A stretch of DNA of 64,000 nucleotides, taken from contig NZ_LR027857.1 of NCBI RefSeq assembly GCF_900607235.1, forward strand, positions 1-64,000, written 5' to 3'. The notes beneath the pieces were generated by a model. The model was not told the DNA's origin, did not search any database, and was given only the letters and a program-made list of their open reading frames with translations. Positions 1 through 64,000 of the stretch are shown piece by piece. The position numbers and the translations under genes are program-made. The first letter of the stretch is position 1. Each line of letters starts with the position of its first letter. The DNA comes from Olivibacter jilunii. Its GTDB lineage: Bacteria > Bacteroidota > Bacteroidia > Sphingobacteriales > Sphingobacteriaceae.

Positions 1-75
1 TACTTCCTGCTTTTTTCTTTCACCTTCCCGGGCATCGCGCCCGTTCCGTCGTCCCCTCTCTCCCGATTGGGAGTG

Positions 76-106
76 CAAAGGTAACAGCTTTTTTCTTTTC
101 TCCAAA
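76..106 (-). promoter_or_regulatory. Bacteroidota-type promoter, downstream of a tandem pair
   Basis: Read on the minus strand, TTTG (103-106) and TACCTTTG (76-83) are separated by exactly 19 nt. This matches the Bacteroidota housekeeping consensus TTTG-N19-21-TAnnTTTG. Transcription would run leftward out of the window, so the gene served is not visible. A tandem pair of near-consensus promoters suggests a strongly expressed unit such as a stable-RNA or ribosomal operon, but that is inference. Confidence 0.7.
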
Positions 107-212
107 ATATTTTTTTAAAATATTTTTTCCTCCTTCCTGCCGTTCACCTCCGTACCTCAAAAAACAACCGCATCCCTTCGTTTGCGGAACGCCCGCCTTC
201 CGAACGGGATGG

Positions 213-243
213 CAAAGGTACGAATTTCCCCCGTTCCCCCAAA
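213..243 (-). promoter_or_regulatory. Bacteroidota-type promoter, upstream of a tandem pair
   Basis: Minus-strand TTTG (240-243) and TACCTTTG (213-220), again with a 19-nt spacer and the same -7 octamer as the promoter 137 bp downstream. The short reading frame that crosses this stretch on the minus strand is better explained as transcribed leader. The rest of 1-449 holds no convincing gene. Confidence 0.7.
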
Positions 244-433
244 TGTTTCGCGCCCCGGACAATAGCTTTTTTTACAACAAACTGGAAATCAAACCGTTTT
301 TTTTATAATAATAATCTTTCATCAGACAAACATTCATTAAATCGGGAAAAAAATGATTACACGATACCCTAATCATTGAGCCATTCAATGTTCTTTTTTA
401 ATCGCTTATGTTCTAAATCTCATAATTTCATGT

Positions 434-441
434 TAGGTTTG
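434..441 (+). promoter_or_regulatory. possible -7 element of the methyltransferase gene
   Basis: TAGGTTTG fits the TAnnTTTG -7 consensus and lies 8 nt before the ATG at 450. The matching -33 position (411-414, TTCT) is poor. If this promoter is used, the mRNA would be nearly leaderless. Confidence 0.3.
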
Positions 442-449
442 TAAATACT

Positions 450-1805
450 ATGAGCAATTTTTTGCCTTCTAAGCTTATCACAGCATTAAAGAAAGACTTC
501 CAAATTGACGAGGAGGAATTCCGTCGTATACATCGGCAGCAGGAACAGATCACCTCGATACGCCTCAATCCGACAAAATGGACGAAAGCTTTTGAAAACA
601 AAGATCACATCCCTTGGTGTCCTACAGGTTATTATTTGAATGAACGCCCTATATTTACATTAGATCCGCTATTTCACGCAGGCACATATTATGTTCAAGA
701 AGCTTCATCTATGTTTATCGACCATATTATTCGCTCGCTCAATATAGATAAGAAAGCCTCTTTAGCACTCGATCTATGTGCTGCACCTGGTGGAAAAAGT
801 ACTTTATTAAATAGCGTATTACACCCTGATAGTTTATTAGTCTCAAACGAAATTATAAAAACCAGGGTTAACGTTCTGGCAGATAATTTGACAAAATGGG
901 GAAATTTCAATGTTGTGGTTACTAATAATGATCCACAGTCTTTTAACAGGTTACCTGGTTTCTTCGACCTCATGCTGGTTGACGCTCCATGTTCAGGTTC
1001 CGGCATGTTCCGGAAAGACGAACAAACCATCAGTGAGTGGTCTGAGGAAACAGTAAATTTGTGCAGTCAAAGGCAACAGCGAATTCTATCAGATAGTCTT
1101 TCCACTCTTAAGGAAGATGGCATATTGATTTATTCCACTTGTTCCTATTCTATAGAAGAAAACGAAGAGATCGCAGATTGGTTGGTTGCCAATCATGATA
1201 TGCAATCCATTCCAATCCCCCATGATCTTGCTTGGCAAATAGAGGAAACACGATCTCCAAAGTTTCAATGTCATGGTTATCGCTTTTATCCACACAAAGT
1301 GAGAGGCGAAGGTTTTTACGTCGCCTGTTTCCGTAAGAAAAAAAATCAGCCCACTTTTAATACGAAAAAAATTAAAATCGAAAAGACTCAATTAGATAAA
1401 GCATATTTAAAGAATTGGATAAAAACCGAAACCGAATTTACCGGACTCCTTTTTAAGGACGATATACTTATTATTCCGACACAACACGAACTAAATGTAA
1501 AAGCACTTCAACATGTTTTGTATCTGAAAAAGGCTGGAACAAACGTAGGAAGGCTTACAAAAAAAGAATTACTTCCACATCACGAGCTTGCCTTAAGTAC
1601 AGCTATTAGTAATCAAATACCTCGCATTGAGCTTTCTTTAGAAACCGCCTTGCAATATTTAAGAAAAGCAGATATTCAGTTAACAACAGAAGTGAAGGGC
1701 TGGGTTTTAGCCTGCTATGACGGACATCCCTTGGGATGGATGAAAATACTACCGAATCGGGTAAACAACTATTACCCAAAAGAATGGCGAATTATTAACC
1801 TATAA
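450..1805 (+). CDS. 16S rRNA m5C methyltransferase, RsmB/RsmF (NOL1/NOP2/Sun) family
   Basis: S-adenosylmethionine-dependent RNA cytosine-5 methyltransferase of 451 aa acting on ribosomal RNA in the cytoplasm. The SAM-binding motif LCAAPGGKS is visible, as are both catalytic cysteines: C181 in DAPCSGSG and C231, the presumed nucleophile, in YSTCSYS. The C-terminal third (about residue 300 on) looks like the extra RNA-binding part seen in RsmF/YebU, and the overall length agrees with RsmF. It is a housekeeping gene that ends 21 nt before the lacI-type gene on the same strand and may be cotranscribed with it. Family assignment is firm; RsmF versus another paralogue is not settled. Confidence 0.9.
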   Translation: MSNFLPSKLITALKKDFQIDEEEFRRIHRQQEQITSIRLNPTKWTKAFENKDHIPWCPTGYYLNERPIFTLDPLFHAGTYYVQEASSMFIDHIIRSLNIDKKASLALDLCAAPGGKSTLLNSVLHPDSLLVSNEIIKTRVNVLADNLTKWGNFNVVVTNNDPQSFNRLPGFFDLMLVDAPCSGSGMFRKDEQTISEWSEETVNLCSQRQQRILSDSLSTLKEDGILIYSTCSYSIEENEEIADWLVANHDMQSIPIPHDLAWQIEETRSPKFQCHGYRFYPHKVRGEGFYVACFRKKKNQPTFNTKKIKIEKTQLDKAYLKNWIKTETEFTGLLFKDDILIIPTQHELNVKALQHVLYLKKAGTNVGRLTKKELLPHHELALSTAISNQIPRIELSLETALQYLRKADIQLTTEVKGWVLACYDGHPLGWMKILPNRVNNYYPKEWRIINL

Positions 1806-1826
1806 TCAGCTAGGATAATCACTATT

Positions 1827-2849
1827 ATGACTTTACGAGATATAGCCAAAGCGTTGAACTTATCTACTTCAACCGTCTCTAAGGCGCTCCGAGACAGTTA
1901 CGAAATCGGGGAAGACACAAAAAAGAGGGTGATAGCCTACGCCGAGCAGGTTGGCTATCAACCTAATACGCTCGCCAAAAGCCTTAAAGAGGGAAAAAGT
2001 CGCACCATAGGAGTAGTAATATGTGCCATTGACAACAGTTTTGTATCCCAAATGCTCAATGGTATTGACCGTGCCTGCAATGAACGGGGCTACAGTATCA
2101 TGATCATGCAAAGTAAGGAATCGCACGTACAAGAAATAAAATGTACTGAGGTACTCTATGGTCGCTCGATTGACGGTTTACTCATTTCGCCAGCTTGCGA
2201 AACGCCTAATGTCGACCACTTAAAAAAATTTCAGCAATTAGGATTACCTATTGTCTTATTTGATCGATATAGCGATGAACTGGACGTTCCAAGAGTCAGT
2301 ATCAATAACCTGGACGCCGCTTACCAAGCAACCGAACATCTTATAAAAAATGGCTATACGCGAATTGCCGTATTACATAGTAACACAAGTCTAAATATTA
2401 ATATTCAACGCTTGGAAGGTTATAAAAAAGCATTACGTGACCATAGGATTGAATTGATGGATGAATATATACAACCCTGTAATTTACAGACTACAGCCCT
2501 ATTAGAAGAGAGTATTCACCAAGCGATGCAAAAACTCAGCGCTTTAACTGTCCCGCCGACAGCGCTTCTTACCTTAAGCGACCAAATCAGCACTTCCAGC
2601 ATTTCTATACTTCAGGAAATGGGTTATCAAATCCCACAAGATATGGCACTCATTGGGTTCACCAATACAAGCCTTGCAAATTCATTACACCCACCCCTCA
2701 GCACTATTTATCAACCCGCAATTGCAATAGGTGAAGCCGCCGCTAACCGATTAATTGATATTATCGAAGGTACAGACGAGGAGGAAAAGCAAACCGTTTA
2801 CCTGGCTGCCCAACTTCATGAGCGGGCTTCCAGCAGGCGATTGGTATAA
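1827..2849 (+). CDS. LacI-family regulator, likely of the glucuronate genes
   Basis: 340-aa transcription factor with an N-terminal LacI helix-turn-helix (TLRDIAKALNLSTSTVSKAL, residues 2-21) and hinge (NTLAKSLKEGKSRTIGVV), followed by a periplasmic-binding-protein-like effector domain to the C terminus. It lies convergent to the uxaC-uxuA-SDR operon and close to kdgK/kdgA, so it probably controls hexuronate use. The effector would be a hexuronate or pathway intermediate, which is inference. A CG-centred palindrome at 6589-6604 in the divergent uxuB-type/kdgK promoter region is a plausible operator. Confidence 0.85.
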   Translation: MTLRDIAKALNLSTSTVSKALRDSYEIGEDTKKRVIAYAEQVGYQPNTLAKSLKEGKSRTIGVVICAIDNSFVSQMLNGIDRACNERGYSIMIMQSKESHVQEIKCTEVLYGRSIDGLLISPACETPNVDHLKKFQQLGLPIVLFDRYSDELDVPRVSINNLDAAYQATEHLIKNGYTRIAVLHSNTSLNINIQRLEGYKKALRDHRIELMDEYIQPCNLQTTALLEESIHQAMQKLSALTVPPTALLTLSDQISTSSISILQEMGYQIPQDMALIGFTNTSLANSLHPPLSTIYQPAIAIGEAAANRLIDIIEGTDEEEKQTVYLAAQLHERASSRRLV

Positions 2850-2851
2850 CA

Positions 2852-2886
2852 AAGATGAAGAGGTCGGCGGAAAACCTCTTTATCTT
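2852..2886. terminator. convergent (bidirectional) terminator hairpin
   Basis: A 13-bp inverted repeat (AAGATGAAGAGGT, then ACCTCTTTATCTT, with one G-T wobble) around a 9-nt loop fills the 42-nt gap between the convergent lacI and uxaC genes. The flanking T-tract is weak in both directions, so termination efficiency is uncertain. Confidence 0.6.
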
Positions 2887-2891
2887 GTGTC

Positions 2892-4295
2892 CTATAGAGG
2901 GAAATAATTTTTGGCATTATAATAACAGATGTCCTTAATAATTTTACCGATCCAATTGATATCTTTTGGCAGTAAGCCATTGTTTATATCGGAGGCAAAC
3001 AGATTACAAAGTAAGCGGCGAAAATACTCATGTCGTGAATATGATAGAAAGCTTCTTGAATCTGTCAACATACCGATAAAACAAGCAATCAAACCGATAT
3101 TTGATAAACTATTCATTTGATTCGTCATTCCTTCTAATTGATCTAAAAACCACCAGCCTGAACCAAACTGTATCTTACCAATAATGCCTCCTGATTGAAA
3201 ATTGCCCGTCATAGATGCAAATACCTCATTATCAGAAGGGTTTAAATTATATAAAATAGTCTTTGTTAACTGGTTTTCGCTCTCAAGTAAATTCAAAAAG
3301 GCAGAAAGATTAGATGCTTGCTGAAAATCACCTATTGAATCATATCCGGTGTCGGGTCCCAGCTCTTTAAGTAATCGTGTATTGTTGTTCCGTAAAGCAC
3401 CCAGATGAAACTGCTGTACCCATTCTTGTTGATGGTACATTTTACACAAAGCTTGAAGCACACATCCTGTAAAGGCGTCCTGACTAGCCAACGCTTTCGA
3501 ATCGTTTCCTTGTAAAACTTCTTTGAAGACCTTTTCCAACTCAGCTTTGTTAAAGTGAATCGTTGGCATATGAGCCAAGCCATGATCAGCTATGCGGCAA
3601 CCCTTGTCATGAAAATAAAACACCCGCTTCTGCAAGGCTTCTAACAACGAGTCGATATCTTTAATCACCACATCCGAAACTTCTGCTAACGAGGAAATGT
3701 ACTGTCTGAACGTATCACCACCACTTAAATTGAATACCTTATCAGGACGAAAAGAGGGTAATATTCGGGTAGCGAAATCAGATGCAGCAATTTGCTCATG
3801 TTCAGTCAAATTAGCGAGCGGATCGTCCGTTGTTCCTACCATCTCCACATTAAAATGTGTAAGTAAGCCGCGTGGTGTAAACGCCGGATCTTGTAATTTA
3901 TTGCCAGTTACTTCGTATATCCGATCAGCATTCTCTGTTGTTAGTATTTCTTGAACACCGAAAGGGTTTTTTAGTTCCATATGCGTCCAGTGATAAAGTG
4001 GATTTCTCACCGTGTAGGGCACACATGCAGCCCATTTTTTAAATTTCTCCTGATCGGACGCATTTCCTGTAATATATTTTTCATCGATTCCCAAAACCCG
4101 CTGTGCTCGCCACTTGTAATGATCACCCGCCAACCATATTTGCGTGATATTCGAAAAGTGTTGATTAGCAGCAATAACATCCGGGGGTAAATGGGAATGA
4201 TAATCAATAATGGGTAAGTCTTTCGCGTACTCATTATATAAACGCACCGCCAGATCCGACTGTAACAAAAAGTCTTCGTCAAGAAATTCTTTCAT
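2892..4295 (-). CDS. uxaC: glucuronate isomerase
   Basis: UxaC, 467 aa, an amidohydrolase-fold enzyme converting D-glucuronate to D-fructuronate (and D-galacturonate to D-tagaturonate) in the cytoplasm. The metal-binding HxH is at residues 33-35 (DYHSHLPP), and the PLYHWTHMELKNPFG stretch typical of the family follows. Length is normal. It is the last gene of the SDR-uxuA-uxaC operon, 55 nt after uxuA. Because the next enzymes here are the mannonate branch and no altronate branch is complete in the window, D-glucuronate is the more likely physiological substrate. Confidence 0.95.
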   Translation of the reverse strand: MKEFLDEDFLLQSDLAVRLYNEYAKDLPIIDYHSHLPPDVIAANQHFSNITQIWLAGDHYKWRAQRVLGIDEKYITGNASDQEKFKKWAACVPYTVRNPLYHWTHMELKNPFGVQEILTTENADRIYEVTGNKLQDPAFTPRGLLTHFNVEMVGTTDDPLANLTEHEQIAASDFATRILPSFRPDKVFNLSGGDTFRQYISSLAEVSDVVIKDIDSLLEALQKRVFYFHDKGCRIADHGLAHMPTIHFNKAELEKVFKEVLQGNDSKALASQDAFTGCVLQALCKMYHQQEWVQQFHLGALRNNNTRLLKELGPDTGYDSIGDFQQASNLSAFLNLLESENQLTKTILYNLNPSDNEVFASMTGNFQSGGIIGKIQFGSGWWFLDQLEGMTNQMNSLSNIGLIACFIGMLTDSRSFLSYSRHEYFRRLLCNLFASDINNGLLPKDINWIGKIIKDICYYNAKNYFPL

Positions 4296-4350
4296 ATTCC
4301 CTACTTAATATCAATAATAAAATGATTAGCTAATCTATCACAATAGCCAA

Positions 4351-5508
4351 TTAACTTCCGAGTATCCCTAATTCTAAACCACGTAATTCAGCCAAGCCAC
4401 GTAACCTTCCGATGGCAGAATAACCAGGGTTCGAGGTCTTATGTAAATCATCAAGCATTTGATGTCCATGATCGGGCCTAAAGGGAATGGGCAGCTCACG
4501 CTTTTGATTTTCCTCTGTAAGAATCTTCATAACCGCGTACATATCCACATCTCCATCTAAATGGTCTGCTTCATAAAAATTACCTTCCTCGTCTTTTTTC
4601 ACATTCCGCAAATGCGCGAAATGAACTCGGTTTTTGACCGATTCTAAAATGTCAGGGATGTTATTGCTTATACCGGCTCCCAAAGAACCGGTACAGAAAC
4701 AAAGGCCATTAAATTCCCGAGGCTCTTCCTTCATCAAAAACAATAAATCATCCTTATTACTAACTACACGCGGCAAGCCCAAGATGGGATAAGGAGGATC
4801 GTCCGGATGGATGGTCATATGAATTCCATGCTTCTCGCATACTTGCGAAATAGCCGCTAAAAATTTAAGCAGATTTTTACGTAGGCCATCCGTACCAATC
4901 TCTTTATAAATTTCGATACTCTTTTGTAGATCACCTAAGCCGATTGGGTCTTCGGAAGGAATGCCCATCAAAACAACTTCACTCAACTTCGCTAATACAT
5001 CCTGATTGGTTGTACTATACCGCTCCTTCGCCTTCTCCAATATCGATGTTGGGTAATTATGCTCCGCCCCTTTCCGTCTCAAAATAAACAAGTCAAACAC
5101 CGCTAAATCTGTCCAATCAAAATATAAAGCCTTTGACCCATCCTTCATTACTAAATCCAACTGGGTACGGGTCCAGTCGAGCACGGGCATAAAATTATAA
5201 CATATGGTTTTAATACCGCAGACTGCAAGATTTTCTAAGCTTTGTATGTAGTTTTTCAGGTATTTTTCTGCGTCCTCCCGATCAGTTTTGATGGCTTCAT
5301 GTACCGGAACGCTTTCTACTACGGCCCAGGTAAGTCCCGCTGCTTCAATAATCCGCTTGCGTTCCTTAATATCCTCTAGCGGCCATACCTCTCCATGTGG
5401 AATATGATGAAGAGCCGTTACAATCGCTGTAGCACCTGCCTGCTTTACATCTTGTAAGGACACCAGATCATTTGGTCCATACCAACGCCAACTTTGTAAT
5501 AACTTCAT
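4351..5508 (-). CDS. uxuA: mannonate dehydratase
   Basis: UxuA, 385 aa, dehydrates D-mannonate to 2-keto-3-deoxy-D-gluconate. The N terminus (SWRWYGPNDLVSLQDVKQAG), the HHIPHGEVWP segment and the DWTRTQLD segment are characteristic, and the TIM-barrel enzyme has its usual length. It lies between the SDR gene upstream (136-nt gap containing a hairpin) and uxaC downstream on the same strand, giving the glucuronate to KDG sequence of steps. Confidence 0.95.
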   Translation of the reverse strand: MKLLQSWRWYGPNDLVSLQDVKQAGATAIVTALHHIPHGEVWPLEDIKERKRIIEAAGLTWAVVESVPVHEAIKTDREDAEKYLKNYIQSLENLAVCGIKTICYNFMPVLDWTRTQLDLVMKDGSKALYFDWTDLAVFDLFILRRKGAEHNYPTSILEKAKERYSTTNQDVLAKLSEVVLMGIPSEDPIGLGDLQKSIEIYKEIGTDGLRKNLLKFLAAISQVCEKHGIHMTIHPDDPPYPILGLPRVVSNKDDLLFLMKEEPREFNGLCFCTGSLGAGISNNIPDILESVKNRVHFAHLRNVKKDEEGNFYEADHLDGDVDMYAVMKILTEENQKRELPIPFRPDHGHQMLDDLHKTSNPGYSAIGRLRGLAELRGLELGILGS

Positions 5509-5569
5509 AGTTCTTTTTAGATTAAATTAAATGATATGACTATTAGGCGGAAACTTAAACTATAAACCG

Positions 5570-5603
5570 CTGTTACAGCTATCCAACGACTGATAGCCAA
5601 CAG
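5570..5603. other. intercistronic hairpin between the SDR gene and uxuA
   Basis: CTGTT-ac-AGCTATC faces GATAGC-c-AACAG, an imperfect stem of about 11 bp. There is no T-tract on the minus strand, so an mRNA-stability or processing element is likelier than a terminator. No function is demonstrated. Confidence 0.3.
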
Positions 5604-5644
5604 TGATTTCCAGAGCCCGCGCCTAAAGACTAAATACCCGGAAT

Positions 5645-6466
5645 TTAAACGCCACAATAGGTGTTGAAACCACCATCAACTAAAATACTTGTTCCGCTCA
5701 CAAAAGCAGAAGCATCGCTTAATAAATATACCAGGGTTCCTTTCAACTCTTCGGGATTACCCAATCGGCCAAAAGGAGTTCCATTTACGAATCGATTTGC
5801 TCTATCTGTATACGATCCGTCGGCATTGGTTAGTAAAGTTCTATTTTGCTCCGTGAGGAAAACACCCGGCGATATCGCATTCACACGCACACCATCACCA
5901 TAACGTTGTGCTAACTCTACAGACATCCATTTCGTAAAACCTTCAATGGCAGTTTTGGCCATTGTATATCCCAATACACGGGTTATAGGTCGATGTGCCG
6001 AAAGAGAGGAGATATTCACAATAGAACCCCTTCCCTTCTCTGCAATTACTCTCCCGAATATAAACGTAGGTATCACTGTACCAAAAAGATTTAAATCAAC
6101 TGCTTTTTTTGTATCAGCTATCTTGGCATCAAAAAGATTCTGATCAGGCGATATAGTCGCCCCTGGAATATTACCACCTGCAGCATTCACTAAACCATCG
6201 ATGGTTCCGAAATGCTGCAAAATCTGCTCTTTGGCAAGAAGCACTTGATCCTCATCCATCGCATCTGCTAAAACAGCAATTGCTTCACCACCAACACCCT
6301 TAATTTGCTCAACTACCGCATCGGCGCGTTCTTTATTTCTACCCATGACAACCACCTTTGCTCCAGCTTCGGCTACGGCTAAAGAAAAGTGTTTACCCAA
6401 CACACCGGTTGCACCGGTAATAACAATAACTTTATTTTCTAAAGAAAAAGGTGAAGTTTTATTCAT
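5645..6466 (-). CDS. SDR-family D-mannonate oxidoreductase (fructuronate reductase)
   Basis: 273-aa short-chain dehydrogenase with nucleotide motif TGATGVLG near the N terminus, NAAGG, and the catalytic Tyr/Lys in LGYTMAK. The C-terminal region (NAISPGVFLTEQNRTLLT) resembles the Bacteroidota SDR that replaces classical UxuB. It would reduce D-fructuronate to D-mannonate, the step between UxaC and UxuA, whose genes lie immediately downstream in the same operon. No classical mannitol-dehydrogenase-type UxuB is present. The assignment rests on operon position plus family resemblance. Confidence 0.8.
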   Translation of the reverse strand: MNKTSPFSLENKVIVITGATGVLGKHFSLAVAEAGAKVVVMGRNKERADAVVEQIKGVGGEAIAVLADAMDEDQVLLAKEQILQHFGTIDGLVNAAGGNIPGATISPDQNLFDAKIADTKKAVDLNLFGTVIPTFIFGRVIAEKGRGSIVNISSLSAHRPITRVLGYTMAKTAIEGFTKWMSVELAQRYGDGVRVNAISPGVFLTEQNRTLLTNADGSYTDRANRFVNGTPFGRLGNPEELKGTLVYLLSDASAFVSGTSILVDGGFNTYCGV

Positions 6467-6794
6467 TGCTTAGCTTTTTATATCAACTCATCAAAAAGAT
6501 GCCTTGCAAAGAATTTAACAGCTTATAAAGGGCTCAGTTGTCTTTGGCAAGAATCAATAATGAACTATTAAGATTCAATTTTAGCAAATTAAAATCGATT
6601 TCAATTATTTTGCGAAAAGATTTTACGATATCGATTGCGTAGTTTTAAAAGGAATGGATATTTTTATACACGGGAATAATAACTATTTTCGACAAAAAAA
6701 CTAGCCACTCTTGACAAGACACAACAGCTATGCTTTCCAGCAAGATACTTGTCATGATCTATTATCATTAGGCTTGCCTTAAAAAATTTAATTC
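6467..6794. promoter_or_regulatory. divergent promoter region with a LacI-type operator
   Basis: This 328-bp AT-rich gap separates the SDR-uxuA-uxaC operon (minus) from kdgK (plus). At 6589-6604 is TTAAAATCGATTTCAA, a 16-bp palindrome with one mismatched pair and the central CG typical of LacI-family operators. It could serve both divergent units and is the best candidate site for the regulator at 1827-2849. I found no full-consensus -33/-7 promoter in either direction. Confidence 0.5.
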
Positions 6795-7796
6795 ATGAGT
6801 TTAAACGAAGGTAATCGGATAGCCGTCTTTGGCGAATTTCTTCTAAGGGTCAGCACACAGACCGGTCATTTTATCAATGCAAGCGAAGGCATTTCTATTT
6901 ACGCTGGCGGGTCGGAAGCAAATGTAGCTTCTTCTTTAGCCTGTATGCATGCGCAAGTCTCGTACATAAGTTGTGTGCCCGACAATCAGTTGGCAAACCA
7001 AGCTCTTAACAGTCTAAAGGAGCGAGGCGTAAACATTAGCCAATGCCGATTTGCAGGTGATCGGCTAGGCCTTTATTTCCTTTTGTCGGCCAATGGGCTT
7101 AGCAAAGGAGAAGTGGTCTACGATCGGAAATATTCTTCATTCAGCGCGCTTAAAACTGGAGACATTGATTGGGACAATGTATTGGAAGGCCACAACTGGT
7201 TCCATTGGACGGCCCTTACTCCAGCCTTAAATGAAAACATGATCGCCGTTTGCGAAGAGGCTCTACAAGCCGCCAAGAAAAAGGGGCTTATTATATCGGT
7301 TGATCTGAATTACAGAAATAGACTGTGGAACTATGGCAAGTCCCCTATCGACGTAATGCCTTCCTTAGTCGATTATTGCGATGTCATTATGGGTAACATC
7401 TGGGCAGCCAACACCATGTTGGGCACTTCCATAGATCCCGACCTTGATCGTAACACTACGAAAGAAACTTATGTGGAACATGCCAATCAATCGGCCCAAG
7501 AAGTGTTCAAGCGATTCGAAAACTGTAAGCACATAGCCTATACTTTCCGATTCATGGATAACCCGTCCCACAATCTTTTCTATGGCACCTATCATACTCA
7601 AAAGGGGCATTATGTATCACAAACACTAGAGACGAATGAAGTGATCGATCGGATTGGAAGCGGGGACGCCTTTATGGGCGGACTCATTCGCGCGCTTACT
7701 ACAGGAAAAGAAAACCAGGAGGTAATTGACATAGCAACTTCTGCCGGCTTTAAAAAGTTATTCGTTAAAGGTGATTTAGGAGACGGCAGTTATTAG
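6795..7796 (+). CDS. kdgK: 2-keto-3-deoxygluconate kinase (PfkB family)
   Basis: 333-aa ribokinase/PfkB-type sugar kinase phosphorylating KDG to KDPG with ATP. The N-terminal GG motif (IYAGGSEANVA) and the C-terminal PfkB signature DRIGSGDAFMGG, with the catalytic Asp in GSGDAF, are present. The gene is divergent from the uxuB-type/uxuA/uxaC operon and is followed by kdgA after an unusual repeat block, completing the modified Entner-Doudoroff branch. The specificity call rests on context; the family itself is clear. Confidence 0.88.
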   Translation: MSLNEGNRIAVFGEFLLRVSTQTGHFINASEGISIYAGGSEANVASSLACMHAQVSYISCVPDNQLANQALNSLKERGVNISQCRFAGDRLGLYFLLSANGLSKGEVVYDRKYSSFSALKTGDIDWDNVLEGHNWFHWTALTPALNENMIAVCEEALQAAKKKGLIISVDLNYRNRLWNYGKSPIDVMPSLVDYCDVIMGNIWAANTMLGTSIDPDLDRNTTKETYVEHANQSAQEVFKRFENCKHIAYTFRFMDNPSHNLFYGTYHTQKGHYVSQTLETNEVIDRIGSGDAFMGGLIRALTTGKENQEVIDIATSAGFKKLFVKGDLGDGSY

Positions 7797-7817
7797 TTAT
7801 TGGTTATTGGTTATTGG
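7797..7817. repeat. heptamer array, 3 x TTATTGG
   Basis: Three perfect tandem copies of a 7-bp unit begin directly after the kdgK stop codon and run without a gap into a second heptamer array. A degenerate array of the same unit (rotated as ATTGGTT) recurs at 48421-48469. Confidence 0.9.
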
Positions 7818-7908
7818 TTGTTAGTTGTTAGTTGTTAGTTGTTAGTTGTTAGTTGTTAGTTGTTAGTTGTTAGTTGTTAGTTGTTAGTTGTTAGTTGTTA
7901 GTTGTTAG
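7818..7908. repeat. heptamer array, 13 x TTGTTAG
   Basis: Thirteen perfect head-to-tail copies of a 7-bp unit. Perfect copies imply recent expansion and likely slippage, so copy number may differ between strains or be collapsed in short-read assemblies. Confidence 0.95.
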
Positions 7909-7913
7909 TGAAA

Positions 7914-8016
7914 TTTACTTTTTACTTTTTACTTTTTACTTTTTACTTTTTACTTTTTACTTTTTACTTTTTACTTTTTACTTTTTACTTTTTACTTTTT
8001 ACTTTTTACTTTTTAC
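7914..8016. repeat. heptamer array, 14 x TTTTTAC plus a partial copy
   Basis: A partial TTTAC and then fourteen perfect TTTTTAC units end 9 nt before the kdgA start codon. The array therefore occupies the place where a kdgA promoter and ribosome-binding region would be expected, so copy-number change could alter kdgA expression. Confidence 0.95.
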
Positions 8017-8025
8017 TTTATCCAA

Positions 8026-8676
8026 ATGAAAACAATTGAAGAAAGTATTGTACAAATAAAAAAATATCCAGTCATTCCGGTTTATTACCATGATGACCTG
8101 CAAACATGTTTAGATACCGTGAAAGCATGTTATGATGGCGGTATTCGCGTCTTTGAATTTGTTAACAGAGGTGGTCAAGCCTTGGTAAATTTTAAAGAAT
8201 TGAAAGCTTTTCGCGACGCGCAATTACCGGAATTACACCTAGGCATAGGCACCATTAAGTCGGCGAAACAGGCTGAAGACTACCTTTCCTTGGGAGCTGA
8301 TTTTATCGTAAGTCCAATTGTGAAGCCGGAAATTGCTGCAATTACATTGGACGTAGACGTTCTATGGATACCCGGATGCATGACTCCTACAGAAATCAAT
8401 ACCGCAGAAGTTCTAGGAGCACCCCTGGTAAAATTGTTTCCGGGAAGCAGTTTAGGCCCAGACTTTCTAAAAGCTATTAAACCGCTTTTTCCTGACATGC
8501 TTTTTATGCCTACAGGTGGAGTTAATCCTGATGAAAATAGTATTTCCAAATGGTTTGCAGCAGGTGTTAGTGCGGTAGGTATGGGCTCCAAATTATTTGA
8601 AAAGCCAGCTGAGGCAGCCGGCTTTCAATGGCTAACTGACAAATGCAGAGAAGTTATGAACTTTGCTTCTGTCTAA
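8026..8676 (+). CDS. kdgA: KDPG (KHG/KDPG) aldolase
   Basis: 216-aa class I aldolase cleaving 2-keto-3-deoxy-6-phosphogluconate into pyruvate and glyceraldehyde 3-phosphate. The Schiff-base lysine is K136 in PLVKLFPG, the catalytic Glu is E44 in VFEFVNRGG, and PTGGVNP forms the phosphate site. Length is typical. It is the last step of the glucuronate route encoded in this cluster. Its 3' end overlaps the convergent Gfo/Idh gene by 23 nt, so there is no room for an intergenic terminator. Confidence 0.92.
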   Translation: MKTIEESIVQIKKYPVIPVYYHDDLQTCLDTVKACYDGGIRVFEFVNRGGQALVNFKELKAFRDAQLPELHLGIGTIKSAKQAEDYLSLGADFIVSPIVKPEIAAITLDVDVLWIPGCMTPTEINTAEVLGAPLVKLFPGSSLGPDFLKAIKPLFPDMLFMPTGGVNPDENSISKWFAAGVSAVGMGSKLFEKPAEAAGFQWLTDKCREVMNFASV

Positions 8677-10072
8677 TTTGACTTGGATCCCAATGGACGA
8701 TCCGCTTTTCGTTATAACTGATATTCGCCGCTAAAGCTGGTCCTGCGGTTCGCATGGCAAACTCAGGACCTTCTATGGCAACACCTTTAGTCCGTATAGC
8801 ATTAAACCAGTCATCAAAGTGGTCCACGCGCATATCGTAACCCTTGGGCGCCTGAAAAATATTTTCGCCTACTGATAATACCTGTGGTCTGATGCCCTGA
8901 TATTTCTCATTGTATTGAGACACAAATTCCTGTTGCACTTTCTCGGGAAAAGTTTCAAAAGTGTCCCAACCTCCGTAACCAGGTGCTTGTGGAAGCTTTT
9001 TATTTCGAATACTGACACTATTTCCATCCAAAACCATTTCTCCTTCATTACCTACAAGGCGCATGCTATCACCCCCTCCGGAACCATCCACAAAGTTAAC
9101 GCGTAAAGAAAGGTTGAAAGCGGGATGCTGCTGCGTTTCAGGATAATCAAATAACCCCAACATCAAGTCCGCCACGTCACGTCCGTCTTTCCAATAATTC
9201 AGCCCTCCGGTTGCATAAATTCTCTCCGGCCCCAACGAGCCTGTAATGGTATGCAAGCGAGTAAACAAGTGCACAAATAAATCACCTGCCATGCCTGTAC
9301 CATAGGCTTGATAATTTCTCCATCGGAAAAAACGTACCGGATCAAAAGGAAGCGCCGTTGCTCCGCCTTGAAACGTTCTCCAGTCGCATGTAGTTTCTGA
9401 AGCATTCGGTGGAATGGAATATTGCCAAGCGCCCTTTGCATCGAATCTATCGGTATAAACTTCCACAAAATTCAGCTTTCCGATGGCTCCTTGTTGGTAT
9501 AACTCTTTTGCCTTATGAATAACAATAGAACTTGCCCATTGACTTCCTACCTGAAAGGCTACTTTTGTATTCCGATGTTCCCGAATCAAAGCTTCGCCTT
9601 CTTCAATTTTATGCACCAACGGCTTTTCACAGTATACAGCCTTCCCTTTTTTCATCGCAGCGATCGCTTGCCGGGCGTGCCAATGATCCGGTGTAGAAAT
9701 GATCACCGCATCAATTCCCGGGTCATCTAAAATCTCCTCGTAGTGACGCGTTGTTTTAACATGGCTACCATACAACTCATTTAACTTTTGTAAATGTCCG
9801 TCATAGCAGTCGGCCCCGCTAACTAGCTCAATCCCCTCTCTGCTTAGTGCCGCTTTTAGGTTGCCAAACCCCATAATACCCAAACCTATTGCTGCAATAT
9901 TAATCCGGTCATTAGCAGGTACTCTCCCCCGCTTCTTTAAGATTTGAACGTGCTTATCGGCAAAATTCGTTGCTGCACTTAATAAACTCGGACTTGCTGC
10001 TGCCAGCACAGCAGAACCACCCAATTTTTTCAGAAACTTTCTTCGGGAATTGTTATTGTCGGTTTTATTCAT
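8654..10072 (-). CDS. TAT-exported Gfo/Idh/MocA-family oxidoreductase
   Basis: 472 aa. The N terminus carries a twin-arginine signal (SRRKFLKK, residues 9-16, then a hydrophobic stretch to about 33), pointing to export as a folded, NAD(P)-loaded protein. The Rossmann motif GLGIMGFG is at 63-70 and the Gfo/Idh signature EKP at 149-151. It may oxidise or epimerise a sugar, or act as an NAD-dependent glycosidase as GH109 does; the sequence does not decide. It lies 182 nt after the GH93-like gene on the same strand and could be the distal gene of PUL 1. Confidence 0.85.
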   Translation of the reverse strand: MNKTDNNNSRRKFLKKLGGSAVLAAASPSLLSAATNFADKHVQILKKRGRVPANDRINIAAIGLGIMGFGNLKAALSREGIELVSGADCYDGHLQKLNELYGSHVKTTRHYEEILDDPGIDAVIISTPDHWHARQAIAAMKKGKAVYCEKPLVHKIEEGEALIREHRNTKVAFQVGSQWASSIVIHKAKELYQQGAIGKLNFVEVYTDRFDAKGAWQYSIPPNASETTCDWRTFQGGATALPFDPVRFFRWRNYQAYGTGMAGDLFVHLFTRLHTITGSLGPERIYATGGLNYWKDGRDVADLMLGLFDYPETQQHPAFNLSLRVNFVDGSGGGDSMRLVGNEGEMVLDGNSVSIRNKKLPQAPGYGGWDTFETFPEKVQQEFVSQYNEKYQGIRPQVLSVGENIFQAPKGYDMRVDHFDDWFNAIRTKGVAIEGPEFAMRTAGPALAANISYNEKRIVHWDPSQIRQKQSS

Positions 10073-10254
10073 TGTTTAGCTTGCTTAAAATATCGACTAA
10101 AATAGATCAGGATATTCTTCGTCCTTGTTATTTAGCTGATTTTGTATTGAACGAGATACTTATCAGCCTACTAGAAGTGTTAAAGCTAAAATAAATATTT
10201 AAGCGAAACAAAAATTTCCCTCCATTTGCAACATCAATTTTACCAATCTTTACT

Positions 10255-11382
10255 TTACCTTTCAGGCTCCCGATGTTTTAGTTGCCCTTTAATTAGCCAT
10301 ATTTCCGTTTGACCTTTACCAAAGGCATTGGTGGCCGTCAGGGCAACAACAGTACCATCGGAGGTAACTGCTAGGCTATTCCATAAAGCCGATTTATCTG
10401 GAGGAATAAGAAAAGGCGTCGTGCAATGCTCAAAATTAGCAGCAAACCGATCTCCGACCACTACTTTCATGTCAGCATATTTCATTTTATTTTTTCGCCC
10501 TTCGGTCCCTTGGTAGGAAAGCAGCGTTAGCCCGTTTTGTGTTCGGCACAAATATGGGGCACCTGCATAAATCGTATCTGCCAGCTTATGCTTTAAGGCA
10601 TAAGCACGATTCGAATCCTTAGCCAGCACCGGATAAGCTCGATCATTCTTTGCATTCCCATAAATTATATAGGGCTTGAATTGCTGCATTCCATTATCTT
10701 CGATTGCAATTGCCAACCTATGATCGTCAATTAGTAAGGGTACCGGCATACCATCACGAAAACCAGCTCTAAAACTTACAATCGTTGGCACTTTAGACCA
10801 AGTTAAGCCATTATCAAAGGATGTAAATCGCGAGATATTCTGTTCATCGCTGCTTAAGTACAAACCTTCGTTAGCAAAAAACAGTTGGATTGCTCCGTCT
10901 GGCAATTGTATAGCAGCTGGTTCCCAACAGCCGTTTTTAAATTCATTTCCCGCTTGATAAACTAAACGTTCATCATGCCAGGTTAATCCCAGATCGTTGC
11001 TTTTTTTTGTTCTGATCTCAAAGTGATGTTCCGTATTATTCTTTGTTGGTCTTGGGTTGTACATAGCTAAAAGTGAACCATCTTTCAGCTGAATCATGCT
11101 CGGAACGCACATATTCACGCTCGGTTTACGTTCTGCTACAATACTGATTCTTTTCCACGAATTGCCTTTGTCCACGCTTTCAGCGCATACGATATTCCCA
11201 TCCGATTCGTAAATGCATAGCCAAGATTGATCCTGCAGCTCAATCATTCTAGGATAACTCGTGTAATGCTTGGCCGGGGCCGATACTTTTCGCATCGAGC
11301 CCCGATCCCAAACAATAGGCTGTCCATATATCTGCGTTGCACAAAAGCAAAATAGAAACACTAGAAGAAAGGCACCTCTCAT
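10255..11382 (-). CDS. secreted sialidase-fold hydrolase, GH93-like exo-alpha-1,5-L-arabinanase
   Basis: 375 aa with a signal peptide (about residues 1-20) and three Asp-box repeats: SVDKGNSW 69-76, SNDLGLTW 128-135 and SFDNGLTW 188-195, indicating a six-bladed sialidase-type propeller. GH93 enzymes of this size and fold release arabinobiose from arabinan, and the region also carries GH43 and GH127 arabinosidases. E154 (CWEPA) is a candidate catalytic carboxylate. It lies 15 nt after susD in the PUL 1 operon. A generic BNR-repeat neuraminidase-like protein is the alternative. Confidence 0.65.
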   Translation of the reverse strand: MRGAFLLVFLFCFCATQIYGQPIVWDRGSMRKVSAPAKHYTSYPRMIELQDQSWLCIYESDGNIVCAESVDKGNSWKRISIVAERKPSVNMCVPSMIQLKDGSLLAMYNPRPTKNNTEHHFEIRTKKSNDLGLTWHDERLVYQAGNEFKNGCWEPAAIQLPDGAIQLFFANEGLYLSSDEQNISRFTSFDNGLTWSKVPTIVSFRAGFRDGMPVPLLIDDHRLAIAIEDNGMQQFKPYIIYGNAKNDRAYPVLAKDSNRAYALKHKLADTIYAGAPYLCRTQNGLTLLSYQGTEGRKNKMKYADMKVVVGDRFAANFEHCTTPFLIPPDKSALWNSLAVTSDGTVVALTATNAFGKGQTEIWLIKGQLKHREPER

Positions 11383-11397
11383 TGATTTGATCGCTGA

Positions 11398-12930
11398 TTA
11401 ATATCCCGAATTCTGCTTTAAGTTAGGATTATTTAACACCTCGATTTGCGGAATTGGCAGACGAATATGTTTACCAACCACGAAATTCTTAAAATCCGGA
11501 TCCCGCTCGGCAACAGCTGCCACCTTCTCTTGCGTTTCCAAATCACCCCAACGCTTCAAATCTGCCCAGCGCACACTTTCTCCACATAGTTCCAATTCCC
11601 GCTCCATCTTCAGTCGTTCTCTAAAAGCATTGGCATCTTGTGTTGCAGCGGCATGATTAACCGCCAAGTTTGGTAATCCTACACGGCTCCGCACCTGATC
11701 AACATAGGTAATCGCCTCGCTTGTACTTCCCAACTCATTCAAGACCTCTGCATAGAGCAACAAGATATCAGCATAACGTACCATACGGAAATTATTTTGC
11801 GCATAGTAATCCTCGTTATCGCGAAAGTAATCTCGGGCATATTTACGAAACCAAGCTTCATTCGCGTCCCATTGCCAACTTCTGCCATATACTTTATCGC
11901 CAAAATCCGCTTCCAAAGCGGGATAGAATAGGGTATAACGCAGTCGAGGATCAATGTTTCCGTCGACTGTTTTTTCCTTCTTAAACTCATCTACAATCCA
12001 GTAACGCGCCTGACCATCTGACCAACCGATACTCCTTGGCGCGAAGAATTGTGCACGCTGACTGCTCATCATTTGGCCGGGGCCATCGGCATCCTCCGGT
12101 GTTTTGTTTACGTCCGAAAATTGAATTTCAAATACAGACTCGCTATTATTTTCATTAGTGTGGGTAAAATTGTCCTGAAAATCGCTTACCAAGCTATATT
12201 TACCATTACCTTCACCGGTAAAGAAATAATCCAAGGCTTGTTTAGCTTCTGCCCATTTATGCTGTTGCATATATGCCCTTGCCAAATAAGCGTTGACAGC
12301 ACCCTTTGTCGGCCGTCCGACATTATTGTCATCCCATTCAACCGGGAGCACTTCCAGGGCCTCTTTTAAATCCTTTTCAACCTGCGCCCAAACTTCTGCC
12401 AAGGTGCTTTGAAGAGGCAAATCATCAGGCTTAGAAGTTTTGAGAACCAGCGGAGCATTCTCCCATAATAAAGCCGCGTAATAATAATGTAATGCTCTTA
12501 AAAACTTAGCCTGCCCTAATATTCTGTCTTTTTTTACCTGGTCGGCAAAAGTGATATTTGGCACATTATCTAATACTTGATTGCATCGAAAGATAGCCTT
12601 GTACGTATCCTTCCAAGTGAAGACATTTCCTTCGCCGAAATTGTAATTCACATATTGAAATCGCGTCCAATCGCCTAACTCTATCCAAGGACTTTTGCTA
12701 AATCCTTCGTCAGAAGTAAGATCCAATCGAAAGTATATCCATCTCGACCACAAAGCCGGTTTATAAAACATAGCATAAATAGAGTTGACACCTCTCTGGG
12801 CATCCTCCTCCGTTTTCCAGAACACGTCCGTCGTCGGTGTGTTCGGGTTTTCTATATTCAATAGATCCTTTTTACAACTTCCACAAAGCGTTAAAAGGGA
12901 GATAAAGAGCAATATATATAAGCCTTTCAT
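11398..12930 (-). CDS. SusD/RagB-family outer-membrane lipoprotein, PUL 1
   Basis: 510-aa surface glycan-binding lipoprotein that caps the partner SusC transporter. The lipobox LCGSC is at about residues 15-19. The N-terminal TTDVFWKTEEDAQRGVNSIYA segment and the C-terminal RMERELELCGE...WADLKRWG-type region are diagnostic of RagB/SusD. It lies 18 nt after susC and 15 nt before the GH93-like gene, so the three form an operon. The likely ligand is an arabinose-containing oligosaccharide, inferred from the neighbours. Confidence 0.93.
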   Translation of the reverse strand: MKGLYILLFISLLTLCGSCKKDLLNIENPNTPTTDVFWKTEEDAQRGVNSIYAMFYKPALWSRWIYFRLDLTSDEGFSKSPWIELGDWTRFQYVNYNFGEGNVFTWKDTYKAIFRCNQVLDNVPNITFADQVKKDRILGQAKFLRALHYYYAALLWENAPLVLKTSKPDDLPLQSTLAEVWAQVEKDLKEALEVLPVEWDDNNVGRPTKGAVNAYLARAYMQQHKWAEAKQALDYFFTGEGNGKYSLVSDFQDNFTHTNENNSESVFEIQFSDVNKTPEDADGPGQMMSSQRAQFFAPRSIGWSDGQARYWIVDEFKKEKTVDGNIDPRLRYTLFYPALEADFGDKVYGRSWQWDANEAWFRKYARDYFRDNEDYYAQNNFRMVRYADILLLYAEVLNELGSTSEAITYVDQVRSRVGLPNLAVNHAAATQDANAFRERLKMERELELCGESVRWADLKRWGDLETQEKVAAVAERDPDFKNFVVGKHIRLPIPQIEVLNNPNLKQNSGY

Positions 12931-12948
12931 GATGTATCCTAATTAAAT

Positions 12949-15900
12949 TTAAAATCCAAATTGCAAACCCAGCGAATAGGTCTTGAGATTTGGATAACTA
13001 AAATTGTCAAACCCGCGTTCGTATATATTCGTATTGTTAAACTCGGGGTCGAGCCCCTTATAGCCGGTAAAGGTCAGCAGGTTTTGTCCCGAAAGTGTTA
13101 CCTGTCCGCTTTGGAAGCCAATGCGTTTCAACCAGCTTTCAGGAAGTGTATATGATAAACTGATGTATTTAAGACGCATAAAATTACCGCTTTCAAGCCA
13201 GCGGTCGGTGTCTCCGCGCGAGTTCAACGTAGAACCGTAGTACATTCTTGGCACATCTGTATTAGGATTTTCAGGCGTCCAGGGTTGTATGCCGGCGCGA
13301 TAATTGGAGTTATCATCAAAACGATCTACTAAGCTGTGATAACCGTTGTAAACCGTAGCGCCGAAAGCACCGAACCAGTTCATGGTAAGAGAAAGGTTCT
13401 TATAAGAAGCACCTAGATTAATTCCCAGTTCAACATCTGCCCAAGGAGATCCTAGCACCAATTTATCATCATTTGTAATCTGTCCATCACCATTGTGGTC
13501 TTTGAACCGTATATCACCTGGTTTGGCCGAAGGTTGTATAACTCTTCCCTCTGCATTCTTATAATTGTCTACCTCCTCTTGGGATTGGAAAAGCCCATCC
13601 GTTTCCAGCACATACCACATACCGGCAGATTGCCCGACTTGCGTGACGGTATTCCCCACAAAAATGTTGTTCCGACCATACCCTAAGCTTGTCACTTTGT
13701 TTTTGAGCGTCGTAATATTGGTGTTTACATAATACTTAAACTCTCGGCTGCTTTCATTATAACCCAAAGAAAGTTCAAAACCGGTATTTTTTAGACTTGC
13801 AGCATTGGCTATTGGTGGTCTTCCATCATGGCCTGTTGTCAATGCAATAGGCATGGCCGTTAAGACATCCTTCGTATCGGCAATAAAATATTCGGCTGTT
13901 AACGTAATTTTATTATTGAATAACGTAGCGTCGACACCGAAATTCTTTTGCGTCAAGGTTTCCCAGCGAAGGTCAGGGTTAACCAGCGCGACCTGGGTAG
14001 CACCGGGATAAATCAACTGATCACGACCCATGGCGATAGTCGAAAATGTGTTGATAACCGCTAAGTAATCCCAATAATTGGCACTACTATTTCCAGCTAG
14101 GTCTGTACTCGTCGTGCTATTTCCAAGCCGTCCATAACTAGCCCTTAACTTTAAATCGTTAACCCATTCTTTCTGAAAGAATTTTTCATTACTGATTCGC
14201 CAAGCTCCTGATATGGAGGGAAAATTTCCCCATTGATTGGATCGACCCAAACGAGAACTTCCGTCGCGACGGATAACACCATTTAATAAATAACGATTAT
14301 CGTAGTTATATTCAATACGCCCTAAGTAAGATAAAATAATAGCTTCTTGCCGATACCCCCCTGCTTGCGGCTCATTTCCCTGATCGAGCTCACTGTAATA
14401 GCCGCCCTTTCCATCAGGGACTAAATTCCTTTTCATCCCGGAGATACGTGCATATAAATCCCGTTGATAGGTTTGACCAACTACCGCGTTGACCGAATGT
14501 TTACCAAAGTCTTTATTAAATGCTAGCGTATTTTCTACTAATATCGATTGAAAGCGAGCACGATATTCATCGGCGATGGAAGGTTGAAATTCTTGATTTA
14601 AGGACCAGTTACCCTGCTTTCGTAAATGGGCATAATGATCGCTGCTAGTTTCGTAACCTAAGTTAAACCGATACTTTAGAAATTCAACCGGCTTCAACTC
14701 AGACCAGACATTTCCGCGAATGCGTAGATTTTCGTTATACCGATCATCCAAATCAGCAATCGCCACGGGATTGCTACCAAAGGTCCGCGCCCTCCGTTCA
14801 TCACCATATCCATATCCTCCCGGGTTATTCGGGTTATATACCGGAATGGTGGGCAAAAGCCGTACGACATCTGCAATAGGGTTGCCCGACATTTCATCAG
14901 CTTTTGCATTGCTGATTGCTAGGTTCTCACCGATACTAAAAATACCCTTTGTACCTTGTGTATTTACGCGAAAGCTTATGCGATCAAACCCGGTGCTGAT
15001 TACGGTTCCATCATTTTTGAAATAATTCCCCGATACCAGGTAATTACCACTCTCTCCACCGCCCGAAAAAGTGAGATTCAAATCTTGCATGTTCCCTGTG
15101 CGGAAAGCCGCATCCTGCCAGTCGGTATTTTGACTTAAATCTAAATCTTGTCTAGTAGCTCCTGCATTGTCATAGGCCATATAATTAAGTCTGGCAAACT
15201 CTTCTGTTTGCGCCAACTTGTAGCGAGGTGTAGTTTGCGCACTCGTTGTTCCCGAGAACTGTACCTTCATCGGCCCTTTGGCTCCCTTTTTTGTTGTGAT
15301 GATGATTACACCGTTAGCAGCGCGCGAACCGTAAATTGCCGCAGCAGAAGCATCTTTCAAAATTTGTACGGACTCGATGTCGTTGGGATTAAAATCCCGA
15401 TTGGCGGTTGTAATCATTCCATCAATCACGTAGAGTGGATTGGTACCGCTTAAATTTTTCAAACCACGAATTTCCACTCTGGCTTCCGCTCCAGGCCGTC
15501 CCGCTCCGCGCACTTTAACACCCGACGCCAGTCCCTGAAGCGCTTCTCCCATGGTTGTTACTTGCCTTTTTGTCAATTCAGACGTTTTTACCACCGAAAC
15601 GGCGCCCGTTAAATCCCGTTTCTGTTGTGTACCATATCCTACTACTACTACCTCATCAAGCGAATTTTCTTCAGGCAAGAGGGTTACATTTATTTCCTCC
15701 TTTCCCTGTAAGGCAACCTCTTGTGTGGTATAGCTAACATAGGAAAAAACCAAAACGGCTTGTTGATTGGGAACTTCAATACGGTATCGCCCCTCTTGAT
15801 TGGTTGAAACACCCGTATTTGTATTCTTAACCTTTACACTTACGGCGGCTAAAGGTGCGCCTGATTCGTCCCGGACTAAGCCGGTGATGGTGGTTTGCGC

Positions 15901-15993
15901 CCACAGGCAAACCGAAAGGCAGATGAAGAAAATCAGTAAAAAGAATACCTTCATTACACTGCCCTTTCCATTTAACAATTGACTAGTATGCAT
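12949..15993 (-). CDS. SusC/RagA-family TonB-dependent transporter, PUL 1
   Basis: 1014-aa outer-membrane importer. In order: signal peptide, carboxypeptidase-D-regulatory-like domain (ITGLVRDESGAPLAAVSVKV), TonB-box-like DEVVVVGYGTQQK, plug with YVIDGM and ILKDASAAAIYGSRAANGV, and a beta-barrel ending in the terminal aromatic FGF. A second ATG at 15952-15954 gives the cleaner signal peptide MKVFFLLIFFICLSVCLWA and has GGAAAGGG upstream, so it may be the real start. An AraC-type box lies upstream at 16084-16113. Confidence 0.93.
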   Translation of the reverse strand: MHTSQLLNGKGSVMKVFFLLIFFICLSVCLWAQTTITGLVRDESGAPLAAVSVKVKNTNTGVSTNQEGRYRIEVPNQQAVLVFSYVSYTTQEVALQGKEEINVTLLPEENSLDEVVVVGYGTQQKRDLTGAVSVVKTSELTKRQVTTMGEALQGLASGVKVRGAGRPGAEARVEIRGLKNLSGTNPLYVIDGMITTANRDFNPNDIESVQILKDASAAAIYGSRAANGVIIITTKKGAKGPMKVQFSGTTSAQTTPRYKLAQTEEFARLNYMAYDNAGATRQDLDLSQNTDWQDAAFRTGNMQDLNLTFSGGGESGNYLVSGNYFKNDGTVISTGFDRISFRVNTQGTKGIFSIGENLAISNAKADEMSGNPIADVVRLLPTIPVYNPNNPGGYGYGDERRARTFGSNPVAIADLDDRYNENLRIRGNVWSELKPVEFLKYRFNLGYETSSDHYAHLRKQGNWSLNQEFQPSIADEYRARFQSILVENTLAFNKDFGKHSVNAVVGQTYQRDLYARISGMKRNLVPDGKGGYYSELDQGNEPQAGGYRQEAIILSYLGRIEYNYDNRYLLNGVIRRDGSSRLGRSNQWGNFPSISGAWRISNEKFFQKEWVNDLKLRASYGRLGNSTTSTDLAGNSSANYWDYLAVINTFSTIAMGRDQLIYPGATQVALVNPDLRWETLTQKNFGVDATLFNNKITLTAEYFIADTKDVLTAMPIALTTGHDGRPPIANAASLKNTGFELSLGYNESSREFKYYVNTNITTLKNKVTSLGYGRNNIFVGNTVTQVGQSAGMWYVLETDGLFQSQEEVDNYKNAEGRVIQPSAKPGDIRFKDHNGDGQITNDDKLVLGSPWADVELGINLGASYKNLSLTMNWFGAFGATVYNGYHSLVDRFDDNSNYRAGIQPWTPENPNTDVPRMYYGSTLNSRGDTDRWLESGNFMRLKYISLSYTLPESWLKRIGFQSGQVTLSGQNLLTFTGYKGLDPEFNNTNIYERGFDNFSYPNLKTYSLGLQFGF

Positions 15994-16044
15994 ACGTTCT
16001 CATTGGTTAGTAAAAAAGGAGCGAAGAACTCCCTCGTCGATAAC

Positions 16045-16052
16045 CAAAGGTA
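16045..16052 (-). promoter_or_regulatory. candidate -7 element for PUL 1 susC
   Basis: Minus-strand TACCTTTG is a perfect TAnnTTTG -7 box, 52 nt upstream of the longer susC start. The -33 position is weak, which suits an activator-dependent promoter. However, it sits about 36 nt from the AraC-type box, farther than in the PUL 3 promoter. Confidence 0.4.
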
Positions 16053-16083
16053 GGTGCTGCATGCTTGTTAATGCTAAACGAAG

Positions 16084-16113
16084 CGTATCAATATTTCAGC
16101 ATATTGTGTCAAT
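16084..16113 (-). promoter_or_regulatory. HTCS/AraC-type direct-repeat box, PUL 1 susC
   Basis: On the plus strand, CGTATCAAT and TGTGTCAAT start 21 bp apart. In gene orientation this reads ATTGACACA-N12-ATTGATACG. The same arrangement occurs before four other genes in the window. Two half-sites two helical turns apart suit an AraC-type regulator such as the one encoded next door. Confidence 0.6.
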
Positions 16114-16212
16114 TTAGCTGTATCAAGAAGCTTCCAAATACCCATTCAATTGCACTCAGACGAATCTTAAGCAATCAACATACTGACAAGTTCCTACAAG
16201 AAAAAAAAACGG

Positions 16213-17007
16213 TTAGTTTCGCTGTTTAAGATTCTCTACATATTCTGAAGGAGAAACGCCGAATTGCTTGTGAAAATTCCTACCGAAATGGGTCTGCGAA
16301 CTATATCCTACCATTTCAGCTATCTCATATATTTTCAATCCGCCTTCAGCCAACAATTCCGCAGCCCGCTTAAGTCGAGCAACATTAATCAGTTCATTCG
16401 GGGTTAAGTTAGATATTGCTTTAATTTTCCGATATAAGGTAGGCCTGCTCATACACATTAAGTCGGCTAAATGCTCCACGTCTAGATTTGGATTTTCCAA
16501 TCGCTGATGAATCAAATCGTTTAATTTCTCGAGAAACAATTCATCTGACTTCGAATGGGCCATCGTTTTTATGTGTACCAATGGAGAGGATGCAAAGTAC
16601 TCGCGCAACTTATTCCGATTGGCCAGCAAATTGGCAATTTGAACTTGCAGGTACTCTGGAGAAAACGGTTTTTCGACATAAGCATCCGCACCCAGTTCCA
16701 GCCCTTGTATCTTGGATTGCAACGTATTTTTTGCTGTTAGTAGAATAACGGGAATATGACAGTATTCAACGGTAGATTTGACGGTCTCACATAAAGCATA
16801 GCCATCCATTACGGGCATCATAATATCACTGATGATGAGCTGTACACTTTCATCCGCTAAAAAGTTCAAAGCCTCTCGTCCATCATTAGCGGTAAATACT
16901 TGATAATGTTCCTGCAGATCATCTGCTAAAAAATCCAAGATCTCACGGTGATCATCTACCAGCAGCAAAGCAGGTTTGTTTGTAGTGGTTTGTAGGGTAT
17001 TTATCAT
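16213..17007 (-). CDS. response regulator, REC plus AraC-type HTH (detached HTCS output half)
   Basis: 264 aa. The receiver domain spans about residues 12-125 with phospho-acceptor D61 (SDIMMP) and the conserved KPF. An AraC/XylS helix-turn-helix pair occupies about 155-260 (DVEHLADLMCMSRPTLYRKI and YEIAEMVGYSSQTHFGRNFHK). In most Bacteroidota HTCS proteins this module is fused to the sensor kinase; here its ATG overlaps the kinase stop codon (ATGA, 4 nt), so translation is probably coupled. It likely activates susC/D and the hydrolase operons through the shared direct-repeat box. Confidence 0.9.
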   Translation of the reverse strand: MINTLQTTTNKPALLLVDDHREILDFLADDLQEHYQVFTANDGREALNFLADESVQLIISDIMMPVMDGYALCETVKSTVEYCHIPVILLTAKNTLQSKIQGLELGADAYVEKPFSPEYLQVQIANLLANRNKLREYFASSPLVHIKTMAHSKSDELFLEKLNDLIHQRLENPNLDVEHLADLMCMSRPTLYRKIKAISNLTPNELINVARLKRAAELLAEGGLKIYEIAEMVGYSSQTHFGRNFHKQFGVSPSEYVENLKQRN

Positions 17008-20000
17008 AGATCAGATTCTTTATGGTTAAGTGGTAGCGATAATACAAATGTATTAAAGTTTTCGTTATTCTTAATATCTAAAATCAAGCTGCCTCGATGC
17101 ATTTCGGCAAGCGAACGCGCTAAAGCTAGGCCCAGACCACTACCAACAGATTTCGTATTCCCTTTGATCCGGTAGAAGGGCTCAAAAATTTTCTCTTGTA
17201 GATGGGGAGGTATTCGTTCTCCATCGCTAGCGATAATGACTCGAAAAAAGAGTTCTTCCTTTTGTAAACGAATAACAATTTTACTAGCCGCATATTTAAG
17301 GGCATTATTTAATAAGTTGCTTAACATTTTGTCTAAGGCTTCTACATCAACATATACCCATAATTCCTCCTTTAACACTTCTAACTTAATCTTTATACGC
17401 AACTCCATCGCTGTTGGACCGAGCCTTTCTACTTGATCTTTTAGAAATTGTGTTACCTCAAGATGTTGATAAGTGAGCACAAAGGCTTGTTCCTCGGTTT
17501 TCCTAAAATCTAACAGTTGCCCCGATAGCTCCAACAAACGATTGGTATTCTTTTCCATTATCAACAAATTCTTTCGAATAGTCGGCACTTCGTCCACTTG
17601 TTTAATAATTTTCTCCATAGGTCCCTTTATAAGGGTCAAGGGTGTTCTTATTTCATGTGCAACTTGCGTGAAGAATTCTATTTTTGCGCGATACATTTCC
17701 TCTTCTTTTTTATGTGCAAGCTGTTCCAATTTTAACCTATTCTTTTCCCGCAGACGGCGGTGATAGGAGCCTACGATATAATAGATTAATACTATAATCA
17801 ATACGGTATATAAAAGATAAGCCGCTTTACTAGCCCAAAATGGCGGTAAAATATGAATGGATAAGATTGCCTCCTTCCCGATACGGGCCCCTAAACTATT
17901 GATTGTACTAACCCGAAAAATGTATTCGCCGGGTGGTAATTCAGTAAAGTAAGCCTTTCGGTTTGCCTGAAGGTGGGTCCAGTCGGGATCCAAGCCATCC
18001 ATCTTGTAAACATATTCTGTCATTTCAGGAGATGTATAGCTAAGCGCAGCGAAGTCGATACTAAAGGTAGATTGGTTATGTCTTAAAATGATGGTATCGG
18101 TAAACGTAATCGACTTTTTCAAGGGCGAGCCGTTTTCACCAATCGTCAGGTCTTTATTATAAACCTGAAATCCGGTAAAATAAACGGGTGGTACAAAGGA
18201 TTTGTCTTGCAATCGCCGCGGATTGAAACGAATTAAACCCTTTACGGTACCAAAGTATAACATACCATTTTGTGCTTTATAAACGGAATTATAGTTAAAT
18301 TGATCGCTTAAAAGCCCGTTTGCAACTCCAAAAAAACGACTGGTATTTGCGCGCGGATTAAAACGGATCAAGCCTTTTGATGTACTGATCCAAAGGTCCC
18401 CATGATTATCTTCTTGTACTGTACATACCAATAGGCTTTGCATAGATTGAGGAAATTGATACTGCTTAAACTTTCCCAACGACTTGTCCAGGCGACAGAG
18501 CCCTTCCTCGGTAGCGACCCAGAGCTGTCGGTCTTTTGTTTCCGTAATGTAAGTCACACGATTACTTGTCAACGTAGCGATATTGCCCGGTTGATGACTA
18601 TACCTTCCTCTATTACCTGTTTTAGGATTGTAAAAGTATAAGCCATCTCGCCAAGAGCCCGCCCAAATCGTACCTTCCCGGTCTTCAAAAAGCGATGTAT
18701 AAAAAATATTCGACGGAAAATTACGTACAAGTTGAAACCCCTCTCTTTCATATAAATATTCATAGATTCCTCTGTCTGTCGCCAATAGTACTTCGCCGGA
18801 ACGGAGGCGTAACATGGTATAAATGAAATTACTTCCCAAATGGAATGGCGCATTGGAAGCAGTATACTGTTTAAAAACTTCGCCGGTGGATATACGCATA
18901 AGGTTTAAGCCTTGGTGAAAGGTTCCCACCCATAAAGTATCCCCAGTCGCTAATAAGCCATGAATATTGGAAGAAGATAGTTCTTGAGGTTTACCTTGAA
19001 CCGAAAAATGTTCAAATCTTCCGCTTGTCAGCGACAATTTGTTTAATCCACCATTTTCCGTTCCGATCCATAAATTTCCATAGCTGTCTGCCGTTATTTC
19101 ACGAACAGCACTTCCTATAAGACTATTCTCTCCTTTTTGCGGGAAAAATTTCTCAAAGAAAGTATGCTGCTTATGATAATAACTGACACCTCCAAACCAA
19201 GAGCCAACCCAAATACCGCCTTCGGTATCACGACAAATAGTATAAACAGCGTTATCACTGATGGACCATTGATTATTATCTTCCTTTTTTAAATGTACAA
19301 AGCGTTTGTGTCGATCTTCGTAGATGAAAACGCCCAGCTCAGTAGCTGCCATATATTGCCCCTCATCCGTCCTTTTGATATCATGCACATAAATGGGCAG
19401 TTGATTTTCACTTTTTTTTAATAGATCCTGATAGGATCCGTCTAGCGGGTATAATAACTTTAGTCCTTCCTTAGCCGTGCCGATCCAGAGCCTTTCTTTG
19501 TTCTCGTCCCATAAAAGACATGTAACCGGTCTCGAACCGATGGACGATTGTTTTCCGAAAACTTCAAAGCGTTTTGTCTTTTCCCATTTAGGTTCAAGCA
19601 GCTTAATTTCACCATTGCTAGAGCCGACCCATACACCCGTTTTACTTACTGACACTGCATCTACTGAACTCATTCCTAGCTTTCCGAAGTTCTTAATTTG
19701 CCCTGTTTGGGTCTGGTATCGGACTAAGGATGAAAAGGCCGTATACCAGATATTACCTTCCTCGTCTGCTTGAATATGAGCGATCGCCGCGTCTTGATGA
19801 TGAACAAAGTGGCTGAATTTCTCCGTAAGTGGATCATAGATATAGATTCCTAAGTCGGTCCCAACCCAAATATTCCCGAGGCGATCTTCAAACAGGCTGT
19901 GTATAAAGTTATTTCCTAAGCTAAGTGAATCCTGTGGATTGTGGTTAAAGACCTTAAAGGTGTAACCATCGAATCGATTGAGACCATCGCGTGTACCAAA

Positions 20001-20153
20001 CCACATAAAACCTTTACTATCCTGCATGCTGCAAATAACCGCATTATTAGAAAGGCCGTTTTCAACCTGATAATGCTTGAAGTAATAAGGTTGACAATAC
20101 AGTAGTTTTACGAACAGGCAAAACAGGAATACGCTGATTAGTTTTTTTATCAT
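17004..20153 (-). CDS. HTCS-type sensor histidine kinase with periplasmic propeller
   Basis: About 1049 aa from the ATG at 20151-20153, chosen because it starts a good signal peptide (MIKKLISVFLFCLFVKLLYC); an ATG at 20181-20183 is the alternative. A large periplasmic region of two-component-regulator propeller blades (repeated IWVGT and GLNRF-type motifs) is followed by a Y_Y_Y domain (YVYKMDGLDPDWTHL, ELPPGEYIFRV), one membrane span (YLLYTVLIIVLIYYIV), HisKA (FFTQVAHEIRTPLTLIKG) and HATPase_c. The G1 box is the variant ASDGERIP, which in my recollection occurs in some HTCS kinases. It ends without the receiver/AraC part, which is the next gene. It should bind an oligosaccharide in the periplasm. 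Confidence 0.88.
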   Translation of the reverse strand: MIKKLISVFLFCLFVKLLYCQPYYFKHYQVENGLSNNAVICSMQDSKGFMWFGTRDGLNRFDGYTFKVFNHNPQDSLSLGNNFIHSLFEDRLGNIWVGTDLGIYIYDPLTEKFSHFVHHQDAAIAHIQADEEGNIWYTAFSSLVRYQTQTGQIKNFGKLGMSSVDAVSVSKTGVWVGSSNGEIKLLEPKWEKTKRFEVFGKQSSIGSRPVTCLLWDENKERLWIGTAKEGLKLLYPLDGSYQDLLKKSENQLPIYVHDIKRTDEGQYMAATELGVFIYEDRHKRFVHLKKEDNNQWSISDNAVYTICRDTEGGIWVGSWFGGVSYYHKQHTFFEKFFPQKGENSLIGSAVREITADSYGNLWIGTENGGLNKLSLTSGRFEHFSVQGKPQELSSSNIHGLLATGDTLWVGTFHQGLNLMRISTGEVFKQYTASNAPFHLGSNFIYTMLRLRSGEVLLATDRGIYEYLYEREGFQLVRNFPSNIFYTSLFEDREGTIWAGSWRDGLYFYNPKTGNRGRYSHQPGNIATLTSNRVTYITETKDRQLWVATEEGLCRLDKSLGKFKQYQFPQSMQSLLVCTVQEDNHGDLWISTSKGLIRFNPRANTSRFFGVANGLLSDQFNYNSVYKAQNGMLYFGTVKGLIRFNPRRLQDKSFVPPVYFTGFQVYNKDLTIGENGSPLKKSITFTDTIILRHNQSTFSIDFAALSYTSPEMTEYVYKMDGLDPDWTHLQANRKAYFTELPPGEYIFRVSTINSLGARIGKEAILSIHILPPFWASKAAYLLYTVLIIVLIYYIVGSYHRRLREKNRLKLEQLAHKKEEEMYRAKIEFFTQVAHEIRTPLTLIKGPMEKIIKQVDEVPTIRKNLLIMEKNTNRLLELSGQLLDFRKTEEQAFVLTYQHLEVTQFLKDQVERLGPTAMELRIKIKLEVLKEELWVYVDVEALDKMLSNLLNNALKYAASKIVIRLQKEELFFRVIIASDGERIPPHLQEKIFEPFYRIKGNTKSVGSGLGLALARSLAEMHRGSLILDIKNNENFNTFVLSLPLNHKESDL

Positions 20154-20185
20154 GGCTAATTCAAACTTAATATTTCTTTTCATTT

Positions 20186-20268
20186 CGAACAAGGTCGCAT
20201 CTGACTTTTAGTATGAATGACTATCAATAAAACAGGACTTTAGTCAGCTTTTATTCGGACCTTGTTCG
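20186..20268 (-). promoter_or_regulatory. long-range 11-bp inverted repeat at the sensor kinase start
   Basis: CGAACAAGGTC (20186-20196 on plus) and its exact complement GACCTTGTTCG (20258-20268) are 61 nt apart. In kinase mRNA the downstream arm would end 2 nt before the ATG at 20181-20183, so the stem could limit access to that start and favour the internal ATG at 20153. This depends on transcription starting above 20268. Confidence 0.35.
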
Positions 20269-20281
20269 GATCTCATTCGGA
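20254..20281. repeat. three TTCGGA direct repeats phased at 11 bp
   Basis: TTCGGA occurs at 20254-20259, 20265-20270 and 20276-20281, exactly 11 bp apart, which puts them on one DNA face. They lie in the 341-bp gap between the sensor kinase and the divergent tandem GH43 gene. They could be a regulator-binding site; which protein would bind is unknown. Confidence 0.4.
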
Positions 20282-20403
20282 TACAGACAAATAAGGTCTT
20301 ATTTATATTCAAATAAATTAATAATTGGTTAAGTGGTGATATGCTCGTTGATAGTACCCGTTCTTAACGCTTCTATGCTACCTGGCCTGGGCGAGACATG
20401 TAG

Positions 20404-20433
20404 CGAAAGATAATTTGTCGAAAGTTTGATACA
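20404..20433 (+). promoter_or_regulatory. HTCS/AraC-type direct-repeat box, tandem GH43 gene
   Basis: CGAAAGATA-N12-TTTGATACA, 61 nt before the GH43 start. The proximal half (TTTGATACA) fits the ATTGATACA half-site seen before the three susC genes and the spacer holds the recurring CGAA; the distal half is weak. Orientation relative to the gene is the same as at the other four sites. Confidence 0.45.
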
Positions 20434-20494
20434 ATCGGATGAGCCACTTTTCCTTTCATTTTACGTTATTTGAGGTCTAATAACCAATTATTAC

Positions 20495-22357
20495 ATGAGG
20501 CGCTTTATTTTTTCGATTCTATCGATTTTGTTCATCCATTATTCGTTCGGGCAGGCCATCAAGAACCCGATCATCAATAAAGATTTTCCTGATCCAACCA
20601 TTATTTACACTGAAGGATTTTATTACGCTTATGCAACCAATAGCAATATCGATGATAAACTAGCCCATATCCAGGTGGCCCGTTCCAAAGATCTTCAAAA
20701 TTGGACTATTTTAGGCGACGCTCTCCCCGAAAAACCAAGCTGGGCGGATCGCGATTTTTGGGCTCCTCACGTGCTATTTGATAGTGCCATAAATCAGTTT
20801 GTGCTTTTTTATTCCGGCGAATCGGGGAACGGAAAATGCCTAGGTGTCGCTTACGCTAAACACCCCGCTGGACCGTTTAAGGATTCGGGCAAACCTTTGT
20901 TATGTGGAGAAGGGTTTGTGAATATCGATCCTATGGCCTTTATAGACCCTAAAACCAAAAAGAAACTACTTTATTGGGGGTCAGGTCATGCGCCGATTAA
21001 GGTGCAAGAAATGACGGATGATTGGTCAGCATTTCGTGAGGGCTCAAAATCGATTGACGTTATGCATCCGGAACAAGAAGCACAATACGATAAATTAATT
21101 GAAGGAGCATGGGTAGATTACCACCAAGGCTATTATTATCTTTATTATTCAGGTGATAATTGCTGTGGGCCTCAAGCCAGTTATGCGGTGATGATCGCTC
21201 GTGCAAGAAACCCCTTCGGGCCCTTCGAACGATTGGGTTCCAACAATCATTCGAATAGAAGCGTTTTGCTTGAAAAGGATAGTTTATGGCTGGCTCCGGG
21301 GCATAATTCCATTTTCCGCGATCCGAAGGGCAATATCTTTATCGCTTATCATGCCATTCCCATCAATCCCAACACGGGCAAACCAGATGGCTACGGACGT
21401 GTAGCCCTTATCAAGCGAATCCATTATCGGGAGGGCTGGCCTAAGATCGAAGATGCGAGCACCCATTCCGCACCGCTTACTTTAGCTGATCCTCACATTT
21501 TCTATGACAATGGCACCTACTACTTGTACGGTACTGGAGCACCTGATGGTTTTCAAGTATATAGCTCCGTAGACCTCGAAAACTGGACAGGTCCTGTTGG
21601 TCGCGATCGTAACGGTTACGCTTTGCATAAAGACCATACATTCGGCACGATGGGCTTCTGGGCGCCGCAGGTCTTTAAATATAAAAACAGGTTTTACATG
21701 GCTTATACTGCTAACGAACAAATTGCGATCGCTAGCAGCGATAGCCCACTTGGTCCTTTTACGCAAGACACAAAACGCGCCCTCAATGGACCTACCAAAC
21801 AAATCGATCCGTTTATATTTTTTGATAAAAACAAAGCCTATCTCTATTTTGTGCGCTTACATGACGGCAATCGAATCTACTGTGCGGAATTGTCAAATGA
21901 TTTAAGTCAAATTAAAGAGGAAACTGCCAGCGAATGCCTTCGTGCTGATGAACCTTGGGAAAACACATCCGACGCGCGCTGGCCTGTTACGGAGGGACCT
22001 ACCGTTATTAAACATGCCGGACTTTATTATCTTCTTTATTCAGCCAATGATTTTCGAAACCCCGATTATGCCGTTGGTTATGCCACTTCATCGCATCCCA
22101 TGGGACCGTGGAAAAAGCATCGAGGCAATCCCATTATAAGTAGAAGATTAATTGGGGAAGATGGCACCGGCCATGGAGACCTTATTCAAGACAAGCAGGG
22201 TAACTTGCATTATGTATTTCATACCCATTTCAAAAATGAGCAGGTTGCACCTCGAAAAACAGCATTTATTGATCTTAAATTCGAGCATAGCGGAAATCCG
22301 CCCATCCTTCAAGTCGATTCGAATTCCTTTAGGTTTTTAACAGTAGGAATAAAATAA
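20495..22357 (+). CDS. secreted protein with two tandem GH43 catalytic domains
   Basis: 620 aa with a signal peptide (about 1-19). Two five-bladed GH43 propellers lie head to tail, each with its own acidic triad: D33 (FPDPTI), D145 (NIDPMAF) and E203 (IEGAW) in the first, D332 (LADPHIF), D438 (QIDPFIF) and E500 (TEGPTV) in the second. Both therefore look active, probably as alpha-L-arabinofuranosidase, xylosidase or galactosidase-type enzymes; specificity cannot be read from sequence alone. It is the only plus-strand hydrolase in the region, divergent from the sensor kinase and convergent with the next GH43. Confidence 0.88.
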   Translation: MRRFIFSILSILFIHYSFGQAIKNPIINKDFPDPTIIYTEGFYYAYATNSNIDDKLAHIQVARSKDLQNWTILGDALPEKPSWADRDFWAPHVLFDSAINQFVLFYSGESGNGKCLGVAYAKHPAGPFKDSGKPLLCGEGFVNIDPMAFIDPKTKKKLLYWGSGHAPIKVQEMTDDWSAFREGSKSIDVMHPEQEAQYDKLIEGAWVDYHQGYYYLYYSGDNCCGPQASYAVMIARARNPFGPFERLGSNNHSNRSVLLEKDSLWLAPGHNSIFRDPKGNIFIAYHAIPINPNTGKPDGYGRVALIKRIHYREGWPKIEDASTHSAPLTLADPHIFYDNGTYYLYGTGAPDGFQVYSSVDLENWTGPVGRDRNGYALHKDHTFGTMGFWAPQVFKYKNRFYMAYTANEQIAIASSDSPLGPFTQDTKRALNGPTKQIDPFIFFDKNKAYLYFVRLHDGNRIYCAELSNDLSQIKEETASECLRADEPWENTSDARWPVTEGPTVIKHAGLYYLLYSANDFRNPDYAVGYATSSHPMGPWKKHRGNPIISRRLIGEDGTGHGDLIQDKQGNLHYVFHTHFKNEQVAPRKTAFIDLKFEHSGNPPILQVDSNSFRFLTVGIK

Positions 22358-22390
22358 GGTAAATAGCTGTTAAAACAGCACGAGAAAGAG

Positions 22391-23419
22391 TTATTTAAAT
22401 ACAGGAGCCCTTTGTTTGACAGAAGAAGTTCCTTGCCCTTTTATTTCAGGCCAACCATCTTTCCAAAACAAAGGTTCCATAAGTAGAACTCGACGATCCG
22501 TACCATTGCTTAACTTTCCTTTCCGGGCATTGAAACCATGATACAAGAACCAGTCCTGCCCATTGTCATCGCGAATAAGACGGGCATTATGCCCTGTTCC
22601 TACAAACCGGTCATTCCCTTGAATCAGTAAAGTACCTCGTCCTCTTTCAGTAATTGGGTACCCCTCTTTATCTAGATAAGGTCCTAGTAAATGCTTTGAT
22701 CTTCCAACAAGCACATGGTATTTGCTGTTTAAGCCTTCACAGCAAGAGCCCTTTGAACCGAAGAAGTAGTAGTAATCACCCTCCTTATGAATCATAACCG
22801 CTTCCCAATCGCCAGCTGCTATTTTTGTTTTTTTGTGGATATCAGCAACCGATCTACCATCTTCGCTAAGTTCAATGGCATAAGTTCCTTGTGTTGGTAA
22901 ATCACTGAAACTTCCCCAAAAAAGGTATTTTTTACCTCGATCTTCAAAGAAGCATGGATCGATAGAATTTGGCACATCCACCTCTGCGCTGAGAAATATT
23001 TTTCCTTGATCTATAAAATCTCCATTTAAGGAGTCAGCAATTGCCAAACCGATACCGGGGTTAGGATCTCCCCAAGTAGAAAATGCGTAGTACATGTAAT
23101 ATTTCCCATTTACTCGATTTACATCCGGTGCCCAAACACCTCCTTTTTCTTTCCATTGCGGTTTTTGCCGCAAGGCATTTTTCACGTAACGCCATTGGGT
23201 TAAATTCTTTGATTGCAACATGGGTACCCATCGCGGCCCTTTTCCATCTCCCCAGTCGTCAGCGGTGCCGAATGCATAGAACAAACCCGTCTTTGGATCC
23301 CTTATGACGGATGGATCTGCCAGTACAGGTTCGAATACCGGATTGCTATATCGATCAGGCTCTTGAGCAGCACATTCGAGCGCAAAACAGAGCAGCGAAA
23401 AAAGGAGGAACTTACGCAT
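22391..23419 (-). CDS. secreted GH43 arabinanase/arabinosidase
   Basis: 342 aa with signal peptide (about 1-18). A single GH43 propeller: D35 (LADPSVI, general base), SIDPCFFED (pKa modulator Asp) and DWEAVMIHKEG (proton donor Glu). The FGSKGSCCEG stretch resembles endo-alpha-1,5-L-arabinanases and related arabinosidases. It is the last gene of the minus-strand operon clan-A hydrolase, GH2, mutarotase, GH43, lying 8 nt after the mutarotase, and would feed arabino-oligosaccharides into the pathway. Confidence 0.87.
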   Translation of the reverse strand: MRKFLLFSLLCFALECAAQEPDRYSNPVFEPVLADPSVIRDPKTGLFYAFGTADDWGDGKGPRWVPMLQSKNLTQWRYVKNALRQKPQWKEKGGVWAPDVNRVNGKYYMYYAFSTWGDPNPGIGLAIADSLNGDFIDQGKIFLSAEVDVPNSIDPCFFEDRGKKYLFWGSFSDLPTQGTYAIELSEDGRSVADIHKKTKIAAGDWEAVMIHKEGDYYYFFGSKGSCCEGLNSKYHVLVGRSKHLLGPYLDKEGYPITERGRGTLLIQGNDRFVGTGHNARLIRDDNGQDWFLYHGFNARKGKLSNGTDRRVLLMEPLFWKDGWPEIKGQGTSSVKQRAPVFK

Positions 23420-23427
23420 TCTACACC

Positions 23428-24582
23428 CTATTTAGTAACGGAAAAGACGTACTCCGAAGTCGTTTTGTAGACCTTGCCCGGGTCCAGAATGATCGACGGA
23501 AAGTCCGGTTGATTTACGGCATCCGGAAAATGCTGAGTCTCTAGAGCAAAAGATGTTCGATAGTCATCCTTCACGCCGCTTTTCAGGGTATTTTGTCCCT
23601 TCATAAAATTGCCTCCATAAAACTGCAATCCCGGTTCGTCGGTAAAGATCTGCATAACAATGCCACTCTTATCACCCGTAACAGTAGCTGCTAAACCATA
23701 CTTATTCCCTTTGTTGAGTACAAAATTATGATCGTACCCACCTCCGAATTTTAATTGCTCATTGTCCTGATCTACGCGGCTACCAATGGCTTGCGCTGTT
23801 GTGAAGTCAAAGGGCGTATTCTTGACAGAAGCTAAATTACCCAGCGGAATCAGGGTGCTGTCAACTGGTGTATATCTATTTGCGTTTATTTGTAAAAGAT
23901 GATTATTAATGGTGCCCGAGCCTTCCCCGTTCAGATTAAAGAAAGCATGGTTCGTAAGATTAACGGGCGTGCGTTTATCAGTAGTTGCCTCGTAATCAAA
24001 CCGCAATCCATTATTGGCGGTGGCGGGATAGGTTATTTTAACTTCTAAGTTTCCTGGAAAATTTTCCTCACCATCGGGTGAACGGTATCGCAAAACAAGT
24101 GAAGAGTCGCTTGCATGTTCTGCATCCCACACTACATCCTGAAACCCTTTTTTTCCGCCATGCAAGGTGTTTTGCCCATTATTGGTAAAGATACTATATG
24201 CCTTTCCATCCAATTCAAATTTCCCTTTCGCTATCCGATTCCCTACACGGCCGATCGTAGCACCATAATATGGCTCTGAAGAGGCCTTGTATTCCGCCGC
24301 TGTCGCAAAACCTAAAACGACGTCGACAGGCTTACCATCTTTATCCGGTACGGTTAAACTGACAACTCTGCCACCATAATTCGTGAGTGTTGCGGTTAAT
24401 CCCTTTCCATTGCTGATTGTATAAAGCTTCGCTTCTTTACCATCGATTTGGCTATCAAACGCTGTTGTTTCTTTTACGCTGTGCTCATTTGCGTTGTTTT
24501 CTCTTGCGGGGTTATTACACGAAAGGGCTATACAGCCCAAAATGTAATAAACATAGTATTTTATCTTCATATCTGTCTTCAT
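23428..24582 (-). CDS. aldose 1-epimerase (mutarotase) lipoprotein
   Basis: 384 aa. The lipobox GCIALSC near residues 16-22 marks a periplasmic lipoprotein. The galactose-mutarotase fold is clear from GRVGNRIAKGKFELDGK, NTLHGGKKGFQDVVW, NLTNHAFFNLNG and the distal LQFYGGNF/LETQHFPDA motifs, which carry the family's catalytic His and Glu positions. It would interconvert alpha and beta anomers of sugars released by the neighbouring hydrolases before uptake. The methionine at residue 5 (24568-24570) is an alternative start. Confidence 0.9.
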   Translation of the reverse strand: MKTDMKIKYYVYYILGCIALSCNNPARENNANEHSVKETTAFDSQIDGKEAKLYTISNGKGLTATLTNYGGRVVSLTVPDKDGKPVDVVLGFATAAEYKASSEPYYGATIGRVGNRIAKGKFELDGKAYSIFTNNGQNTLHGGKKGFQDVVWDAEHASDSSLVLRYRSPDGEENFPGNLEVKITYPATANNGLRFDYEATTDKRTPVNLTNHAFFNLNGEGSGTINNHLLQINANRYTPVDSTLIPLGNLASVKNTPFDFTTAQAIGSRVDQDNEQLKFGGGYDHNFVLNKGNKYGLAATVTGDKSGIVMQIFTDEPGLQFYGGNFMKGQNTLKSGVKDDYRTSFALETQHFPDAVNQPDFPSIILDPGKVYKTTSEYVFSVTK

Positions 24583-24641
24583 GAGGTGGGACTAAATTTG
24601 ATTCTTCATCTCGATTTAGTCCCATTTTTTCAATATAACCC

Positions 24642-26489
24642 TTATTGTATAGACTGTTGATAGAGCGTCTGATGCAGTTGATTCAACTGTGTTTCAGGAA
24701 TCTTGATCACTTCACGATCATAAGTCATCATTCCGTTCGTTTCAACCTCCACATCCGTTGTTTGAGTATATACACCAGCCGATAATCCTAATGGGATCAA
24801 TCGTTTTAAGTCTTCGATCAGTTTAGTATAACGCTTTAAAAGCTCCTCTTTATTTTTAAAGCTTTGGTATCCCCAGTTATTTTTTTCCTGCCAGGTATGA
24901 CCTTCTATTGGCAAACCTAAACCACCAAATTCGCCCAGTACCAATACTTGTTTTTCGCCAAATAATGCTGGGTCGGGCATCGAAGGATCAGGATAGTTGT
25001 GAATATCCAAAATATGTCCTGTCTTCAAGAAATTGCCTCCGCTGGCACTATTAACCAAACGTGACGGATCGTATTGGATAGTCCATTCGGTAATCTCCTT
25101 GGTCTTAAATTGTCCCCAAGCTTCATTAAATGGAACCCACACAACGATACTGGGGAAGTTATGCAAAGCGTCCATGATAGCTTTCCACTCTTTCTTGTGA
25201 TAGGCTTCTGATTCAGCGGAACGTTCTTTATCCAAGTTATACCCTGAGAGCTGCCCTGGATGATTGTCCCAACGGTTACCGCCTAAATCGCCACTTGGCA
25301 TATCCTGCCATACCAGCAAACCAAGACTGTCGCAGTAACGGTACCAACGAGCAGGTTCTACCTTAATGTGTTTACGGATCATATTAAAGCCCATTTCTTT
25401 TGTCTTTACAATATCAAACAATAGCGCTTCGTCGGTTGGGGCCGTGTACAAACCGTCGGGCCACCACCCTTGATCCAATGGGCCATACTGGAATACGAAC
25501 TCGTTATTTAACATTAACCGCTGAATACCTTTACCATCCTTGGCCATGGATATTTTACGCATGGCGAAATAGCTTGTCGTCTCATCTATTACCCTTCCTT
25601 TCCGAAGAACCGATACGCGTAGATCGTAAAGTTTAGGGTTCGATGGCGACCATAACTCTACGCCGGGGACCGATAAATTTGCTTCTGCCCCTGCCGTTAC
25701 AGTCTGTTCAGCCAGAACTTTATCACCATCCAGTGCAAGCACTTTAACCTGATCACCGCTTTGGCTGCCCTCTACTTGCGCGTAGAATGTTAGCGATTTT
25801 TTGTCGACATCCGGAGTTTGCTTTGTATGAGCTATATAGGTTTTTGGAACGTTTTCCAGCCAAACAGTTTGCCATATACCGGTAACGGGCGTATACCAAA
25901 TACCTTCCGGATTTTTCACCTGCTTACCACGTGGTTGAGGCCCTTCATCCGTTGGATCCCACACTCGGATCGCTATCTCTTGTGTCTTTCCTTTTTTAAG
26001 GTATTTGCTGATATTAAAATAAAATGGATCGAAACCACCTTGATGACTACCCACTTGTTGGCCATTTACGTATACTTCACATTGCCAATCTACTGCTCCG
26101 AAATGCAACAGTACATCTTCCTTGCTATTTACGGCTTCTAATTTAATGGTGTTTTTGTACCATAAAGCTTGATCTTTACCAACCGTTTTTCCAACGCCTG
26201 ATAAAGCAGATTCAACGGCAAAAGGGACAAGAATCTGTCCTTGGAAATTACTTGGTATATTTTGTTCTGTTTTCGAAGTTATGGCGTATTGCCAAAGGCC
26301 GTTCAAGTTTTGCCAGCCCTTCCGTACAAGCTGCGGCCTTGGATATTCTTGTAGCGTTTCTTTCGGATTTACTTTCTCTGCCCAAGGCGACATGATTTTA
26401 TCGCCAACAGGCTTCCAATTTGCGTCTTGCGCCACAGCGAACTGCGAACTAATTAAAAGTAAGGATCCAAAAATCAAGTTACGTGTCAT
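24642..26489 (-). CDS. secreted GH2 glycoside hydrolase (beta-galactosidase-like)
   Basis: 615 aa with signal peptide (about 1-20). N-terminal sugar-binding jelly roll (DWQCEVYVNGQQVGSHQGGF), immunoglobulin-like middle domain and a C-terminal TIM barrel. The acid/base Glu lies in PFNEAWG (about residue 455) and the nucleophile Glu in LGEFGGLG (about 522). GH2 covers beta-galactosidase, beta-glucuronidase and, in some members, beta-L-arabinofuranosidase. The missing C-terminal domain makes this a short GH2. In the operon it follows the clan-A hydrolase by 26 nt. Confidence 0.88.
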   Translation of the reverse strand: MTRNLIFGSLLLISSQFAVAQDANWKPVGDKIMSPWAEKVNPKETLQEYPRPQLVRKGWQNLNGLWQYAITSKTEQNIPSNFQGQILVPFAVESALSGVGKTVGKDQALWYKNTIKLEAVNSKEDVLLHFGAVDWQCEVYVNGQQVGSHQGGFDPFYFNISKYLKKGKTQEIAIRVWDPTDEGPQPRGKQVKNPEGIWYTPVTGIWQTVWLENVPKTYIAHTKQTPDVDKKSLTFYAQVEGSQSGDQVKVLALDGDKVLAEQTVTAGAEANLSVPGVELWSPSNPKLYDLRVSVLRKGRVIDETTSYFAMRKISMAKDGKGIQRLMLNNEFVFQYGPLDQGWWPDGLYTAPTDEALLFDIVKTKEMGFNMIRKHIKVEPARWYRYCDSLGLLVWQDMPSGDLGGNRWDNHPGQLSGYNLDKERSAESEAYHKKEWKAIMDALHNFPSIVVWVPFNEAWGQFKTKEITEWTIQYDPSRLVNSASGGNFLKTGHILDIHNYPDPSMPDPALFGEKQVLVLGEFGGLGLPIEGHTWQEKNNWGYQSFKNKEELLKRYTKLIEDLKRLIPLGLSAGVYTQTTDVEVETNGMMTYDREVIKIPETQLNQLHQTLYQQSIQ

Positions 26490-26515
26490 GCGTTCTTTTA
26501 TATGTGAATAAAATA

Positions 26516-27682
26516 TTAATTTGTTGCTTTAGTAAGCGATTTGATGAAGGCAACCTCCTCTTTACTATAAGGTGTGCCATCTTTTCTTAAAATGTCGTGA
26601 AACCAAACCTTAGGCGGCGCGTCGTAAGACTTAGACCAGCTATCCCATGCATAAATGGTTTGTGTTTTCCCATCGACAAAACCCCAATTGTAAGCCCCTA
26701 CATTATATTTCTTTGCAATGGGCAAACTACCTTCAAAAGTACTCTTGTTTGGCCGGGCCATGTATTCTGTACATAATATAGGCCGCCCGTACTTTTCCAA
26801 CTGCTTAATGCGCGCCTCAAAAGATGCGGGATCTTCATAATTGTGGAAGCTAATAATGTCTGACGCTTCCAATTGCAAACGCTGTATTTCGGTCAGTGCC
26901 GTTGAATCAGACCAGTCGCCGCCATCCCATAAACCAGACGTTAGGGGCTGGCTTGGCTGACTAGCACGCGCCCAATCGAAGGTTTTTTTGAGCAACTCGT
27001 AAACATACTTGTCCTTATTCTCTAATTCTACTTTTCCGTAAGAACTTTTATTGGGATTATTGGGCTCATTCCAAACATCCCAACCTAAAATGCGATTGTC
27101 TTGGGCGAAATGCGTCACAACCCCTTTAATATAGCGTTCCAATTTAGGGTATTGGGTACTATCTTTTAACACTTCCGAACCAGGACTTTGCACCCATCCC
27201 GAGTTGTGGACATGTGGTTTTGGGGCGCGTTGCTTTCCTAATTTTGGAAAAGGGTCCCAGCAAGAGTCGAAAAATACAAAAAGTGGTTTGATATGATGCT
27301 TATCGGCAATTGCCAGAAAAGTTTCCATTCTATTCAAGAAGCCCGCACTGTCTTGCTCATAAAGTAAATCATGAAGATATACGCGAACTGTGTTAAAGCC
27401 TAGATCCGCCGCCCAGCCTAATTCCTTATTGATAGTCAAGGTATCAAAACTATCCGCTTGCCACATTTCCAGCTGATTAATCGCCGTACTTGGACTAAAA
27501 TTGCAGCCCACAAGCCAAGCTTGCTTTTCATACCATTCGTTGGCGTCTTCTGTCGACCAGCGCGTTTCCGCAGCTTCCTCGGTATGTTCATTTTCTTTTT
27601 TATTATTGGTTGACGAGCAGCCCGTCAGCCATCCTCCGGCGAGAATAAATGAAATACCTAGTAATAATGTTGATAGCTTCAT
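26516..27682 (-). CDS. clan GH-A (GH5-like) glycoside hydrolase lipoprotein
   Basis: 388 aa. The lipobox LTGC is at about residues 19-22. A TIM barrel follows, with the acid/base Glu in GWDVWNEPNN (about 205) and the nucleophile Glu in LCTEYMAR (about 306), the spacing expected of retaining clan-A enzymes. Homologues are often labelled endo-xylanase or cellulase, but specificity is not evident. It is the first gene of the GH2-mutarotase-GH43 operon and has the AraC-type box 83 nt upstream. Confidence 0.75.
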   Translation of the reverse strand: MKLSTLLLGISFILAGGWLTGCSSTNNKKENEHTEEAAETRWSTEDANEWYEKQAWLVGCNFSPSTAINQLEMWQADSFDTLTINKELGWAADLGFNTVRVYLHDLLYEQDSAGFLNRMETFLAIADKHHIKPLFVFFDSCWDPFPKLGKQRAPKPHVHNSGWVQSPGSEVLKDSTQYPKLERYIKGVVTHFAQDNRILGWDVWNEPNNPNKSSYGKVELENKDKYVYELLKKTFDWARASQPSQPLTSGLWDGGDWSDSTALTEIQRLQLEASDIISFHNYEDPASFEARIKQLEKYGRPILCTEYMARPNKSTFEGSLPIAKKYNVGAYNWGFVDGKTQTIYAWDSWSKSYDAPPKVWFHDILRKDGTPYSKEEVAFIKSLTKATN

Positions 27683-27765
27683 ATCGATTTGCTAATTGGT
27701 TTGTCGTTTGATAAAAAATCTTCCAACCAAAGGAAATGATTATCGTACGATAAACCAATTAGCAC

Positions 27766-27795
27766 TGTGTCAATTTTTCTTTATATTGTCTCAAT
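27766..27795 (-). promoter_or_regulatory. HTCS/AraC-type direct-repeat box, clan-A hydrolase operon
   Basis: On the plus strand, TGTGTCAAT and TGTCTCAAT start 21 bp apart: both half-sites are complete, making this the best-matching copy. A 21-nt stretch around the distal half (from 27783) is nearly identical, 20 of 21, to one beginning at 16101 before PUL 1 susC. Confidence 0.65.
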
Positions 27796-27802
27796 TTAGC
27801 TG

Positions 27803-27830
27803 TCAGACTTCAGCAATCAGCTTTCAGATT
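27803..27830. repeat. heptamer array, 4 degenerate TCAGCTT units
   Basis: TCAGACT, TCAGCAA, TCAGCTT and TCAGATT follow one another at a strict 7-bp period in the 200-bp gap before the clan-A hydrolase gene. The unit belongs to the AGCTTTC family that also fills gaps at 61-64 kb. Confidence 0.7.
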
Positions 27831-27882
27831 TAATTTATTTTAAGAGTTAAAACTTCGTTTCAAACGGACTGTCGACTGCTGT

Positions 27883-30381
27883 TTACTTTTTCAACATTTC
27901 CTTCTCTAGCATCTTCACAAAATAGCCGCCTACCACCGATCGTGCACGAAAACCAACTGACTTACCATCGGTTGTTTCATGCCAATCGCTCAAGGGGATA
28001 CGGTCCGGTGTTTCATTCACAAATTTCCACACCGGGCTTACGAACGTCTCAAAATCCGTATCATCCGCTAAGGTAGCGGTCCATAAAATCCAGTCAGATT
28101 TTGTATAGGTTTTTCGACTATCTAAGGGCAAACCATATGTTTGCTGTTTTGTCTTGTAATAAGCAATTTCCTTTTCTACCACTTCCTTAGGGAATATATC
28201 CAATTTCAACAGCTTATCCCAAATGAGGTTGTACTTTTGACTCCAAGTATCCTTTTGGCCAAAAGCAAGGGTATAATGATTACCGTTGTCGGCCAATTTC
28301 ATCCACTGGGCGGCCATTTGTTTCGCTAATTCGAAATGCTTTTTTGCTACGTCCTCTTTTTTTAGCATCTCTGCTAGTTTCGCATAAGAAGCGATTCCCA
28401 TAATCGCTTTCACAGATAAGTTAGCATTGCGCGCGAGATGTCCTGCAAAGTCATCGGTACAGAGCTGATTTGCCGGGTCGAGTCCTTCTTTCTTTAAAAA
28501 TTCAGTCCAAGTGGTCAGGGTTTCCCAATGTTTCTCCGCAAAATTCGTATTGCCATCCCGCAAAGCTATAGCGGCGGTAAGGGTAATCATATTACCTGCC
28601 TCTTCCACCGGCATATCTTCTCCATAGGTTTGACCATTGGCTAAAGGATACGTTCCGACATCATGGGCAGGGAACGGCTTCTTCCATCTACCACTTTCCG
28701 AATATTCAAAAATAAAACGTAACAAACCTTTCGCAAGCTCCGTATTATACAAAATAAAAAGCGGCGCAGAAGGATAGGTAACATCCACCGTTCCGATGGA
28801 ACCGTTTGAAAAGTTTTCTTTCGAGAAAAACAACAATTCCCCATTGGTATTTGCTACTACTTTATGCGCAGCGATTGCTTGTCGATAGGCAAGGTTACAT
28901 AAGTCGGCATATTGCTCACCGCCTACCTTTTGAGCATCGGCCGATAATTTTTCATCGAAAGATTGACAGGCCTGCATTAAACGATCATAGTCTTTCTCCG
29001 CAGCTTGAATCATATCTAGGGCATTTGTCTTATTATCCCGACGCCACCACGGGCGCAAATTCTTTCCGAAATATTGTACCGAGTATTCATCGTCATAAGC
29101 AATCACCAAATGTTCTGAGATTGCATCCGTTATTTGCCCTAAGGTCATCTCCACACCGATCAGCATATCGGATGCAGCGCCAATTTTTGCTTCAGAAGAA
29201 GCACCCTTTTTTGCAATATCTGCGACAAAACCCTGCAAGCTGTTTGGAGTTGATTTAATAGAAGCCTTTTTCGTGGTCGCGATATATGCTTTTCCCCAAT
29301 CAATCCGAACATTATCTCCTTTTTTACCTAATATTTGCTGACTCGTTGTCCCCACCGATTGTACCAGTAGTTGATCATGATCTTCTATAGCTGCTTTCAC
29401 TTCCTGTTTAGCTTTATCAGCGCTCACTTTTCCCGATAATGCAAACCAGATTTTTACATCGTGGGCTTTCCCGTCTTTCGACACTGATTTAAAAGTTAGA
29501 TAGGATGCGGGTCTAGCCAATACTTCCAATTGATCCATCAATAAAGGCGAAGTAAAAGTTAAATCAATGGCTACGCCGCCGGCATCAAAGGAGTATTCAG
29601 TCTGTGTCGCCGTTAGATGCACAGACGTCTGTTTTGCCAATTCGGTATCCAACAGTTTCCGTTCCTGTACCAAACCGACATCGATAAAGGCGCCACCCCG
29701 ATCATTACGACAATGTACAGCTAAAGTGTTTTTACCTTGCTTCAGTGCTTTTATACTCGCGGGCGAAAGAGCTCTTTGTCCATAATCTAGAATAAAATTC
29801 GGGTCTTCATAAGCCAATACGCCATTGATAAAAACTTGCACCGCGTCGTCATGGCTAATCAGTAACTTCGGATCATTTGGAAGCTTGTCCAAAGTAAATT
29901 CCCTTTTATACCAAATTTCCTTATCATAACGTGATGCGGCTTTCATCGGATTATCCACGGAATTATCGCCAAAAGGTGCTGTTCCGGCCTCCCAAGACTG
30001 ATTGACAAAATCAGTTGCTTCCCAACCCGTTCCCGGATTTGCATAGGTGTAGTGAACTTCATAAGGTTTTTTCTGTGCGGTAGGCACTACATCTTCCAAA
30101 AGCGAAATTGCTTTGCCCACTAATTGATATACTTTGCCATCCACCTGAGCCAGTACTACAAGTGGTTGATCCTCGCCCGTCCAGTGTTTAGTTGACTGTG
30201 CATTCAGCGTATCTCCGAAAGACCAGATACTAAAGTAAGGATCATGCGTAATCAAGGGATAAGCAGGTGCCCTTAAACCTTGTTTCTTTTCCGCTGAGGC
30301 CTGTTTATCTGCACCACTTCCACAACTTGACAGGAGGCCTAAGCTGATCATTAACGCACTAAAAATGATGTTTTTTTTCAT
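27883..30381 (-). CDS. GtaA-like glutaminase-family lipoprotein (DUF4964/DUF5127/DUF4965/DUF1793)
   Basis: 832 aa with a lipobox (LLSSC, about 16-20). The opening RAPAYPLITHDPYFSIWSFGD is the DUF4964 hallmark. A galactose-binding-like jelly roll follows (about 110-240, with ISHDDAVQVFINGVLAYED), then the DUF5127/DUF4965 core and an alpha/alpha-barrel C-terminal part (EEAGNMITLTAAIALRDGN, LCTDDFAGHLARNANLSVKA). The family is named after fungal glutaminase A but in Bacteroidota it is common in PULs, where a glycosidase role is plausible and unproven. It is the last gene of the susC-susD-DUF3823-GH127 operon of PUL 2. Confidence 0.8.
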   Translation of the reverse strand: MKKNIIFSALMISLGLLSSCGSGADKQASAEKKQGLRAPAYPLITHDPYFSIWSFGDTLNAQSTKHWTGEDQPLVVLAQVDGKVYQLVGKAISLLEDVVPTAQKKPYEVHYTYANPGTGWEATDFVNQSWEAGTAPFGDNSVDNPMKAASRYDKEIWYKREFTLDKLPNDPKLLISHDDAVQVFINGVLAYEDPNFILDYGQRALSPASIKALKQGKNTLAVHCRNDRGGAFIDVGLVQERKLLDTELAKQTSVHLTATQTEYSFDAGGVAIDLTFTSPLLMDQLEVLARPASYLTFKSVSKDGKAHDVKIWFALSGKVSADKAKQEVKAAIEDHDQLLVQSVGTTSQQILGKKGDNVRIDWGKAYIATTKKASIKSTPNSLQGFVADIAKKGASSEAKIGAASDMLIGVEMTLGQITDAISEHLVIAYDDEYSVQYFGKNLRPWWRRDNKTNALDMIQAAEKDYDRLMQACQSFDEKLSADAQKVGGEQYADLCNLAYRQAIAAHKVVANTNGELLFFSKENFSNGSIGTVDVTYPSAPLFILYNTELAKGLLRFIFEYSESGRWKKPFPAHDVGTYPLANGQTYGEDMPVEEAGNMITLTAAIALRDGNTNFAEKHWETLTTWTEFLKKEGLDPANQLCTDDFAGHLARNANLSVKAIMGIASYAKLAEMLKKEDVAKKHFELAKQMAAQWMKLADNGNHYTLAFGQKDTWSQKYNLIWDKLLKLDIFPKEVVEKEIAYYKTKQQTYGLPLDSRKTYTKSDWILWTATLADDTDFETFVSPVWKFVNETPDRIPLSDWHETTDGKSVGFRARSVVGGYFVKMLEKEMLKK

Positions 30382-30441
30382 CTTCTATTGTATTGTTTGT
30401 TTTAGTATATCCATTGTTAGCTATTAGCTAATCCCTTAAAA

Positions 30442-32496
30442 CTAATACTTAATCACCGGAAAAGCACTAATCCGCAACCTTGCTGCCCCCATGGGTATAA
30501 GTTCTAGCTCTTCTGCCTCCGTATTCACCTGTACCGGACTGGCTGGTAATACATCCGTTAACCCATATTGATCGATTTTCCACTCCGGAATTTGTTTACC
30601 TTTAACTTTTAATCTTACCGGGACATGGTCAGGCGTAAAAGGAAAGTTATCCTCCGGCCACTCGCTTTTTATTACTTCTATTATTTCTCCTGGTTTCTGG
30701 CCAGCATACACGATTCCGTAGTTCCAAGGCGAGTTAGGCAGTATCTCAAAAGATGGCCATTTTTCAGGATCTGCATTATCTTGCCATTTAGAATCCCCAA
30801 TGGCAGAGGCCTTGCTGTCTTTTTTGATATATTGCTCTTGGATTTTTAAAGAATAAGTGAGCGGTCCTCTGTTAATACTGATACTTCCCTTATTCTCTTT
30901 CCATTTTGTAATAGAAAGTTCCATGGGCAATGTTAAGGTAATTTTATCGCCATCATTCCATGTTCGCTCGATCTTAACATAAGAACCCGCTTTAAAGGCT
31001 TGTTGCACCTTTTTACCATTAACCAGTACACTGGCTTGATTACACCAATTTGGAATCCGTATATAGTAGGGGAAACTTACCCCATTTGCTGTATGTACGG
31101 TAAAGGAAATCTGATCATCAAAAGGATAATGCCCGGCCGATTCAATGCTAATCTCCTGTCCATTTGCCACTTTTGCTGTCACAACAGCTTCCGCAAAAAG
31201 CAGGGCCGCCAAACCGTTATCCGGTGTGGCCATAAAAATATGCTCGGCAAAATAAGGCCATCCTTGTGCATGGTTGTGTTGACAGCATCGCGAACTGAAA
31301 GGGTTCATCATTAAAAAGGGGCCTTTATTATCAATGCCCGGATGATGGTTCTTGCTATCACTGATGGACATATTCGGACTCGTAATATAACGTAAAGCCT
31401 TGAAATCAGGCATTACGGCCGCAGGATAGGTATTAAAAGCAACCTCTTCGGCATGATCTGCCCAAAAAGGATCACCGGTTATTCCCATTAATATTTCATC
31501 GGAGGCCATTTGTTCGACCATGCCGCAGGTCTCAACTCCTTGTCGTGGATCCGCATAGCCTTCCCGCGCATTTTCATCTGCGCCGAACATGCCCCCTGGT
31601 ACATTGCCGAAACGTTCGCGGATAATATCAAAATTACGATAACTAGCTTCGAGATCACTCGGATCGCCAGTTTGCAAATAATAAGTAGCGGGTTCACGGA
31701 AGCATTGCGCAATATTCACATTATGCCAATTCGGAAGGTTATGTTGCTGCTTCCAATCGGCCGTATTTCGGTGGATTTTCTTTGCCAAGTCCAACAACCA
31801 TTCCTTTCCCTGTGTTCGGTTATAAAGCCAATAAATGCTATAGAGATTATCCCCTCCCCGACTGTTCTCCCAGTAATCCTTGAGTAGCTTCTCCTCCGGA
31901 AGTTGATTTTGCCAGGCAAAATACTTTTCCATAAAAGATAGCACCCGCTCGTCACGACTATACTCGTAGTACGATTGTAAACACCACAGCATAATCATAT
32001 TGCCCCAGAGGTCGGGTTTGCCATCTTTTAAAATCAATGGACCGAAGTAACCGTCTTCTCGCTGGCTTTCCAACGCGGCGTTAAGCCAGATCCTCGCTTC
32101 CTGAATAATCCGTTCGTCCTTTAAAATATAGCCAAGATTAGCATAACCTTTCAACCAATAAGGAACTTCTTCCCAGCCATGATCCCCACTTCCATCTTTA
32201 CTTAACCAGGCATTATTTTTCTTTGCTAGCCAAGCACTGATTTCCCCGAGATGTCCCGTCAATCCGTCACGCTGTAATTCCAGGTATTTCCGAAGCCAAC
32301 CTTTTGGTTGGATAGAACCCACAGGCAATTTAACGAAATAAGCAGATCGCAGCGGTTTCCGATTGGATACGTAATGCTTATTAGATGCACTTGTATCGGG
32401 GCGGCTTACATTGGTAACCTCCTCAATAGCCTTCGTCGGATTTAGGATCGATAGACTTAAACAGGATGCGACAATTAAGGATTTATAGAACATCAT
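30442..32496 (-). CDS. GH127-type beta-L-arabinofuranosidase (DUF1680)
   Basis: 684 aa with an N-terminal signal sequence; M1 and M2 are adjacent. The alpha/alpha barrel carries the zinc/cysteine active site of GH127: E322-x-C324 (GVETCGM) and the pair C404-C405 (SSRCCQHNH). This matches the Glu-x-Cys and Cys-Cys ligands of the bifidobacterial HypBA1, in which the first cysteine of the pair is the nucleophile. It would remove beta-L-arabinofuranose, as found on plant hydroxyproline-rich glycoproteins and pectic side chains. GH146 is a close alternative. It lies 8 nt after DUF3823 in the operon. Confidence 0.87.
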   Translation of the reverse strand: MMFYKSLIVASCLSLSILNPTKAIEEVTNVSRPDTSASNKHYVSNRKPLRSAYFVKLPVGSIQPKGWLRKYLELQRDGLTGHLGEISAWLAKKNNAWLSKDGSGDHGWEEVPYWLKGYANLGYILKDERIIQEARIWLNAALESQREDGYFGPLILKDGKPDLWGNMIMLWCLQSYYEYSRDERVLSFMEKYFAWQNQLPEEKLLKDYWENSRGGDNLYSIYWLYNRTQGKEWLLDLAKKIHRNTADWKQQHNLPNWHNVNIAQCFREPATYYLQTGDPSDLEASYRNFDIIRERFGNVPGGMFGADENAREGYADPRQGVETCGMVEQMASDEILMGITGDPFWADHAEEVAFNTYPAAVMPDFKALRYITSPNMSISDSKNHHPGIDNKGPFLMMNPFSSRCCQHNHAQGWPYFAEHIFMATPDNGLAALLFAEAVVTAKVANGQEISIESAGHYPFDDQISFTVHTANGVSFPYYIRIPNWCNQASVLVNGKKVQQAFKAGSYVKIERTWNDGDKITLTLPMELSITKWKENKGSISINRGPLTYSLKIQEQYIKKDSKASAIGDSKWQDNADPEKWPSFEILPNSPWNYGIVYAGQKPGEIIEVIKSEWPEDNFPFTPDHVPVRLKVKGKQIPEWKIDQYGLTDVLPASPVQVNTEAEELELIPMGAARLRISAFPVIKY

Positions 32497-32504
32497 TGCA
32501 ATTT

Positions 32505-33182
32505 TTATCTAAGGCGAACAACTGGTGAGTAAATTCCTTGATCAGAACCACTTGGCCAAACGCATATCCGCCCGAAGAGCGCACGTCCATTGACCGCGTC
32601 AGGCTCGTCTGAAAAATCCACATTTAAAGCCATCTGTCCGACCTGAACATCATCACCCGTATATTCGGCTCGTACAACGTTAGCCACTTCGTCAACGAAG
32701 GTGGTCGTATTGAGGAGCAGCATTACCCGATCGATCTGCGCGGCATCCACAATTTGATTAATCGTAAAAGAGGTATTCATCACATTACCGCTCAAGGAGA
32801 TCGATGAATTAGAGATGGTGAAGTAAGGCGTTACTTCCAAATCCACGGAAGCCGTCCCTCTTAATTCCACTTCCGTGGTATCGCGGGTATTAAGCCAGGG
32901 ACCATTACCGTCTCTGGTAACCAATTTATAGTGTCCGTCAAATAATTTAGCGGAAAAGCTGCCATCTTGGGAGACGAAAACGTCCAATGGCGTCCGAAAG
33001 TCGTAACCATCCTGAAATAACTGAACGCGTACGCTCTCATTAGTCCCTTTCAATTGCAAAGGTTCTCCCTGATAAACGATTCGACCCGTTAATGTAGAGG
33101 TGGGTTCATCATAATTGTCTTTTCCACAACCCGCAAGGAGCGTCACGAAAATTAATAAGCTATATATACAATACTTTTTCAT
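32505..33182 (-). CDS. DUF3823 surface lipoprotein (SusE-position)
   Basis: 225-aa lipoprotein with lipobox LLAGC (about 15-19). A beta-rich N-terminal repeat (TLTGRIVYQGEPLQL...VRVQLFQDGY) resembles a carboxypeptidase-regulatory fold and is followed by a second beta domain. DUF3823 proteins commonly follow susD and are thought to be accessory glycan-binding proteins at the cell surface; this one is not characterised. It is 19 nt downstream of susD and 8 nt upstream of the GH127 gene. Confidence 0.8.
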   Translation of the reverse strand: MKKYCIYSLLIFVTLLAGCGKDNYDEPTSTLTGRIVYQGEPLQLKGTNESVRVQLFQDGYDFRTPLDVFVSQDGSFSAKLFDGHYKLVTRDGNGPWLNTRDTTEVELRGTASVDLEVTPYFTISNSSISLSGNVMNTSFTINQIVDAAQIDRVMLLLNTTTFVDEVANVVRAEYTGDDVQVGQMALNVDFSDEPDAVNGRALFGRICVWPSGSDQGIYSPVVRLR

Positions 33183-33201
33183 ATTCTTTAGTTAAACTAT
33201 G

Positions 33202-35046
33202 TTACTGATAGGGGTTTCTTACCAGTTTCGGGTTGTTATTTAACCAACCGTTATCCAATTCACTGTAATAATGACGCAGTTCAAAATACAAAGGATTTGG
33301 ATAAATAAAATCCATATTCCGTACCTCGAATGCCCACTTGCCATTGTTAGGATCCCCTGATGCGACAACCCGATAAGGCCACAAGCCTCTTCTGCCGGCT
33401 TGTTCATTACGTGGATTCCCGTTCCAAACAATATGCGCACGCCGCCAGCGTAACAGATCCCAATAGCGATGATCTTCGAATGCGAACTCGACGCGCCGTT
33501 CATGTACGATATTTTCAAAAGTAAGTACTGTCAATGGCTGTACACCCGCACGTGCACGCACGGCATTGATATTCGACAAGGCGACGGCATTACTACCACC
33601 ATTTAATTCAAAGGCCGCTTCAGCTGCAATCAGGTAAGCTTCTGCCATGCGGAAACGGGGTTCCCACATTTCTGACCCTCTACCAATGGTTCCGGCAGCA
33701 GGCGTTTCATCTAAAAATTTGCGGATACCAAAACCAGTCTTATTAACTAGCCGAAGGGCAGAATTGAAAATCGGCCCATTTTCGGAAGTCAGCAACTGAC
33801 CATTCGCCGTACTATTGGCAGCACCTTCTCGTTTCATCCACGCGTTGCCCTCTCTATTCAATTGCCCGGCCTGATAAACTACCTCGGCGCCTGCGAATGT
33901 AGACCCCGGATATAATACCGTCCCCGCTAACCGTGGATCCCGACTCTCGAATAATTCACTTGCCGTTTCGAAAAACTGCGGCGTTCCGCCGAAACTACCG
34001 ACCTCAAATTTACTACCTTGGCCAGGCGTTGTTGTATTAATAGGTTCGAACTCCTCGACCAAATTTAAAAGGATGGACAAATAGCTGGTATTGGCATCCT
34101 GTGCCATCGATGTGGGGAGATTCGCTCCTGTAAAACCATGTGTTTGCCCAGGAAAAATATAGTCACGCGCCCAAATAACTTCGGTATTGGCCTCTTTAAC
34201 GCATACTGCTTCATAAAAATTGAGCGCCTTGTCTTCCGGCCTCCGGTCTTGAAGTTCGTATGGGCTTTGTTCGATCACCTCTGTAGCTTCTGCAAGAGCC
34301 GTTTCATAATAACCATTAGCCCTTGCCGATTCAATTCCCACCTCTCTACCAGCTGTTTGTATAGGCGCCGGCATCATGTTGTTGTATTTCGCTAAGGAAC
34401 CAGCATATAGAGCTGCCCGAGCTGCCAACATTTTTGCCGTCCATTTATTGGCGCGTGCATTATTAGTTGTTTTGTCTCCGCTCATCAGTTCAGCGCTCTC
34501 CTGGCACTCACTGATAATATAATCGTACATTTCCGCTTCCGTCGCTCTTGGAAATTGTAAAGCGGTAACGTCTACACCAGGCACATAATCAAAAACTTCA
34601 TCGCCTACTATGGGCATGCCACCCAATGTTCGACACGTATTGAAATAGCACCAGGCACGTAATAATCGTACTTCTCCAATCAAGGGCGCTTTCTCGGTAT
34701 CGGTCAGGGCATCTGTTTCGTTCAATCCTTGTAAAAACTGATTAAAACTTCGGATGAGCCCATAGTCGTAAACGCGCCAACGGTTACGGTCAAAACTATT
34801 AAACTGGTCGAAATCATACTTAATCGCTTCATCTAATACGGTATAATCATATTGTCCTCCTCCAGGCCGTTGCCCCCAGCTGATGCGATCGTAAAAATCT
34901 GCGAGTGCTGAACGAATTAAGTTGGGATCACCAAAAACCTGGTCGTTTGTTAATATGGTATCGGGTTTTTGATCAAGAAAATCCTGGCAGCTGCTATTTA
35001 GTAAAGCGCCCGCGAGGATTGCTATATAAAAACATCTTTTTTTCAT
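33202..35046 (-). CDS. SusD/RagB-family outer-membrane lipoprotein, PUL 2
   Basis: 614 aa, somewhat long for the family. Lipobox LLNSSC (about 15-20); TPR-containing SusD fold with LIGEVRLLRAWCYFNTCRTLGG and the C-terminal VHERRVEFAFEDHRYWDLLRWRR signature. It partners the SusC encoded 3 nt upstream and should bind the PUL 2 glycan at the surface. Confidence 0.93.
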   Translation of the reverse strand: MKKRCFYIAILAGALLNSSCQDFLDQKPDTILTNDQVFGDPNLIRSALADFYDRISWGQRPGGGQYDYTVLDEAIKYDFDQFNSFDRNRWRVYDYGLIRSFNQFLQGLNETDALTDTEKAPLIGEVRLLRAWCYFNTCRTLGGMPIVGDEVFDYVPGVDVTALQFPRATEAEMYDYIISECQESAELMSGDKTTNNARANKWTAKMLAARAALYAGSLAKYNNMMPAPIQTAGREVGIESARANGYYETALAEATEVIEQSPYELQDRRPEDKALNFYEAVCVKEANTEVIWARDYIFPGQTHGFTGANLPTSMAQDANTSYLSILLNLVEEFEPINTTTPGQGSKFEVGSFGGTPQFFETASELFESRDPRLAGTVLYPGSTFAGAEVVYQAGQLNREGNAWMKREGAANSTANGQLLTSENGPIFNSALRLVNKTGFGIRKFLDETPAAGTIGRGSEMWEPRFRMAEAYLIAAEAAFELNGGSNAVALSNINAVRARAGVQPLTVLTFENIVHERRVEFAFEDHRYWDLLRWRRAHIVWNGNPRNEQAGRRGLWPYRVVASGDPNNGKWAFEVRNMDFIYPNPLYFELRHYYSELDNGWLNNNPKLVRNPYQ

Positions 35047-35049
35047 GTG

Positions 35050-38000
35050 TTAGAATTGAAGGTTTAAACCGAAATTATACATACGCATGGTCGGATAGCC
35101 CAAGCCATTCTGATCTTGCTGCTCGGGATCGACCCCTTGCACATTTGTCAGGGCAAAGAGATTCTGCCCCATCATATATACACGGATGCCTGAAATTTTT
35201 GCTTTGCTTAACCACGTTTTGGGCAGGTTATAGCCGAGCTCAATATTTCGTAACTTCACGTAGACTACATTACTTTTCCAAAATGTACTACCCCAATAAT
35301 TGCTATGGTCGCCTTGATTCAAACGTACCAAAGGGTATTTACCGGGAATTAATTCACTGTTGGGATCCCAAACATCAGCCAAATGCCAGGCGTCGTCAAA
35401 AATAAAAGTCGGATTATTACCATTGTTTTGGAATGGCACAGCTTGTTCCCAACGTTGATACCAAGAAGAGAATGCCGTACCCGAGAAGTCGAAGGCCAGG
35501 TCGAATCCTTTGTAGTTAAAAGCGAAATTCAAACCAAAATTCAAAATCGGTGTAGCATCTTCGCGGTAACCAATTGGACGTTCATCCATATTGTTAATTA
35601 CCCCGTCACCATTGAGATCCGCGTATTTAATATCTCCTGGCATGAGGGTCGTGTTTCCGCGCCGATCATTGTCGATCGGATAATTGGCAATCTCTTCCCA
35701 ACTCTGGAACTGTCCAATGGCTTCCAATCCCCAGTTAAGGTATCCGTAACGCTTGTATATGCTGTTTCGGTACATATCCCACGAGTTGCTTCTCCTATTG
35801 TCGTATTGCTCCCAATCGTAGAAGCGCGCATAGGTAAAGTTACCGCCAATACTATAATTAAAGTCGTTGATGTTGTCCGCCCAGCGCAACATCCCATCTA
35901 CTCCTCTAATAACATCTGAATTTAAGTTTTCATTAGGTAACCCAAAGCCGAGCTCGGAAGGCAGTTGCACATCATAGCGCGCTGCGGGAATGCCCGTCGT
36001 TAAGCGATTAAAATAAGAAAACGTAGCCGTCATCCGATTTTTTAAGGTTTCCATTTCGAAACCTACGTCTAAGATGTGGGATCGTGTCCACGATAAAGTA
36101 GTCACCGGTAAGCCTCTTGGACGCGAACCGATCACATATTGGCCGTCTATTACTGAAGCACCGGCACCATTTCTGAAATTATATCCTGCAAGGAAATCAA
36201 AGGCACTGTAGCCGTTGACGTCATCGTTTCCAACCGTACCATAGGAACCTCTGATTTTCAAATTATTGATCACATCATGAATGCCGTGACCTTTCCAAAA
36301 TTCCTCCTCTGAAATCCGCCATCCAGCTGAGGCCGATGGGAAAAAACCCCAGCGGTGTCCTGGAGGGTATTTCCAGGAACCATCATAGCGACCCGATAAT
36401 TCCAGCAAATACTTACCTCTAAAATCATAATTGAAACGTCCCATAATTCCCATACGTGCTTGCGTATTCCTCCCTCTGTCGTTGAATGTCCGCAATTCAT
36501 CAAAACTAATCAGGTTCAAACTGTTAGCTGTTGGTCTGCTGACAATCTGGCCTTGTGGGTCACTGCGCTGAATGGTTTCGAATCCCACGATTGTATTGAT
36601 GTTATGGTCTCCAAAAGTTTTCTTATAATCCAATTGGACATTCGATGTAATCTCTTCGATCTCTTCATAAATTCGTTCACGATAAGGGTCGTCCATGGAA
36701 TAATCCACGGGATAGCTGTCTGTCGCAGGATCATAGCGGTAAAGCTGATAGGTATACTCTTGGTTGTCAAATTTACGATTCCCATAATAATAGCCACCCA
36801 GCATTCTTGCCGTAAGACCATCCATGATTTCGTATTCGGCGTTAGCCTGCAATTGAATATGCCTCCAGTTCTCTGTCATTCGACCAGACCGCTCGTAGTT
36901 CAGAACAGCAAAATTTGTCTGCGGATCGTCGCCGGGACGTTGTGGATATAGTGGATTATCGTTTGCATAAGGACGGCGCGTAGGTAAATTACGAAGAACA
37001 GCAAATCGAGGCAACCAGTAGTCGTCTCCCCCCGGAACACCAGGGTTCACCCGTTCTTCCAGACGGCCATTCATACGAAAACCAACCTTAAAGCGATCAT
37101 TAATTCTGCTGTCCAAGTTCATTTGCAGGTTGGTCCGTTCAAAACCACCGTAATTTTTGATAGTGGCATCTTGCTGCAAGCGTCCAATAGAAACATAATA
37201 ATTTGATTTGTCCGTTCCACCACTAAAATTAGCATTCAAGTAATACTGGGGAGCACTTTCCCAAATAAAATCGAGCCAATTGAAACCTTGGTAACCTACC
37301 TCCGTTCCTGCCATCCACTTATCGTATTCTTCGCGGGAATATTGTCTATCGGTGCCGCGTAACGTTTCACCTTGTACATAATTGTGCACATAGGTTTTGG
37401 AGTCAGCAGGATCAACAAATTTAAAATTATCCTGCATACCAAAGTAGCTATTTATAGATACCGTGTTTTTTGAGTTATTAGCACCTTTTTTAGTAGTCAC
37501 AACTATTACGCCATTAGCCGCTCGTACGCCGTAAATAGAAGCAGAAGCGTCTTTTAATACCGATATAGATTCAATATCGTTAAAATCTAAATTATTGAAT
37601 TGCCCTTGATCTGACTGCATACCATCGATCACATAAAGGGGATTTCCCATATTCCGAATTCGTATTTGTGTACCCGAACCAGGTCTACCATCAGTTTGCC
37701 TCGTATTCAACCCAGCAACTTTTCCGACGAGCGCACCAGAAACGTTGGGCGCTGAAGAACGTGCAATATCTTTTGAACCGATCGTCGAAATCGCTCCCGT
37801 TACCGAGGCTTTCTTTTGTGATAATCCAAAGCCCGTAACCACCACCTCTTCTAAAGATTGGGCATCGGGTTTTAACATAATTCGTATTTCTTTATCATCA
37901 CCGATATTTATAGTTTGGGACATATAGCCAACGAATGAAATCTCAATGACGTTACTTTTCTGTAGTATCAAACGGAAAGCCCCTTTTTCATCAGTAGATG

Positions 38001-38289
38001 TACCATTACTTGTTCCTTGCTCCTTCACACTTACACCGGGCAATGGTAAATCAGATTCGTCTACTACACTGCCAATAATCTCCCGCTGCTGTGCTTCTAA
38101 GTGTGAATTTGGCGGTGCAAAGAACGTTGATTTTGCATAAGTATTCTTCCAAGGAAAGCAAAGAATACAAATGATTGAGCACAAAAAATAGCTGCTCGGT
38201 TTTTTTAATAGAAATGGTGGATGCAGTGTTTTCATCAAAGGCAATTTGATGAGCAGCCACTCAGAATAAAAGCGCGTATTCCTCCTCAT
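35050..38289 (-). CDS. SusC/RagA-family TonB-dependent transporter, PUL 2
   Basis: 1079 aa. Long N terminus with the hydrophobic signal segment at about residues 32-52, carboxypeptidase-regulatory-like domain (IIGSVVDESDLPLPGVSVKE), TonB-box-like LEEVVVTGFGLSQKK, plug (YVIDGM, VLKDASASIYGVRAANGV) and a beta-barrel ending in NLQF. M19 (38233-38235) would shorten the N terminus and is possible. First gene of the PUL 2 operon; upstream are an AraC-type box and a LacI-like palindrome. Confidence 0.93.
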   Translation of the reverse strand: MRRNTRFYSEWLLIKLPLMKTLHPPFLLKKPSSYFLCSIICILCFPWKNTYAKSTFFAPPNSHLEAQQREIIGSVVDESDLPLPGVSVKEQGTSNGTSTDEKGAFRLILQKSNVIEISFVGYMSQTINIGDDKEIRIMLKPDAQSLEEVVVTGFGLSQKKASVTGAISTIGSKDIARSSAPNVSGALVGKVAGLNTRQTDGRPGSGTQIRIRNMGNPLYVIDGMQSDQGQFNNLDFNDIESISVLKDASASIYGVRAANGVIVVTTKKGANNSKNTVSINSYFGMQDNFKFVDPADSKTYVHNYVQGETLRGTDRQYSREEYDKWMAGTEVGYQGFNWLDFIWESAPQYYLNANFSGGTDKSNYYVSIGRLQQDATIKNYGGFERTNLQMNLDSRINDRFKVGFRMNGRLEERVNPGVPGGDDYWLPRFAVLRNLPTRRPYANDNPLYPQRPGDDPQTNFAVLNYERSGRMTENWRHIQLQANAEYEIMDGLTARMLGGYYYGNRKFDNQEYTYQLYRYDPATDSYPVDYSMDDPYRERIYEEIEEITSNVQLDYKKTFGDHNINTIVGFETIQRSDPQGQIVSRPTANSLNLISFDELRTFNDRGRNTQARMGIMGRFNYDFRGKYLLELSGRYDGSWKYPPGHRWGFFPSASAGWRISEEEFWKGHGIHDVINNLKIRGSYGTVGNDDVNGYSAFDFLAGYNFRNGAGASVIDGQYVIGSRPRGLPVTTLSWTRSHILDVGFEMETLKNRMTATFSYFNRLTTGIPAARYDVQLPSELGFGLPNENLNSDVIRGVDGMLRWADNINDFNYSIGGNFTYARFYDWEQYDNRRSNSWDMYRNSIYKRYGYLNWGLEAIGQFQSWEEIANYPIDNDRRGNTTLMPGDIKYADLNGDGVINNMDERPIGYREDATPILNFGLNFAFNYKGFDLAFDFSGTAFSSWYQRWEQAVPFQNNGNNPTFIFDDAWHLADVWDPNSELIPGKYPLVRLNQGDHSNYWGSTFWKSNVVYVKLRNIELGYNLPKTWLSKAKISGIRVYMMGQNLFALTNVQGVDPEQQDQNGLGYPTMRMYNFGLNLQF

Positions 38290-38343
38290 AAGAAATTGTT
38301 TAAGTTTATTGGCACATTAATTTTGTTCAGTTAGCATTAATAA

Positions 38344-38359
38344 TTTAAAACGGTTTAGC
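38344..38359. promoter_or_regulatory. weak LacI-like operator before PUL 2 susC
   Basis: TTTAAAACGGTTTAGC matches 13 of 16 positions of the PUL 3 consensus GYTTAAWCGNTTAARC. The core AAAACGRTTTAGCA is repeated at 38414-38427, 67 bp away. It may be a lower-affinity site or a site for another LacI protein. Confidence 0.3.
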
Positions 38360-38446
38360 ACGGCTAGTGTCTGAATCACGCTTATTTGCATAAACATGAC
38401 TCAGGATTCAAAGAAAACGATTTAGCAATTCTTTAAATACTCTATT

Positions 38447-38476
38447 TGTATCAATAATTCGCCAATTTGTCTTATA
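38447..38476 (-). promoter_or_regulatory. HTCS/AraC-type direct-repeat box, PUL 2 susC
   Basis: On the plus strand a complete half-site TGTATCAAT and a poor one (TGTCTTATA) start 21 bp apart. In gene orientation the spacer reads AATTGGCGAATT, sharing AAT-N3-CGAA with the PUL 3 box. Confidence 0.55.
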
Positions 38477-38520
38477 GAAGATTGAAGAAGGGGGAATGGT
38501 AAAAGACGATATAAGGGGCA

Positions 38521-38555
38521 AAAAAAAAAAGCGACCTTTTGGTCGCATTTTTTTA
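38521..38555 (-). terminator. Rho-independent terminator of the fucosidase gene
   Basis: GCGACC-TTTT-GGTCGC (38531-38546) with an A-run before it and a T-run after it on the plus strand. On the minus strand the hairpin follows the GH29 stop codon within 6 nt and is followed by ten T residues. The symmetrical flanks could also stop plus-strand transcription. Confidence 0.85.
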
Positions 38556-39947
38556 TTCGAGGATCAATTCGATAACCGGGATCTCCACATTCGGTTTCAC
38601 CACCGGTAAGTCCACAATGAGATCGTTTTCACCGGCTGTTGCTGTTGTGTGTGCACCGGACGCGGCAGACGAACGCGAGGTGTACTTAATTTCGGAGCCG
38701 TCGTGCAGAAACTGCGCATATTTTACCTTGCCCTTATAGTCGGGTAAATACAGTGTTTTAAACGGCCATTGTAATAGGTGGACGTACAAACGCTTGGTAT
38801 CCGGATTGTAGGTCAGAAAACAGTTATCAGGTTTTTTAAATGCTTCAGGGGCGGCCGTACATCCATAGATGGACCGGCTATTGTATTTCATCCATTTGCC
38901 CATACCAGCCAACCGATCAGTAGCCCGATCATCGAAATACCCTCTGGCAGTTGGCCCTACATTTAACAATAGATTTCCGCCTTTGCTTACGACTTCAATC
39001 AGCATAGCAATCAGCTGGTTGGTGCTTTTCCACGTATTTTCGTCGCGGTGATAGCCCCACGAACCGGAAAACGTTTGGCAGGTTTCCCACGGCACTCTTT
39101 TACCATTCACCTCCGGCCATTTGCTTGGCATAAACTGCTCCGGTGTTTTGTAATCCCAGCCCCAATCCGTATCGTTTAGATCTAATCGGTCGTTCACGAT
39201 AATTTCGGGTTGTAGCTTGCGGGTCAGCTTTAAAATCCCTTCGCTGTCCCAGTCATCATGTCCCTTACCATCCGGACCTGGATAGGAGAAATCATAGAAC
39301 AAAAGATCGATCTTTCCATAGTTAGTAAGCAGCTCGGTAATCTGGTCTTTCATAAATTGCCGATACTTACTCATATCGCGCTTACTGTTGCTCTCGCGGG
39401 CTTCCTTTTTATTGCGCAAAGCATGCGTACCGTCTACCTTAAAATCCGGATGGTGCCAATCGATTAGCGAATAGTAAAAGCCAACCTTTAAGCCGGCCTC
39501 GCGACAAGCCTCGACGAAAGGTTTCAAAAGATCTCTTTTTGCAGGCGTGTTCGGTGCTTTGTAATCACTTACCTTGGTATCCCATAAACTAAAACCCTCA
39601 TGATGCCTTGCGGTGAGTACAATATATTTCATCCCAGCCTCTTTTGCATACGCTGCCCACTCTTTTGGGTTGTATAAATCCGGATCGAATATATTGAAGT
39701 ACTTGTCCTTATATTCTTCAGTACTCCGTTGTTCTATCTGCTGTACCCACTCATGTCTTGCCGATACAGCATATAATCCCCAATGGATGAACATCCCAAA
39801 GCGATCGTGCCTCCACCAAGCCAGACGCTGATCTTTATGCTCTTGGCTTTCCTTCGCCCATGGGGGCGTTTCAGTGCTGCCTTGTCCGCTCGCAATCGAA
39901 ACTCCAAGATATCCAATGAATAGTAGATTTAATAGAAGGGTTCTCAT
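38553..39947 (-). CDS. GH29 alpha-L-fucosidase
   Basis: 464 aa with signal peptide (about 1-20). The GH29 barrel is recognised from FGMFIHWGLYAVSARHEW, YIVLTARHHEGFSLWDT and VGFYYSLIDWHHPDF. The nucleophile Asp is in LLFYDFSYPG (about residue 225), and a LLLNVGPTARG segment precedes a C-terminal beta domain. It should release terminal L-fucose, which matches the FucP, FucI and fucose-oxidation genes downstream in the region. It appears monocistronic, with its own terminator. Confidence 0.93.
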   Translation of the reverse strand: MRTLLLNLLFIGYLGVSIASGQGSTETPPWAKESQEHKDQRLAWWRHDRFGMFIHWGLYAVSARHEWVQQIEQRSTEEYKDKYFNIFDPDLYNPKEWAAYAKEAGMKYIVLTARHHEGFSLWDTKVSDYKAPNTPAKRDLLKPFVEACREAGLKVGFYYSLIDWHHPDFKVDGTHALRNKKEARESNSKRDMSKYRQFMKDQITELLTNYGKIDLLFYDFSYPGPDGKGHDDWDSEGILKLTRKLQPEIIVNDRLDLNDTDWGWDYKTPEQFMPSKWPEVNGKRVPWETCQTFSGSWGYHRDENTWKSTNQLIAMLIEVVSKGGNLLLNVGPTARGYFDDRATDRLAGMGKWMKYNSRSIYGCTAAPEAFKKPDNCFLTYNPDTKRLYVHLLQWPFKTLYLPDYKGKVKYAQFLHDGSEIKYTSRSSAASGAHTTATAGENDLIVDLPVVKPNVEIPVIELILE

Positions 39948-40022
39948 AATATAATTTTTGGTTTATGCATAAATACACATCCCAAAGCAGATTCAATCAA
40001 ACTATATTAGCATAGTATTGAG

Positions 40023-40250
40023 TTATTTTAGCACCCGCTTACGATCGGCACTTTTGCGTATCCACTTTTTGACAAGACTCCCTTTCCAAAGCCAGAATCC
40101 CGAAAGAATAATGATGGGTAAGAATACAAACTTTACGGCTAAAGCCGGATATGTTAGTGCTGCCACCGGCCCGTAAATGTAGCCGAGTATTGGAATACTT
40201 AATATAATGTGTATCCAACGTATGATTTTTCTTTCTATGTGAGCCTTCAT
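40023..40250 (-). CDS. small two-helix membrane protein of unknown function
   Basis: 75 aa from the ATG at 40248-40250, chosen because GAGGAG lies 5 nt upstream, one of few clear Shine-Dalgarno sites in this window; a longer frame upstream has no such site. Two hydrophobic segments (IHIILSIPILGYIYGPVAAL and YPALAVKFVFLPIIILSGFW) and a basic C terminus are visible. I do not recognise a function; similar small proteins are common in Bacteroidota. It lies between lacI and the fucosidase gene. Confidence 0.7.
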   Translation of the reverse strand: MKAHIERKIIRWIHIILSIPILGYIYGPVAALTYPALAVKFVFLPIIILSGFWLWKGSLVKKWIRKSADRKRVLK

Positions 40251-40399
40251 GTTACTCCTCCTTTTGTTTATGACGAGGCCGCTTATTGAGTCGTCAATTT
40301 CCTGATCACAAGCTAAATTAGTAAGCTTCGTAAGCATTTAGCGAAGAAGTAGATGTAGCCGAAGAATTTGGAGACCAATCCCTAAACTTTTGAGACCTA

Positions 40400-41413
40400 T
40401 CACTTGGCACTTGACTTTTTAATAACAAAATCAGAGGCTAAAGAAACCTGTTCTTCCTCTTTTTCCGGATTATTAATCTTCTTGAGTAAAATATTGACAG
40501 CCTGTTGTCCTACCTCTACTAAAGGCTGTTTCACATAAGTTAGCGGACAATAAAAAAAATCAAATGCGTCACACTCGTCAAAGCAGACCACGGCCACATC
40601 GTCCGGTACTCTTAGCTTTTTGCGGTTTAAATATTTCAGGCCATGAATGGAAAGTGTGTTGGTAGCAAAAAACAACGCATCAATTTTTTGCTTTCCGTTA
40701 ATTAATTCGTCAATTTTATCCTGTATTTCGCCTTCACCCATTTCATAAGTAACTTCTTTTAATAAGGCTTTTCCATATGCAGCATCTTTAACTGCCTGTT
40801 TATATCCCCTTACCCGTTCTTTCATATGAATAAGCCCATTTTTATAAGCTATCATACCGATCCGTTCGAAACCGGCATCAATTAAATGCTTTGTTGCCCT
40901 GTAGGCAGCTCCAAAATTATCGGTAATCACATAATTGGTTTGAATTTTGGGAAAATACCGGTCAATCAAGACAAAAGGGATATTGGCTTTTTTTAAGCTC
41001 TCTATCTGTGACTCCGTTCGTTCTGTGGGTGCTATAATAAACCCATCAACTTGCCTTTCAATCAATACTTCAATTAAATCTCGGGATTTTTCAGCATTTT
41101 CATCTGAGCTACCGAAGATAACGGTATAATTATATTTTTTTGCCTCATCTTCTATAGTGCGGGCGATATTTGCAAAAAAGGGGTTGGAAATATCCGCCAA
41201 TATCAATCCGATCGTAAATGACTTTCCACTCTTCAAGCTTTTCGCCAACTGATTTGGTTGATAATTCATTTCCATTGCCTTTTTACGAATCACTTCGGCT
41301 ATTTCTTTGCCTACTCTCGCTTCTTTTTCCTTATTATTAAGTACATAAGAAACTAAAGCGGTAGAAACTCCTACAGCCTTGGCAATGTCCTTTAACGAAA
41401 CTTTTTTATTCAT
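40400..41413 (-). CDS. LacI-family regulator of PUL 3
   Basis: 337 aa with N-terminal HTH (SLKDIAKAVGVSTALVSYVL) and hinge (NQLAKSLKSGKSFTIGLI), then a sugar-binding effector domain. It is the last gene of the large minus-strand PUL 3 cluster. A palindrome GTTTAAACGATTAAAT sits 65 nt upstream of its start, and close relatives of it lie before the GH172 gene and before susC of PUL 3, suggesting that it represses both and itself. The inducer would be L-fucose, D-arabinose or a derivative, which is inference. Confidence 0.87.
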   Translation of the reverse strand: MNKKVSLKDIAKAVGVSTALVSYVLNNKEKEARVGKEIAEVIRKKAMEMNYQPNQLAKSLKSGKSFTIGLILADISNPFFANIARTIEDEAKKYNYTVIFGSSDENAEKSRDLIEVLIERQVDGFIIAPTERTESQIESLKKANIPFVLIDRYFPKIQTNYVITDNFGAAYRATKHLIDAGFERIGMIAYKNGLIHMKERVRGYKQAVKDAAYGKALLKEVTYEMGEGEIQDKIDELINGKQKIDALFFATNTLSIHGLKYLNRKKLRVPDDVAVVCFDECDAFDFFYCPLTYVKQPLVEVGQQAVNILLKKINNPEKEEEQVSLASDFVIKKSSAK

Positions 41414-41477
41414 ATAATGGCGTGAATAATGATTTAGCTTAAAGAATCTTATCAGAAGATTTAGTTCGCAAGTTACT

Positions 41478-41493
41478 GTTTAAACGATTAAAT
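41478..41493. promoter_or_regulatory. LacI-type operator before lacI (autoregulation)
   Basis: GTTTAAACGATTAAAT, CG-centred, matches the GYTTAAWCGNTTAARC pattern except at the last two positions. It lies in the 117-bp gap between the unknown secreted-protein gene and lacI. Confidence 0.55.
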
Positions 41494-41530
41494 CTCAAAT
41501 TCCAATTAATTATTGTCTTCAATAACGGGA

Positions 41531-42604
41531 CTAAAACCTGTCCAAAATTTCCTGAGGTGTGCGTTCTGATATTCCAAAAAATATCTTTTGACCGGATTGA
41601 TAAGGTTGGCGCAGTTCAAAATTTTCAAAGGCTGCCCCTCCTGGGATTTTCATGTAATGGGTAGAATCCCGACTTCCACCGCTCCAATAACGATACCTGC
41701 CGTTCACTCTTACCATTAAACGATTATCACTTCCATTGTTTTGTTCGCTACGCCAGTATTGCGTAAACTTCAGGGGTGGGCGATACCTCCAGCCCAATTT
41801 GCTTTTCGCCAAGGAATCAACCGGCCAAGCTTTTAAGGCTTGTATATCTTCATTACCGGTTGCAAATGCGAAATAACTTCCGTCAAGACTACGGAGCATG
41901 CTGCTCGCTGGATAGCTTTCCTTTTCGATAAAATCTATTCCATTATAGCCTTTATAGAGCACTCGGGAATCAATCGCGCCTTCTTTTAAATGTAGCGATC
42001 GTAGTCGTGCATAGTTTCCCATCGTCGCTGTGATATTGCAATAATCCATTTGCTTACTATCCTCCCGATTGAATAACTGAATAGCCAATTCATCCGGTCG
42101 ATCACTTCGAATCGAGAGTTTTAAGTAGGGATGCGCCCCCGAGTGATATTTTTCCAGGAATACATAAATAGACAATTCCTCCAACTCGGGACGAGCGTCA
42201 TCAGGGTGACTAATAACACCACGGCAATTAGCCGTTGGATAAAATGCAGTGGGATTGGGGTGATCGCTTGCCCACATTATCTTCCCCCAGCGGTTATCAA
42301 CTGATGAAGGCGATATTTCGCTAAATTCGATCTTTCCATCTACAAGTGGTTCAATAGCTAAAAAATTAAGTAGATAAATTTTTCCACTTCGCTCAACGCC
42401 AACACGTATCAATCCCCTAGGACCACCACCGTAAATCGCATGCGCATCTTCGAGACCGTAGGGCCATAAACTGAAAACAATGCCTTGCCGGATTCCCCAT
42501 TTCGCCACATCGTGTACATCATTCGGTCTAATCCAACGATCTTGCGCATTTAATGAAATATGCAGCAAACAGAAAAACGTAAGGAAAAAAATAAAAGACT
42601 TCAT
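41531..42604 (-). CDS. secreted protein of unknown function
   Basis: 357 aa from the ATG at 42602-42604, which begins the signal peptide MKSFIFFLTFFCLLHISLNA and lies 4 nt after the FKBP stop codon. The mature part is soluble, with no family I recognise. Aromatic- and glycine-rich segments such as WRYRPPLKFTQYWRSEQ and NGRYRYWSGGSRDS suggest a beta-rich, carbohydrate-related protein. It closes the operon running from the AraB-type kinase through GH116, the COG0523 GTPase and the FKBP, so a role with GH116 in the periplasm is plausible but unproven. Confidence 0.75.
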   Translation of the reverse strand: MKSFIFFLTFFCLLHISLNAQDRWIRPNDVHDVAKWGIRQGIVFSLWPYGLEDAHAIYGGGPRGLIRVGVERSGKIYLLNFLAIEPLVDGKIEFSEISPSSVDNRWGKIMWASDHPNPTAFYPTANCRGVISHPDDARPELEELSIYVFLEKYHSGAHPYLKLSIRSDRPDELAIQLFNREDSKQMDYCNITATMGNYARLRSLHLKEGAIDSRVLYKGYNGIDFIEKESYPASSMLRSLDGSYFAFATGNEDIQALKAWPVDSLAKSKLGWRYRPPLKFTQYWRSEQNNGSDNRLMVRVNGRYRYWSGGSRDSTHYMKIPGGAAFENFELRQPYQSGQKIFFGISERTPQEILDRF

Positions 42605-42608
42605 TATT

Positions 42609-42944
42609 TTATGATTTATAGCAAACACAGTCTTCGTCGCAGTTGACTAGTTTCTCATGCAGGCCGCTTGCAATTTCCGCCTTATTAGCTAAGCGGACCG
42701 TATCGATAATCACTTCCAGCTCAAAACTATCATCAAGACCTTTCCCTACATTCTTTTCGAGCGTAATTTTCTTTTGATCTCCTTTTTGTAAACCCGCCAG
42801 CTCCTGCTCTAATTGTGGATCAATCTTTCCATCTCCATAGAGATATTCAATGGCCGGGCCATTCATCAAATCTTCAAGAATTTCACCCTTGCTATTTGAC
42901 ATTCTATAGCGCAAGCTCACCACCGTATTTCTTTTTATCTTCAT
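42609..42944 (-). CDS. small FKBP-type (SlyD-like) peptidyl-prolyl isomerase with Cys tail
   Basis: 111 aa, no signal peptide, so cytoplasmic. The start VVSLRYRMSNSKGEILED and the GDGKIDPQLEQELAGLQKGD stretch are FKBP-like, but the domain is short and the insert-in-flap region of SlyD appears reduced. The C terminus CDEDCVCYKS contains three cysteines and acidic residues, reminiscent of SlyD metal-binding tails. It lies 27 nt after the COG0523 GTPase gene. A metallochaperone or folding role for a neighbouring enzyme is inference. Confidence 0.7.
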   Translation of the reverse strand: MKIKRNTVVSLRYRMSNSKGEILEDLMNGPAIEYLYGDGKIDPQLEQELAGLQKGDQKKITLEKNVGKGLDDSFELEVIIDTVRLANKAEIASGLHEKLVNCDEDCVCYKS

Positions 42945-42971
42945 AAGGATTTCTTACTAATCAATAATGAT

Positions 42972-44045
42972 CTAGGTAATGATTCGATGTGTAGGTCTGG
43001 GATATCCAGGAACAAATATACTTGTCTTCAGCAAGGCTATTTTTACACCGTTCTGTTTTGCAACCCGCTGTAAAGCTTTATCGACAATACCTTGTAACGA
43101 TTTAGGCCGACATTGGACGCGTGCATTTATAAGCATCCGAAGCTTGTCAAGCTTGCCTGATAGTTGTATACGAAAATCCGCTGTTTCCATGGTAGTAAAA
43201 CTTAATTTCTGACTCTCTTCTCCGCCTTCGATTAAAAATTTCAGGTGTCCTATAGGCAAATTGCGCTCGCGAATCATCCTGTTTAACATGCTAATCAATA
43301 GCTCAGCAGCGTGGCCCGCACGCCCTTCCGAAGAAACCAGCTCCAAGTTGTAATCAAGCCAAGTTAGGGCTGCCTCACCTTTCCCATATATATCATAATC
43401 AATAAAAAGTGATGTTCTTTCCTTAAAATGCTCATATGTTTCCGTTTTCTGCAACCAATTCAGAATAGATTCACGCTGTAAGGAGCTTTGAAAGACCACC
43501 TGCTTATCGGGAAATTCTTTTTTGATCAACGAAATCAAAACAGCTAATTCGGTTGGCTCTAAAAGGTCTACTTTGTTGATGATCAGCAAGTCGGCCTCCT
43601 CCAGTTGACGCTTATAAATGTAATTTACACTATCTTTAAAAATTCGGGAATGTCCCAAAGCTATAGGCAAAAGCTTCGCATCGGCGAAAACAGATAAGGT
43701 TATTTTGATTTCACCATAATATCGACGTAAAGGATTAAGAATCGTCGAAATCAAATCCGTGCAAGAACCAACCGACTCCGCAAAAATCAAATCAACCTGA
43801 TGCTGCTCAAGCAGCTGATTCATATTACGAGTAAACGACTCGAAGTTGCAACAGAAGCAGCTTCCCGTCACTTCCTCAGTGAGGATGCCTTCTCGAGCCA
43901 TAAATTGGGTGTCTACTAATTCCGTTCCCTGATCGTTTGTAATAACACCTACTCTAAATCCTTGCATCTGCAATAATTTGCATGCATGGTTAATAGCCGT
44001 AGTTTTCCCACTGCCCAAAAAACCGCTTAAAAGATTTAAATGCAT
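42972..44045 (-). CDS. COG0523/CobW-family GTPase (metallochaperone-type)
   Basis: 357-aa P-loop GTPase with Walker A GFLGSGKTT (8-16), the family metal-binding CxCC at C63-F64-C65-C66 (GSCFCC) and the guanine-specificity motif NKVD (about 157). COG0523 proteins hand metals such as zinc or cobalt to client enzymes. The C-terminal part is divergent from typical CobW_C. It lies 11 nt after the GH116 gene and just before the Cys-tailed FKBP, an unusual setting inside a PUL; no zinc-starvation gene is nearby. Confidence 0.85.
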   Translation of the reverse strand: MHLNLLSGFLGSGKTTAINHACKLLQMQGFRVGVITNDQGTELVDTQFMAREGILTEEVTGSCFCCNFESFTRNMNQLLEQHQVDLIFAESVGSCTDLISTILNPLRRYYGEIKITLSVFADAKLLPIALGHSRIFKDSVNYIYKRQLEEADLLIINKVDLLEPTELAVLISLIKKEFPDKQVVFQSSLQRESILNWLQKTETYEHFKERTSLFIDYDIYGKGEAALTWLDYNLELVSSEGRAGHAAELLISMLNRMIRERNLPIGHLKFLIEGGEESQKLSFTTMETADFRIQLSGKLDKLRMLINARVQCRPKSLQGIVDKALQRVAKQNGVKIALLKTSIFVPGYPRPTHRIIT

Positions 44046-44056
44046 ATGCCTTTATT

Positions 44057-46690
44057 TTAACCAAGTCTCACTTTTTTACCTGATAGTGAAATTTCTTTCG
44101 CTGGTATTTCACCATAAACAACGTCCAACTTTGCCTGACCATTTTTTAAACTCACCAATCCAAAGCCTTTGTCTGTAGACAAGAAAGAAGAGAAATCACC
44201 GATTTTGGAATCAATATAAAGCACTTTGTCCACTGCATCGTAGCGCACTCCCGTCATTGCCTGTAAACAAGCATAACTAGCCATTGCTCTGGCATACCAA
44301 CTTCCACATTCGTATTCATTAAATGGGTTTCTTATACGTCCATCATACCGCTTTCTGCAAGCGCTGATAATCTCAAGTCCTTTATCAGTTTCACCGATCT
44401 GCATCAAGTGCGAAGCTACTTGATACTCGATACCTGTCCACACCTCATTACTATACACGAAAGGCAGCGAAAGCATGCCTCCTTTAGGCCAAGTACAGAG
44501 CAACAAACCACCTTCATGTCCCATCGCATAAGTCGGTCGCTGTGGGTTGATATGATCTGTTAAATCGTTTTTGAGATTGTATTGATGCACCGCACGTAAA
44601 TGGCTGTTTACCTTTTCTTGGTCTAACGGATTTTCCAATCCGCACATCGCCGCCATCCAAGCACCGATTACACCATCCGAAAGACAGCCTGTACCATATT
44701 GATACTTTGGCCCCTCTTTTTTCAATATTTCGATGGCCTCGGGTGTATACTGTGTATGAAAGGATTGCGCTTTGGTTGGATCCGGGGCCTTCAAACCTGT
44801 CCACTGTATCTTTTGAATAAAATATTCGCCATTATACAGCTGATCTTCCATATAGGCCCTTCCGCGATCATACAAAGTCTCGTAACGTTTCATATTTTTC
44901 CTTTGATAGCGCCCCATTTCGATCAGTGCCTTCAGTGCTCCTAAATAAAAGCTTGTGCACATACCATTTGGGCCCCAAAATTCGATATCATAGGTATTAT
45001 GATGCGGTTCTTCCAAGATCCCTTTGCCGTTGGGATCCCAAGTTTGAATGCAATAATCCAAACTCTTTTGTACCATCGGGTAAAGCTTTTTCATCCACTC
45101 ATCATCACCCGATATTCGCCAATCTCGATAAACTTTCATAATCCCGCCCAATTGGCCATCAGCCGCAGCGTGAAAATCGTGTTTCAACGGACTGATCGGC
45201 AAATTAGCTCGAAAGCCCTGATGCCCTTCTGCATTTTGATTTTCACAAAATTCCGTGAGTCGTAAGCTTCTTTCCAAGGAGGGGAACAGATGAGGCAATG
45301 CTTGCGCATAGTTCCATACATGCGTACAAGACCCGTCACAGCAACCGTTATGCGGAAAGATTCCCTCGTAGGCCCAAAGACGACCGTCGTGCTGTCTTCT
45401 TACGGTCGGCGTTTTCAAAATGCTTAAATTAGCAGCTACTGCCTCCAATACTTCAGGCGGTAAAGTGGAAGCATAAAAGGTATCCCGAAATAAGGCCGTG
45501 TTTTTATAAAGTGTTGTGTAATTGGTTTTCCAATAGTCAACCAGCTCCTCCATATGCTTAAATCTTTGGCTATACCAAGGTTTATAATTTGTAGGAATCG
45601 GCTTATCTTCCCCCATACCTAAGGCGGCCGGTGTAGTGCAACAAGCTTCTTTGCCTGTTTTGTCGTCTGGCATGGCTTGCCCTGCTTTCTCATTTGATTC
45701 GGGCACATACCATGCCATAAGGATTCGGATTTCCTTCTCTTCATTCGCCCCTAATTGAAAAGGAATAAAGAGGGAAGCTCCAGGTGCATCCTTGTCAATA
45801 GGATCTACCGCTTTTACATTGGCATCCTTAATGGTATTCCACACCATGGTTAGGGGATCAAACCAGCCTCCTCTGAACCAGCAATAATCAACAATTACCT
45901 CGTCCCTGGTATCTGCAAAAATGGCAAAGTCGGTCGCTAAATTATTTTTACCCTCTGTTTTAGCCTGCGATAGGAGGAAGCCTTTTTGTATTTTCTTTAT
46001 CGATCCCTCTCCTTCCGGTTGAACTACAAAGTTTCGGCTGTTGAAAGAAAAAACAGCCTCGAGGTTTTCTTGTGAAGTATTAATGAATCGGTACGTTAAA
46101 GCACCAACCGGCAGGCTGGAATTATCGGCATCAGAAGGAACGAAAGGACTCCACGCCTCCAGTCGTACTTGTAACGGAAACTTATCATCACGTAGCTGGA
46201 TCTCCGCAAAAGGAAACCGTGCTAAAAATTCAGCTTGCTCGAAGTGAGGTAGGCCATAAGTTGTACCACCACTACCGCCACCATAATCCTTATAACCGAA
46301 AAGCTTCCAGTCCGGCACCGGTCCTTCCAACACTTTCGCACTGTTTGCTCGACCTTTAATGGCTACAGCGCCAAAAATGGTAGGTTCATGAAACAGCTCC
46401 GGTTTATGACGGATGGAGACGTGCGAAATTGCGCCGGAGCCTTCCAAACAGAACATACCGGCACCGATTCCACCAATGGGAAAAGCAATCTTATCGAGGT
46501 GATGACCAACATATGGTCCGTTGAATACTCGGTCATGCTCCTCCTTCGTGAATTGTCTACAGCTTTGCTGTTCCTTTTCTATAGGGCTTTCATTGGTAGA
46601 GGCAAAGAGCGTTGAAGGTGCCGCACCTACGGCAACTCCTCCCAATGCGAGATTACGAAGAAAGTTCCGCCGATCTTTTTTCTGTTGCAT
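44057..46690 (-). CDS. TAT-exported GH116-family hydrolase (GBA2-like, DUF608)
   Basis: 877 aa. Twin-arginine signal (DRRNFLRN, residues 6-13, then ALGGVAVGAAPSTLFAS). N-terminal GBA2-type beta domain beginning DKIAFPIGGIGAGMF, then an alpha/alpha barrel. The predicted nucleophile is E442 (WAYEGIF) and the acid/base D568 (HNTYDIEFWG), by comparison with GH116 beta-glucosidases. Just after the nucleophile comes C450-C451-x3-C455-x-H457 (GCCDGSCTH), which could bind a metal. Known GH116 enzymes act on beta-glucosides, beta-xylosides or N-acetylglucosaminides; the substrate here is unknown. In the operon it follows the kinase by 30 nt and precedes the COG0523 GTPase by 11 nt. Confidence 0.85.
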   Translation of the reverse strand: MQQKKDRRNFLRNLALGGVAVGAAPSTLFASTNESPIEKEQQSCRQFTKEEHDRVFNGPYVGHHLDKIAFPIGGIGAGMFCLEGSGAISHVSIRHKPELFHEPTIFGAVAIKGRANSAKVLEGPVPDWKLFGYKDYGGGSGGTTYGLPHFEQAEFLARFPFAEIQLRDDKFPLQVRLEAWSPFVPSDADNSSLPVGALTYRFINTSQENLEAVFSFNSRNFVVQPEGEGSIKKIQKGFLLSQAKTEGKNNLATDFAIFADTRDEVIVDYCWFRGGWFDPLTMVWNTIKDANVKAVDPIDKDAPGASLFIPFQLGANEEKEIRILMAWYVPESNEKAGQAMPDDKTGKEACCTTPAALGMGEDKPIPTNYKPWYSQRFKHMEELVDYWKTNYTTLYKNTALFRDTFYASTLPPEVLEAVAANLSILKTPTVRRQHDGRLWAYEGIFPHNGCCDGSCTHVWNYAQALPHLFPSLERSLRLTEFCENQNAEGHQGFRANLPISPLKHDFHAAADGQLGGIMKVYRDWRISGDDEWMKKLYPMVQKSLDYCIQTWDPNGKGILEEPHHNTYDIEFWGPNGMCTSFYLGALKALIEMGRYQRKNMKRYETLYDRGRAYMEDQLYNGEYFIQKIQWTGLKAPDPTKAQSFHTQYTPEAIEILKKEGPKYQYGTGCLSDGVIGAWMAAMCGLENPLDQEKVNSHLRAVHQYNLKNDLTDHINPQRPTYAMGHEGGLLLCTWPKGGMLSLPFVYSNEVWTGIEYQVASHLMQIGETDKGLEIISACRKRYDGRIRNPFNEYECGSWYARAMASYACLQAMTGVRYDAVDKVLYIDSKIGDFSSFLSTDKGFGLVSLKNGQAKLDVVYGEIPAKEISLSGKKVRLG

Positions 46691-46720
46691 AATTCATATT
46701 TTTAGGTTTAAAACTGGCTG

Positions 46721-48382
46721 TTAAGCCTTTTCTATACAAACGCCTAACTGATTATATCGCTGATAACGCTTTTCGTACAATTCGGTATATGTTATATTCG
46801 GATGGTAGACACGATCAAATCCTGGCCCCATCGCTTCCATCGCTTTTTCCACAGAAGGATAAATATCCGCTACGGTCGCCGCGAACATAGCAGCGCCAAG
46901 TGCACAGGTTTGCTCCGATCGATGCACTTTAAGTGGCATTCCTAGAATATCAGCTAACATTTGCATAATGAAGGGCGATTTTTGAGCGATCCCCCCTACA
47001 CCAATTAGCCCCTTTACCGGAATGCCTTCTTCTTGAAATCGTTCTACTATCTTACGTGCACCAAAACAGGTTGCTTCAACCAATGAACGATATATACTAG
47101 GGGCGCTGCTTCCTAAAGTTAAGCCACTAACAAGACCTTTCAATTGCTGATTTGCGTCCGGTGTCCTTCGCCCATTTAACCAGTCAACCGCCAATTCGCT
47201 CGATTCGTCGAAAGTTAGTTTAGCAGCTTCATTTGCAAGTCCGTCCAATAATTGGTCCTGTAAACGAGCATACAGCTGGCGCGTTAAGATTGGGTCTGCA
47301 GAATTGGAGTTGGACAAATGTTGTACAGGCCATAAAAGCAGTTGTTTAAACCAAGCATATACATCCCCAAAAGCAGATTGTCCGGCCTCCAAGCCAATCA
47401 TCCCCGGGATGATCGAGCCGTTTACCTGTCCGCAGATTCCTCTTACAACCCGATGTCCCAATTCATGGGGCGGCACGATTAACATATCACAAGTAGAAGT
47501 TCCCATCACCTTACTTAGAAAATAAGGTTCTATCTGCCCTCCTACAGCCCCCATATGCGCATCCATGGCCCCAATACCGATTAAAACCTGTGTGGATAAA
47601 CCCAGACGATCAGCCCATTCCTCACTTAGGCTTCCGGCCAGTTGGTCAGCAGTATAAACCCTTTTGGGATAAGTTTTTACCACCTTCATCAAACGAGGAT
47701 CAAGTGTCGCAAAAAAATCATCAGAAGGTAATCCATCATACTCACTTGACCAGAGCCCTTTATGTCCCGCTGTGCAGATCCCTCTTTTGATTTGATCAGC
47801 GTGCTTTCCACCTGTTAGTAAAAAAGGCATCCAATCGCAATGTTCAACCCAAGTATAACATGCCTTATACACCGCTTCATCGGACTTCACTACATGGAGT
47901 AGTTTAGCCCAAAACCATTCAGAGGAATATATTCCACCCACATACTTCAAATAATCGATATTAAATTTTTTTGCTAAAGCATTTATAGCAGCAGCCTCCT
48001 CTACCGCGGTATGATCCTTCCAAAGAACAAACATGGCATTGGGATTATCGGCAAAGCCCGGCAAAAGGGCTAGCGGCGTACCGGCAGCGTCCACTGCAAC
48101 AGGTGTCGACCCTGTCGTGTCTACCGAAATGGCCCGAATATTAGCACGCACCACGCTGCCCGCCTGTTTCAGACAAGCCTTAATAGTTTGTTCTAAGCCT
48201 TCTATATAATCTTTGGGATGTTGACGAAATTGATTACGAATAGGATTGCAATACAAACCGTCTCGCCAACGCGGATAGGGGTGTACGGCGGCAGCTATCT
48301 CTTCCCCGGAATGCGCATCAACAATGAGCGCGCGCACGGAATCCGTGCCAAAATCTACACCTATACAGTAATTGGAATTCAT
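46721..48382 (-). CDS. AraB-type ribulokinase (FGGY family)
   Basis: 553 aa, the length of ribulokinases and longer than fuculo- or rhamnulokinases. N-terminal phosphate motif GVDFGTDSVRAL (8-19), the AraB-typical YPRWRDGLYC and FRQHPKDYIEGLE, MFVLWKDHTA, and C-terminal GVGGIAQKSPFIMQMLAD. AraB enzymes phosphorylate L- and D-ribulose at C5. No araA or araD is nearby; FucP and FucI are, so the substrate is more likely D-ribulose made from D-arabinose by FucI, or L-fuculose by relaxed specificity. First gene of the GH116/GTPase/FKBP operon or distal to FucP after a 160-nt repeat-rich gap. Confidence 0.85.
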   Translation of the reverse strand: MNSNYCIGVDFGTDSVRALIVDAHSGEEIAAAVHPYPRWRDGLYCNPIRNQFRQHPKDYIEGLEQTIKACLKQAGSVVRANIRAISVDTTGSTPVAVDAAGTPLALLPGFADNPNAMFVLWKDHTAVEEAAAINALAKKFNIDYLKYVGGIYSSEWFWAKLLHVVKSDEAVYKACYTWVEHCDWMPFLLTGGKHADQIKRGICTAGHKGLWSSEYDGLPSDDFFATLDPRLMKVVKTYPKRVYTADQLAGSLSEEWADRLGLSTQVLIGIGAMDAHMGAVGGQIEPYFLSKVMGTSTCDMLIVPPHELGHRVVRGICGQVNGSIIPGMIGLEAGQSAFGDVYAWFKQLLLWPVQHLSNSNSADPILTRQLYARLQDQLLDGLANEAAKLTFDESSELAVDWLNGRRTPDANQQLKGLVSGLTLGSSAPSIYRSLVEATCFGARKIVERFQEEGIPVKGLIGVGGIAQKSPFIMQMLADILGMPLKVHRSEQTCALGAAMFAATVADIYPSVEKAMEAMGPGFDRVYHPNITYTELYEKRYQRYNQLGVCIEKA

Positions 48383-48420
48383 TTCTTCAGCTTTATGCCA
48401 TAAGCAGTAAGCTATAGGCC

Positions 48421-48469
48421 ATTGGTTATTTGTTGTTCGTTATTGGTGATTAGTTACCGGTTATTCGTT
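48421..48469. repeat. heptamer array, 7 degenerate ATTGGTT units
   Basis: ATTGGTT, ATTTGTT, GTTCGTT, ATTGGTG, ATTAGTT, ACCGGTT and ATTCGTT run at a strict 7-bp period in the gap between fucP and the kinase gene. The unit is a rotation of the TTATTGG array at 7797. Confidence 0.7.
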
Positions 48470-48505
48470 GTGCCTTTCAGACAGGAGTTGTTGAACAGTT
48501 GGTCG

Positions 48506-48537
48506 ACTATTTAACCACTCAACTATTTAACTACTTA
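48506..48537. repeat. octamer array, 4 ACTATTTA-like units
   Basis: ACTATTTA, ACCACTCA, ACTATTTA and ACTACTTA at a strict 8-bp period end 5 nt before the fucP stop codon. The same octamer family recurs at 51801-51840. Confidence 0.65.
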
Positions 48538-48542
48538 ACGTA

Positions 48543-49889
48543 TTAATGATGATGCAAGATAATCTCATTATCATGTTCTATTTTGCCGACCCCCCAGATC
48601 GCGTACCAAGCAATGAACGCAAAACATAGCATCGGAATGAAAAACGCTACAGACATACTTGAATGATCGGCAACTACGCCCATAATAGGTGGACAAAAGG
48701 CTCCTCCTGCTACTGCCATAACAAGAAAAGAGGATGCTTTTTTTGTAAGCGACCCCAAGCCGTGGATTCCTAAAGCAAAAATAGTTGGGAACATGACAGA
48801 CATAAAGAAGTAGCAGCTAAATAAGGCGATAACAGAGCCCCAACCTAATGCTAACTGTACGAAAACCATTAAGGCTGTATTAATAAGCGCATAAATAGCC
48901 AGCAATTTTTTAGGTTTTAGAAATTTCATGAGATACGCCCCGGATATTCTCCCTATCCAGAATAAGCCCATGCCTCCGATTGCAAGAATTACGGAGGCTG
49001 CCTGCTCTGCATTCTTCGGCATAAAGACCTCTCCAAAATAACCTAAGTGTTGCATCATGTTAGCGACCGGGCCTGTTACGTTTGGAATTTCTTCCGTTAC
49101 GTAGTTAATGAAGAAAGAATTAACACCAGTTTGGGCGGCCACATAAAGAAACTGAGCAATTACTGCAGCAATAAAGGCAGGATGTTTTAACAGTCGGCCC
49201 ATTTTCGGGTTCTCTTCAGACTCTTCCTCGCTTTTTTCCTCAATATCGGGTAATTTAATCAACATAAAAATAACAGCGACCACTACAACCACACAGCCGA
49301 TGCCCATATACGGTTTTACCAGCGAATCAAATTTTTCGGCGCCGTCCTGTTGTTCGGCACCGAAAATAAACAAACCACCCATCAAAGGTCCTAAAATCCA
49401 CCCCAGTCCGTTGAACGACTGGGAAATATTGATACGCCGTGCTGCAAACTCCTCCTCTTGCGAGCCTAACACGGTAGAATAGGGATTCGCGGCTGTTTCC
49501 AAACAGGCCAGTCCGCAAGCAATTACAAATAAGGCTAGCAAAAAGGGAATAAAAGCTTCAAATTTTGCTGCCGGATAAAACAAAAACGCTCCTATCCCAA
49601 AAAGGGTTAGTCCCAGAATAATTCCCTTTTGATATCCGTAACGTTTCATAAAAATGCCCGCAGGGATGGCCATTGCCAAGTAACCGATATAAAGGGAAAA
49701 TTGGACAAATCCGGATTGCGCCTTAGAAACCTGTAGCGTATCCTGAAAGTGCTTATCCAACACGTCCAATAAACCATGAGCAAAGCCCCATAGCAAAAAA
49801 AGACTGCAGATAAACATAAAAGGAACGAGGTAGTTTATACCATCCTTGGTTCGGAAAAGCGACCCTGTTGTTTTTTTATTCATAAACAT
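48543..49889 (-). CDS. fucP: L-fucose:proton symporter, FucP family
   Basis: 448-aa major-facilitator transporter with about 12 membrane spans in the inner membrane. FucP hallmarks are PFMFICSLFLLWGFAHGLLDVLDKHF in the first span region and the ACLETAANPYSTVLGSQE motif. It would import L-fucose (FucP proteins also take D-arabinose) from the periplasm. It starts 3 nt after the fucI stop codon, so the two are cotranscribed; M3 (49881-49883) is an alternative start. Confidence 0.92.
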   Translation of the reverse strand: MFMNKKTTGSLFRTKDGINYLVPFMFICSLFLLWGFAHGLLDVLDKHFQDTLQVSKAQSGFVQFSLYIGYLAMAIPAGIFMKRYGYQKGIILGLTLFGIGAFLFYPAAKFEAFIPFLLALFVIACGLACLETAANPYSTVLGSQEEEFAARRINISQSFNGLGWILGPLMGGLFIFGAEQQDGAEKFDSLVKPYMGIGCVVVVVAVIFMLIKLPDIEEKSEEESEENPKMGRLLKHPAFIAAVIAQFLYVAAQTGVNSFFINYVTEEIPNVTGPVANMMQHLGYFGEVFMPKNAEQAASVILAIGGMGLFWIGRISGAYLMKFLKPKKLLAIYALINTALMVFVQLALGWGSVIALFSCYFFMSVMFPTIFALGIHGLGSLTKKASSFLVMAVAGGAFCPPIMGVVADHSSMSVAFFIPMLCFAFIAWYAIWGVGKIEHDNEIILHHH

Positions 49890-49892
49890 GGC

Positions 49893-51656
49893 TTATTTAT
49901 ATAGTGGTCCATAACTGGCACAGGCGCGGTAATCAGCACCTTCATGGTCCATACCAAAGGCATTCCAGGCGCTGGGTCTAAAAATGCGAGGGGATTCAAC
50001 GTTATGCATACAAACAGGGATCCGAAGCATGGATGCCAGCGTCAATAGATCGGCACCGATATGTCCATGACTAATAGCGCCGTGGTTGGAGCCCCAAGCA
50101 GCCATTACACTATAAACGTCACGAAACGCGCCTTCTCCTGTGGTTTTCGGTACAAACCAAGTAGTTGGCCATGTGCGATCCGTTCGTTCATCCAGTAACC
50201 TATTCACATTTTCCGGAAGCTCGACAGTCCACCCTTCGGCCAGTTGCAATACCGGTCCTACACCTTTCACCAGATTTAAACGACACATCGTAACCGGCAT
50301 ACCGCCCTCTGTCAAAAATTTGGACGAATAGCCGCCTCCTCTAAAATAATCGAGATTTGCCGGATGCCAAGTGGTCGCTGCTAAGCAAGCTTCCACTTCT
50401 TCATCGCTAATTTCCCAATGTGGTTTCATCACAGGCTCTCCTTCGTATTTCTGTTTACCGGTGCCATCCAGCGTAGCGGCTCCGGAGTTAATTAAATGGA
50501 TAAAGCCATGTTGAGCAACACCTGTAGGCCGCCAACCCGAAACACGCTCAACCGCATCCGGGCTCCAAAAGGTTCGGACATCGGCAAAAATCTGCGCTTT
50601 ATTCGTCAATAAGTAATTAAACAGCATGGACACCCCGTTCAACGAATCGTTTTCGGTAGCTACTATAAAGGGGGCACGTTTGCCATTCCAATCGAAGGAA
50701 GAATTCAGCAATGCTTCTGAAAAATCGCCGTTCGGCAGGAAATCGGTCCATTGGCGTTGCCCTTGGAAGCCCGATACCAAGGCATGATGCCCGTGTGCTT
50801 CTTCAGCATAGCCCATATCCTTTAACTTTTTGTTCCCGATCATGAGGTCGCGGATAATAAGGGTCATTTTCACTACAAATTCCCAATCGTTATCTTTTTC
50901 GGCGCGCGATTTTACTTTATGAGATTGATTAAAATCCTCACCTTCTTTACAGTATTTTTTTGTCCAAGCTAGCGCCCGTTCATATTCATCCTGATCAAAC
51001 AAATTCAGTTGAATTCTGCGTAGCACTTCTGACGAATCAACGTATTCATTACGCATGCCTAAATAATTCTGAAAAAAGTCAGCATCAACGATTGATCCCA
51101 CTATGCCCATAGAAACCGAACCAATGGCTAAATACGATTTTCCGCGCATGATGGCTACTGCTAAACCCGCGCGTGCAAAGCTCAACAGTTTTTCTTTTAC
51201 ATCATCCGGAATAAAGCGATCTCCCATATCTTGTACATCCTCGCCATAGATACCAAAAGCTGGAAGTCCCTTTTGGTTGTGGGCCGCAAGGGTAGCTGCC
51301 AAATACACCGCACCAGGGCGTTCTGTCCCATTGAAACCCCAAATTGCTTTCGGCAACAAGGGATTCATATCCATTGTTTCTGAACCATAACACCAGCAAG
51401 GTGTTACAGACAAAGAAACACCGACATTTTCGGCTTCGAACTTTTGTGCACAATCGGCGGCCTCCCTTACGCCGCCGATACAAGTATCGGCAATCACACA
51501 TTGCACCGGACTTCCGTCAGGGTAACGCAACTCTGACTGAAATAAAGCAGCCACATCCTGCGCCATATTCATAGTCGTTTCTTCCAATGATTCGCGGATA
51601 CCTCCTAAGCGGCCGTCGATAATGGGCCTAATTCCTATTTTGGGATAGTTGTTCAT
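49893..51656 (-). CDS. fucI: L-fucose (D-arabinose) isomerase
   Basis: FucI, 587 aa (E. coli enzyme 591). Manganese ligands line up with the E. coli enzyme: E335 (ATENDSLNG), D359 (IFADVRTFW) and a His in [12 protein letters not shown] (about 526). It converts L-fucose to L-fuculose and equally D-arabinose to D-ribulose, being historically also a D-arabinose isomerase. It is followed by fucP and an AraB-type kinase. No fuculose-1-phosphate aldolase is present in the window, which favours the D-arabinose reaction or an aldolase elsewhere. Confidence 0.95.
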
Positions 51657-51671
51657 TTATTAATCGTGTTA

Positions 51672-51699
51672 AATTCAAAAGTCAAAAGTCAAAATTCAA
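51672..51699. repeat. heptamer array, 4 x AATTCAA/AAGTCAA
   Basis: AATTCAA, AAGTCAA, AAGTCAA and AATTCAA at a 7-bp period, 15 nt upstream of fucI. The rest of the 183-nt gap (51700-51800) contains further loose 7-nt repeats of the TGCCACT/ACTCATG kind but no recognisable promoter. Confidence 0.65.
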
Positions 51700-51800
51700 A
51701 ACCCTGTCAGTACGTGCTACTGCCACTCTTATAATCCAGTTGCCACTGCCACAACTCACTCATGACTCCTCATTCCAATCTACCGGCAGACAGGCATCCA

Positions 51801-51840
51801 CTACTTAACTATTTTCCTACTCAACCATTTTACGATTTCC
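51801..51840. repeat. octamer array, 5 degenerate CTACTTAA-like units
   Basis: CTACTTAA, CTATTTTC, CTACTCAA, CCATTTTA and CGATTTCC run at an 8-bp period up to the stop codon of the DUF6786-like gene. The same unit family is seen at 48506-48537. Confidence 0.5.
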
Positions 51841-53087
51841 TACTCAATTTTCGCTTCCTTCAACGATATTCCGAGCACCTTTTGCGCAATGGTGTCTAAG
51901 TCCTCTTCCTCGCCGGTAAAATGAAAGACATAATGGTGATGTGTCAATTCTTCTTTAGGCTTTAAAAAAGCAGCCGGTGATACGCTTTCAATTTCATAAA
52001 AAGGCCCCATCTGACTGCCGTCTGCTAACGGACCATCATTATAAGCATTCATTGCATCGCCGGTAAAGGGGTCCTTATCCGGTGTCCACTCTTGGTTGAG
52101 ATAAGTTGCTTTCGGGTGAATATCGAAATAAGTGATGGTTAACACTTTCGTGTCCGCAGCATAGCTGCCTGCAATTGGCTTAACGCGTTGAGGAGGTATG
52201 CCGAGCTTCCCTCGCGATTTTCCATCAGCCTTAAACAACAGCACGCTATCCTTTGCGATCAGTCTGTCCTTTGATATCTCTCCGAAATAATCCGTAGTAG
52301 CAATTTTACCCTTAACTTCCTTCTCAAACGGAATTATAATGACGGTTTTAGGCGTCGGAGTGAACATATCTAAGCTCCATAGACAAGGTGCGCCACTTTG
52401 CTTATCCCAAGCTTTGTCACCTTGATTAAGGATTTTATTAGTTGTTCGAAAACCTACTGTTTTTATGCTTTCACTCCAAGAAAGTCCCAGTACTTGCTCG
52501 ATATCCTTTTTTTCAAGAATTTCGATGTTTCTCGAAAGTTGGATTTGTAGCTCAGTACCGGCATAATTCGTAATCGCAGTCTGCTTATGAAGCGTTACCT
52601 CTCTATCATTGGAAGCGCTGACTTCCCAAGGCTCTGTATCTACTGCCGACGGAGTATGCCAATTAGCAAACTCCATTGTGCTTTTCGGTTCAAAGAACAA
52701 AGAGAACTTCCCGCCTTCCGGCCCTAACCATAACCTATCTTCGCCTCCGTAAGCATTCATGTGCTCATCTTTCTTATCAAAAGCAGCGTAGTTGATCCAG
52801 CCAAAACTTCTACCCCTTTCTCCATCTGCCGTACTGGTAAATACCTTTGCTTGATATTTGGGCGAGACTACCACCTGCGCATCTCCGTGCACATCTTTAA
52901 GCACAATAACACTATCCCGTTTAGATAAAAAGGCAATATCATAACCGAACGAGCCGGGTTTATAGGTGGTCATTTCTTTAGAGGCTATCGTTGCTTGTTT
53001 ATCTGATTTTTTTGACGATTGACTGCAAGCAACACTAAAAAGAGCCAGTATGCTTGAGACAATAATACGCTGCTTCATTCTTTTCAT
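51840..53087 (-). CDS. periplasmic lipoprotein of unknown function (DUF6786-like)
   Basis: 415 aa from the ATG at 53085-53087, just after the GH172 stop codon; it begins the lipoprotein signal MKRMKQRIIVSSILALFSVAC. A longer frame upstream overlaps GH172 by 77 nt and is unlikely. The mature part is beta-rich (GRSFGWINYAAFDKKDEHMN, HHHYVFHFTGEEEDLD). From memory it resembles the uncharacterised DUF6786 family, with modest certainty; no catalytic motif is obvious. Tight linkage to GH172 and the position before fucI suggest a role in handling the released sugar. Confidence 0.7.
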   Translation of the reverse strand: MKRMKQRIIVSSILALFSVACSQSSKKSDKQATIASKEMTTYKPGSFGYDIAFLSKRDSVIVLKDVHGDAQVVVSPKYQAKVFTSTADGERGRSFGWINYAAFDKKDEHMNAYGGEDRLWLGPEGGKFSLFFEPKSTMEFANWHTPSAVDTEPWEVSASNDREVTLHKQTAITNYAGTELQIQLSRNIEILEKKDIEQVLGLSWSESIKTVGFRTTNKILNQGDKAWDKQSGAPCLWSLDMFTPTPKTVIIIPFEKEVKGKIATTDYFGEISKDRLIAKDSVLLFKADGKSRGKLGIPPQRVKPIAGSYAADTKVLTITYFDIHPKATYLNQEWTPDKDPFTGDAMNAYNDGPLADGSQMGPFYEIESVSPAAFLKPKEELTHHHYVFHFTGEEEDLDTIAQKVLGISLKEAKIE

Positions 53088-53088
53088 C

Positions 53089-54279
53089 TTAGTTAACTTC
53101 CAAATCGTTTTTCGCCGGTAATTTCGGAAAACGAGCATGGGGCTCGCGTTGATACCAGAAAGCAACGGTAATAATATCCGATTTTTGCGGTAAATATCGT
53201 CCCTCGGAACGCCATCCTAAGTCTTGAATCGTCACCTTCAGATCACTATCGAAGCGGATTGGGTCCATAATGTGCCAGCGATACATGCCAAAGCGTTGTT
53301 GCGCTTGATAGACACCGTCTGGACGGATCACCTGATGCAAACCGGCGAAGGGCGTGCAGTATTCCTGATATTGATGTGTTTTCTTATTTTCAAAATTGTA
53401 AGAACCGCAGAAGTAATCCTCGGTACCCGTACCTACAATAGTAGCGAAGTCTTTATCGCCATCCATAAAGAACTTAATCTCGCCTTCACCCCACCAGCCG
53501 TTATTGTTTACGCCTACGCCCATGTAGGTACCTACATAATGACCTTTTCCTTTGACGCCATCTAAAATGGTGTGAAGCGAAGTTGAATTTGGATTTGAAC
53601 GGCGGTATTGTGCATGTAAATAAGCCTCCTCTTCCCCTACATCTGTTAACGTATAATCTACCTGATAATACAGGTTCATGGGTTCGCTGTTAATATTTTC
53701 AACCGTAATTCTACATTTTTTTCGGAACGGCATCTTCCAATAACAATTAAAGGCACTACCCGGATTCACCGTGACTGCCATAGAGCTCAACGGAGCGAAT
53801 TCGTTCCAAGCCATTCCGAAAAAAGCACCAACCGGAGCTTCAATAGAAGGCTCCGTTTCATCATCCCAATAGAAACGGATAATAGAGTAACTCCAATTGC
53901 CTGTAGGTGTCATCCAGATATGCTGCACCGCCCCTGGGCCTTCCATTTCAGCAATCGTGAAGGTCTCGCCTCCATTGATAGTAATATAAGGATTCACTTT
54001 CCAACCAAGACCTAAGTCACGTGCCTGAGAGGCGGAATTCGCTACATTTCGCTGACCTGCCTGCTTAACCGGATCTGCCATACCGCCCTTTCCTTTAGCA
54101 CCGGAAAAATTTTCGGGACTAATTGAACGGGTTTTGGCATCCGATAACTTGGACAGCGTGCCCATGTTCATGTCGAGACCATTGAATGCGCCCTGTTGCT
54201 GTGCGTACGTAAATGAATAAATGAAAAGACCGATTAGCGCTGCCAGAAATTTTTTCATCATATTTTTCTTAAGGTTCAT
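53089..54279 (-). CDS. GH172-family (DUF2961) glycoside hydrolase
   Basis: 396 aa with signal peptide (MKKFLAALIGLFIYSFTYA, starting at M8). DUF2961 hallmarks are ITINGGETFTIAEMEGPGAVQHIWMTPTG, the N-terminal jelly roll, and GTGTEDYF (283-290) with a conserved Glu, E287, expected in the active site. Characterised GH172 members are difructose-dianhydride-forming alpha-D-fructofuranosidases and exo-alpha-D-arabinofuranosidases. Given FucI and a ribulokinase just downstream, D-arabinofuranose is the attractive product. It is preceded by a LacI-type operator at 54346, so this starts a transcription unit. Confidence 0.85.
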   Translation of the reverse strand: MNLKKNMMKKFLAALIGLFIYSFTYAQQQGAFNGLDMNMGTLSKLSDAKTRSISPENFSGAKGKGGMADPVKQAGQRNVANSASQARDLGLGWKVNPYITINGGETFTIAEMEGPGAVQHIWMTPTGNWSYSIIRFYWDDETEPSIEAPVGAFFGMAWNEFAPLSSMAVTVNPGSAFNCYWKMPFRKKCRITVENINSEPMNLYYQVDYTLTDVGEEEAYLHAQYRRSNPNSTSLHTILDGVKGKGHYVGTYMGVGVNNNGWWGEGEIKFFMDGDKDFATIVGTGTEDYFCGSYNFENKKTHQYQEYCTPFAGLHQVIRPDGVYQAQQRFGMYRWHIMDPIRFDSDLKVTIQDLGWRSEGRYLPQKSDIITVAFWYQREPHARFPKLPAKNDLEVN

Positions 54280-54345
54280 AAAAGCATTAGTTTAATAATT
54301 GGAAACCGATTGCCGGTTATCTTCATTTTGGTTTTACAATAGTAA

Positions 54346-54361
54346 GCTTAATCGTTTAAAC
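54346..54361. promoter_or_regulatory. LacI-type operator before the GH172 gene
   Basis: GCTTAATCGTTTAAAC, palindromic except at two base pairs. Three nt farther upstream (54365-54372) the coding strand reads TTTATTTG, close to a -7 TAnnTTTG box, so the site would cover the transcription start. The same geometry is seen at 60070-60096. Confidence 0.6.
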
Positions 54362-54409
54362 AAACAAATAAAAGCCATTTATTTTTTATCATTTCTTCAA
54401 CAATCCGTC

Positions 54410-54838
54410 TCACTGACCTTCGGCAATAACCGCCGTTTGGCCTAAAGAATAGATATTACTTGAATAGTTTACATCTTTTACTTTTGTCGAACCGTTTAGC
54501 TTAATGGTTATATGGTAAGTTTTAGCAATATCGGGAATTTCATAAATGAATTCTGAAGGTGCGTTTGACAATGTCGTATTGAAAACAGGAAGCGTTTTAG
54601 TCACGTTAACGATTTCCTTAACTTCAACAAAAACGTTGACCGGTAGTTCTATCTCGTTTGGAATATTGTCTGGAATATTCCATGTTAAGCGAACATGCTT
54701 ATCATCTACTCGCTGCATAGTTAATCCCTCAACGGCAGGTAAACTTACTCCATCTTTTCTTTCCAGCATATCGCGATCGTTACAACCGGTAAAAAAGAGC
54801 GCGGACAGCGAGAATATATATATAAGTACTATTTTCAT
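54410..54838 (-). CDS. small Fn3-like surface lipoprotein, PUL 3
   Basis: 142 aa with lipobox LFFTGC (about 14-19). A single fibronectin-III-like beta sandwich: VEGLTMQRVDDKHVRLTWNIP at the start and FIYEIPDIAKTYHITIKL near the end. It sits in the SusE position, 11 nt after susD, and is probably an accessory glycan-binding or spacer protein on the outer membrane. No family-level assignment beyond the fold. Confidence 0.7.
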   Translation of the reverse strand: MKIVLIYIFSLSALFFTGCNDRDMLERKDGVSLPAVEGLTMQRVDDKHVRLTWNIPDNIPNEIELPVNVFVEVKEIVNVTKTLPVFNTTLSNAPSEFIYEIPDIAKTYHITIKLNGSTKVKDVNYSSNIYSLGQTAVIAEGQ

Positions 54839-54849
54839 AATATGATAGT

Positions 54850-56601
54850 TTAATAGCCGGGATTTTGTTTATAACTACCTTTAGACCAATTCATCTGCGC
54901 TTGGGGGATCGGCAAAAATTCATCTCTACCTGCGGTAAAGCGCCCTTGATTATACCAATCAAATCGCGTTTTCTCTTTATTAATAAAAGCATTCATAACA
55001 GGTTCTAACTGTCCCCATCGCATCAAATCAAAAAAGCGTCGCCCCTCCATGGAAAATTCCAATCTGTTTTCCCACATCAAAGCCTGCCAAGCGAACTCTT
55101 TTGTCCAGGTCACGTTTACCCCAGGTTTATACGTTTCCACTTTATAATCCATCCACAAAGAACCATCCGGTTTATGCAAGCGCTGTGTACTGTTCGCGGC
55201 TCGTTGGCGTATACGATTAATCAATGGCAATGCTTCATTAAAGCGATCGAGCTGGATAAGTACCTCGGCCTTCCACAGTAAAACTTCGGAGTAGCGGATA
55301 ACTTTTTCATTCATCGAATTCATTACATAAAATGGCCGAAAAATACAGTCGCAATCGGGATGAACCTGTTCTTTCATGGAGTTGAAGTAGCCATATTGGA
55401 AAGGAGCGCGTGACCCTGATTCTTGATACAATAAATTATTATCGTATTTCCAGGGATAGCCTGGTATAGCAGCTGTATGACTTAATCGTGGATCAAATTC
55501 ATGACTTTTAAAAAATTCAACATAGGTATTGCCTTTCATTTCCGTATTGTTGTAGTTCTGGAAATCAGGCAAACCCGTTTCGTCTGTTTTAAAAGCATTG
55601 ATCATTGTATGTGAAACTTTATTGAAGTCGCAGCAGGTAAAGTATGGCGCCCACCAGGGAGCATTGAGCTCATTACCTCGATTGATATGACCATCCGTTG
55701 TGCCGTCATCAATGGAATATTGTATCTCCCAAAGCGCCTCCTTGGTAGCGTTATCGAATTCAATCATAAAATTATCTCCAAAGTCCGCTTGTAAATCATA
55801 AACAGCCCCGTCTACGGCCATAATTGCATCTAAGTGGTCCAATGCTCTCTGCAGCGTTTCCTTGTTAATGTTAATCACTTGATGCCGATCGTTTTGTTCG
55901 TATGCTCTAAAAAGCAAGGCCTTTGCAGCTAGCGCGTGTGCCGCATATTTTGTTGGTCGACCTTTTTCAGCTTGGGTCTCAGGCAAAATAGCTGCCGCAT
56001 CTTCGAAATTTTGAATAATCCAATCCCATAAAGGCAAATCATTCGCCATGCCATCCGGTCGATTCGAAATACCTTCTACCACTACTGCGTCAGAAGGTGT
56101 GTTCTCGTCAATTATGGGCACATATTTCCATCTTAGTTTCATACCAAGGTAGATCCATCCGCGTAGAAATTTCATTTCTGCGATTCGCTGATCCTTATTT
56201 GGAAACGTGGACGCATCTACCGCATTCAGTAAACGCAAAGCAATGTTTGCTCGGCTAATCCCAACATAACCGCGGTACCAAGGACCGTCGTTATTGCCGA
56301 CGTTTGGTGTTACACCGGTAAAGGTTTCCATTTCGTACCACGGTGTTTGATCACTCAAACCACCACCTCCCTTATAAGCGTCATCTGAACGAACAGATTG
56401 AATCCAGGGATTGTGTGTGTCTGCAAATCCCAACGAAGACATGTGTGAATAGGCGGCCACTACAAAACTTTCTATTTGAGCAGGGTCTTCTGCTTGACTT
56501 TGCGATAAAACACCCTTGGTGTCGACCTCTAAAAATTTCTGACACCCCGCTGATAAGATCAGTAAAGTCAGGGTTATATACAATTGAACTGTTTTCATCA
56601 T
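54850..56601 (-). CDS. SusD/RagB-family outer-membrane lipoprotein, PUL 3
   Basis: 583 aa. Lipobox LLILSAGC (about 13-20). SusD features include IESFVVAAYSHMSSLGFADTHN, KFLRGWIYLGMKLRW and the C-terminal LMWENRLEFSMEGRRFFDLMRWG. It lies 7 nt after susC. The ligand is unknown; the operon context points to a fucose- or D-arabinose-containing glycan. Confidence 0.93.
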   Translation of the reverse strand: MMKTVQLYITLTLLILSAGCQKFLEVDTKGVLSQSQAEDPAQIESFVVAAYSHMSSLGFADTHNPWIQSVRSDDAYKGGGGLSDQTPWYEMETFTGVTPNVGNNDGPWYRGYVGISRANIALRLLNAVDASTFPNKDQRIAEMKFLRGWIYLGMKLRWKYVPIIDENTPSDAVVVEGISNRPDGMANDLPLWDWIIQNFEDAAAILPETQAEKGRPTKYAAHALAAKALLFRAYEQNDRHQVININKETLQRALDHLDAIMAVDGAVYDLQADFGDNFMIEFDNATKEALWEIQYSIDDGTTDGHINRGNELNAPWWAPYFTCCDFNKVSHTMINAFKTDETGLPDFQNYNNTEMKGNTYVEFFKSHEFDPRLSHTAAIPGYPWKYDNNLLYQESGSRAPFQYGYFNSMKEQVHPDCDCIFRPFYVMNSMNEKVIRYSEVLLWKAEVLIQLDRFNEALPLINRIRQRAANSTQRLHKPDGSLWMDYKVETYKPGVNVTWTKEFAWQALMWENRLEFSMEGRRFFDLMRWGQLEPVMNAFINKEKTRFDWYNQGRFTAGRDEFLPIPQAQMNWSKGSYKQNPGY

Positions 56602-56608
56602 AATAAGA

Positions 56609-59600
56609 TTAGAATGTCACATTAACTCCTACAAATAATGTTCTTGGCATTGGGTAACCAAAACCCGGATTTTCGGGATCTCCCCCTGTAAACCGGTCAT
56701 CTCCCCAAGTTTTCTTCAGCGTAAACAAGTTTTGACCTGATACGTAAAGTCGAAGTCTGCTTAAGTGCCAAGAATCCATCCACTTTTGAGGGAATGTATA
56801 GCCGATATCTAATGTTCGCAACTTGATATAAGATCCGTTTTCAATAAAGTAGGTTGATAACCTTTTTTCTCCATTTGCATCACGCCTAGATAAAGCAGGG
56901 ATGTCTGAGTCCGGGTTATGAGGTGTCCACGCGTCTAGTATGCGACTGGGATGATTCCGGTCATTCTGAACTCCGATATTCCAGAAATCGCTTAGTTCTT
57001 TCCACGTATTACGAACATCATTCCCAAATACGCCTTGAAGGAAAAAGGTTATATCGAAATTTTTGTAACGCGCCTCGAAATTTAAGCCTGCCATTAAATC
57101 AGGATCGGTAATCGCAATCCATGTACGATCATAAATTTCGTTAATCACGCCGTCACCATCGAGATCCTTATAGCGAATCCTACCGACCCCTTTTCCTTGC
57201 TGTTGTGGCGCATTATCAACTTCTTCCTGGGTTTTGAAAATACCATCGGCTACCAATCCGTATAACGAGTTTAACGGCCGACCAATAATATCATCCGTTA
57301 AGCCATTTCCACCATAAGCAAAGCGAACATTTGCTGGTACATCGTGCACTTCATTTTTATAGGCCGAAAAATTCCCTGTGATCGTGTATGAAAAGTCATT
57401 TCTTGATTCCCCCCAGCTGAGCAAAAATTCGAAACCTTTGTTGGTCATATTGGCTCCATTCACCCACCGGTAACCTCCTTCTCCCAAGGCTGCAATGTAA
57501 GGCGGTTCAAAAAGCATATCCGTGGTCTTTTTGGTAAACCAATCAAAGGACCCCGATAAGCGATTATCAAGAAACGCATAGTCGACCCCTATATTGGTCT
57601 GCGTTGTTGTTTCCCATTTGAGGTCAGGATTCCCCAAACTACTCCTTCTGTAACCAGATGGAATATTACCTGAGGGATTCCCGCCTATTGCATAGGAGGT
57701 GCCATTCACATCCGGAACATAAATATCGGTGAATCTCCCCGTTAAAACAGGTTGTGAGTTACCATTTTTACCCCAGCTGGCGCGGAGTTTCAAATCTGAT
57801 AAAAAATCAGCTTGTTTCAAAAATGCTTCATCTTTTAATCTCCATCCCGCTGAAAAAGCCGGGAAGTTACCATATCGATTATTCTCTCCAAAAACGGAGG
57901 CGCCATCACGTCTAAAAGTGGCCGACAGCAGATATTTGGATTTATAAGCATAGTTGATTTTTCCAAAGAAGGACAAAATACGCCGTTCGTTTCCCCCTCC
58001 CGCGAGGTCCCTTCTTTCTCCCGTAGCAGTAGATAGATAGGCATAAGCTCGGTCTTCCAGCAGAATCCCTTCGCGATATACATTTACACTTTCATTGGTA
58101 AATTTATAGGTTTCAATACCTCCTAAGATATCGAAGCGATTGTTATTCAACTCCAAGTTATAGACTAAGGTATTGGTCCAGGTTTGACCGATATCGTGCC
58201 AGTTGTTTTGTCTAACCCCATTTAAACTGCTGCTTTTGCCCCCTGCCTCTTCCCACTTCCGCTGGATATTTCGATCATACCACATACTGTAATCGACACC
58301 ATATTGTGTTTTAAAGTTCAGGTTATCTAATATTTTCACATTAGCATAGGCAGTTCCCAAAACCTTCATAAAATTTCCAATGTTATCTTTATTAAGCATT
58401 AGGTCACGGATTGGGTTATTAAAGTCATCCATGCCTAACGGCATAGCTACACCACCCCAAGCTCCGTTGTTATCGTACACCGGAATGTTCGGAGGCATAA
58501 CTAAAAATTCGTAAGTTCGGCTGACATCCCGAAAACGCAGATGGGTAAGCGTTAAATTTTCGCCGATCGTCACTCGTCCGTTGAGTAATTGGTATTCGTT
58601 ATTAAAGCGTCCTGCCAAACGTTTAAAATATGAAGTAAGCTGTGTACCTTCGTTGTTATAATAATTCAAAGAAAAGAGGCTAGTCGATTTTTCACCTCCC
58701 CCCGTTATTGTCAACTGGTGATTGGTTTGAATCCCCTCCCTCGTCCCTTCCTTAAACCAATTTGTGTTTGATGAAGGCATTGTTTGAGCCGCATTTAACC
58801 ACGGAATTGGTGTTACACTGTTTAGTACCGGGACACCATTGTTATCATAGTTCCAATCGTAATCATAAATCCGTATCGCAGTAGACGGATCATCCCCATC
58901 ATTAACAGTAGCTTGCCATAGGCCACGCCCATAACCAACGGCATCGAGCATTTTTGGTACACCGGTAATCTTAGATGTTCCGACATAACCTTCATAGGTG
59001 ATCTGTGTACCTCCTTTTTGTCCTTTCCTTGTGTTTACCAGAATAACACCCCCAGCTGCACGCGCACCATAAATAGAAGCGGATGACGCGTCTTTCAAGA
59101 TCTGAATCGATTCAATATCATTAGGATTGATATCCCGAAGATTGATATTTACCGGTTGTCCATCAAGTACGATCAACGCCGGCGCAGAATTGAAGGAAGT
59201 AACTCCGCGAACCTGGATACCTACGTTTTCGGCCGGGTTACCATCGGTTGTGATCCGGACGCCCGGAATTTTACCTTGGAGGGATCGCATCACATTGGCG
59301 CTGGGTGTTTTCGTAAAATCTGCTCTTTTTATCAAGCTGACAGCTCCTGTTAAATCCGCTTTCTTTTGGGTCATGTAACCAGTTGAAACAACCACCTCTT
59401 CGAGTGCTTGCGCATCATCGCTTAAGGTAACCGTATACTCACGAACACTCGTCAACGTTAATTCTAAAACCTCTTTTCCGACATATGTAAATAGCAAATG
59501 CGTTGTGTTAATGGGCACATCCATTTCAAAACGTCCCAAGGAATCGGTTTGCGTGCTGGCGGCGATGCCCTTTACGGACACACTAACACCGGCCAACCGT

Positions 59601-59791
59601 TCCCCCGCTTCATCTAGTACACGACCAATGATTTTTCGGGTTTGCTGACGGGCATGCGCTTCGAAAGTTTGTGCACCGATCAGGTAAATGAGCAATGTGC
59701 CTACACATAACGCTCGTATAAAAGGTATAGGCAAAAGAGTCTCTCCTCTACAGCGCCATGCTGCGAGTCGTTGTAAAAAATTCATTAGCAT
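56609..59791 (-). CDS. SusC/RagA-family TonB-dependent transporter, PUL 3
   Basis: 1060 aa. Signal segment (FIRALCVGTLLIYLIGAQTFEAHA), carboxypeptidase-regulatory-like domain (IIGRVLDEAGERLAGVSVSV), TonB-box-like LEEVVVSTGYMTQKK, plug (IVLDGQ, ILKDASSASIYGARAAGGV) and barrel ending in NVTF. M3 (59783-59785) is an alternative start. Its mRNA probably has a long leader of about 290 nt, since the best promoter lies at 60089-60117, and the region upstream carries three LacI-type operators and one AraC-type box. Confidence 0.93.
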   Translation of the reverse strand: MLMNFLQRLAAWRCRGETLLPIPFIRALCVGTLLIYLIGAQTFEAHARQQTRKIIGRVLDEAGERLAGVSVSVKGIAASTQTDSLGRFEMDVPINTTHLLFTYVGKEVLELTLTSVREYTVTLSDDAQALEEVVVSTGYMTQKKADLTGAVSLIKRADFTKTPSANVMRSLQGKIPGVRITTDGNPAENVGIQVRGVTSFNSAPALIVLDGQPVNINLRDINPNDIESIQILKDASSASIYGARAAGGVILVNTRKGQKGGTQITYEGYVGTSKITGVPKMLDAVGYGRGLWQATVNDGDDPSTAIRIYDYDWNYDNNGVPVLNSVTPIPWLNAAQTMPSSNTNWFKEGTREGIQTNHQLTITGGGEKSTSLFSLNYYNNEGTQLTSYFKRLAGRFNNEYQLLNGRVTIGENLTLTHLRFRDVSRTYEFLVMPPNIPVYDNNGAWGGVAMPLGMDDFNNPIRDLMLNKDNIGNFMKVLGTAYANVKILDNLNFKTQYGVDYSMWYDRNIQRKWEEAGGKSSSLNGVRQNNWHDIGQTWTNTLVYNLELNNNRFDILGGIETYKFTNESVNVYREGILLEDRAYAYLSTATGERRDLAGGGNERRILSFFGKINYAYKSKYLLSATFRRDGASVFGENNRYGNFPAFSAGWRLKDEAFLKQADFLSDLKLRASWGKNGNSQPVLTGRFTDIYVPDVNGTSYAIGGNPSGNIPSGYRRSSLGNPDLKWETTTQTNIGVDYAFLDNRLSGSFDWFTKKTTDMLFEPPYIAALGEGGYRWVNGANMTNKGFEFLLSWGESRNDFSYTITGNFSAYKNEVHDVPANVRFAYGGNGLTDDIIGRPLNSLYGLVADGIFKTQEEVDNAPQQQGKGVGRIRYKDLDGDGVINEIYDRTWIAITDPDLMAGLNFEARYKNFDITFFLQGVFGNDVRNTWKELSDFWNIGVQNDRNHPSRILDAWTPHNPDSDIPALSRRDANGEKRLSTYFIENGSYIKLRTLDIGYTFPQKWMDSWHLSRLRLYVSGQNLFTLKKTWGDDRFTGGDPENPGFGYPMPRTLFVGVNVTF

Positions 59792-59902
59792 AATGAGTTA
59801 AGTTTTCTAATTGGTTCGTTATTCGCTCCTATCGGGCGCAAGCTCAAACTTTCGATAGGAGCTTAACCTGAATTGAATGATTGTTTCATAAGTTTTTCAT
59901 TA

Positions 59903-59918
59903 GCTTAATCGATTAAAC
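59903..59918. promoter_or_regulatory. LacI-type operator O1, PUL 3 susC leader
   Basis: GCTTAATCGATTAAAC, whose central 12 bp TTAATCGATTAA are a perfect palindrome. It lies 112 bp upstream of the susC start and, if transcription begins near 60085, inside the leader, where a looping or roadblock site would be. Confidence 0.65.
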
Positions 59919-59980
59919 AAATGTGTTTTAAATATCCCCGTTTCTAATTCTGTTTATCGTAATTTTATTAGCAAGTCTCT

Positions 59981-59996
59981 CTTTAAACGTTTAAGC
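59981..59996. promoter_or_regulatory. LacI-type operator O2, PUL 3 susC leader
   Basis: CTTTAAACGTTTAAGC, with the perfect 12-bp palindrome TTAAACGTTTAA. It is centred 78 bp from O1 and 89 bp from O3. Confidence 0.65.
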
Positions 59997-60069
59997 AAAC
60001 TGCTTCTGTGACCGTATCAAGGAGATTAGTAAGAAGAAAAATATTTGGCTTATAATGATACAATATTAA

Positions 60070-60085
60070 GCTTAATCGGTTAAGC
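60070..60085. promoter_or_regulatory. LacI-type operator O3 at the predicted susC transcription start
   Basis: GCTTAATCGGTTAAGC, symmetrical except for one central pair. It starts 3 nt downstream of the predicted -7 box of the PUL 3 susC promoter, the classical position for repression. Confidence 0.65.
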
Positions 60086-60088
60086 AAG

Positions 60089-60117
60089 CAAATTTATTGT
60101 TCTACAAATTGTATCAA
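60089..60117 (-). promoter_or_regulatory. candidate promoter of PUL 3 susC
   Basis: On the minus strand TAAATTTG (60089-60096) fits the TAnnTTTG -7 consensus. A TTG (60115-60117) 18 nt upstream can serve as -33; it lies inside the proximal half-site of the AraC-type box. With O3 directly downstream, activator box, promoter and repressor site are nested in the expected order. Confidence 0.55.
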
Positions 60118-60139
60118 TGATTCGTCTATTTGTCTCAAA
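60110..60139 (-). promoter_or_regulatory. HTCS/AraC-type direct-repeat box, PUL 3 susC
   Basis: On the plus strand TGTATCAAT and TGTCTCAAA start 21 bp apart; in gene orientation TTTGAGACA-N12-ATTGATACA with the spacer containing CGAA. Both half-sites are good. It would bring PUL 3 under the regulator encoded beside PUL 1, in addition to LacI control. Confidence 0.6.
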
Positions 60140-60165
60140 TAGAATAAATAGCAGAGAAGTAATAA

Positions 60166-60194
60166 AATAGTAAAGGGAGCGGTTAACCACTCCC
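60166..60194 (-). terminator. terminator of the fucose-oxidation operon
   Basis: GGGAG-c-GGTTAACC-a-CTCCC (60175-60194) forms a stem with self-complementary core. On the minus strand it is followed by TTTACTATTTTATT. It lies 44 nt after the SDR stop codon and separates the oxidation operon from the susC promoter. Confidence 0.7.
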
Positions 60195-60237
60195 CAATTA
60201 CCAATTTCCTCATTTCCTATTTCAGTAAAAGCGATCT

Positions 60238-61029
60238 TTAAATTCCGGCGCCTACGGCGCGATCGAGATGCACATAACCGCCGTCTACATGGATTAATTG
60301 CCCCGTTGTATGGGAAGACTGGGGCGATAATAAAAACACGGCCATGGCTGCAATTTCTTCAGACGTAGTCATTCGATTTTCCAGTGGGATTCTGCTTGTT
60401 ATTTGTCTAAGCGTTTCCTCTGGATTGTCTAAGGTTTGTATCCAGCTATCATATTGAGGTGTGGCACATTCTGCTACGACGATGGCGTTGACTCGAATAT
60501 GATAAGGCAATAGTTCGACAGCCCATTCCCGCGTCAGTGCATTCCTTGCTCCATTGGAAGCTGCATAGGCGGATGTTCCTCCCTGTCCGGTTTCGGCCGT
60601 TTTTGAGCTAATGTTCAGAATCACCCCTTTATGCTCTTTGAGTGAAGGTAGCGCATAATGCGCCATAAGATAATAATGTACTAAACTATTATGAAGTCCT
60701 TTCAAAAACAACTCGTAATTTCCACTCTCTAAACTGACTCCATCGTTCAGTCCGGCATTGTTTACCAGCCCATCAATTCTACCGAACTTCCTTAAGGTCT
60801 GCTCCACAGCATTCTTACAGGCCTCTGCTTGGGTTAATTCGGCTTCCACACCGAAAGCCCGTCCACCCTGCGCAATAATTTCATCCACAACGGTATCATT
60901 GTCGGGCTTTTTTCTACCAATAATAACCGGTACAGCCCCTTCCTTTGCTAAGGTCACCGCTATACTTCGGCCAATACCTTTCGCTCCCCCTGTTACAATG
61001 ATGATTTTATCTTTAAGTTTTAAATCCAT
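60238..61029 (-). CDS. SDR-family L-fucose (D-arabinose) 1-dehydrogenase, catalytic Lys replaced
   Basis: 263 aa with N-terminal TGGAKGIG, NNAG, and the VVAECATPQYDSWI segment resembling L-fucose dehydrogenases, which oxidise L-fucose or D-arabinose to the lactone. Ser142 and Tyr155 are in place, but the usual YxxxK reads Y155-A-A-S-N159: codon AAT where lysine is expected. The two other complete SDRs in this window keep the lysine. It is the last gene of the oxidation operon, followed by a terminator and preceded by a repeat-filled 90-nt gap after the lactonase gene. Confidence 0.8.
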   Translation of the reverse strand: MDLKLKDKIIIVTGGAKGIGRSIAVTLAKEGAVPVIIGRKKPDNDTVVDEIIAQGGRAFGVEAELTQAEACKNAVEQTLRKFGRIDGLVNNAGLNDGVSLESGNYELFLKGLHNSLVHYYLMAHYALPSLKEHKGVILNISSKTAETGQGGTSAYAASNGARNALTREWAVELLPYHIRVNAIVVAECATPQYDSWIQTLDNPEETLRQITSRIPLENRMTTSEEIAAMAVFLLSPQSSHTTGQLIHVDGGYVHLDRAVGAGI

Positions 61030-61036
61030 TTGTTGT

Positions 61037-61119
61037 AGCTTTGAGCTATCAGCTTTCGGTTTTCAGCTTTCTGCTCAGCGAAATTAGCTGATGGCTGATA
61101 TCCGATAGCCGACAGCTAA
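61037..61119. repeat. opposed heptamer arrays (AGCTTTC type) forming an inverted repeat
   Basis: Six units from 61037 (AGCTTTG, AGCTATC, AGCTTTC, GGTTTTC, AGCTTTC, TGCTCAG) are followed by five of the complementary type from 61085 (TAGCTGA, TGGCTGA, TATCCGA, TAGCCGA, CAGCTAA), all at 7-bp period. The two halves can pair (AGCTATCAGC with GCTGATGGCT, one mismatch), so the intercistronic mRNA would fold into a long imperfect hairpin. Confidence 0.7.
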
Positions 61120-61953
61120 TTAAAGTCTGTAAAATTCCTCTGCGTTTTTATACCATATCGCTTCTTGCTCCGCTAATGTTAGCGATCCGAGATGCTTATC
61201 TAACAAACTTACAACCTGTTCATATTGGGCCGCCACCAGGCAAACCGGCCAATCGGAACCGAACATAAGTCTGGAAGGGCCAAACGTATCCAAGAGATGA
61301 TTGATATAAAATGAAAAATCATCCATCTTCCAGTGCTTCCAATTCGCTTCGGTCACCATGCCCGACAGCTTGCAATATAAGTTGTTATGACGCGCTAATA
61401 GGGCCATCTCGGTTGCCCAAGGTTCTGTCTTTTTAGCAGCGATGTAAGGCTTAGCTAAGTGATCGATTACAAAGCGTTGTTCACTATCGAAATGCGTAAG
61501 GAACTTAATGACAGCAGGTAATTGCTTAGGTTTAACCAATATATCATAACTAAATCCAAATTTGTGCAATGCTGCCACACCTCGGATAAAGGATGGACTC
61601 AACATAAAGTGAGGGTCGGGCTCTCCTTGCAAAATATGCCTGAATCCTTTCAATTTGGGAAACAGACTATAATGAGCCAAACGCTCTTCGATATGTGCAG
61701 TTTTCAAATCGACCCAGCCCACTACGCCTTTAATGAACGAGAATTGTTTTGCCAGATTCAGCAAAAAGTTAGTCTCCTGTTCAGACTGATCAGCTTGTAC
61801 AGCTACGCAAGCATCGACTTCATTGGCTTGCAAAAGGCCCTCCAAATCCGTAGGTAAAAAGTCATGCTGGATAGCGGCCATGTCGTCTGTTATCCAAGCA
61901 TCTTTCACAGCATTATAATTCCAAAAATGTTGATGCGAATCAATGCGCTTCAT
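61120..61953 (-). CDS. L-fuconolactonase-type amidohydrolase (COG3618)
   Basis: 277-aa TIM-barrel hydrolase with HxH at residues 7-9 (DSHQHFW), a metal-site His in FVIDHLAKP and the terminal Asp in FGSDWPVC, the pattern of fucono- and rhamnono-lactonases. It would open L-fucono-1,5-lactone (or D-arabinonolactone) to the acid. Its first 14 nt overlap the end of the FAH-family gene, suggesting coupled translation. Confidence 0.85.
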   Translation of the reverse strand: MKRIDSHQHFWNYNAVKDAWITDDMAAIQHDFLPTDLEGLLQANEVDACVAVQADQSEQETNFLLNLAKQFSFIKGVVGWVDLKTAHIEERLAHYSLFPKLKGFRHILQGEPDPHFMLSPSFIRGVAALHKFGFSYDILVKPKQLPAVIKFLTHFDSEQRFVIDHLAKPYIAAKKTEPWATEMALLARHNNLYCKLSGMVTEANWKHWKMDDFSFYINHLLDTFGPSRLMFGSDWPVCLVAAQYEQVVSLLDKHLGSLTLAEQEAIWYKNAEEFYRL

Positions 61954-62797
61954 AAGCTTTTACTACTTGTTTAGAGGTGCCTAGACCTTCAGCTCCCAAC
62001 TCCACTATATCCCCAGGCTTTAAGTATACGGGTGGATTAAATCCGAGACCCACTCCTGCCGGTGTTCCTGTAGAGATAACATCTCCAGGCAATAAGGTCA
62101 TAAACTGGCTAATATACGAAACAATGAATGGTACTTTAAAAATTAGATTCTTAGTATTGCCATCTTGAACAACTTTACCATTAACACTGAGCCATAAACG
62201 GACATTATTTATATCGCTTATCTCATCTTGGGTCGCCAAAAAAGGACCTATAGGAGCAAAGGTATCGCATCCTTTTCCCTTATCCCATGTTCCGCCGCGC
62301 TCTAATTGATATTCTCTTTCAGAGACATCATTATGTAATACATAACCAGCAACATAATCCATGGCTGCTGTCTCTTCTACGTAACTCGCTTTCTTTCCAA
62401 TGACAATACCAAATTCGACCTCCCAGTCCGTTTTAGTAGAACCTTTCGGTATAACGATCGCATCATTTGGTCCAACCATTGAAGTGGTCGATTTCATAAA
62501 TATGATGGGTTCGGCAGGAATCTTCGCATTGGTTTCTTCTGCATGATCGCGATAGTTCAAACCAATACAGACAATTTTTGATGGCCTGGCAATCGGGCTG
62601 CCCAGTCGCGTTCCTTCGGGGACCTCCACTAAGGTTTCCTTATTTGCCTTTATAAACTCTTCTAAGCGAGCCAATCCATTTTCTTGGAAGAACTGCTCGT
62701 TAAAATCACCGCCGAAAGCGGATACATCGTAATTTTTTTCTTCTATCTGTACACCTATTTTTTCACGGCTAGGCTCACCGTAACGGATTAGTTTCAT
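61940..62797 (-). CDS. FAH-family hydrolase, probable 2,4-diketo-3-deoxy-L-fuconate hydrolase
   Basis: 285 aa. Fumarylacetoacetate-hydrolase fold with IVCIGLNYRDHAEE, metal-ligand acids in DWEVEFGIVIG, YVLHNDVSEREYQ and the terminal GDVISTGTPAGVG. In the L-fucose pathway of Xanthomonas-type, this enzyme splits 2,4-diketo-3-deoxy-L-fuconate into pyruvate and L-lactate. FAH relatives also act as 2-keto-3-deoxy-D-arabinonate dehydratase, so a D-arabinose role is possible. Confidence 0.82.
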   Translation of the reverse strand: MKLIRYGEPSREKIGVQIEEKNYDVSAFGGDFNEQFFQENGLARLEEFIKANKETLVEVPEGTRLGSPIARPSKIVCIGLNYRDHAEETNAKIPAEPIIFMKSTTSMVGPNDAIVIPKGSTKTDWEVEFGIVIGKKASYVEETAAMDYVAGYVLHNDVSEREYQLERGGTWDKGKGCDTFAPIGPFLATQDEISDINNVRLWLSVNGKVVQDGNTKNLIFKVPFIVSYISQFMTLLPGDVISTGTPAGVGLGFNPPVYLKPGDIVELGAEGLGTSKQVVKAYEAH

Positions 62798-62806
62798 ATT
62801 ATTATT

Positions 62807-62897
62807 AGCTTTTAGCTTTTAGCTATCAGGCATCGGCCTTCAGCTTTAATTCGTTTTCAATTGGCCGAAAGCTGACTTCTGAAAGCAGAAAGCTGTT
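62807..62897. repeat. opposed heptamer arrays between the FAH and SDR genes
   Basis: Six AGCTTTT/AGCTATC/GGCCTTC-type units (62807-62848), a 14-nt AT-rich spacer, then five complementary units (GGCCGAA, AGCTGAC, TTCTGAA, AGCAGAA, AGCTGTT; 62863-62897). The last unit runs into the SDR stop codon. TCAGCTTT pairs with AAAGCTGA across the spacer. Confidence 0.7.
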
Positions 62898-63663
62898 AAT
62901 TATTCAACTTAATAAAGCCTCCATCAATTGGATAGTCATTGCCCGTAATGAAATCAGCTTCGTCAGAACATAGATAAAGTGCTAACGAGGCTATTTCCTC
63001 CGGTTTAGCCATCCGTCCAATGGGCTGGCTAGCGGCTAATTTAGCAAACATTTCTTCTTCTTTGCCCGGATAATTTTTAGCAATAAAGCCGTCCACAAAA
63101 GGTGTATGTACTCTTGCCGGCGAAATACTATTACAGCGTATCCCATAATCAATATAATCACGAGCAACCGACAATGTCATCGCAGCAATAGCACCTTTGC
63201 TCATGGAATAGGCAAATCGATCAGTAATACCAACCTGTGAGGCAATTGATGCCAAATTCAGAATGGCACCCTTTTTTCGCTCTTTCATCAAGGGGATAAC
63301 ACTAAACAAAGCATTATAAGCTCCTTTGACATTCACACTGTAAACACGTTCGAAATCTTCCACTTTACAGTTTTCTAAATTGCCGACATGAGCAATACCG
63401 GCATTATTCACCAAAATATCCACCGCTCCGATTCCCTGCACAACCGCTAGCATTTCGCTTTGATCGCTCACATTCACAGCGTGAGAGAAAGCCTTCCCAC
63501 CGGCTTCCTTAATCTCGTCTCTAACAGCCGAAGCCGCTGACTCATTAAGTTCTAATATATGCACTTCAGCCCCCTGCTTTCCAAACAACAAGCTGATTGC
63601 TCTTCCGATACCACTTCCCCCTCCTGTAATAATCGCTTTTTTTCCAGTTAAATCAAACATCAT
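62896..63663 (-). CDS. SDR-family 2-keto-3-deoxy-L-fuconate dehydrogenase
   Basis: 255 aa; TGGGSGIG nucleotide motif, NNAG, intact FAYSMSK catalytic pair and the segment SPARVHTPFVDGFIAKNYPG typical of 2-keto-3-deoxy-L-fuconate 4-dehydrogenases. It makes the 2,4-diketo acid used by the FAH enzyme encoded next, and receives its substrate from the UxaA-family dehydratase encoded upstream. M2 is an equally good start. Confidence 0.83.
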   Translation of the reverse strand: MMFDLTGKKAIITGGGSGIGRAISLLFGKQGAEVHILELNESAASAVRDEIKEAGGKAFSHAVNVSDQSEMLAVVQGIGAVDILVNNAGIAHVGNLENCKVEDFERVYSVNVKGAYNALFSVIPLMKERKKGAILNLASIASQVGITDRFAYSMSKGAIAAMTLSVARDYIDYGIRCNSISPARVHTPFVDGFIAKNYPGKEEEMFAKLAASQPIGRMAKPEEIASLALYLCSDEADFITGNDYPIDGGFIKLNN

Positions 63664-63674
63664 ATTTTATTTTT

Positions 63675-63730
63675 AGCTATCGGCCTTCAGCATTCAGCTT
63701 TCAGCCCCTTTATACCTCTCACCTTACACC
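63675..63730. repeat. two adjoining heptamer arrays after the UxaA-family gene
   Basis: AGCTATC, GGCCTTC, AGCATTC, AGCTTTC, AGCCCCT (63675-63709) are followed in register by TTATACC, TCTCACC, TTACACC (63710-63730). They fill nearly the whole gap between the dehydratase and the SDR gene. Confidence 0.65.
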
Positions 63731-64000
63731 TTATAAAGACACCCCCCGTCTCCAAGGGATAAAATCGTCTTGCCCTAATTTCACCGCTTTAGGCACTTGT
63801 TTCCCACTGGCCACCTCTATTACAAAATCCAAAATTCGTTCGGCAGCCTGCTCGATGGTTTCTGTACCTTCGATGATCGTGCCGCAGTTAATATCGATAA
63901 TGTCTGGCATCTTTTCGAAGGTCTTTGTATTGGTCGACAACTTAACGACGGGCGCAATTGGATTGCCCGTAGGTGTACCTAAACCCGTCGTGAACAGTAC
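63731..64000 (-). CDS. UxaA/altronate-dehydratase-family protein, C-terminal part
   Basis: Only the last 89 residues are in the window; the frame stays open to the right edge. [23 protein letters not shown] and INCGTIIEG are characteristic of the UxaA-type iron-dependent sugar-acid dehydratases. As the first visible gene of the oxidation operon it would dehydrate L-fuconate (or D-arabinonate) to the 2-keto-3-deoxy acid, a step done in other bacteria by an enolase-superfamily enzyme. That function is inferred from operon position; altronate dehydratase is the alternative. Confidence 0.8.

Follow-up and report, generated by a model that had tools for sequence, protein, structure and literature searches.

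Why should a glycosidase be encoded next to a GTPase of a metal-handling family and a small FKBP that ends in three cysteines? The question is raised by a locus in the window (the whole 64,000-nucleotide stretch of Olivibacter jilunii DNA analyzed here), in which a GH116 gene is followed, after gaps of 11 and 27 nt, respectively, by genes for a COG0523 GTPase and a SlyD-like FKBP, all three starting with ATG (Table 1). An earlier note on this DNA had taken them for a possible metal-loading cassette, and what it had read from the letters was accurate: the three open reading frames and both gaps are where it had placed them, E442 is followed in GH116 by C450, C451, C455, and H457, the GTPase has C63-x-C65-C66, the FKBP ends in NCDEDCVCYKS, and the N-terminus of GH116 bears a twin-arginine signal. 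From comparative sequence analysis, we propose that the FKBP and the GTPase probably load a thiophilic metal near the active site of GH116 before Tat export, at C351, C450, and C482.

Table 1. Positions in the window of the genes and residues discussed in the text
Feature	Coordinates	Strand	Basis and remarks
SlyD-like FKBP without IF domain (proposed metal carrier)	42609..42944	-	111 aa; SlyD-type best matches, homologues beside C450 GH116
FKBP three-Cys tail CDEDCVCYKS (C102, C106, C108)	42612..42641	-	Sequence; Cys tail in 42/42 dedicated-FKBP matches
COG0523/CobW-family GTPase (proposed metal inserter)	42972..44045	-	357 aa; PF02492
GTPase metal motif C63-F-C65-C66	43848..43859	-	C63, C65, C66 in 100% of GH116-linked GTPases
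GH116 (proposed client)	44057..46690	-	877 aa, subfamily-4 type, exo-beta-D-arabinofuranosidase-like, Tat-type signal; PF12215/PF04685
D568 codon, catalytic acid/base	44987..44989	-	ExoMA2 Asp557 by alignment; invariant; PMC10509167
C482 codon, proposed metal ligand	45245..45247	-	Cys in 49/49 C450 clade-A proteins
H457 codon, substrate O2 ligand	45320..45322	-	ExoMA2 His446 by alignment; PMC10509167
C450 codon, residue tracking partner genes	45341..45343	-	8 residues past nucleophile, 7 ahead of substrate-binding His
E442 codon, catalytic nucleophile	45365..45367	-	ExoMA2 Glu431 by 8IC6 alignment; invariant; PMC10509167
C351 codon, proposed metal ligand, loop ~340-357	45638..45640	-	C350 adjoins in most; Cys in 47/47 covered C450 clade-A proteins
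Twin-arginine codons R7-R8 (DRRNFLR)	46667..46672	-	Sequence; nearly invariant in alignment A2
Ribulokinase-type FGGY kinase (D-ribulose to D-ribulose-5-P)	46721..48382	-	TIGR01234 above cut-off
FucP-type permease (L-fucose/D-arabinose uptake)	48543..49889	-	TIGR00885 above cut-off
L-fucose/D-arabinose isomerase FucI	49893..51656	-	TIGR01089 above cut-off
DUF2961/GH172, candidate exo-alpha-D-arabinofuranosidase	53089..54279	-	PF11175 E=1e-89; GH172 role from PMC10509167

The glycosidase and its export signal

Both PF12215 and PF04685 scored above the cut-off in a Pfam profile search of the window GH116, and ExoMA2 (8IC6) was its best PDB match by sequence (E=1.5e-107) as well as by predicted fold (TM 0.80), in an AF2 model with a pLDDT of 87 that drops to only 65–73 in loop 441–460. 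R494 aligns with Arg483 of ExoMA2 (in 8IC6 the PDB sequence index is the author number plus 4, a SKIK tag) and, together with E442, D568, and H457, is invariant in alignment A2. Judged by these domains, fold, and catalytic and sugar-binding residues, the protein belongs to GH116 subfamily 4, the ExoMA2 type (8IC6/8IC7), and its exo-β-D-arabinofuranosidase activity is putative. Unlike it, ExoMA2 has Ser at position 450, lacks C351 and C482, and has no signal peptide; it is active, and its description mentions no metal (PMC10509167).

At the N-terminus, MQQKKDRRNFLRNLALGG is consistent with a Tat signal, with an RRxFL motif ahead of a hydrophobic stretch, and the protein is a predicted Tat substrate. 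The motif is present in 48 of 52 GH116 proteins with cysteine at position 450 (hereafter C450 proteins). Within clade A, the clade of the window GH116, it is nevertheless equally common in non-C450 (9/10) and C450 (35/38) proteins, and the idea that Tat export is tied to the cassette, or could serve as its hallmark, was dropped for this clade.

Cysteine 450 and the partner genes across genomes

The earlier note had suggested checking for co-occurrence of a CC-x3-C-x-H motif with COG0523 and FKBP genes, and this is borne out for the first cysteine but not for C451 and C455, which are present in nearly all GH116 homologues, with or without partner genes. In a sample of 103 GH116 genes collected independently of the partners, a GTPase or Cys-tailed FKBP lay within 1 kb of 32/52 C450 and 0/51 non-C450 genes (p=4e-13). 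Adjacency was counted on six-frame translations, in which the FKBPs of three genomes (G099, G449, and G635) are overlapped by other open reading frames. The figures are 23/38 versus 0/10 in clade A alone and 9/14 versus 0/41 in distant GH116 clades, and where a genome has both types of GH116 the partner adjoins the C450 copy. Among 249 Chitinophagaceae genomes, 53 have GH116; the GTPase was found in 25, all 25 with a C450-type GH116, and in none of the 16 genomes read as carrying only non-C450 GH116. Five genomes in which the GTPase is unlinked (L087, L091, L097, L112, and L121) encode a C450 GH116 elsewhere, and such co-occurrence of unlinked genes includes Bacillota and Planctomycetota. Exceptions exist in both directions, with three C450 genomes (G549, G473, and G800) lacking both the GTPase and a dedicated FKBP, and two cases (L114 and L117) with the GTPase in which only an S450 GH116 was found.

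It could be argued that a single gain in a successful lineage brought in C450 and its partners, which have been inherited together ever since with no functional tie. C450 was indeed gained or lost only about five times on the tree, with three supported independent pairs, too few for a tree-corrected pair test to have any power. However, partner adjacency changed at least 17 times on the tree yet is absent from all non-C450 proteins, the association is also found in clades at 26–33% identity, with different GTPase branches and in the unlinked genomes mentioned above, and in G601 and G764, where S450 is nested inside the C450 clade, both partners are missing, a coupled loss. Mere hitch-hiking is thus very improbable.

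Another explanation is that the GTPase and the FKBP are metal-homeostasis genes of the locus that serve a different client, such as the metal-dependent isomerase FucI or a transporter, and that GH116 is linked to them by operon co-inheritance. L-fucose isomerase needs Mn, and genes for FucI, FucP, and the kinase are present in many of the same loci. Nevertheless, GH116 and the GTPase are 0–16 nt apart in five distant-clade loci (L088, L229, L233, L235, and L236), FucI was not found in the flanks of L088, the locus whose flanks were read, and the partners track C450, never lying within 1 kb of S450 or A450 copies, those in the same genome included. FucI was judged an improbable client from the distant-clade loci, and we consider this explanation as a whole unlikely.

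Added cysteines, GTPase, and FKBP

As for the residues that would hold the metal, only C450 was retained from the CC-x3-C-x-H set previously proposed, which was discarded as such: H457 corresponds to His446 of ExoMA2, which binds sugar (PMC10509167), and the family-wide C451 and C455 do not vary with the partners. In clade A, columns 138, 351, 450, and 482 alone divide C450 from non-C450 proteins, C450 covarying with C351 and C482, two residues not named in the earlier note. Among the ten non-C450 proteins of the clade, eight lack C351 and eight have N, H, or G at position 482. Most clade-A members have four extra cysteines (C350, C351, C450, and C482), enough for two disulfides, and the enzyme ends up in the periplasm, which would suit a metal-free arrangement in which these residues are redox-active or bonded (e.g., C351–C482 or C450–C482) and the FKBP and GTPase guard them against oxidation or mispairing. 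Several members, however, have a single Cys in the 351 loop and thereby only three added cysteines (C351, C450, and C482), an odd count, easier to reconcile with a metal site than with disulfides; moreover, an enzyme exported by Tat would have folded in the cytoplasm, which is reducing, and the characterized COG0523 GTPases listed in PMC9164220 handle metals through CxCC. We therefore doubt that the cysteines serve redox or disulfide chemistry and favor a metal site. Since distant C450 clades lack both C482 and the 351 loop, the ligand set must differ there; H431 and M490 offer a weak lead, as they may be clade markers.

A metal inserted at this site might be purely structural, fixing the 340–357 loop to the barrel with no catalytic role, a special case of the loading that we propose. 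ExoMA2 is active without the site (PMC10509167), and most S450 proteins show a deletion of the loop. On the other hand, a private GTPase would be costly for a merely structural site, and C450 lies between the nucleophile and the substrate-binding His, eight residues after the one and seven before the other. A structural metal is a tentative option, and we lean somewhat against it.

The GTPase shows the features of COG0523 G3E proteins, namely a PF02492 CobW domain, Walker A at G8–T16, N157-K158-x-D160, and conserved C63, C65, and C66. In a FastTree phylogeny of modest support, with subfamily 13 reference members left out, the cassette GTPases are sister to UroD/corrinoid-linked COG0523 proteins, the nearest of which adjoin UroD-family and B12-binding genes; GTPases of another COG0523 branch (L122 and L190) also adjoin C450 GH116. 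MtaA/MtaB-type UroD/corrinoid methyltransferases are Zn enzymes and, given these sisters, Zn is our default guess for the metal, Fe, Co, Ni, and Cu(I) being also possible. Similar UroD and B12-binding neighbors go with subfamily 13, which has a corrinoid methyltransferase link; no glycosidase link is made there, the text containing no word starting with “glycos” (Haas et al. 2009).

No Pfam family scored above the cut-off for the window FKBP, whose best matches are of SlyD type, below the cut-off in NCBIfam and weak in the PDB (SlyD, E=2e-4). At 111 aa it lacks the IF domain present in 163-aa versions from the distant clades. Its three-Cys end, a putative SlyD-like metal-binding tail, is shared by all dedicated FKBPs but missing from most housekeeping SlyDs, with exceptions in two C450/GTPase genomes. 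The same genome encodes a housekeeping SlyD (G000:C8:13278) whose tail contains His and no Cys.

A proposed loading route and its relatives

Because C450 is tied to the partner genes and the FKBP has a Cys tail, the three genes probably act together to install a metal in GH116 before export. The idea of a dedicated cassette thus survives in modified form: partners stand only beside C450 GH116, as seen in several clades and for GTPases of different branches, while the original ligand set and, within clade A, the Tat link did not hold. The FKBP would bind a thiophilic metal ion on its tail and help with folding; the GTPase would accept the metal on CxCC and, by hydrolyzing GTP, drive its insertion into cytoplasmic, pre-export GH116, at three cysteines presumably close together near the loop joining E442 to H457. 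The metal-loaded, folded enzyme would then leave through Tat and, once in the periplasm, remove terminal β-D-arabinofuranose or a related furanoside, and the freed sugar would be taken up by FucP and pass to FucI and ribulokinase, in what would be a D-arabinan locus. We see slightly better than even chances that this represents a class of GH116 metalloglycosidases, with a thiolate site by the catalytic loop filled before Tat export by a private GTPase and a Cys-tailed FKBP, and with a ligand set that seems to have arisen anew in two or more GH116 clades, as C351/C450/C482 in one and, in another, as C450 together with a His and an Asp specific to that clade.

In the open-access literature searched, GTPase/FKBP metal-loading maturation is not described for any glycosidase, no paper brings DUF608 and CobW together, and COG0523 and glycoside hydrolases meet only in a 2026 Microbacterium genome report, which mentions COG0523 once. 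To our knowledge, a client has been identified for only a minority of COG0523 GTPases, and glycoside hydrolases are normally assumed to need no maturation step. The cassette gives one such GTPase a specific, testable client, with residues to mutate and natural S450 relatives as controls; if the proposal is true, glycoside hydrolases gain a maturation step, which could account for such GH116 enzymes being poorly expressed in heterologous hosts and would be relevant to their use on D-arabinan.

Fe-type nitrile hydratase has a Cys-thiolate metal site. Its activator, Nha3/P47K, is a CxCC COG0523 GTPase devoted to one client metalloenzyme (PMC9164220, PMC2770081), as proposed here, although the client of the cassette is a glycosidase with a Tat signal, an FKBP is added, and the GTPase falls near the UroD/corrinoid-linked group. 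A similar pairing of an FKBP bearing a metal-binding tail with a G3E GTPase is that of SlyD and HypB in [NiFe]-hydrogenase maturation, where SlyD delivers nickel and also binds Tat signal peptides (PMC11198818); the window FKBP differs in lacking the IF domain, which binds Tat signals, and in its three-Cys tail, and the GTPase is COG0523 rather than HypB. The premise that GH116-like enzymes need no metal has to be qualified, since GH127/GH146 β-L-arabinofuranosidases (HypBA1, BtGH146) use a Zn-bound Cys nucleophile, with three Cys, including an adjacent pair, and one Glu on Zn (PMC10728902), and a GH127 with this known ligand pattern, and with no private maturase, is encoded in the same window. 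These too are arabinofuranosidases with a thiolate metal site, of the kind proposed here for GH116; no GH127 domain was found in the window GH116 by the Pfam search, and in place of the Zn-bound Cys it keeps an invariant Glu as its nucleophile.

The cassette and its neighbourhood

The three genes of the cassette, a GH116 gene followed by those of a COG0523 GTPase and a Cys-tailed FKBP, were confirmed on the minus strand with the order and gaps that the earlier note had reported. SusC/SusD-type genes also lie upstream, where 49893-59791 (minus strand) holds genes for FucI, DUF6786, GH172 and SusD- and SusC-type proteins. Because GH172, GH116, an isomerase and a kinase together form a published D-arabinan-degrading cluster (PMC10509167), the Olivibacter locus most likely serves the utilisation of D-arabinan or a related furanoside. 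The secreted-looking protein encoded next to the FKBP matched no Pfam or NCBIfam family; it recurs, together with genes for LacI and GH29, at L063 and L064, which come from the two Olivibacter relatives, and the remaining cassette loci did not show it.

Minus-strand genes of the window discussed in the text
Feature	Position	Strand	Remark
DUF2961/GH172	53089-54279	-	upstream of cassette
FucI	49893-51656	-	first in minus-strand order
FucP	48543-49889	-	after FucI
FGGY kinase, ribulokinase-type	46721-48382	-	between FucP and GH116
GH116	44057-46690	-	after kinase
COG0523 GTPase	42972-44045	-	11 nt after GH116
FKBP, 111 aa	42609-42944	-	27 nt after GTPase
Secreted-looking protein	41531-42628	-	20-nt overlap with FKBP gene as called
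GH127-type	30442-32496	-	ETCG ... RCC

Residue 450 and the partner genes

The closest solved relative of the GH116 protein, by both sequence (E=1.5e-107) and predicted fold (TM 0.80; AF2 model, pLDDT 87), is ExoMA2 (8IC6), an exo-beta-D-arabinofuranosidase (PMC10509167). In the alignment, whose PDB sequence index equals the author number + 4, consistent with an SKIK tag, the nucleophile Glu431 corresponds to E442, Asp557 to D568, Arg483 to R494 and His446 to H457. Since His446, together with Arg483, functions in sugar recognition (PMC10509167), and since C451 and C455 (Cys440 and Cys444 of ExoMA2) both occur in nearly all homologues, C450-C451-x3-C455-x-H457, previously proposed as metal ligands, is ordinary in its His and two of its three Cys and was rejected as a ligand set; what survives is C450, matched by Ser439 in ExoMA2.

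With the GTPase as bait (52 loci in GTDB genomes), GH116 was found near it in most Bacteroidota loci, often with an FKBP. Against bait bias, GH116-only searches of the family, the phylum and the Chitinophagaceae gave 103 usable GH116 genes with flanks, among which a partner (GTPase or Cys-tailed FKBP) lay within 1 kb of 32 of the 52 C450 genes versus none of the 51 others (p=4e-13). The expected co-occurrence thus held for C450. The window's clade taken alone gives 23/38 versus 0/10, and the distant clades give 9/14 versus 0/41. Among 249 Chitinophagaceae genomes, 25 carry the GTPase, all with GH116 and a C450 copy in each; it was found in none of the 16 read as S450- or A450-only, five further genomes having only unread GH116 fragments. 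Most C450 genomes without the GTPase have a dedicated FKBP, only G549, G473 and G800 having neither, and where both GH116 types coexist the partner adjoins the C450 copy.

A FastTree phylogeny implied about five changes of C450 state and about 17 of partner adjacency, none of the latter on the non-C450 side, with too few pairs for a strict pair test. Two genomes inside the C450 clade (G601, G764) have S450; they still keep C351 and C482, and both partners are absent. GTPases of a second COG0523 branch also adjoin C450 GH116 (L122, L190), and five genomes whose GTPase was not seen beside GH116, including one Bacillota and one Planctomycetota, have a C450 GH116 elsewhere. In the genomes of L114 and L117, which carry the GTPase, S450 is the only GH116 type found. 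The Bacillota and Planctomycetota cases are the genomes of L112 (G833) and L121 (G837), whose C450-type GH116 are L316 and L320; the Bacillota protein seems to have no signal peptide.

A Cys tail ends 42/42 dedicated-FKBP hits (e.g. CGPEGCC, CDEDCVC), some being one gene that appears under two loci. The housekeeping SlyDs, taken from these genomes or from sister genomes, have His tails or none, except in G609 and G769, both C450/GTPase genomes.

Candidate site and proposed maturation

Within the window's clade, four alignment columns (138, C351, C450 and C482) part C450 from non-C450 proteins (≥90% in one kind versus ≤20% in the other); C450 being itself the sorting column, the informative part is that two of the other three are Cys. 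Most S450 proteins miss the 351 loop by deletion. Some C450 members have a single Cys in this loop, so that no fewer than three Cys are added. In L313, a C450 protein of Imperialibacter, position 482 is F. Distant C450 proteins have, instead of C351 and C482, a diagnostic His and Asp (H428 and D97 in L235 numbering), which may be ligands or clade markers. We propose C351/C450/C482 as a candidate metal site: the FKBP Cys tail would hand metal to the GTPase CxCC, which would pass it to these residues before Tat export of GH116.

This mode of working would resemble those of Nha3/nitrile hydratase and SlyD/HypB/hydrogenase (PMC9164220, PMC11198818). We assign the cassette to neither system; from the hydrogenase one it differs in that its FKBP lacks the IF domain of SlyD and its GTPase is not HypB. 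No description of GH116 paired with such a GTPase and FKBP was found in the open-access literature. The earlier metal-loading reading is thus supported in part and in sharper form: comparison of genomes strongly supports a dedicated maturation cassette for a still hypothetical metal, and of the ligand motif only C450 stands.

GTPase relatives and the candidate metal

On a tree of modest support, the sister group of the cassette GTPases lies beside genes for B12-binding proteins and UroD-family methyltransferases. Such a setting is that of COG0523 subfamily 13, where the neighbouring MtaA/MtaB are Zn-dependent (PMC2770081); zinc is therefore our default guess. The GH127-type gene of the window, which encodes the GH127 Zn-Cys ligand pattern and has no adjoining GTPase or FKBP, offers a natural contrast: Zn insertion as such needs no private maturase. 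In NCBIfam the GTPase scores best, though below cut-off (57 bits), against a selenoprotein model related to CobW, a match which hints that relatives of the family use selenocysteine. A MIP (aquaporin-type) gene adjoins the GTPase at two sets of loci (L080, L081, L083, L084 and L129; L108, L114, L117 and L128), GH116-linked and unlinked alike, and at L114 and L117 it is flanked by two GTPases of different branches.
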